Source: a virus
IMG/VR virus record: IMGVR_UViG_3300012001_000306
Span: 1-26,932 of that record
Direction: 5' to 3' (one strand)
DNA: 26,932 nucleotides
The notes under the pieces were generated by a model. The model searched no databases. It was not told the DNA's origin and saw only the letters and a list, made by a program, of their open reading frames with translations. How positions within the stretch are numbered: position 1 is the stretch's first letter; the number at the start of each line of letters is the position of its first letter. Shown piece after piece: positions 1-26,932 of this stretch. The translations under genes were made by a program, and so were the position numbers.

Positions 1-1184
1 ATATTGGCCGGGCGCTTCTTCGAATACATGTCCGCGACCTTGATATTGAAGAAATCGGCGACCGTTTTCTGGATGTTTTCGACCGAAATCTGGCGGTTCT
101 GAACCGATAGCAAGTCCTTCAGCGCATCCTTGACAACCTCGATCGTGATGTCCTTGCCGTGGAAGCGCGAGTACGCCAGGATCTTGCGCAGCGCGCCTTC
201 CAGTTCGCGCACGTTGGAGCGCAAGTGTTTGGCGACGAAAAATGCGACGTCGTCGGAGAAGCTGGCGCCTTCCTGATGGGCTTTCTTGAGCAGGATCGCG
301 ACCCGCATTTCCAGCTCCGGCGGCTCAACTGCGACCGTCAAGCCCGAGTCGAAACGGGAAATCAGGCGGTCATCCATGCCGCTGATTTCCTTCGGATAGG
401 TGTCGCTGGTGATGATGATTTGTTTCTTGGCGGCGATCAGCGCTTCGAACGCGTAGAAGAATTCCTCTTGCGTGCGGCTCTTGCCGCCGAAGAACTGGAT
501 ATCATCGATCAGCAGCAAATCGAGCGAGTGATAATACCGCTTGAAGTCGTCGAAACCCTTGCGTTGGTAAGCAGTCACTACGTCGCGAACGTATTGCTCG
601 GCGTGGATGTAGCGAATCTTGACGTTGGGGTTTTCGGCCAGCACCTGGTTGCCGATGGCGTGGATCAAATGCGTCTTGCCGAGTCCGACGCCGCCGTACA
701 GGAACAGCGGGTTATACGAAATGCCGGGATTGTTGGCGACCTGGATCGCCGCCGCACGCGCCAGCTGGTTGGCCTTGCCGGTGACGAAACTATCGAAAGT
801 CAGCGCGGTGTTGATGCGGCTTTGATCGCGCCGCGGCGCAGCTTCTGCCGGCACCTCAAGTACGCGGTCGGGTACATCGCCGGGGCCGGATTCGGTGTGA
901 TTGTTGTTGGCCGGCGCCGGATTGGGCTTCCTGGCCGACGCGGTGCGCGGGTCGAGCACGAACTGGACGTCGATCGTTTCTTCCCAGTATTGCGCGGCGA
1001 GCGCAGTGATGCGGCTGGCAAACTGGGTCTTGACCCAATCCAGCTTGAAGCGGTTCGGCGCGGCAATCCGCAGTTTGCCGTCCTCGTAATCGAGCGGCAC
1101 GAGCGGTTTAATCCAGGCACTGAATTGTTGCGGCGTAAGCTCCTGCTCCAACTGCGCGGAGCAGGTCTGCCAAAAATTTTCCAT
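1..1184 (-). CDS. dnaA: Chromosomal replication initiator DnaA (3' end beyond window)
   Basis: This is the AAA+ initiator that binds 9-mer DnaA boxes and melts the chromosomal origin. About 394 residues are visible; the C-terminal DNA-binding domain lies mostly beyond position 1. The N-terminal domain starts [17 protein letters not shown] variable linker covers roughly residues 85-130, the Walker A motif GGVGLGKTH is near residues 163-171, Walker [10 protein letters not shown] near 221-229, and the box VII arginine region RFDSGL follows. The start is the ATG at 1184-1182, where homology to the domain I start begins. It is divergent from rpmH, as usual in Betaproteobacteria. The predicted promoter overlaps a DnaA box, so autorepression is likely. 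The identification is certain. Confidence 0.98.
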
Positions 1185-1276
1185 GAATCTTCTTAGTGAA
1201 AAGGTGCGGAGGCGGTTTTCTTATTGCCCGTGGGCGAACCGTTTTTGTGCGCCAGGACTCATCACACGACCCCGCT

Positions 1277-1307
1277 ATTCTACTCTTGCCGGGCCAAGTT
1301 ATCCACA
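1277..1307 (-). promoter_or_regulatory. dnaA promoter overlapped by a consensus DnaA box
   Basis: On the minus strand a TAGAAT -10 hexamer (1282-1277) lies 17 nt downstream of TGGATA (1305-1300, 4 of 6 matches to TTGACA). The consensus DnaA box TTATCCACA (plus-strand reading, 1299-1307) covers that -35 position. DnaA bound there should block RNA polymerase. Box and hexamers are read directly; promoter activity is inferred. Confidence 0.6.
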
Positions 1308-1370
1308 GGCTACGGCGTTATTTCGCACCGAATTGCCGCCTTGCCACGTTCGTGAAACCACGCTAAGTGA

Positions 1371-1400
1371 TTGACAATCAAGCAGAAAATGCTGTCTAAT
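1371..1400 (+). promoter_or_regulatory. rpmH operon promoter
   Basis: A perfect TTGACA (1371-1376) is followed after 18 nt by TCTAAT (1395-1400). It would give a leader of roughly 170 nt before rpmH and probably drives rpmH-rnpA-yidD-yidC. Confidence 0.65.
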
Positions 1401-1579
1401 TCAGGGTTCAGTCCCCCGTTATGTTGGTATTTGTGCTGTGCCCGGCTTAATGCATCGGCATCAGCATGCGCCAACCGCCCAAAAGCACACCGCATCAACC
1501 CTGCCGTAAGGTGATGGGCAGGTGATGACATGAGCGGCATGACAATTCGATTTATTTTTTGCTGATTAGCGAGCCCACA

Positions 1580-1714
1580 ATGAAACGTACTTACCAACCC
1601 TCAGTCGTACGCCGCAAGCGCACCCACGGCTTCCGCGTCCGCATGGCAACCCGCGGTGGCCGCGCTGTGCTTAACGCACGCCGCGCCAAAGGCCGCAAGC
1701 GCCTGGCTGCTTAA
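1580..1714 (+). CDS. rpmH: 50S ribosomal protein L34
   Basis: This is a 44-residue, very basic ribosomal protein beginning [18 protein letters not shown] and ending GRKRLAA, the universal L34 pattern and length. It binds 23S rRNA in the large subunit. It is the first gene of the conserved rpmH-rnpA-yidD-yidC-mnmE group, with rnpA starting 26 bp later. No strong Shine-Dalgarno is visible before the ATG at 1580. The identification is certain. Confidence 0.98.
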
Positions 1715-1740
1715 GCCAGACGCACAGCCTTGCTGCTGGC

Positions 1741-2127
1741 GTGACCGGCAATCGTTCGTTGGATTTTGCACGTGATCGTCGCATCGTTAAAACGGATGAA
1801 TTTTCATCCGTTTTTCGTTTGCGCCCGGTGCAGCGCAGCGCGCATTTTGTTCTCTATACCCGGATCAACCAACTGGCGCATGCCCGCCTGGGCGTTGTCG
1901 CAGCCAAACGTCTTGCGCCGCGCGCGGTCACGCGTAACACGATCAAGCGCGTCACACGCGAGCTGTTTCGCCAAATCGCATTGCCGTCGATCGATTGCAT
2001 CGTGCGCTTGTCGAAACCGGTCAACACCAAGGCCGGCCCCGCGACGACCGCCAACCTGAAAGCCGAACTTCGGGCAGAATTGACGCGATTATTCTTGTCG
2101 CAACGAGTGCCGGAGGTGAAACCATGA
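1741..2127 (+). CDS. rnpA: Ribonuclease P protein component
   Basis: This basic 128-residue protein helps the RNase P RNA process the 5' ends of tRNA precursors. The family landmarks are visible: [13 protein letters not shown] near the N terminus, a central [21 protein letters not shown] segment containing the RN..KR basic helix, and RELFR after it. A GTG start at 1741 gives the usual family length; the homologous part begins about 8 residues later, so a slightly later start cannot be excluded. The stop overlaps the yidD start (ATGA), which indicates translational coupling. Confidence 0.96.
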
Positions 2128-2384
2128 AAACGCTGCTGTTGGTCCTATTGCGTGCGTATAAATTTGCCATCAGCCCGATGCTGGGCCAGAACTGCCGTTT
2201 TTATCCGAGCTGTTCCGACTACGCGCTGGACGCGGTCAGCGCGCACGGTGCCGCCAAGGGCAGTTGGCTGGCTGCCAGACGCCTGGCGAAATGCCATCCA
2301 TGGCATCCGGGCGGGTTCGATCCGGTGCCGCAAAAATCGTCCGACCATTCCTCTACAACCGCTTGCGGTTGCGGCCATCCCTGA
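2124..2384 (+). CDS. yidD: Membrane protein insertion efficiency factor YidD
   Basis: This 86-residue protein belongs to the YidD family, which aids membrane protein insertion together with YidC. The signature [11 protein letters not shown] lies near residues 24-34, followed by [16 protein letters not shown] near residues 56-71. The N-terminal [15 protein letters not shown] is the amphipathic membrane-associated helix of the family. The ATG at 2124 overlaps the rnpA stop by 4 nt, and yidC begins 24 bp downstream. The His/Cys-containing C-terminal tail (TACGCGHP) is lineage-specific. Confidence 0.96.
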
Positions 2385-2408
2385 ATACCTGATCACTTAT
2401 TAAATACT

Positions 2409-4151
2409 ATGGATATCCAACGTACCGTCCTGTGGGTTGTGTTTTCGTTGTCGCTGCTATTCCTGTGGGATAAGTGGATGGTCAACACCGGCAAGCCGTC
2501 GATGTTCTTCCCGACCGCGACCCAGCAGGCCAAGCCCGTGACCGGCGCGGCCGGCAGCGCGGCCGGCTCGGCTGTCGCTGACGTGCCGCAAGCCAGCGCG
2601 ACTTCCGCCGGCGTCGCCACGCCGACGGCCGCCGCAGTCCCGGCCGCAGCTGCCGCGGCGCCAACCCACGGCGAAACCATCACGATCACGACCGACCTCG
2701 TGAAAGCCGACATCGATACCGCGGGCGGGGTGTTGAAGCGGCTGGAGCTGCTGCAGCAAAAAGAGGGCAAGGAGAACATCAAGCACGAATGGTATGACCC
2801 GTTCCTGGAACTGGTGGGGCGCAAGCAGAAGGTCATCGTCGACAGAAATGTCGTGCTGTTCGACTCGAACGCCGCGAGCACTTACCTGGCCGAGTCCGGC
2901 TTGATCGGCGGCCCGTTTCCAAATCATAAATCGCTGTTCATCGCGAAGCCGGGCCCGCGCGTGCTGGACGGCGCCAACGAAATCAGCCTGGTGCTGGAAG
3001 CGGAAGAGAACGGCGTCAAGCTGATCAAGACTTACACGTTCAGGCGCGGCGATTACACGATCGGCCTGAAGAACGAGGTCGTGAATGGCAGCGCGGCACC
3101 GATCGCGCCGACGTTGTACGTGCAACTGGTGCGCGACGGCAATATGCCCGAAGGCACGACGAAATTTTCGCGCACATTTACCGGCCCCGCGGTGTATACG
3201 GACGCCGACAAGTTCCAGAAGCTGACGTTCGATAACATCGCCAAGGGCAAGGCCGAACATGCCAACAAGGCCGACAACGGCTGGGTCGCGATGGTGCAGC
3301 ACTATTTTGTTTCCGCTCTGGTGCCGCCGGAAAAAGCGCCGCGGGAAATCTTCACCGACAAGATCGCCGCCAATCTCTATGCGGTCGGCACCAAGCTTCC
3401 GCTCGGCGCCATTGCGCCCGGCGCGACCAGGACCATGGACGTGAAGCTGTACTCCGGCCCGCAGGAATCGGCGCTGCTCGACAAGGTCGATCCGAGCCTG
3501 GAACTGGTGAAGGATTACGGCATGTTCACGATCATCGCCAAACCGATCTTCTGGCTGCTGGAGCAGATCCACAAGGTACTCGGCAACTGGGGCTGGACCA
3601 TCATCGTCTTCACGATCCTGATGAAGCTGGCGTTCTTCCCATTGTCGGCGGCCAGCTATCGCAGCATGGGCAAGATGAAGCAAGTGACGCCGAAGATGAC
3701 CGCGATTCGCGAGCGCTACAAGGCCGATCCGCAAAAGATGAACCAGGCGATGATGGAGTTGTACAAGACCGAAAAAATCAATCCGCTCGGCGGCTGCCTG
3801 CCGATCCTGATCCAGATGCCGGTGTTCATCGCGCTGTACTGGGTGCTGCTGGCCGTGGTCGAAATGCGCAACGCGCCGTGGCTGGGATGGATCCAGGATC
3901 TGGCCTCGCCCGATCCGTATTTCATCCTGCCGGTGCTAATGGCCGTGTCGATGTTCATCCAGACCAAGCTGAACCCGAAACCGCCCGATCCGATGCAAGC
4001 CAAGGTAATGATGTTCATGCCGCTGATTTTTTCGGCCATGTTCTTCTTCTTCCCATCCGGATTGGTGCTGTACTACGTCGTCAACAACGTGTTGTCGATT
4101 ACACAGCAGTGGGTCATCACGAAGAAACTGGAAGCCGGCAAGCCCGCGTAG
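2409..4151 (+). CDS. yidC: Membrane protein insertase YidC
   Basis: This 580-residue inner-membrane insertase integrates proteins alone or with SecYEG. It begins MDIQRTVLWVVFSLSLLFLWDKW, the N-terminal signal-anchor helix. An Ala/Pro-rich linker follows (residues about 45-85), then the large periplasmic P1 domain to about residue 360. The conserved insertase core starts at about residue 370 with WGWTIIVFTILMKLAFFPLS, contains INPLGGCLPILIQMPVFIALY, and ends in hydrophobic helices before the basic tail KKLEAGKPA. The length is typical of Gram-negative YidC. It sits between yidD and mnmE and is followed by a hairpin terminator. Confidence 0.98.
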   Translation: MDIQRTVLWVVFSLSLLFLWDKWMVNTGKPSMFFPTATQQAKPVTGAAGSAAGSAVADVPQASATSAGVATPTAAAVPAAAAAAPTHGETITITTDLVKADIDTAGGVLKRLELLQQKEGKENIKHEWYDPFLELVGRKQKVIVDRNVVLFDSNAASTYLAESGLIGGPFPNHKSLFIAKPGPRVLDGANEISLVLEAEENGVKLIKTYTFRRGDYTIGLKNEVVNGSAAPIAPTLYVQLVRDGNMPEGTTKFSRTFTGPAVYTDADKFQKLTFDNIAKGKAEHANKADNGWVAMVQHYFVSALVPPEKAPREIFTDKIAANLYAVGTKLPLGAIAPGATRTMDVKLYSGPQESALLDKVDPSLELVKDYGMFTIIAKPIFWLLEQIHKVLGNWGWTIIVFTILMKLAFFPLSAASYRSMGKMKQVTPKMTAIRERYKADPQKMNQAMMELYKTEKINPLGGCLPILIQMPVFIALYWVLLAVVEMRNAPWLGWIQDLASPDPYFILPVLMAVSMFIQTKLNPKPPDPMQAKVMMFMPLIFSAMFFFFPSGLVLYYVVNNVLSITQQWVITKKLEAGKPA

Positions 4152-4183
4152 GTCGCGCAACTGCGCCGTTGTATTTCGCGCAA

Positions 4184-4218
4184 AAAGAGCCCGTGTGCAG
4201 TCTTCACGGGCTTTTTTG
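4184..4218 (+). terminator. Intrinsic terminator after yidC
   Basis: A 7-bp stem GCCCGTG (4189-4195) / CACGGGC (4205-4211) is preceded by an A run and followed by TTTTTT. It ends the rpmH-yidC transcript and implies that mnmE has its own promoter. Confidence 0.8.
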
Positions 4219-4243
4219 TCACTTGCTTTCCGGCCACAAACGC

Positions 4244-4249
4244 TAGAAT
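4244..4249 (+). promoter_or_regulatory. mnmE -10 element very close to the start codon
   Basis: TAGAAT at 4244-4249 ends only 6 nt before the mnmE ATG at 4256. The best -35 candidate, TTGCTT at 4223-4228, is at 15-nt spacing. Initiation at the normal distance would fall at or near the A of the ATG, and no Shine-Dalgarno is visible, so a leaderless mRNA is possible. Confidence 0.45.
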
Positions 4250-4255
4250 TACAGC

Positions 4256-5644
4256 ATGACTTTTGATTCCCTTCCCATCGCCGCGATTGCCACCGCGCCC
4301 GGACGCGGCGGCATCGGCGTGGTGCGCATTTCCGGCAAGAACCTCGACGCGGTGATTGCGGCGGTGTGCGGACTGGCGCCCGGCGCACAACTGGTGCCGC
4401 GCCACGCGACCTACACCACCTTCCTCGACCGCGAGCGCGGCATGATCGACCAGGGCCTCGCGCTCCATTTCAAGGCGCCGCACTCGTACACCGGCGAAGA
4501 CGTGCTCGAGCTGCAGGGCCACGGCGGACCGGTGGTACTGCAGATGCTGCTGGCGCGCTGTCTGGAAGCCGGCCAGGAGATCGGCTTGCGGCTGGCGCAG
4601 CCCGGTGAATTCACGCATCGGGCATTCCTGAATGACAAGCTCGACCTGACGCAGGCGGAAGCCGTGGCCGACTTGATCGAAGCATCGACCGAAGCGGCCG
4701 CCAAATCGGCGTCGCAATCGTTGTCCGGCGTGTTTTCCAAGGCGATTCACGATCTGGTGGCGCAAGTGATTCACCTGCGGATGCTGGTGGAAGCGACGCT
4801 TGATTTTCCCGAAGAAGAAATCGATTTTCTGGAAAAATCCGATGCACGCGGACAGCTGGTTCGGATCCGCGCGGTGTTGACGCAGATTTTCAATCAGGCG
4901 GCACAAGGTGCGATGCTGCGCGACGGCTTGAACATCGTCCTGGCCGGCCAACCGAACGTCGGCAAATCGTCATTGCTGAACGTGCTGGCCGGCTCGGAAG
5001 TCGCGATCGTGACGCCGATTGCCGGCACCACGCGCGACAAAGTGACCGAGACGATCCAGATCGAAGGCGTACCGGTCAACATCATCGACACCGCCGGCAT
5101 CCGTGACGTAGCCGACGCCGGCGATGAAGTCGAGCGCATCGGCATCGAGCGCACCTGGGCTGCTGTCGCGCACGCTGATGTGATCTTGCATATCCTCGAT
5201 GCCAGCATGGGACCGACCCGCGCCGATGAACAATTCATCGACCGCTTTCCGACCAACGTGCCGGTGATGCGAGTCTGGAACAAGATCGATTTGTCCGGCC
5301 ACAAACCCGGCGTCGATCGCATGGAAGACGCGACCCACGTCTATTTGTCGGCCACCGACCGCGTCGGCATCGACTTGCTGCGCAATGAATTGCTGCGGCT
5401 GGCGGGCTGGCAGCAAACCGGCGAATCGCTATACCTGGCACGCGAACGGCACTTGATCGCGCTCAAAGCGGCACGCAATCATCTCGATGCGGCGGAACAG
5501 CTCGCTGCGCAAAGCGACCAGGCGCTCGACCTGTTCGCGGAAGAGTTGCGGCTGACGCAAGAACGTCTCGGCAGCATCACCGGCGAGTTCTCATCGGACG
5601 ATTTGCTTGGTGTCATTTTCAGCCGGTTCTGTATCGGAAAATAA
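4256..5644 (+). CDS. mnmE: tRNA modification GTPase MnmE (TrmE/ThdF)
   Basis: This 462-residue GTPase works with MnmG to modify wobble uridine (cmnm5U) in tRNA. The N-terminal tetrahydrofolate-binding domain starts [21 protein letters not shown]-like and includes [26 protein letters not shown]. The inserted G domain has GQPNVGKSS (about residue 231), the DTAG motif near residue 280, and NKID. The protein ends with the universal FCIGK whose cysteine carries the formyl-transfer chemistry, so it is complete. The last 18 bp are the left att core of the adjacent island, yet the reading frame is preserved, as in SGI1 insertions into thdF. Confidence 0.98.
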
Positions 5645-5675
5645 ATGGTCGCCAAACGACGACCAACTTTGCCAA
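5627..5675. repeat. attL: duplicated mnmE 3' end and following sequence
   Basis: TTCTGTATCGGAAAATAA (5627-5644) closes mnmE and matches the SGI1 attB position and much of its sequence. From 5639 to 5675 the sequence is identical to 22423-22459. It contains an inverted repeat TGGTCG / CGACCA separated by 8 nt (5646-5665), a plausible integrase core site. Confidence 0.85.
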
Positions 5676-5738
5676 CAAATCCGGTTTATGGCCATATAAA
5701 TCAAGCTTTTAAAGGCCATCGTTGCCAAACAATAGCAA

Positions 5739-5805
5739 TTGACAGCCAGCATTTTTAAGTACACACTTCAGTACACAAATCGATGTGTACTCATGGATGT
5801 GTACT
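5739..5805 (+). promoter_or_regulatory. Integrase promoter and arm-type AGTACACA sites
   Basis: Four 8-bp sites lie between attL and int: AGTACACA at 5758-5765 and 5770-5777, and its inverse TGTGTACT at 5784-5791 and 5798-5805. TTGACA at 5739-5744 is a good -35; the -10 (about 5762-5767, CACACT) falls in the first site. Integrase binding could therefore repress its own promoter. The same repeat recurs at the right end (22335-22354). Confidence 0.6.
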
Positions 5806-5808
5806 TAA

Positions 5809-7041
5809 ATGCCTAAAGCAGCGATTCCCCTCAATGACACGCGCATCAAAGCGCTGAAGGCCAAAACCAAGCGATACATGGTGGCCGACGGCGGCGGCCT
5901 GGTCCTTGAAGTCATGACGTCGGGTACCAAGATCTGGCGCTATCGCTTCTCGTTGCACGGCAAGCAGCAGCCGCTTGTGACGATCGGCAATTACCCGGCC
6001 ATCGGGCTGCAAGACGCCAGGGAGCGCGCGCGGCGCTACGCCGAGATCGTGGCGAGCGGGGTCTCCCCGGTGGCGGACGCCAAAAAGGACCGCGGCGCAT
6101 TGAAAACGCTCGACTCGGTCCGGGCATTCGCCGATTACTGGCATCAATCCGAAATCGCCAACAAATCCGAGTCGTACAGCAAGATCACTCGGCGCGTGCT
6201 GGACAAAGACATATATCCGTCCATCGGCAATAAGGCGCTGGCTGACGTGAACGCCGGCGATGTATTGGCGATATGCGACCGCATCAAGGGCCGCGGCGCC
6301 CCGCAAGCCGCGCTGGTTGCCCGCAACGTGGTCAAGCGCATGTACGAGTTCGCCATCTCGCGCCAGGCGGTGACTACCAACCCGGCGCAGCAACTGGTCG
6401 CCCGATTCATTGCGACTCCCCAAAGCCGCACCCGGGTATTGACGCCGGACGAGATCGGCAAGGTATTGCGCGCGGTGTACGCGTCCGACATGGGCCGCAA
6501 TTACAAATTGGCGCTGCACCTGTTGACCATCACCATGGTGCGCAAGTCGGAATTGATCGAGGCCGAGTGGTCGGAGTTCGATTTTGATGCCGCGGTCTGG
6601 CGCATTCCCGCGGAGCGCATGAAAAAGGACAAGGAGCACTGGATACATTTATCGGCGCAGGCCCGCGCCATGTTTGCCGAGCTCCGGACCCTCTCGCACA
6701 GCGAGCGCTACGTGTTTCCGATGGGTCGCAGCCACGGAGACAGGCCGATCGCCAAATCAACACTCAACCAGGCCGTACGGGCAATGAATGCAGACATACA
6801 GCACTTCGTATTGCATGACTTCCGGCGCACCGCCTCGACGCACCTGCATGAAATGGGGCAATCCTCCGACGCGATCGAGAAGGCGCTGGCGCATTCGATC
6901 AAGGGGATCAAAGGCGTCTACAACCGCGCCGAATATGCCGACGAGCGGCGCAAGATCCTGCAGCTGTGGGCGGATTTTGTGGACGCGCAGATCAATGAGG
7001 GCCGCAAGGTCGTGATCGGAAATTTCGGCCAAGCGGCTTGA
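5809..7041 (+). CDS. Tyrosine integrase, P4/DUF4102 type
   Basis: This 410-residue site-specific recombinase should catalyse integration at mnmE and, with an excisionase, excision. The N-terminal DUF4102 arm-binding domain (residues about 8-95) includes the family's YMVADGGGLVLEVMTSGTKIWRYRF. The catalytic domain shows arginine 245 (MVRKSE), the HxxR box HDFRR (His336, Arg339), His362 in LAHSIKG, and the nucleophile Tyr371 (GVYNRAEY). All expected catalytic residues are present, so it is probably active. It lies 164 bp inside attL with arm-type repeats immediately upstream. No clear Shine-Dalgarno precedes the ATG. Confidence 0.95.
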   Translation: MPKAAIPLNDTRIKALKAKTKRYMVADGGGLVLEVMTSGTKIWRYRFSLHGKQQPLVTIGNYPAIGLQDARERARRYAEIVASGVSPVADAKKDRGALKTLDSVRAFADYWHQSEIANKSESYSKITRRVLDKDIYPSIGNKALADVNAGDVLAICDRIKGRGAPQAALVARNVVKRMYEFAISRQAVTTNPAQQLVARFIATPQSRTRVLTPDEIGKVLRAVYASDMGRNYKLALHLLTITMVRKSELIEAEWSEFDFDAAVWRIPAERMKKDKEHWIHLSAQARAMFAELRTLSHSERYVFPMGRSHGDRPIAKSTLNQAVRAMNADIQHFVLHDFRRTASTHLHEMGQSSDAIEKALAHSIKGIKGVYNRAEYADERRKILQLWADFVDAQINEGRKVVIGNFGQAA

Positions 7042-7070
7042 TGAATCAATAACTATTGACAGGAATAAAC

Positions 7071-7913
7071 ATGGGTAACGACCAGGTGGCAACGCAGCAT
7101 CATCAGACCTTTGACGGTATCAGGCAACTGACTGAGGACGGATCTGAGTTTTGGTTTGCACGCGACCTCGCGCCGTTGTTGGAATATCAGGACTGGCGCA
7201 ATTTCCTGCAGGTTATTGAAAAAGCGAAGACAGCGTGCCAATCCTCTGGATATGCCATCGCCGACCATTTCGGTGAGGTCACCAAAATGGTCGACCTCGG
7301 GTCTGGCGCGAAGCGAGGTATCACAGACTATGAGTTGTCCCGCTACGCCTGCTACCTGATCGTGCAGAACGGTGATCCGTCCAAACCAGTGATCGCCAAT
7401 GGGCAAACTTACTTCGCCCTACAAACCCGCCGGCAAGAACTTGGCGACGAGAAGGTCTTTGCCCAGCTAACGGAAGACGAGCGGCGCCTGATGCTACGCG
7501 GCGAGCTGGTCGAGCACAACAAGGCCCTGTCAGCCGCCGCCAAGAATGCCGGCGTCGTGACGGCGCTGGATTATGCAGTCTTCCAGGATCACGGCTACAA
7601 GGGACTGTATGGCGGCCTCGGGGCGAAGGATCTCCACGCACGCCGTGGGTTGAAGAAGAGTGAGAAAATTCTCGACCGCATGGGTAGCACTGAACTAGCC
7701 GCCAACCTGTTCCGCGCTACGCAGACCGAAGAAAAACTGAAACGTGATGCGGTTCGCGGAAAATATCAAGCCAACCAGACACACCACGAGGTAGGGGCAA
7801 AAGTTCGCCAAACAATCAAGGAACTGGGCGGCACGATGCCGGAAGCATTACCGACACCAGAAAAAAGTATCAAGCAAATCGAACGCGAAAAGAAAAAAAT
7901 AGGGAATGAATAA
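7071..7913 (+). CDS. dinD: DNA damage-inducible protein D (DinD) homologue
   Basis: This 280-residue protein matches DinD over its full length. Landmarks are FWFARDLAPLLEYQDWRNF near the start (a Bro-N/KilA-like fold segment), LSRYACYLIVQNGDPSKPVIA, FALQTRRQEL, HGYKGLYGGL, and GSTELAANLFRATQTEEKL. In E. coli, DinD is SOS-induced and reported to inhibit RecA filament activities. Here the ATG at 7071 has AGGA upstream and begins 29 bp after int, suggesting co-transcription. No LexA box (CTG-N10-CAG) is visible in the gap, unlike the E. coli gene. Carriage by an integrative element suggests a role in sensing or damping the SOS response, which is inference. Confidence 0.93.
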   Translation: MGNDQVATQHHQTFDGIRQLTEDGSEFWFARDLAPLLEYQDWRNFLQVIEKAKTACQSSGYAIADHFGEVTKMVDLGSGAKRGITDYELSRYACYLIVQNGDPSKPVIANGQTYFALQTRRQELGDEKVFAQLTEDERRLMLRGELVEHNKALSAAAKNAGVVTALDYAVFQDHGYKGLYGGLGAKDLHARRGLKKSEKILDRMGSTELAANLFRATQTEEKLKRDAVRGKYQANQTHHEVGAKVRQTIKELGGTMPEALPTPEKSIKQIEREKKKIGNE

Positions 7914-7942
7914 GCGCTTGGCGATTGAATGCTGGAAGTGCA

Positions 7943-7968
7943 GACGTATGCATTCGACGTATGCATTC
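7943..7968. repeat. 13-bp perfect tandem duplication
   Basis: GACGTATGCATTC occurs twice with no spacer just after dinD; each unit contains the palindrome ATGCAT. It lies upstream of a possible promoter (TTGCAA near 7977) and could be an operator or a simple slippage product. Confidence 0.8.
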
Positions 7969-8018
7969 GAAAGAACATTGCAATGACTAACCGAAAATTG
8001 TGGTACCTTTTGTTTGCG

Positions 8019-8252
8019 ATGAAAAAATACATCGTCGAGTTTAGTAGCTCGAAGACACACAGCGGACATCCGCGCAATGCGGTTTTTTTTCGTCCGTTCA
8101 CATCTGATCCTCCTTCAATGGCGGGCTGGGTGGGGAGCCTTCGGGCTGCCGGTGGCTGTGTGTGCCGGTCTACTAACCCCATCCAGTTCCGCCACCCTTA
8201 TTTGGCAATAAGGGGCGGATTAACCGCACGCAAAGGAGGCTCATATGCCTAG
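8019..8252 (+). CDS. Ash-like small leader ORF
   Basis: This 77-residue ORF has a C-terminal half (SMAGWVGSL..., VCRSTNPIQFRHPYLAIRGGL, RKGGSYA) that resembles the short Ash-type proteins found in P4-like prophages and satellites; I recognise the pattern, not a function. The ATG at 8019 is one option; an upstream in-frame ATG at 7929 or 7980 is also possible. The reading frame runs across an intrinsic terminator (8070-8090). Its end holds the AAAGGAGG ribosome site and overlaps the next start by 8 nt, so its translation could affect both transcription and downstream translation. Confidence in expression is moderate. Confidence 0.45.
   Translation: MKKYIVEFSSSKTHSGHPRNAVFFRPFTSDPPSMAGWVGSLRAAGGCVCRSTNPIQFRHPYLAIRGGLTARKGGSYA
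8070..8090 (+). terminator. Intrinsic terminator inside the leader ORF
   Basis: CCGC (8070-8073), a 5-nt loop, GCGG (8079-8082) and eight T residues (8083-8090). A possible promoter about 80 nt upstream would make the RNA between them a short transcript of the kind P4-like elements use for immunity by premature termination. Confidence 0.6.
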
Positions 8253-8499
8253 CGCCATCACACATTTAAAATTTCGCAAGAAGCCCGCAAAAACACTTAC
8301 GCAGCGCGAACGCCTACTGATCGACAATCTGCGTTGCGCTTGCACGGGCCCTCACTATGGTGACTTGGACAAGATTGACGTGCTGCTCTCAATTGTCAAA
8401 GGTTGGCTCTCAATGCGTCCGACTGCAGAAATTTTGCCGTTCGAAGATCCGAATCATGGATTGTTTTTGCTTGGTTCGAAAGGGAGAGAACATGTCTAA
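8245..8499 (+). CDS. Small hypothetical protein
   Basis: This 84-residue ORF starts at the ATG at 8245 with a strong AAAGGAGG site 6-8 nt upstream and overlaps the preceding leader ORF. The N terminus is basic (HLKFRKKPAKTLTQRERLL) and the middle has CACTGPHYGDLDKIDVLL. I do not recognise a family. It overlaps the next gene by 8 nt, which fits a translationally coupled early operon of a satellite or prophage. Confidence 0.7.
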   Translation: MPSAITHLKFRKKPAKTLTQRERLLIDNLRCACTGPHYGDLDKIDVLLSIVKGWLSMRPTAEILPFEDPNHGLFLLGSKGREHV

Positions 8500-8731
8500 T
8501 CCCCAAACCTCCAAAAAATTCTTCCTTTCAAAACTCAGCGTTGCAGAGGCGGCCGCAAAGCCGCATTTCGAGTTGACGGCCCAGGAGTGCGCGTTGATCG
8601 CTGCGTATCGCCAACTCAATGATGAAGCGCAGCTGATCATCGAAGCCACGATGAAATCGTATACCAAGATCAAGGAATTGATGCGTCATAAGGTGCCGGC
8701 CTTAAGCCTGGTCAAGGAGGTATCAAAATGA
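8492..8731 (+). CDS. Small hypothetical protein
   Basis: This 79-residue, mostly helical ORF begins MSNPQTSKKFFLSKLSVAE and contains LTAQECALIAAYRQLNDEAQLIIEATM, a spacing seen in small phage regulatory or DNA-binding helical proteins. I cannot name the family. AAGGGAGAG precedes the ATG at 8492. The stop overlaps the start of the next reading frame at 8728 (ATGA). Confidence 0.7.
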   Translation: MSNPQTSKKFFLSKLSVAEAAAKPHFELTAQECALIAAYRQLNDEAQLIIEATMKSYTKIKELMRHKVPALSLVKEVSK

Positions 8732-9076
8732 GCGCACTCGAAAAATCTCCTATCACGGTTGAGCTAGTGGAATCGATTGGCGCCGATACTGCCGGCGAAT
8801 AGATCAACCGGTACGATCATGCGTCTGGAACCATCGAAGAGTGGCGCGTGAAAACTATGCCGGCTTCGTTCGTGATATTGAACATCAAGATGATTTCCAG
8901 CTTTGCTTGAATGTCTGGGAACGCGGGTTTAATGAAACACCGAGTACGATCGAGTCAGGCGCAAAGAAAGTGCAGATGCCTGCACTGATGAATGGGCAAA
9001 GGCACTTGTGAAAATAAGAGGTTGGCAACGCCGGCGCTTCCAGATGCAAGAGGCGGCAAACGATCCGTACTATTGA
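8728..9076 (+). pseudogene. Decayed small phage-type gene
   Basis: The frame opens at the ATG at 8728 (GGAGG upstream) but stops after 24 codons at a TAG (8800-8802). Protein-like sequence then continues through three frames: INRYDHASGTIEEWRV in the original frame, RENYAGFVRDIEHQDDFQLCL from about 8847 in a second, and TEYDRVRRKESADAC with EWAKALVKIRGWQRRRFQ in a third, ending at a TGA at 9074-9076. One nonsense change and two frame changes would restore a single protein of about 115 residues. A 21-codon ORF (9087-9152, MTGPAAPGNRKASEI...) follows and may be noise. No family was recognised. Confidence 0.5.
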
Positions 9077-9181
9077 ATTGAAGTTGATGACCGGCCCGGC
9101 GGCACCGGGAAATCGGAAGGCAAGCGAGATCGCGACTCGCAAGCCTCCCTAACCACATCACTACTACGAAGGAGTAGCAAC

Positions 9182-9517
9182 ATGGCTGAGCACAATTCTA
9201 CACAACAGGATCTGTCCCGCTTCAAATTGCGGTCCTGCGGATGGCGAAAAATCGACATCAATACGGATCAGGCAATCAATCTCTTGGAGCAAGCCTACCA
9301 GTCGGCGAAAGGGATCGAGGGCATCGTTTCCACTTTGCGCCAAGGAATAAGCGACGGTGATATGAATGAAGGAACACTGAATTCCTACCAAATTGATCAG
9401 CTTCTTTCCGCTATCGGTCAGCTTTCCAGCAACCTTCAGAACGGGGTTTGCGGCTACGCAAGCAAACTTGAAGAAGAGATTGAAGCGTTGGATACCAATA
9501 ATGGTGGGCAACAATGA
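9182..9517 (+). CDS. Hypothetical protein
   Basis: This 111-residue ORF has a good ribosome site (GAAGGAG) 8 nt before the ATG at 9182. It is mainly helical and acidic in its second half: IDINTDQAINLLEQAYQSAKG, then SYQIDQLLSAIGQLSSNLQNG, and a C-terminal KLEEEIEALDTNN coiled-coil-like end. No family is recognised. It overlaps the next ORF by 4 nt (ATGA), so it belongs to the early cluster between the integrase and the AlpA-like regulator. Confidence 0.65.
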   Translation: MAEHNSTQQDLSRFKLRSCGWRKIDINTDQAINLLEQAYQSAKGIEGIVSTLRQGISDGDMNEGTLNSYQIDQLLSAIGQLSSNLQNGVCGYASKLEEEIEALDTNNGGQQ

Positions 9518-9648
9518 AACAGCAAAAGAAAGCGGAATTGCTGGTGGCATTTCGCGACGTTCTAGATAGTGAGGACCGTGAATACATATTGGCCATTACA
9601 CCCAGGTGGGCAAGCAATTGCGGCCGGAATATCGATAAGCGCGTTTGA
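9514..9648 (+). CDS. Small hypothetical ORF, probably frameshifted
   Basis: This 44-codon ORF begins MKQQKKAELLVAFRDVLDSEDREYILAITP and is start-coupled to the gene before it. After about codon 31 the sequence loses protein character (RWASNCGRN). Another frame from about 9602 takes over with GGQAIAAGISISAFEQFKAA, then PRLIPENPASLTGLVLLQH, and ends near 9740. A single-base change near 9602 would join the two into a protein of about 75 residues. Function is unknown. Confidence 0.4.
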   Translation: MKQQKKAELLVAFRDVLDSEDREYILAITPRWASNCGRNIDKRV

Positions 9649-9744
9649 ACAATTTAAAGCGGCACCTAGGCTGATCCCCGAAAACCCGGCTTCCCTTACC
9701 GGCCTGGTGCTGCTCCAACACTCAAGGGCGTCGAAGGGACGTTG

Positions 9745-10806
9745 ATGAATGCGAGCGCGAAGTATTTGATGTTGCATGACGCTGCGGCGAAAGCGGGATG
9801 TAGTGATGCCACCTTCATTCACTTTGGTGCCGAAGGCGATATACCAGTTTATGTGCTGGTCGATGACTGGCTTGTCGGACAATGGCCACCTGGCGAAAAA
9901 GGGAAAACCGATCCAGTAGCCGTAAGGAATATTAGCGAAGAGCTCGCCCGAATAGACCCTTCCGCATTGAGCCGAATAGCGGAAGACGCGGCAGCGATCA
10001 TTTCTATTGTATGGGTTGCAAAAGCCATCGACGGCGACGGAAGGGATGAAGTAATACCCGTCTCTCCGATCAAACGCTTGAACTCCAAAAAAGGCACGCC
10101 TGCTGCATTTGCTCCGGTCGAAATTTGCGCCAATGAATGCAAATTCGTCGTTCTGGAAAAGGACATTGATGCACTGATTACCGAGCAAGCAGCACGGCAA
10201 CACAACGGCAGTTCAAAATATTTTACGATTAAACAGGCTGCGCAAAAAATATCTACTTCGCTTCCAATAGCAGACGAGAAAAAAAGACGAGAAGCTGAAA
10301 AGCGGTACAGGAAGCTTCTGTCTGATGAATTATTGGATGGAAATTTGGTCGGAGTGGACCCGGAAAATTATTACCCAATAGACAAAAATAAACCAGGTTC
10401 TGTCCTGGGCTTGCAACGGGCGCTAATCCATTATGGGGACCTAAGTAACTGGGCCTCAGGTAAACGGCTGCAAATTAATTTCGAGGTGGCCGCGGCCCCG
10501 CTAGCGGATAAAACCGATCTGGTGAAAGAAACTAAGAAGGATAGAACCCCCACTGAATTCATCAATGTTTTCAGTACGCTTATCAAGGAAATAAAGGCCC
10601 GTGCTTTAACAAAGGGCAAGTCGTTCGATTGCAACAACATGCCTGGAATTAAGAAAGATTTGTGGGAGGTAGCGAAGAGTATAGATCCGGTTTTTCGTAA
10701 TTTGGCGTTGCGCACTTTCAGTGATTATCAAAAGCAAAGTGGGCTTTGCAAGTTCAAGCGCGGCTCCCGGTCTGGAGATTTTTACGCAAAGCTGTTCGCG
10801 GATTGA
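9745..10806 (+). CDS. Hypothetical protein of the early region
   Basis: This 353-residue ORF starts at the ATG at 9745, 5 nt after GAAGGGA (a TTG at 9742 is in frame). The N-terminal segment (YLMLHDAAAKAGC, FIHFGAEGDIPVYVLV) resembles the opening of phage-borne regulatory proteins in other betaproteobacterial prophages. The middle has a charged helical stretch ADEKKRREAEKRYRKLLSDELL. The C-terminal 80 residues (INVFSTLIKEIKARALTKG ... LCKFKRGSRSGDFYAKLF) look like a separate small domain. The gene is clearly more AT-rich than the chromosome, pointing to transfer. No function can be assigned. Confidence 0.75.
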   Translation: MNASAKYLMLHDAAAKAGCSDATFIHFGAEGDIPVYVLVDDWLVGQWPPGEKGKTDPVAVRNISEELARIDPSALSRIAEDAAAIISIVWVAKAIDGDGRDEVIPVSPIKRLNSKKGTPAAFAPVEICANECKFVVLEKDIDALITEQAARQHNGSSKYFTIKQAAQKISTSLPIADEKKRREAEKRYRKLLSDELLDGNLVGVDPENYYPIDKNKPGSVLGLQRALIHYGDLSNWASGKRLQINFEVAAAPLADKTDLVKETKKDRTPTEFINVFSTLIKEIKARALTKGKSFDCNNMPGIKKDLWEVAKSIDPVFRNLALRTFSDYQKQSGLCKFKRGSRSGDFYAKLFAD

Positions 10807-10960
10807 ACCAAATCAAACAACAAATAGACGAAGACACCACAACGCAAAGCCGCATGGATATTGACTTCGCCTATTTCTACGCCCATTACGCCAATTTTCA
10901 TTAGATAAAATTTTCTCTATCGTTCAGCCATCGACTACCAACACACTTGGAGTGTGCAAG

Positions 10961-11191
10961 ATGGCAAAGAAAGCATACCAAGCACCGCAACCGCCGACAG
11001 TCCTACCGAAAGACGGCGTATCCCGATTCAATCAGCTTGAGCCGTTCCTGCCCTTCAGCAAAGAGACCTGGCGCAAGCTGGTCCAAGCCAAGAAAGCACC
11101 TCAGCCAATCAAAATTGGTCTGCGCTGCACGGTGTATCAAAACCCCGAAGTGCACCGCTGGTTATCTGATCCCACAAATTACCGAGCCTGA
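10961..11191 (+). CDS. AlpA-family transcriptional regulator / excisionase-like protein
   Basis: This 76-residue protein has the AlpA/MerR-like winged-helix pattern: RFNQLEPFLPFSKETWRKLVQ for the helix-turn-helix, APQPIKIGLRCTVYQNPEVHRWL for the wing and second helix. In P4-like elements and PICIs, AlpA proteins activate early promoters or act as excisionase. The ATG at 10961 has TTGGAGTG upstream; an in-frame GTG at 10952 is less likely. The preceding 150 bp are AT-rich and non-coding and probably hold its promoter, though no clean -35/-10 pair is seen. Confidence 0.85.
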   Translation: MAKKAYQAPQPPTVLPKDGVSRFNQLEPFLPFSKETWRKLVQAKKAPQPIKIGLRCTVYQNPEVHRWLSDPTNYRA

Positions 11192-11199
11192 GGGGTCCT

Positions 11200-11463
11200 A
11201 TGCGAGCCCCAAATGGAAAAGCCGTCGCCCTGGCAGGGGTAACGGCTTCGGAAAACTTACTGACACCGAACTATAGCGAGAATGCACACGCAGCGCAAGA
11301 AATAGGCGCCTCGACCGTGGATGCCTGCATGCGGCAAAACATCTTCATCAACGATGAATTTAAAGTGCTCATTCCACCGCTCCAGCCCAATGAATGCGCG
11401 CGGCTCGAGAAAGATATCCTTGCTCGGCAGCCCGTGCATCGTTCCATGCAGTGGTGTCACTGA
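11200..11463 (+). CDS. Truncated ParB-like ORF with structured 5' end
   Basis: This is an 87-residue ORF between the AlpA-like gene and the primase. Its C-terminal third, INDEFKVLIPPLQPNECARLEKDILA, matches the start of ParB/Srx-type N-terminal domains (the usual FR.LIPPL..EE...LE..IL pattern), but it then runs out as RQPVHRSMQWCH and stops, so the nuclease/CTPase fold is absent. The first 20 codons overlap a long RNA hairpin (11219-11248). It ends exactly one base before the primase ATG, so coupling is possible. It may be a decayed gene or a leader-type ORF. Confidence 0.5.
   Translation: MRAPNGKAVALAGVTASENLLTPNYSENAHAAQEIGASTVDACMRQNIFINDEFKVLIPPLQPNECARLEKDILARQPVHRSMQWCH
11219..11248 (+). 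other. Two-tier RNA hairpin between AlpA and primase genes
   Basis: The outer stem AAGCCGT (11219-11225) / ACGGCTT (11242-11248) encloses an inner stem CCCT (11228-11231) / AGGG (11235-11238) with a GGC loop. There is no T run after it, so it is not a classic terminator. Its place just inside an ORF start suggests a translational or antitermination control element. Confidence 0.55.
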
Positions 11464-14097
11464 ATGGCGACTGTCACCCAAGTAATCGATCAGATGCTCG
11501 GCTGCAAAATGCCGCCACTTCCGGCAGGGCATCCGATCCTAGACGGCAAATACCATCGCTTTGGCCCCCAGAAAAAGGCCTGGTACATTTTGCGTGAGGT
11601 CACGCTGGCGTCAGGCAAAAGCGTCATTACTGGCGCGTTCGGGATTTTCCAGGGCGGAAACCGGAATACGGTGCCGGTAACGATGGATACAGAGAATTTT
11701 TCGGATGACGATCGCGCGGAGCTCTCGCGCAAACAACGCGACTACGAAGCCAAGGAAGCGGCCGCCAAGCGACGCGGCGCAGAACTTGCTGCCAACCGTG
11801 CAACCGATCAATCTGGCAAGGCCAGCGCGACCGTTGGCAGCGCTCATCCGTACTTGACACGCAAACAGATAACGGCGGAGAAAGTCCGAATTGCCAATGA
11901 CGGGATGTTGCTGGTCCCGATGATTCATTACACGCTGCGCGAATCGCGCCTGGTTGGTCTGCAAAAGATCGATGCCGACGGCAACAAGCGCTACAGCAAG
12001 GACATGGACAAGCCCGGCGCAGCCTGTCTGTTAGGCGCGCCTGCCGGCGCACCCATCATCGCAATCGGCGAAGGTTACGCCACCTGCCGCACCGTTCGCA
12101 TGGCTATGGCAGACGAATTGCCGGTAGCGGTGGCCTTCGACGCAGGAAACCTGCTGGCGGTCGCCAGGGTGCTGCGGCGCGACTTCGAGAATGCGCACCT
12201 CGTTTTTCTCGCGGATGACGATTACCAGCTTGAAAGGCGCTTCACAGAGCGCTTGCGCGAAGATTTCAATGTCTCCGCTCCTGTTCCGATCGATGGCGCA
12301 ACACATGCCGTCCTTTCGGATAAGGGTGACCAGGTACAGGCATCTGCAAACTGGCGGCAGGATCCGCATGGCATCGACTACATTGAGGCCAATGTCAGCT
12401 CCGGCCGCCTGATCCGCACATACAAATATGAAAATGCCGGCGTGTCGCGGTGCCACGCTGCCGTGAAAGCCGTGGGGAACGCATCCTTGGTCGTGCCGAA
12501 ATTCGTGGATCGCGGGGGTAACAAGTGGACCGACTTTAACGATCTGCATGTCGAGGAGTCGCTCGACGTTGTCACCGCTCAGATCAAAGCGGCCCTTGAC
12601 GCCGCGATGCTCTACAAAATCTCTCCCCTTCCCTCTGGTGCGGATGTTGCGGAGCCAGAGATGCAGTCGCATCGCTTTGACAATATTCCTCTCGATGACT
12701 CCCCACCGCCCCCTGGCAGAGATGGTGACGCGCTCGGCCTTTCTTCTGGGGATGAGGGGGAAAGCCGCAAGGGCAAGAAGGAAAGACCCAAAAAGGAATA
12801 TGGCCCGGAACATTGGGACCAAGTCGACTACGTTTTGAAGAACTTCATCCTTGTCTACGGCGAGGATCTGGTATGGGACGTCTCGCAGCGCATGCTGATG
12901 AAAATTTCTTCCATGCGAATCATTGTCCAAAATAACGACGTGATGAGATTCTGGACTGGTGAGCAGCGTCGGTGGGTCTTGAAGAAGAACATTGAATTCG
13001 ACCCTTCCGAGAGACCCAGTCCGGCGACGAGCGGACCCACTGCCACCGTGAATCTGTTCGGCGGTTGGAAGATGACACCGAAGCAAGGGAAGTTTCTGAA
13101 AATTCAAACCTTACTTTTGCATCTGTGTGACGGCGATGAGGACCTGATGCTTTGGGTGCTGCGCTGTCTGGCCTACCCATTGCGGCATCGAGGCGCGAAG
13201 ATGGAAACGTCGATCATCATGCACGGCGATGAAGGTTCCGGCAAAAATCTCTTCTTCGAAAAAATCATCAAGAAAATTTACGGCGAGTACGGCTACGTGA
13301 TCGGCAATGCCCAGCTGGAATCCCAGTTCAACGACTGGGCGTCGATGAAGCTGTTCATGGTGGCCGACGAGGTGGTCACGCGTAGCGAACTGAAGCAAAT
13401 GAAGGGCAAGCTGAAGTATCTGGTGTCCGGCGATTCGATCATCGTCAATCCGAAAGGCTTGCCGGAACACAGTGAAGCGAACCACATCAACTTTGTCTTT
13501 CTGTCGAACGAGCTGCAGCCGCTCGCGCTGGACAAGACCGACCGCCGCTACCTGGTGATCTGGACGCCGCCGGCACTGTCGAGGGAATTCTACGTCGAGG
13601 TAGCGCAAGAGATCGAAACGGGCGGTATAGCGGCCTTTTACCACTACCTGCTGCATGGGGTGGACATGGGCGATTTTAATGAGCATACGAAGCCCGTCTA
13701 CAACGACGCCAAGGACAATCTCATCGAGAAGAGCCTGTCGCCTCCTGAGCGCTTCTATCGCGACTGGTCGCGTGGTTTCCTCCCCCTTCCGGTTATAACG
13801 TGCGGCGTCAGCCAGCTGTACGACGCGTACCGGGTCTGGTGCGAGAAGTCCGGGGAAGCACGTTATATCTCGCTGACCGTCTTCAGCCCGACTGTCGAAC
13901 GATACGCGGGGGAGGCCCTGGTCAAAAAGCTGATCAAGTACGAGCTCGGCAGTTCAATCAAGCAACGCCACGTCTTTTTGATCGGCAAGCAGCCGGATGG
14001 CAAGTCTTTTGCCGATTGGGCAGCCGAGGCATCGTCGCTCTTCGAGAGCCATTTGAAGGCGTATCGCAGTCGGTCATCGCAAAATTGTGATGAGTAA
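11464..14097 (+). CDS. Toprim primase - SF3 helicase replication protein
   Basis: This 877-residue protein is the element's replication initiator and helicase, of the P4-alpha / D5-like kind. The N-terminal part (residues 1-190) holds a primase-associated region. The Toprim domain follows with IAIGEGYATCRT (about residue 200) and VFLADDD (about 248). An acidic/basic linker (about 415-440) leads to the DUF5906/SF3 helicase with Walker A HGDEGSGKN (about 586), Walker B-like LFMVADEVV (about 629) and motif C NFVFLSNE (about 675). The C-terminal 120 residues are a winged-helix-like DNA-binding tail. The ATG at 11464 directly follows the previous stop. The iterons immediately downstream are its likely binding sites. 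Confidence 0.92.
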   Translation: MATVTQVIDQMLGCKMPPLPAGHPILDGKYHRFGPQKKAWYILREVTLASGKSVITGAFGIFQGGNRNTVPVTMDTENFSDDDRAELSRKQRDYEAKEAAAKRRGAELAANRATDQSGKASATVGSAHPYLTRKQITAEKVRIANDGMLLVPMIHYTLRESRLVGLQKIDADGNKRYSKDMDKPGAACLLGAPAGAPIIAIGEGYATCRTVRMAMADELPVAVAFDAGNLLAVARVLRRDFENAHLVFLADDDYQLERRFTERLREDFNVSAPVPIDGATHAVLSDKGDQVQASANWRQDPHGIDYIEANVSSGRLIRTYKYENAGVSRCHAAVKAVGNASLVVPKFVDRGGNKWTDFNDLHVEESLDVVTAQIKAALDAAMLYKISPLPSGADVAEPEMQSHRFDNIPLDDSPPPPGRDGDALGLSSGDEGESRKGKKERPKKEYGPEHWDQVDYVLKNFILVYGEDLVWDVSQRMLMKISSMRIIVQNNDVMRFWTGEQRRWVLKKNIEFDPSERPSPATSGPTATVNLFGGWKMTPKQGKFLKIQTLLLHLCDGDEDLMLWVLRCLAYPLRHRGAKMETSIIMHGDEGSGKNLFFEKIIKKIYGEYGYVIGNAQLESQFNDWASMKLFMVADEVVTRSELKQMKGKLKYLVSGDSIIVNPKGLPEHSEANHINFVFLSNELQPLALDKTDRRYLVIWTPPALSREFYVEVAQEIETGGIAAFYHYLLHGVDMGDFNEHTKPVYNDAKDNLIEKSLSPPERFYRDWSRGFLPLPVITCGVSQLYDAYRVWCEKSGEARYISLTVFSPTVERYAGEALVKKLIKYELGSSIKQRHVFLIGKQPDGKSFADWAAEASSLFESHLKAYRSRSSQNCDE

Positions 14098-14353
14098 CCC
14101 ATCACATCAGTTTGAACCCATCACATCGGGAACCCGCATGAAATATAGCGATGTGATGGGTGTGATGGGTGTGACGAGTTTTTTTGGGCTCCATGTGCGC
14201 GCGCACGAGTGAAAACGACGGAAAGGAAGCAAGAGCAATGAATTATTTTTATCAGAAAACAGAAATAACCCATCACACCCATCACACCAGTAACAAAGTG
14301 AGTAAACACAAGGCTTAGCGGTGTGATGGGTTGTGTGATGGGTGTGATGGGTT
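14096..14353. repeat. Palindromic iteron clusters, candidate replication origin
   Basis: At least nine copies of the 9-10 bp unit TGTGATGGG(T) lie in two clusters. The left cluster has inverted copies at 14096-14108 and 14115-14127 and direct copies at 14150-14170. The right cluster has inverted copies at 14267-14288 and direct copies at 14321-14353. Each cluster forms an 11-12 bp stem (14117-14127 with 14150-14160; 14277-14288 with 14320-14331). An AT-rich stretch (about 14240-14268) lies between. Position directly after the primase-helicase matches the origin layout of P4-like replicons. Confidence 0.75.
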
Positions 14354-14384
14354 GGATAAGAAGTAACTTTCCAGAAGAAGAAAT

Positions 14385-14651
14385 ATGAAAAAGACCAATC
14401 AGTGTTTTGTTTGCGGCCAGCGGTTCTCGATGTGGCGCAAACGCGCGCCAACAATTTGCAGACCATGCGGCGAACTGGCCGCTGAAATCGCAAAGGTGGC
14501 GGGGCCTGAATTTGTTAATGAAAAAAGCATCGTGGCCGCCCGCAATCGGAATCGGCTCATCAAACCAGTTTTAGAGGCGTTCACAGTCAGGCTAATTCCA
14601 GCCGCCGCACCATCGCCGGCGCATTCCGGCATCAATGAAAGGAAATCATGA
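14385..14651 (+). CDS. Small zinc-finger-like protein
   Basis: This 88-residue ORF begins MKKTNQCFVCGQRFSMWRKRAP and has two CxxC pairs (Cys7/Cys10 and Cys25/Cys28), the layout of a small zinc ribbon. A basic, mostly helical region follows (VAARNRNRLIKP). AGAAGAAG precedes the ATG at 14385 and the stop overlaps the next start by 4 nt. Such proteins in phage elements are usually transcriptional activators or nucleic-acid binders; the precise role here is unknown. Confidence 0.7.
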   Translation: MKKTNQCFVCGQRFSMWRKRAPTICRPCGELAAEIAKVAGPEFVNEKSIVAARNRNRLIKPVLEAFTVRLIPAAAPSPAHSGINERKS

Positions 14652-15131
14652 AATTCGAAACGTTTAGTTTTGCCCACTTCTTTGGCATCGGTAGGCCGTC
14701 ATCTGCGGAGACGACAAGTCAGCGGGCCGAAGTCAAGTCAGGATCGAAATCCGCCAACGTAACCGGCTCGAGCCCGGCAACAAAACCTGCAGCCGCATCT
14801 GGCTCGAGCAGTCGGACTCAAAAGCCGACCGCTGCGCCAACATCGGCGACGACTTTCCACCACTTGCTTGACGCATCGCTGAACGCGCGACGCTTCCACC
14901 AGGCGCCCATGAGTTCCGCCTCCGGACCAAGGGCGCCTCGGCCGATGACTACCGCAGAAGCGGCAGCGGCCATCATTTCTGCTGGCGAGAAAGCCCGTGG
15001 GAGCGCGAGATCCCCGGCGCGCGCGGGAACGGGTCCGCGACATGATGTCGCGCGCGCGCGTCGACCGGGCGGCCGGCGCCGCTGCCGCAATCATCACTGC
15101 TGCGGCCAGAGCCCGTGGCGAATCTATTTAA
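14648..15131 (+). pseudogene. Frameshifted phage structural-type ORF
   Basis: The frame opens MKFETFSFAHFFGIGR and runs through an Ala/Ser/Thr-rich linker to TTAEAAAAIISAGEKARG. After about 15010 the frame turns into low-complexity RARRPGGRRRC, while the +1 frame becomes protein-like: ARDPRRARERVRDMMSRARV then DRAAGAAAAIITAAARARGESI with a stop at 15129-15131. The two frames even share a repeated motif (EAAAAIISAGEKARG / GAAAAIITAAARARG). The region is rich in GCGCGC runs. A one-base loss or a programmed shift would explain it. The pattern recalls N-terminal scaffold-like proteins in phage head modules, but that is a weak resemblance. Confidence 0.5.
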
Positions 15132-15151
15132 CCCAACAGGAGAAGCACATC

Positions 15152-15844
15152 ATGTCGAAAATTTTATTGAAACAAGCCGCTGCCGCTCTCGCAACCGCCA
15201 AGGAGGCGCTGGCGCAATTGCAGCAACAGCAGCAACGATGCCAGGACGCGGTGGCAAATGGCGTCGGATACGCCGAACAGATCGAAAACCTCTTCCGCCA
15301 GCAGGCCGAGCTCGAAGGTACCGGCTTTCTGACCGATGTGCCGGCCGACACGTCCGCGGTGCGCAGTCAGATCGCAGACCTTCAGGCGCGAACCTCGGTG
15401 GCGCGTATGAATGCGCAGGCGGCTGAGGCTGCAACAGGCTTGCTGCTGCCCCGCATAGAGGAGGCGAGAGATAACGTCACTGCCTGCTGGGAAGAATACA
15501 ACACCACACTCGCTGGCAGCGTGAAGTCGATCTACGATGAAAGCGAAGGCGCATATCACCGGGCGGTGCACGATCTGAAAAGTGCCCTGGCGCGCATGAG
15601 TGCGAGCGCTCTCCTGTATGGCAACTTGATTGGAGCGAAAGGGCTTACATCGATCACGGACAGTATGGTCATGTCGCTTTCCGGTAAGGGGACCGGGCTA
15701 ACGCCATCTGGAGTGGTCGTCAAGACTACAGCAACCGGCCAATATCATCTGGATCTTGATTTGTGGATGGGCCTTGGAAGTATGACCAGCGCGGCATGGG
15801 ATGGCGTCCGGGCAGACCTGGTTAAGCAAGGAGCTCAGTTCTGA
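15152..15844 (+). CDS. Coiled-coil hypothetical protein upstream of tape measure
   Basis: This 230-residue ORF starts at the ATG at 15152 with AGGAG 8-12 nt upstream; the longer in-frame opening back to 14648 is an artefact of the preceding frameshift. The N-terminal part is a long Ala/Gln-rich helix with a run of five glutamines (ALAQLQQQQQRCQ), continuing heptad-like to about residue 130. The C-terminal part (LIGAKGLTSITDSMVMSLSGKG ... YHLDLDLWMGLG) is more compact. Its position 66 bp before a tape-measure gene suggests a tail or virion-assembly role; no family was recognised. Confidence 0.65.
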   Translation: MSKILLKQAAAALATAKEALAQLQQQQQRCQDAVANGVGYAEQIENLFRQQAELEGTGFLTDVPADTSAVRSQIADLQARTSVARMNAQAAEAATGLLLPRIEEARDNVTACWEEYNTTLAGSVKSIYDESEGAYHRAVHDLKSALARMSASALLYGNLIGAKGLTSITDSMVMSLSGKGTGLTPSGVVVKTTATGQYHLDLDLWMGLGSMTSAAWDGVRADLVKQGAQF

Positions 15845-15910
15845 TCAATATCAACCAGAAAATGCGCGACTTCATTGGCGCGCACCCGATCGATCAATAG
15901 GAGGATTTCG

Positions 15911-17809
15911 ATGTCGAATGATTTCAAAATTACGATTTCTGCTGTGGACCACACTACGGCTATCGTGAAGAAAATAAATGCATCAATGGACAAGATGATG
16001 GCGCCGATTACGCAGGCGAAGGCATCTGTCACTGCTTTCAAAAAAGAAGTTTCCGACAATACCGCCGTGAAAAGTCTGTTAAGCGTGAAGAATGCTGCCG
16101 GCGACGTAGCAGAGAAAATCGCGTCAATCATGGCGCCGCTGGCGGCGGTGGTCGGCATCGGCTCAATTGCCGGCATTGCGGCGCTCGCCACCGAATGGGG
16201 CAGAGTTGGCTTTCAAGTTACCAACGCCGCGAACGCGATCGGAATCTCTGCGGGCCAGTTGCAGTCGTTGCGCGGGGCGGCAGGGATGGCGGGTATATCT
16301 GCGGGTGAGCTGGACGGCGCCCTTAAGTCAATCGGCGACACCTGGCAAAACGCGCAGTTCGGCCGCAACCAGGACGCGCTGATGATGATGAACAGACTGG
16401 GCATCAGCGTGCACCGCCTGAAAGACGGATCGGTCGATGCCGCGCGCGGCTTGATGGATATTTCAAGAGCGATCCAGGGGAAGAACGTCGAAGTGCAGCG
16501 CCTGATCGCCAACTCACTAGGCGCGGGCTCGATGCTGCCGCTGTTGCAAAAGGGGCCGGCTGCGATCGAGGCGTTTCAGAAAAAATATGAATTGCTGGCC
16601 GGTGTGATGAGTGGTTCGGCATTGAATGCGGCGTCGCAATTCCAGGAGCAAATGATCCTGTTGCATGGATCGATTGACGGCCTAAAAAATAGGATTGGCG
16701 AAAAGCTGATACCGATCTTGTCGCCGTTGATCGGCCAGTTGACCAACTGGATCGCGGCAAACAAGGATTTGATCGCTACCAACGTCGGGGAATTTGTTCG
16801 TGAAGTGGGCGATTGGCTGAAAACTGTCGACTTCAAGAAAGTGGCGACCGACATCAAGGATTGCGTCGGCAGCGTCATCGATTTCGTCAACAAGATCGGC
16901 GGCTGGAAAGTGGCGCTTATTGGGCTGATCGTGGTCATGAATGGCAGCTTGATTGCCAGTTTATTGAACCTTGGCATTACCTTCGTCACGATTGGCGGCC
17001 GACTGACAGCGTTGAGTGCCACCGCAATACCTGCGGCGGTTAAGGCTATAGGAGCGCTGGACGCGGCAGCAGTTATTGGCCAGGGCAGCATGGTCGGATT
17101 AACGGCCACAATCGGAGGTCTTATTGGCAAGCTGGGTATGCTTGGCCTCGCATGGGAGGCCGGTAGTCTACTTGGCGAATATGTGGTCAATCCGCTGATA
17201 AACAAAACGGTGCAGGCGGTCAGCGGCGACAAGGATGCCACGCTCGGAACAAAAATATACGACTTGACGCATCCTGCGGGCAGTCTAACCGCGAGCGGAA
17301 AAATTAAACAACTTCCACTTGGCATCCGGAGCAATAACCCGCTGAACATGATGCCTGGTGGCCGAGAAGCAGTCTATGGCTCGCCTGAAGCCGGCATCGG
17401 TGCTGCAGTCGCAAACTTGCGCAAGAATTACGCCGGCCTGACATTGGCAGGGATTGTCAATAAGTGGTCACCGCCCAATGCGGCCGGCAACAGCGCGCTC
17501 AAGAATGCTAATTACCTGAGTGGTCTATCGAGAGAAACTGGCGTTGCGTCCGATCAGATGCCTGACCTGAATAATGCCGCGCTGGTTTCGCGCTTGGTGA
17601 AGGCGCAGATCAAGCAAGAGAACGGGCAGCAGCCTTACAGCGATAGCCAAGTCAGTGCCGGGGTCGAGAAAGGCATGCAGCAAGAAGTACATGTCAAGGT
17701 CACGCTCGCCAATGCGCCGGCCGGCACAACGGCCAGCGCCAAGAATAGCGCCGGCTCGATGATGCCGGTCCGCGTCGCCTATTCAATGCCGACCACGGTG
17801 ATGCCATAA
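15911..17809 (+). CDS. Phage tail tape-measure protein with muramidase-like domain
   Basis: This 632-residue protein has the composition and layout of a tail tape measure. A helical N terminus (AVDHTTAIVKKINASMDKMM) is followed by hydrophobic Gly/Ala-rich segments (IMAPLAAVVGIGSIAGIAALA), a central region with AIGISAGQLQSLRGAAGMAGIS and DGLKNRIGEKLIPILSPLIG, and membrane-like helices at about 330-430. Residues about 470-590 carry a P5/lytic-type segment: LGIRSNNPLNMMPGG, SPEAGIGAAVANLRKNYAGLT, IVNKWSPP, IKQENGQQPY. The start is the ATG at 15911 with TAGGAGG upstream; an in-frame TTG at 15875 is less likely. It is complete, not decayed. Confidence 0.82.
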   Translation: MSNDFKITISAVDHTTAIVKKINASMDKMMAPITQAKASVTAFKKEVSDNTAVKSLLSVKNAAGDVAEKIASIMAPLAAVVGIGSIAGIAALATEWGRVGFQVTNAANAIGISAGQLQSLRGAAGMAGISAGELDGALKSIGDTWQNAQFGRNQDALMMMNRLGISVHRLKDGSVDAARGLMDISRAIQGKNVEVQRLIANSLGAGSMLPLLQKGPAAIEAFQKKYELLAGVMSGSALNAASQFQEQMILLHGSIDGLKNRIGEKLIPILSPLIGQLTNWIAANKDLIATNVGEFVREVGDWLKTVDFKKVATDIKDCVGSVIDFVNKIGGWKVALIGLIVVMNGSLIASLLNLGITFVTIGGRLTALSATAIPAAVKAIGALDAAAVIGQGSMVGLTATIGGLIGKLGMLGLAWEAGSLLGEYVVNPLINKTVQAVSGDKDATLGTKIYDLTHPAGSLTASGKIKQLPLGIRSNNPLNMMPGGREAVYGSPEAGIGAAVANLRKNYAGLTLAGIVNKWSPPNAAGNSALKNANYLSGLSRETGVASDQMPDLNNAALVSRLVKAQIKQENGQQPYSDSQVSAGVEKGMQQEVHVKVTLANAPAGTTASAKNSAGSMMPVRVAYSMPTTVMP

Positions 17810-17857
17810 CCGGCTTCAGATTAATGGCGTCATCACGACACTCTCAAAGGACACACT

Positions 17858-18247
17858 ATGAGTAGATTTTATCCAGCTGCCTTCGTCGGAGATTTTCCAG
17901 ATGCGCGGGCAGCTCTTCGTAGGCTGGGGACAGTAGACGGAGAAGCGGACGCATGCTTGGCGAACATCCGCGTCTGCCGTAAAGAGCCGGTCCTATTGGA
18001 AATATTCATGAATGATCCGGCTGATAGGTTGCCAGGCTTGCGCCTCCGGAAGACAGCGGTGGGGCTGATGGAGCGCCCTGATGGATCAATTGGATTGTGG
18101 GTTGCCATGATCGGACATTTGAAAAACACGCGCGAGGCTGCTTTTCTTGATGCTCTCGGTGATTTGCTATCTAGCAGCATCAACGACCCGCCAAGGGTCG
18201 ATGTGTTTGAATTGCCTGGGAACGTAGTCATTAACACTGTGAATTAA
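17858..18247 (+). CDS. Hypothetical protein, paralogue of the 18557-19003 gene
   Basis: This 129-residue ORF has AAAGGA before its ATG. It is not a family I know, but it aligns with the gene at 18557-19003: both carry F[VI]GDF, a conserved Ala-x-x-Cys-Leu, a [RG]KE[PN] turn, RPDG/RPCG followed by GLWVAM / GLWFAM and HL, and end PRVDVF / PTVDVF. It therefore belongs to a duplicated pair specific to this tail region. Possible roles are tail assembly chaperone or virion accessory, both inferred only from position between the tape measure and minor tail protein Z. Confidence 0.7.
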   Translation: MSRFYPAAFVGDFPDARAALRRLGTVDGEADACLANIRVCRKEPVLLEIFMNDPADRLPGLRLRKTAVGLMERPDGSIGLWVAMIGHLKNTREAAFLDALGDLLSSSINDPPRVDVFELPGNVVINTVN

Positions 18248-18275
18248 ATCCGCGCACCTTCGGCCATGTACAAAC

Positions 18276-18295
18276 CGCGCCACTTGGGTGGCGCG
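18276..18295. other. Perfect 8-bp hairpin without T run
   Basis: CGCGCCAC (18276-18283), loop TTGG, GTGGCGCG (18288-18295), in the gap between the first paralogue and the 74-residue ORF. No T run follows; it may be an RNA processing or pausing site. Confidence 0.5.
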
Positions 18296-18330
18296 CCACC
18301 GATCAATTAGAAAGCATTGCCTCTCACACC

Positions 18331-18555
18331 ATGCGGCCAACAACCGAAAACAAGAAAACTTCCCGTCCGGACCTGCTCACAAAGTTAATTCGTGCGGCCA
18401 TCAAGCGCGCAAAGGCAGCGACGCCTGGCGCGAAGATGGTATGTACGCTTTCTTTTCAAAGAAGGCGCTACCCATTAACAGTTAATCCAGATGGCGAGGT
18501 TATTGTTTTTGATAGACGCGGCAACAGGATCGTGACCGTGATTATGGAGAGATAG
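18331..18555 (+). CDS. Small basic hypothetical protein
   Basis: This 74-residue ORF is strongly basic in its first half (KLIRAAIKRAKAATPGAK) and beta-like in its second (PLTVNPDGEVIVFDRRGNRIVTVIMER). No Shine-Dalgarno is obvious before the ATG at 18331. It ends 1 bp before the following gene start. It separates the two paralogous genes, so duplication did not yield simple tandem neighbours. Function unknown. Confidence 0.55.
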   Translation: MRPTTENKKTSRPDLLTKLIRAAIKRAKAATPGAKMVCTLSFQRRRYPLTVNPDGEVIVFDRRGNRIVTVIMER

Positions 18556-18556
18556 G

Positions 18557-19003
18557 ATGACATACACATTCAAAGTGCATACGTCTGCACGGATTGACCA
18601 GGTCATCGACAACGTGTATGGCAAGTTCGTGCCGTGCAACTTTATTGGTGATTTCAAAGATCCATTTGCCGCCGTTGGAAGTATTGGCATCATCGGACCT
18701 GAAGCCGCTCTTTGCCTGACAGGCATTTCCATCGGCAAGGAAAATCCCTTTTTCTTCCCACTCATTTTGGAAGATCCGGATTGTGTCTTATCCGACTTTC
18801 CTATTTCATTAACCGCAGGCGTGCTATTGCGCCGGCCATGCGGAACTGTAGGTCTTTGGTTTGCCATGCTGAACCATCTGAGCGACACCCATGATGAGGC
18901 CCTATCGCGCGTGATCGAGGATGCGCTATCTGGACTTCTTTTCGGCGGGCCGACAGTGGACGTATTCCAAATTAGCGAGCAGGAAGGGGTAACCCTGCAA
19001 TGA
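18557..19003 (+). CDS. Hypothetical protein, paralogue of the 17858-18247 gene
   Basis: This 148-residue ORF is longer than its paralogue mainly by an N-terminal extension (MTYTFKVHTSARIDQVIDN). Shared positions with 17858-18247 include FIGDF, CLTGI, GKENPF, the LLRRPCGTVGLWFAMLNHL block and the PTVDVFQIS end. The divergence is high, so the duplication is old or the two were acquired separately. GGAGAGATAGG precedes the start. The stop overlaps the minor tail protein Z start (ATGA), tying it to the tail operon. Confidence 0.72.
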   Translation: MTYTFKVHTSARIDQVIDNVYGKFVPCNFIGDFKDPFAAVGSIGIIGPEAALCLTGISIGKENPFFFPLILEDPDCVLSDFPISLTAGVLLRRPCGTVGLWFAMLNHLSDTHDEALSRVIEDALSGLLFGGPTVDVFQISEQEGVTLQ

Positions 19004-19587
19004 TCGATCTTAAAGTGATATCGAACCTGAATGGCATCACTGCCAGCCTAACAAGATTTGCTACCGACCAGCAGAAAGCCGTTGTACGCGCACTGAACAA
19101 AACAGCAGAACAAGCGAGGACGGCCGCATCGCCAGCGGTGCGGTCTGCCGGCTACAACATCAAGGCCAGCGCAATTAAGAAAAGCTTTGCAATCAGCAGG
19201 GCGTCAGGCAACAGCCTCGTTGTCGTATTGAAGGCGACTGGTGCACCGATAGGGTTGATCAACTATAGTGCGCGCCAGACAAAGAGCGGCGTCGGCGTTA
19301 AGGTCAAGAACGGAAAAACAATACTGAGGCACGCTTTCATCGGGACGATGAGCAACGGTCACATCGGAGTGTTCGAGCGCGTAGGCGCTGCCCAAATCAA
19401 GGGGGTTACGCGAGTAGTTGCTGGGCGCCGGCTGCGCGTGAATAAGCCGATCAAGGAATTGTTCGGGCCTTCGATACCGGTCGCCTTAGGTAACGCCGTT
19501 GTTGAGAAGGCGATCATGACTCTGATCAAAGAGAAGTTTCCAAAGATTCTCGCGGCCGAATTGAACTTCCTTCTCCTAAAGGGGTGA
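19000..19587 (+). CDS. Prophage minor tail protein Z family
   Basis: This 195-residue protein fits the lambda gpZ-like minor tail protein family. It shows the N-terminal AVVRALNKTAEQARTAASPAVR, the YNIKASAIKKSFAISRAS segment, ARQTKSGVGVKVKNGK in the middle, HAFIGTMSNGHIGVFER and IKELFGPSIPVAL near the C terminus. In lambdoid phages gpZ acts at the head-proximal end of the tail for DNA connection. It is translationally coupled to the previous gene. No other tail tube or terminator gene is recognised nearby. Confidence 0.82.
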   Translation: MIDLKVISNLNGITASLTRFATDQQKAVVRALNKTAEQARTAASPAVRSAGYNIKASAIKKSFAISRASGNSLVVVLKATGAPIGLINYSARQTKSGVGVKVKNGKTILRHAFIGTMSNGHIGVFERVGAAQIKGVTRVVAGRRLRVNKPIKELFGPSIPVALGNAVVEKAIMTLIKEKFPKILAAELNFLLLKG

Positions 19588-19604
19588 TGCGGGTGCAGTG
19601 TGAA

Positions 19605-19675
19605 AAATCAACGGGTCCCATCTGGAGACTTCCAACTTGCGGGGGCTACGACACGCGAGAATTTTTTAGCCGGTG
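19605..19675 (+). other. Candidate cos / packaging site upstream of small terminase
   Basis: This non-coding stretch has GGGTCCC (19613-19619), then a G-run core TTGCGGGGGCTACGACACGCG (about 19637-19657) and ATTTTTT. Similar G-rich motifs with a following T run lie just before small-terminase genes in cos-type prophages. The assignment rests on location and motif memory only. Confidence 0.4.
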
Positions 19676-19728
19676 GATTTTTAACTTAGTAAAATTTACC
19701 GTCAATTGGTGAAAAGGTGAAGTGTAAT

Positions 19729-20322
19729 ATGAGCGATCAGATCAGGTGGTTGACCAAATCGCAGTTTGCAGCGGAGCAGGGATGGAGCCCAAGCTACATC
19801 ACCAAACTCAAACAACAAGGGCGGCTTGTCCTAGACGCAAAACAAAAGCAGATCGATGCCGGTGCGACATTGGCATTGCTTGCCAACACTGCCGATCCCG
19901 CGAAAGCGCAGCTTCGAAAACATCATGAAGGCACTCGCGTTCAAAAGCATGTCGACAAACATATTGCCCATGACGCAGACCTCGGAGGCGATCCAGCCGG
20001 CGCCGCCAGCGATCCAAAGTATTGGGACAGCAAGACCAGGCGCGAAACTGCGCTTGCGCAGTTGGCCGAGATTGAGCTGAGCAAGAAGCGCGGGGAACTG
20101 TGCGATCGTGCCAGCGTGGAAGCAACGGCCTTTGCGACAGCGCGCATTTTTCGAGACACTCTCCTCGGCTTGCCCGTGCAACTGGCTCCTGTGTTTGCGT
20201 CCATGACGGATGCATTTAACATTGAAGTCAAGCTGCGCGACGCACTCAGACAGGCTTGCTCCGACTTCGCAAAGATGAAGGCAGCCGATTTGAAGAGGGT
20301 AATGGAACAATCGTCGGACTGA
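19729..20322 (+). CDS. Terminase small subunit (Nu1-like)
   Basis: This 197-residue protein has an N-terminal winged helix-turn-helix WLTKSQFAAEQGWSPSYITKLK as in Nu1, which recognises the cos site. A charged linker follows, then a helical dimerisation region TRRETALAQLAEIELSKKRGEL and the C-terminal ARIFRDTLLGLPVQLAPVFA typical of the family. The start is the ATG at 19729, 8 nt after AAAGGTGA; an upstream in-frame GTG at 19717 is less likely. No large terminase follows, as in PICI satellites, which use their own TerS to redirect a helper's TerL. Confidence 0.85.
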   Translation: MSDQIRWLTKSQFAAEQGWSPSYITKLKQQGRLVLDAKQKQIDAGATLALLANTADPAKAQLRKHHEGTRVQKHVDKHIAHDADLGGDPAGAASDPKYWDSKTRRETALAQLAEIELSKKRGELCDRASVEATAFATARIFRDTLLGLPVQLAPVFASMTDAFNIEVKLRDALRQACSDFAKMKAADLKRVMEQSSD

Positions 20323-20497
20323 CACCCATTTGGCAGGATCTTGAAAAATTTGGCGCGACAAATGCCCTTCGGGCGGGGGCGGGGGGCAGTGCAGCGGGCA
20401 TCATGGAACCAGTATGCGGTAAAGGCGGAGGAGGCGTAGCGTCACCACCGGTATGGGGTGTCCCATATCATTTTTGAGGCAATGACATAGAGGTCCT

Positions 20498-20785
20498 ATG
20501 AGTCACATGAAACCGGTTATTTTCCTAGATATTGACGGTGTAAATTGCACTAGAAAAGCTGCTGGATGGTCGATAAAAGGCCGGCGACTTGTGAAGCGAC
20601 TGGTTACGATGCTTGTCCGTAGACCGGCCCGCGCAATTGACGTCGACACAAAGCTCGATACCCTCGCAACGAAAGCCGACCTACATGAGGCGCTCAATTC
20701 GCAAATGTGGAAATTGGTAACAGCTCTTTGCGGCTTCGGGGCGGCTCTAATCGCCGCCGTATATTTCGTCGCAAAGCATACGTAA
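20498..20785 (+). CDS. Chimeric small protein: HAD start plus membrane-anchored tail
   Basis: This 95-residue ORF starts with MKPVIFLDIDGV (after MSH), the motif I of HAD phosphatase-like domains, but after about 20 residues the HAD sequence stops. The C-terminal half (DTKLDTLATKADLHEALNSQ then a single transmembrane helix LVTALCGFGAALIAAVYFV) is typical of small phage/plasmid membrane proteins with a short coiled coil. It looks like a fusion of two gene fragments by deletion. GAGGTCC precedes the ATG at 20498. A role is unknown. Confidence 0.55.
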   Translation: MSHMKPVIFLDIDGVNCTRKAAGWSIKGRRLVKRLVTMLVRRPARAIDVDTKLDTLATKADLHEALNSQMWKLVTALCGFGAALIAAVYFVAKHT

Positions 20786-20795
20786 TTGGAGGGGA

Positions 20796-20918
20796 ATGCA
20801 CGGGTACATTTGTTTCCGATGCAGTATGGACGAGAGGGTGCTTATGTGCAAAGGCGAAGTCGGGGACAGCCAAAACGCCCCTCCATTTGATGCGGCTTTC
20901 CAAGGGAAAAGCATCTGA
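20796..20918 (+). CDS. Very small Cys-containing ORF
   Basis: This is a 40-codon ORF preceded by GGAGGGG at very short spacing (3 nt). The N terminus YICFRCSMDERVLMC has a CxxC pair and a third Cys, suggesting a metal-binding stub. It begins 11 bp after the chimeric membrane ORF. Expression is uncertain and no family is recognised. Confidence 0.3.
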   Translation: MHGYICFRCSMDERVLMCKGEVGDSQNAPPFDAAFQGKSI

Positions 20919-21105
20919 AGTCCGCATGGGAACGTCTTATGGATTGGCGTAACGACTTGCTTTTGTGAAAATTTGGCGAGAGAGATTTTCCCCTCGCGCC
21001 TATCGATCCATGTGAAGGCGAGTGGTACACTCGAGTAACGTCGAGGGGTTTCGCCCTCGTATCGCGTCGGGAAGGGTTTTGGCTTCCTGTCATGGGGATG
21101 CGGCA
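20919..21105 (+). promoter_or_regulatory. VapBC45-like promoter and structured leader
   Basis: An extended -10 (TGGTACACT; TACACT at 21026-21031) without a good -35 is followed by two hairpins, CGAGGG/CCCTCG (21042-21059) and GGAAG/CTTCC (21070-21087), before the antitoxin start at 21106. GGGGAT serves as a ribosome site. Toxin-antitoxin operons are usually autoregulated, and these inverted repeats are candidate operators. Confidence 0.5.
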
Positions 21106-21813
21106 ATGGCACAATTGGGGATCGGTATCTATACGCTGATGGAAGCCGCGCGGTTAATAGGCGGTGACCGGAGAGCTATCGGTCGTTGGTTGTATGGCTA
21201 CGACTATACTGGCCGTACAGGGGAAAAGCGGGTTCGCCGTCACTCAGACCCTTTATGGCTGCCTCAGTACGATGCGAACGAGTTTGGTGAAAAAGTAATC
21301 GGCTTTAGCGACCTACTTGAGTTACGTGTAGTGCGGGAGTTCGTTCGTCGCGGCATCCCTCTGCTGGTGATTCGCCACTGCTTGGAGACAGCTCGCGAAA
21401 TGTTCGGAGCTGAATATCCATTTACAAGCCGTCGCTTTGTAACCGACGGAGAGACCATTTTTTTGGAGGCAATGCGTGCCGGAGCAGATGAGCTTGAAAT
21501 GCTCAACCTGCGGTCTCGGCAATACACCTTCCGGGAAATAATCAAGGACTCTCTCTACACCGGGATTGAGTACAACGACGGAATTGCTCGTAGGTGGTAT
21601 CCGGAACAACGACGGCGTGCTGTAGTGGTTGATCCGGCTCTGCAGTTCGGCCATCCTGTCATAGAGGAGTCTGGCATTCCGACCGCTTCCCTTTATGCAA
21701 GCTACTTGGCAGAAGACAAGAACCGAGCGGTTGTTGCGCGACTTTTTGAGATCGCACCGAGACAGGTCGAGGCCGCAGTGCGGTTTGAAGAAAAACTTCG
21801 GCAAGCCGCTTGA
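21106..21813 (+). CDS. VapB45-like antitoxin (HTH + DUF433)
   Basis: This 235-residue protein has an N-terminal MerR-like helix-turn-helix (GIGIYTLMEAARLIGGDRRAIGRWL) and a C-terminal DUF433-type segment (DPALQFGHPVIEESGIPTASLYA ... ARLFEIAPRQVEAAVRFEEKL). Length and layout match M. tuberculosis VapB45 (Rv2018, DUF433 antitoxin). It would bind and neutralise the toxin encoded next and repress the operon. The ATG at 21106 is chosen because earlier in-frame codons overlap the promoter hairpins. It overlaps the toxin start by 4 nt. Confidence 0.85.
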   Translation: MAQLGIGIYTLMEAARLIGGDRRAIGRWLYGYDYTGRTGEKRVRRHSDPLWLPQYDANEFGEKVIGFSDLLELRVVREFVRRGIPLLVIRHCLETAREMFGAEYPFTSRRFVTDGETIFLEAMRAGADELEMLNLRSRQYTFREIIKDSLYTGIEYNDGIARRWYPEQRRRAVVVDPALQFGHPVIEESGIPTASLYASYLAEDKNRAVVARLFEIAPRQVEAAVRFEEKLRQAA

Positions 21814-22217
21814 AATTCGTATTCGACAATAACTTACCGCCCTGCTTGGCAAGGGGGGTGGCCGAGCTTTCGAAATTTGATCCGAAGGTGAATAAAGTGA
21901 TTCACCTTCGAGACATGTTTGCCGCAAATACACCCGATTTAGTCTGGTTGAATGCCCTTGTAACTGAGGGCAGCTGGATTGTGGTTTCAATTGATCGATT
22001 CAAAAAATCGTCGGCCGAGCGTGAAATGCTTCGCCAGCAAGGTCTAACGGTCTTTGTTCTCGATCCGCAGTGGAGTAAGCCGTACTGGGTTCAGTCGGCT
22101 CAACTTGTACAGTGGTGGCCAAACATAATGAACGTAGCGAAACTAACGTCAAAGACAGCATTGCGCGTGCCCTGGCGCTACACTAGTAAAAGTACCTTCG
22201 AACAGATCCGCGTGTGA
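21810..22217 (+). CDS. VapC45-like PIN-domain toxin (DUF5615)
   Basis: This 135-residue protein begins KFVFDNNLPPCLARGVAEL, the DUF5615/PIN-like signature with the first acidic residue, then VIHLRDMFAANTPDLVWLNAL and WIVVSIDRFKKSSAEREML containing further acidic residues of the PIN active site. It probably cleaves RNA when free of antitoxin. Translation starts at a TTG (21810) overlapping the antitoxin stop, a coupling that keeps toxin below antitoxin. It is the last gene before the right att site, a usual cargo position. Confidence 0.85.
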   Translation: MKFVFDNNLPPCLARGVAELSKFDPKVNKVIHLRDMFAANTPDLVWLNALVTEGSWIVVSIDRFKKSSAEREMLRQQGLTVFVLDPQWSKPYWVQSAQLVQWWPNIMNVAKLTSKTALRVPWRYTSKSTFEQIRV

Positions 22218-22328
22218 GATGTCAATCTTACGGGTCAATTTAGATTTAGTTTGAGCTTCGGACCCTCGCGAGGCAATATCACCGGGCGACGGGCCAGTCA
22301 TACGCCCCAGAAAACCTTGACAGATGCC

Positions 22329-22354
22329 GCTTTTAGTACACAGGTAAGTACACA
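22329..22354. repeat. Right-end arm-type repeats
   Basis: AGTACACA at 22335-22342 and 22347-22354, 12 nt apart as in the left pair (5758, 5770). GCTTTTAGTACACAGG (22329-22344) recurs exactly at 24080-24095. They lie about 60 bp inside the right core and are likely integrase arm sites. Confidence 0.65.
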
Positions 22355-22412
22355 TATTTACGTCAATGCCGTGAAATCGTTACTGGTATTGCCTCTCCTG
22401 CGCATCACTAGC

Positions 22413-22459
22413 TTCTGTATCGAAATAAATGGTCGCCAAACGACGACCAACTTTGCCAA
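22413..22459. repeat. attR: right copy of the mnmE 3' end
   Basis: TTCTGTATCG (22413-22422) and then 37 bp identical to 5639-5675. Compared with the left copy, 2 nt (GA) are missing after TTCTGTATCG, so this copy would not encode the FCIGK end. Weaker similarity continues beyond the core (ATAAATCAAG in both). Confidence 0.85.
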
Positions 22460-22529
22460 TAAACCCCGCCAAAACCCAGATAAATCAAGGCCTTCAGTGC
22501 TATGGTTGGCGCTATCTTATGCAGGACGA

Positions 22530-22795
22530 TAATTTTGTTTCCGCCCCTTGTCTTCGGTGGTCGCCCGACTGTTTTTCCTTGCGCCTTCGCCTTAGCTAAT
22601 CTGGATTGAGTACCCGCCGCCAATAGCTCGCGCGAAGCACGATCCTGAACTGGTATCGCAGCGATGCTTGAACTTTGCCGCCCCCTCATCCACAAACCAG
22701 TAATTGATGCGGAAGCCAGTCCGCTCGTCCTCAATCCGCTGATTCTCAACTGTCTGGTCTTTGGCGCGACAACCCTTGTGCTTTATCAAAAACAT
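22530..22795 (-). pseudogene. Serine recombinase (resolvase/invertase) remnant
   Basis: One minus-strand frame (22795 to about 22680) gives KDQTVENQRIEDERTGFRIN followed by YWFVDEG, the N-terminal catalytic-domain pattern of resolvases although the YxRVS serine motif is degenerate (KGCRAK). A second frame (22650 to 22533) gives ASRELLAAGTQSRLAKAKAQG and KTVGRPPK, the C-terminal helix and hinge before the helix-turn-helix. The middle of the catalytic domain and the DNA-binding domain are missing. So the gene has lost internal sequence and its 3' end, and is inactive. Confidence 0.7.
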
Positions 22796-22875
22796 AACGA
22801 ATGTCTATCCTATACTGCCGTTGTGATTGGGCTATTTGGGACTTTTCGGCGGTACAAAACCAAGTAGGAGGCGCC

Positions 22876-23049
22876 ATGTCTGAGCCGAAGCACCCGACAA
22901 AGCAGCCGACAAAGCAGGATGTCTGCGGCTGGATAAATCATGAAGTGGCCGAGCGCAGACTGCCCCCAGATCTAAAGCAGGTACGGCGTGAGCTTGGATG
23001 GGATTTGCTGCAACAGGATAGTCAATACCGGCGAGAGCGAAATGATTGA
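22876..23049 (+). CDS. Small hypothetical protein
   Basis: This 57-residue ORF has AGGAGG 5-10 nt before its ATG. It starts with the repeated KHPTKQPTKQ and continues CGWINHEVAERRLPPDLKQVRRELGWDLL, a helical, charged segment. It is divergent from the recombinase remnant and overlaps the next ORF by 8 nt. Function unknown; likely a remnant of the second island's operon. Confidence 0.55.
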   Translation: MSEPKHPTKQPTKQDVCGWINHEVAERRLPPDLKQVRRELGWDLLQQDSQYRRERND

Positions 23050-23251
23050 CCTCCCGCACACGCACAACGCCGTCGAAAGCCTGGCAACAGCCTTAGCCAC
23101 GAATAACCCGCAGCATCGCGCGATCTATCTTGAGTCGCTCCGGGCCATCGTCCGCATGGCGCTGGTAGAGAGCGCCTCCGCGCCGATCATTGCGACGCAG
23201 CAGGACATGCTGACGGTAGACGCGATTCTGACACAGAGCAAGATCGTATAA
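23042..23251 (+). CDS. Small hypothetical protein
   Basis: This 69-residue helical ORF (MIDLPHTHNAVESLATALA ... LRAIVRMALVESASAPIIATQ) begins at the ATG at 23042 inside the end of the previous gene. The overlap and even composition argue that it is a translated gene. No family is recognised. Confidence 0.5.
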   Translation: MIDLPHTHNAVESLATALATNNPQHRAIYLESLRAIVRMALVESASAPIIATQQDMLTVDAILTQSKIV

Positions 23252-23694
23252 GGCTGAGTCATGACACTGAGGCTATCGTATTCGCTGACGCGTCTGCAAC
23301 CACCTCTATGGCCCTCGCGTGGGCCACAGCAATGGCCGCAGTGGAGGTTGTTTGCCGTGTCCATCGTGAGGATAGGAGTGTGCCCTCCATCTCAAGGCCT
23401 GCGTTTGTGGATATGCACGCGGGGCGGGGCGGTTTCTCTCGAGGCTATTTTGTATCGCCGATCGTTTTGAGCATAGCAAGAACAGAGTTACTTGGTGACG
23501 TGAGGCCGACTTGCCGGCATCTAGCCATTGGGCAACGGTTAGCTTGGCAGTGGCGAACCCTTAGTGGACACCGCTGCCATGCAACCGGAGGGAGGAAGGA
23601 CGGAAGGAAGTATGTAAGTTAGCCCTCCGAGCGAGGGGCATGGGAATCTAGATTCCAGAGCTCTCCCGCATGGCCTGACCGCTTCAGCGATGGT
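23252..23694. other. 443-bp gap with no supported gene
   Basis: Short ORFs occur in several frames but none shows protein character or a ribosome site. It holds a purine-only run with one C (about 23587-23611) and a 14-bp perfect palindrome GGAATCTAGATTCC (23643-23656). Confidence 0.6.
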
Positions 23695-23928
23695 CTAATA
23701 GCGGTTGTCGCCCCCCCTGTATTCGTTGCCGCCTCGGTCGCCTTGATGGTCTTTGCCATCCTTGTCGCGGCGGTGGTCATCCCGGTTGTCATCGTCGCGG
23801 CGGTCATTCCGGTCGCCGCGGTCATGACTATAGCCTCCATCTCCGCCGCCATATGGCGCCGCGACTACGCAACCGCCGAGTAACACGGACAACACGGCCA
23901 GCGCAAACAAAATCGAGAGACGTTTCAT
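23695..23928 (-). CDS. Small Asp/Arg/Gly-rich lipoprotein
   Basis: This 77-residue protein has a lipoprotein signal peptide MKRLSILFALAVLSVLLGGC with lipobox LGGC (Cys20). The mature part begins VVAAPYGGGDGG and continues as a low-complexity, hydrophilic Asp/Arg/Gly/His repeat (RGDRNDRRDDDNRDDHRRD). Such tails are intrinsically disordered and may bind metals or polyanions. The ATG at 23928-23926 has GGAGCC upstream. Membrane anchoring is well supported; function is not known. Confidence 0.75.
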   Translation of the reverse strand: MKRLSILFALAVLSVLLGGCVVAAPYGGGDGGYSHDRGDRNDRRDDDNRDDHRRDKDGKDHQGDRGGNEYRGGDNRY

Positions 23929-24079
23929 GGCAGGCTCCGCAACAATCGACGATATAGCTTTCGACAGTAAAGTCTCCTTGCAGTTCACGGTGCATTCAAC
24001 ACCGCGTAGTCCGTCGTGTTGGTCCAGGATTAAAGAGATCCTGACCAAATCGGCCCGTGGATAACTAGGGTCACTTTCG

Positions 24080-24106
24080 GCTTTTAGTACACAGGGGGAG
24101 TACACA
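24080..24106. repeat. Extra copy of the island right-end repeat
   Basis: GCTTTTAGTACACAGG (24080-24095) is identical to 22329-22344, and a second AGTACACA follows at 24099-24106. It lies 1.6 kb outside the first element's attR. The surrounding 23929-24396 stretch has no supported gene. Confidence 0.7.
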
Positions 24107-24348
24107 GAATACAGGTCATGCTCATAGAGCCACGCCAGCACTACGTTTCCAGCCGATCATCATTTTCCGGGCGTTGCGCGAAACACAGCGGGAAAGAAGC
24201 CTGGTGGCGAACTGTCGAGAAGTTTTCATTTCGATCCGCCGGCTTTTTCGCAATCGGCTGCGGAATGTCAAAGCAATCACGATACCGCCTTGTTAAGATT
24301 TGTACCTGCCTCCACAGAAGAGCAGAATCTAGCGCCCTAGAAACGCGC

Positions 24349-24388
24349 TACTACCGGCGCCGGCGGTCGGGAAATATACCGGCACCAA
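24349..24388. repeat. 40-bp direct repeat, copy A
   Basis: Starts TACTACCGGCGCCGGCGGTC; 36 of 40 positions match copy B at 25051-25090. A short GCGCCCT lies upstream of both. The copies flank the lipoprotein gene at 24453-24770. Nature unknown; non-coding. Confidence 0.75.
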
Positions 24389-24396
24389 TTCAACGT

Positions 24397-24430
24397 AAAA
24401 GGCCCGCATCGGTTCCGATGCGGGCCTTTT
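24397..24430 (-). terminator. Strong hairpin terminator of the downstream lipoprotein
   Basis: AAAAGGCCCGCATCGG and CCGATGCGGGCCTTTT form a near-perfect 16-bp stem with a tiny loop (24397-24430). It works on both strands but sits right after the minus-strand lipoprotein gene. Confidence 0.85.
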
Positions 24431-24452
24431 AACGTCTTGCCGTTGCGCGACT

Positions 24453-24770
24453 TCAACGGCTGCGGCGGTCACCGTTCCAGCGGCCGTCCCGATGATGTCC
24501 ACGGTGGTGCCAGTGGCGCCCTTCGTCGTGAATGCCGAACCCGAATTCCAGCGTCGGGCCGCCGTAGATCGGCGTTCCATAAGCGGGCGCCACTCCATAC
24601 CCATACATATCCGGGCCATACGGTCCGTACGGATACGAGCCGTATGCCGGGTATGCCGAATAGGCGGGATAGCCTGCGTCGTAAGGAACCACCGCGCATC
24701 CGGTCAGCAAGGCCACGAAAAATAGCGAAACGATTGGGCGGCTCGCCGCGCCTCTGGTAATAGTGTTCAT
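24453..24770 (-). CDS. Tyr/Gly/Pro-rich lipoprotein
   Basis: This 105-residue protein has a lipoprotein signal with lipobox LLTGC after RPIVSLFFVA (Cys25). The mature part is dominated by YPAYSAYPAYGSYPYGPYG repeats, then a GPTLEFGFGIHDEG segment and a His/Arg-rich end (HWHHRGHHRDGRWNGDRRSR). The pattern is common in small outer-membrane lipoproteins of Burkholderiales with unknown function. The ATG at 24770-24768 has no strong Shine-Dalgarno. A hairpin terminator follows. Confidence 0.78.
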   Translation of the reverse strand: MNTITRGAASRPIVSLFFVALLTGCAVVPYDAGYPAYSAYPAYGSYPYGPYGPDMYGYGVAPAYGTPIYGGPTLEFGFGIHDEGRHWHHRGHHRDGRWNGDRRSR

Positions 24771-25279
24771 ATTGATTAGAGTGGGCCAGAACGCAGATGT
24801 TCTCGCCTTTCTCGCTTTGGCCGGCACTGTTTGGTATCCAGATGTAACCAGCCGATCGGTTCTACTGCGCACCCGTGTCCCAGCGTGCGTTATCGCACAG
24901 AACACAAGCAACCTTCATCGCATAATGCATGTGTTCGATCGCTCTCCAACGCGGAGAGAGATCGAGACCGCAAGCTTGTCCATAACAGGTTAATCAAAAG
25001 AAATAGCTTGCGCGTAGCGGAATGGGTGTCATGCCCAAACTGCGCCCTGTTACTACCGGGGCTGGCGGTCGGGAAACATACCAGCACCAAATTTTTTCCA
25101 GCGGCAACTGGTACGCTGGATTGCGCCCCGCCGTGGGGAGCGCGCTTGGGCGACACGCTCTCACACCGACCGGGCGCAAGGCGATAGATGTCAAAGTTGA
25201 CAGGATGGCGCCGCACGGGATTTCACACATAATGCAAATGCTCGTTGTCTCTTCCGCTTCCCCATGGCGGTAGATTTAG
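24771..25279. other. 509-bp gap with direct repeat copy B
   Basis: No supported gene on either strand. It should contain the promoter of the lipoprotein at 24453-24770, but no clear hexamers are seen. Copy B of the 40-bp repeat (TACTACCGGGGCTGGCGGTC...) is at 25051-25090. Confidence 0.6.
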
Positions 25280-25311
25280 CCCGCGCATCGCAAGATGCGC
25301 GGGTATTTTAT
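25280..25311. terminator. Hairpin terminator
   Basis: A perfect 9-bp stem CCCGCGCAT (25280-25288) / ATGCGCGGG (25295-25303) with a 6-nt loop and TATTTTATTT after it on the plus strand. It lies 16 bp beyond the stop of the minus-strand kinase remnant. Confidence 0.65.
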
Positions 25312-25318
25312 TTGCGCG

Positions 25319-26012
25319 TCAATCCGCTCGTTTCCATCCGATCAAATCCTGTTGTTCCCCGCGATCGATGACTGCGCCGGTTGGTGCCGTCCCGATCACC
25401 ACATCGGACGAATCCACATACGCGGGGTGCCAGCGTCGTACAGCTCGCGCGGATTGATCGGCTTGCAGAGGTGATCGTTCATGCCGGCCGCCAGGCGATC
25501 CGCTTCCATCCCATGCGCGGTCATCGCGATGATTGGCAACACGCTGAAACGCTGGTCGGCGCGGATCCGCCGCGTCACTTCATGGCCGTCCATTTCCGGC
25601 ATCCGCACATCCATCAACACCAGGCCGTAGTACGCCGGGTCGGCCGCCAATAGCCGTTCGAGCGCGAGGCGGCCATTGGCGGCGACGTCGGTCACGATAC
25701 CGGCCGCCTGCGTCAGTTCGAGCGCGATTTGCTGATTGATCATATCGTCTTCCACCAGCAGCACGCGCAACGCGCGAAAGCGCGGCACGGCGATGCGCGT
25801 GCCTGGCTGGGCACCCGCGCACTCGGCGCAACCATGCCGATCACGGTCTCGATCAGCGCCGCCGGCAGCAGCGGCTTGCTCAACACGGCGGCGGCGACTT
25901 CAGCGCGCGATCCTGTTGCACCGCCTCGACCAGCGCCATGCCGTCGAAGTCGGGCATCTGCCAGTCGCAGACGACGATCGCATAAGGGCGCTGCGTGCCG
26001 CCGCGCTATCGA
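25319..26012 (-). pseudogene. Hybrid histidine kinase / receiver remnant
   Basis: Two receiver-like domains are visible in different frames. The first, near 25990-25900, reads VVCDWQMPDFDGMALVEAV (phosphoacceptor Asp region) and then stops; LSKPLLPAALIETVIGM (its Lys-Pro motif) follows in another frame. The second (25788 to about 25430) is nearly complete: VLLVEDDMINQQIALEL, LVLMDVRMPEMDGHEV, IIAMTAHGMEADRL and CKPINPREL. A further frame change near 25430 leads to PAYVDSSDVVIGTAPTGAV and a TGA at 25321-25319. The kinase part is missing upstream, where the CAP gene ends. At least three frameshifts mark it as non-functional. Confidence 0.8.
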
Positions 26013-26932
26013 TTACTTCGTCGTGAATGACCAGTTGCGCGTCGCCGCGACGCCATCCACGGTGCCGCTGAACGCGACGTCGTAGACGGTACCCGAGGCC
26101 AGCACGGCGAGCGGAATAATGGCGGCCGCGCTGTTGCCGCCTTCCGGTGTCAGCGGCTGCGTCGCCAGCGGCGTGCCGCCGCGCGGCTGCACGGTAAACG
26201 TCGTTACCGTGACGGTACTGGTGATATCGGCGTGCACGCTGATCGGAAAACCGACCTTGTCGGCGGTCGGCACCGGGTCCGGAGACTCGCTGTCGCTGGA
26301 AAAAGTGGCCGGAATATCGGTCTGGCCGGGAACCGGGTACACCACGTAGTGGCCCTTGCCGAGGCCGCTAGTCAAGCCGTTCGCGGTGAAATCGGTGGTG
26401 AAGTAGGTGGCGCCGCTGGCCGAAGTCGCCGCGCCGGCGCCGGCATCCGTGAACACCGGCTCGAAGATGACGAAGCGGTGAAAAATCGCCGTAATCAAAT
26501 CGTTCGCCGCGTTGACGCCGGAGGTGTCGCCCGTTTTGGCGATGACTTCGCCATACGCGAAGTTCGGCGCGAATTGGTAGCCGGCCCGCGATAAACGATT
26601 GGTGACGTCTGACGGGTTCTCCTTTGGCGGCCCGACGTTTACGCCGGTAAATCCGGGATTGCCGACGGTCTGAGTATGCGTGATGGTGTCGTTCAATGCC
26701 TGATAGTTGGAATGGCCTTGCGCCGCCGTGTCCACAAACGCGTTGCGCGACAGCATCGACAGGCCGACCTGCTGGCGCCGCAAGTTGAACTGGTTGAACC
26801 CGTCGGTCGCTTGTTGCGCGAGAAATGCTTGCGTGGGCGGCGGCGCTGCCGCCGTGCTCGAAGAACCGCCGCCACCACCGCAGGCCGCCAGCAATGAAGA
26901 TGTCAATAGCAGAGGAACCAGATAGCGTGCGC
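26013..26932 (-). CDS. CAP-domain (SCP/PR1-like) lipoprotein, 5' end beyond window
   Basis: The frame is open to the right edge, so the start codon is beyond 26932. The visible N terminus RYLVPLLLTSSLLAAC is the end of a lipoprotein signal (lipobox LAAC) followed by GGGGGSSSTAAAPPP. The CAP domain covers the next 170 residues: FNQFNLRRQQVGLSMLSRNA, AAQGHSNYQALNDTITHTQT (conserved His), YGEVIAKTG and HRFVIFEPVF. The last 100 residues form a beta-sandwich-like domain ending NWSFTTK. Secreted CAP proteins have varied, mostly unknown roles. The start TTG at 26906 is not the true start. Confidence 0.88.
   Translation of the reverse strand, partial: ARYLVPLLLTSSLLAACGGGGGSSSTAAAPPPTQAFLAQQATDGFNQFNLRRQQVGLSMLSRNAFVDTAAQGHSNYQALNDTITHTQTVGNPGFTGVNVGPPKENPSDVTNRLSRAGYQFAPNFAYGEVIAKTGDTSGVNAANDLITAIFHRFVIFEPVFTDAGAGAATSASGATYFTTDFTANGLTSGLGKGHYVVYPVPGQTDIPATFSSDSESPDPVPTADKVGFPISVHADITSTVTVTTFTVQPRGGTPLATQPLTPEGGNSAAAIIPLAVLASGTVYDVAFSGTVDGVAATRNWSFTTK

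Follow-up and report, generated by a model that had tools for sequence, protein, structure and literature searches.

The window analyzed here is the whole IMG/VR record IMGVR_UViG_3300012001_000306, 26,932 bases long. It contains an element of 16.8 kb (5639-22459) inserted at the 3' end of a mnmE gene whose closest counterparts, by tblastn, belong to Oxalobacteraceae. The perfect direct repeat that bounds the element sits in a longer repeat of 86 nt (79% identity) and reaches back into the last mnmE codons, with a 2-nt indel. No att-like sequence above background was found at the mnmE ends of relatives, so no empty site was seen. Just beyond the right repeat lies a resolvase/invertase-like fragment on the reverse strand (22532-22749).

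Organization of the element

Between the repeats, the element carries its own integrase and replication gene, together with an incomplete set of virion and packaging genes (Table 1). The earlier note had described an att-bounded element with a replication block, a tape measure protein (TMP), a paralogous pair, gpZ and a small terminase subunit (TerS), and both the repeats and the profile matches bear this out.

Table 1. Features of the window, with the evidence for each assignment; L210, L274, L284 and L290 are related elements from other genomes or contigs
Feature	Position	Strand	Evidence
mnmE, chromosomal; 3' end is the integration site	4256..5644	+	tblastn to Oxalobacteraceae mnmE, ≤79% identity
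attL, perfect 37-nt direct repeat	5639..5675	+	
Tyrosine integrase	5809..7041	+	PF00589 E 1e-22; Arm-DNA-bind_3 E 2e-20
DinD-type BRO-N protein (DNA damage-inducible D)	7056..7913	+	NF008573 above cut-off, E 3e-135
isrK-like RNA	8016..8089	+	Rfam RF01394, 50.5 bits vs gathering 50
C4 antisense RNA	8114..8199	+	Rfam RF01695 E 5e-12
int-alpA RNA	9659..9727	+	Rfam RF02996 E 1e-6
Pre-primase protein	9742..10806	+	phmmer to L274 4.8e-19; weakly L284/L290, 2.8e-4, 7e-5
AlpA-like excisionase/regulator	10952..11191	+	phmmer: phiAH14b AlpA 4e-4; L274 1e-5
Primase-helicase (DUF5906 / P4 family C-terminal domain)	11464..14097	+	PF19263 E 1e-20; TIGR01613 E 5e-7, below cut-off
Iteron cluster, 8 copies of GTGATGGGT, both strands; possible cis replication region	14098..14384	.	
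Small zinc-finger protein, satellite-specific	14385..14651	+	phmmer L274 1.6e-25, L284 1e-9; 52% identity to L274
Scaffold-like protein, C-terminal motif of helper scaffolds; frameshifted in record	14648..~15130	+	motif scan
Long coiled-coil protein, satellite-specific	15152..15844	+	phmmer L284 2e-38, L210 3e-6, L274 2e-4
TMP, C-terminal lysozyme-like domain	15911..17809	+	phrog_2276 E 1e-50; phrog_873 residues 478-627
Paralogous pair, first copy	17858..18247	+	homologue in L210
Paralogous pair, second copy	18557..19003	+	homologue in L210
gpZ-like tail completion/neck protein	19000..19587	+	PF06763 E 3e-8; phrog_27 'tail completion or Neck1' E 6e-27
TerS	19717..20322	+	phrog_57 E 7e-30; ≤ ~42% identity to annotated TerS
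DUF433 antitoxin-like cargo	21022..21813	+	PF04255 E 6e-6
PIN-like toxin cargo	21810..22217	+	PF18478 E 2e-21
attR, perfect 37-nt direct repeat	22423..22459	+	

The isrK-like and C4 RNAs (8016-8199) come straight after the DinD/BRO-N gene. Because C4 RNA regulates an antirepressor in P1-type phages, this segment may act as the immunity switch of the element. Besides the window, Rfam models place C4 RNA in L210 and in the satellite phiAH14b, and int-alpA RNA in L284, L290 and L274, which brings the latter to four members; it was absent from the two full phages scanned. The repeat GTGATGGGT occurs nine times in the whole window, eight of them directly 3' of the primase, an arrangement that resembles the P4 cis replication region, and L284 has a smaller repeat set at the equivalent position. 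The primase itself is 60-78% identical to its nearest counterparts in IMG/VR contigs, and many of the primase-matched phage contigs also have a large terminase subunit (TerL) and a portal, so this gene alone does not mark a satellite. At the right end, the DUF433 and PIN-like pair (21022-22217) is probably toxin-antitoxin or defence cargo.

The open reading frame at 14648-15844, formerly read as a single gene, comprises two: the scaffold-like gene, which is frameshifted and extends from 14648 to about 15130, and the coiled-coil gene (15152-15844). The C-terminus of the scaffold-like product matches that of L284 (73% identity over 40 aa) in a second reading frame, indicating that the gene is frameshifted in the record, through either mutation or assembly error. 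AlphaFold predicts a two-helix hairpin for the coiled-coil protein (pLDDT 73), and neither this model nor that of the paralogous pair (pLDDT 70) gave an informative PDB match. The two copies of the pair are 36% identical to each other over 117 aa (E 9e-27).

Late genes compared with full contractile phages

The reading frames of TMP, gpZ and TerS are unbroken. The TMP frame is open over its full length (15875-17809), with its true start probably at the ATG at 15911, and its product is 57% identical to the TMP of the full contractile phage G398 (IMGVR_UViG_3300029954_000074). It measures 632 aa against 549-776 aa in full phages (659 in the nearest one), and since these lengths are similar, altered tail length was rejected as a role; a change in tape length, as the earlier note had envisaged, is unlikely. 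The gpZ-like protein is 70% identical to that of G398 and, as a member of phrog_27, is a neck/tail-completion protein rather than the tail-tip component once suggested.

Scans with PHROG and Pfam profiles detected no TerL, portal, protease, capsid, sheath or tube in the element, and when the 22 late proteins of G398 were compared with its open reading frames of at least 40 aa, only gpZ and TMP gave convincing matches. The lack of capsid, portal and large terminase noted at first reading is confirmed within these searches.

G398 carries on one contig a C-terminal primase fragment, gpZ, TerS, TerL, portal, protease, scaffold, capsid, sheath, tube and TMP. It shares the primase-gpZ-TerS order with the element but differs in having TerL, portal, protease, capsid, sheath and tube, and in the placement of its TMP late in the tail operon. 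The same scheme recurs in related full phages, in which the late region opens with primase, gpZ, TerS, TerL and portal. Nearly all gpZ loci found by profile and with enough flanking sequence read gpZ-TerS-TerL-portal, primase-matched contigs with downstream sequence commonly continue with TerS-TerL-portal, and the contractile phages that encode a TMP homologue have it behind the sheath and tube genes. The idea that the gpZ-TerS order proves a non-phage origin was rejected, as this order is normal in related phages.

Given the late position of TMP in full phages, its place in the window is anomalous and unexplained by deletion: TMP lies 5' of gpZ in the element, whereas the phages run from gpZ, TerS and TerL to a distant TMP. 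The earlier claim of an order reversed relative to a prophage holds for the displaced TMP and fails for gpZ and TerS, which follow the primase as they do in related phages. Its corollary, that simple deletion of one phage does not account for the element, agrees with the position of TMP before gpZ, and related elements with different tail genes strengthen the satellite reading.

Related elements with a shared core and differing tail genes

Searches with profiles of gpZ and of the satellite-specific proteins led to four further elements of this kind, found in other genomes or contigs, and to one short candidate (L148). L210, a contig of 16.4 kb, encodes an AlpA-like protein, scaffold-like and coiled-coil proteins, a tail fibre (phrog_863, E 4e-38), a homologue of the pair, gpZ, an integrase and two TerS-like proteins, without TerL. 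L274, located in a genome of the genus of Collimonas sp. OK607, has the zinc protein, a baseplate hub, the coiled-coil protein, a second primase and a broken pair gene, and lacks both gpZ and TerS. L284 adjoins tRNA-Glu and is bounded by a 31-nt att repeat; its 8.8 kb hold integrase, AlpA-like, primase, a short TerS-like N-terminus, zinc, scaffold-like, coiled-coil and gpZ genes and no tail gene. L290 occupies the same site with near-identical ends and differs by a cassette of a second integrase and a baseplate hub, which has taken the place of the scaffold-like gene and the greater part of the coiled-coil gene; its TerS, like that of L284, is an N-terminal fragment only. This cassette, with small proteins, occupies 7464-11818 of L290 on the reverse strand, in place of core satellite genes, and L290 may have arisen by insertion of one satellite into another or by recombination between two. 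The candidate L148 (positions 1-4261, 4.3 kb) encodes a hub, a DNA-circularisation protein, gpZ, TerS and head decoration, arranged differently from full phages, on a contig too short for classification.

The tail gene thus differs by member: TMP in the window, a tail fibre in L210, a baseplate hub in L274 and L290, and none in L284. All of these genes belong to one contractile phage type, and when the 22 late genes of G398 were compared with each member, only gpZ and/or tail genes were kept. The search for like elements elsewhere, proposed with the first reading, yielded four members and a candidate; among the members, only the window element carries a TMP. The family is small, and its members combine a common core with borrowed tail genes that vary from one to the next. 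Hubs of the satellites do not cluster together but are interspersed with those of phages (one clade, p-AU 0.038), which suggests repeated capture; for gpZ a single satellite clade gave p-AU 0.058. The gpZ genes of L284 and L290 show dN/dS 0.25 at dS 0.23, a sign of evolutionary constraint; this ratio is informative for that pair only, because dS is saturated between most other copies, whose pN/pS resembles that of phage pairs.

Single-protein scans found no close relatives of TMP or TerS in IMG/VR, nor of TMP in genomes; profile scans of IMG/VR with the zinc and coiled-coil proteins gave no matches, and the TerS profile returned only ordinary phages beyond L210 and L148. Within the phage loci examined, no zinc, coiled-coil or pair protein was present, and 50,697 phage records contained neither the coiled-coil nor the pair proteins. 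The C-terminal pattern of the open reading frame directly 3' of the helper S49 protease also occurs in L210 and L284. Among 23,013 scanned open reading frames, ten distinct ones carry this scaffold motif (five helper-type scaffolds, two satellites and three evidently spurious), and the scaffold mimic gene itself was found in none of the phages examined. Some members may be decaying, given the frameshifted scaffold-like gene of the window, the broken pair and missing gpZ and TerS of L274, and the TerS fragments of L284 and L290.

A probable satellite with exchangeable tail genes

The identity of the element as a satellite is well supported by its gene content, and the related elements likewise favor the earlier view of a satellite that contributes tail components together with a TerS of its own and has no head genes. 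We consider it probable that it is a P4/PICI-type satellite of an undescribed family in Burkholderiales-type bacteria, which exploits G398-type contractile temperate phages by redirecting capsids and packaging and carries an exchangeable tail module. The helper is presumably such a phage, although a portal search of three member genomes, run without a positive control, returned no helper prophage.

As predicted from gene families, the element would be excised by its own integrase and AlpA and replicated from the iterons by its own primase. The scaffold-like protein, through its helper motif, probably competes with the helper scaffold in the manner of CpmB, and redirection of capsid assembly by this mimic is plausible. 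By analogy with the TerS family, the satellite TerS would steer the TerL of the helper to satellite DNA. Made in the late phase of the helper, gpZ and the helper-type tail gene product (here TMP) would replace or compete with the helper copies in the particle, the tail gene serving as a module that may be TMP, baseplate hub, tail fibre or absent, depending on the member. TMP would then be incorporated into virions, and we infer that its benefit lies in DNA delivery or in keeping the helper's versions out of the particle, rather than in tail length. A bolder version, in which hybrid virions combine a helper head resized by the scaffold mimic with exchangeable satellite neck and tail parts that decide which cells the DNA enters, is tentative and rather doubtful.

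Among the alternatives, the one that survives best is a true satellite whose tail genes are passive cargo or scars of recombination with helpers, without a role in the particle. The variation of the tail gene among members, its absence from L284 and the arrival of the L290 hub with a second integrase fit this explanation, but the full-length, intact reading frames, pN/pS values similar to those of phage copies and the constant origin of the tail gene in one phage type make it unlikely, if the strongest competitor. Somewhat less probable still is a use of the tail genes as weapons, with extra TMP, hub or gpZ disturbing helper tail assembly or excluding other phages; PICIs and P4-like satellites are known to block tail assembly (Tai, PMC11364771), but a full-length TMP with its C-terminal domain is unlike a truncated inhibitor, and the satellite itself needs tails. 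Least probable is a decayed remnant of one G398-type full contractile prophage, shaped by deletions and a rearrangement that moved TMP: full phages have homologues of primase, gpZ and TMP, joined on one contig in G398, and the scaffold-like gene is frameshifted, but deletion alone cannot put TMP upstream of gpZ, the zinc, coiled-coil and pair genes are foreign to the phages examined, the compact L284 is delimited by an att repeat of its own and lacks a tail gene, and the TMP, gpZ and TerS frames are intact.

The satellite reading finds its closest parallels among P4-like satellites, including Pseudomonas phiAH14b (KU708005, PMC4936722), which share integrase, AlpA, P4-type primase and C4 antisense RNA with the element. 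phiAH14b has one tail gene, for tail assembly protein I, related to that of its presumed helper (PMC4936722), and so provides a precedent for tail genes in satellites. By phmmer, phiAH14b showed no match to the zinc, scaffold-like, coiled-coil, gpZ or TerS proteins of the element, and Pfam scans of the larger open reading frames of the window revealed no psu, sid, delta or epsilon family. The phiAH14b tail gene (L297, 10997-11599) lies in the slot after the replication genes.

With PICIs, the element has in common int, alpA, a replication gene and its own TerS, but its TMP and gpZ are structural genes beyond those of capsid redirection and packaging, and we know of no PICI with a TMP, baseplate hub or tail fibre. 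PICIs that carry TerS and CpmB or Rcm (SaPIs) resemble it in pairing their own TerS with a small protein bearing a helper-scaffold motif (PMC12409344). The action of CpmB depends on a motif that the helper scaffold also has (PMC12409344); in CpmB this motif is RIIK, from which that of the element differs, the latter being shared with five helper-type scaffolds and frameshifted in the window copy. In capsid-forming PICIs (cf-PICIs), as here, the satellite supplies part of the virion (PMC10690885), but they encode capsid, portal, protease and terminase and rely on the helper for the tail, whereas the element, which has no capsid, portal, protease or TerL, would by its genes bring neck and tail parts and take the head. 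MiniFlayer, a satellite of a Streptomyces phage, likewise has a tail part of its own, a tail fibre (PMC10690885), but unlike the element it is a virulent satellite virus that encodes a capsid and packaging genes of its own and lacks an integration module.

No satellite with such a pattern of tail genes was found in the open-access subset of the literature. The swappable tail genes suggest that satellites may alter the particles they steal, and the family would offer a natural test of satellite effects on DNA injection or host range, with the zinc protein, the coiled-coil protein, the scaffold mimic and int-alpA RNA as a marker set for further members. The satellites known so far use complete helper particles, reduce the size of the head, or provide the head and borrow the tail; if the proposed reading is true, a family that joins a helper head to a neck and exchangeable tail components of its own would be the missing combination among them.
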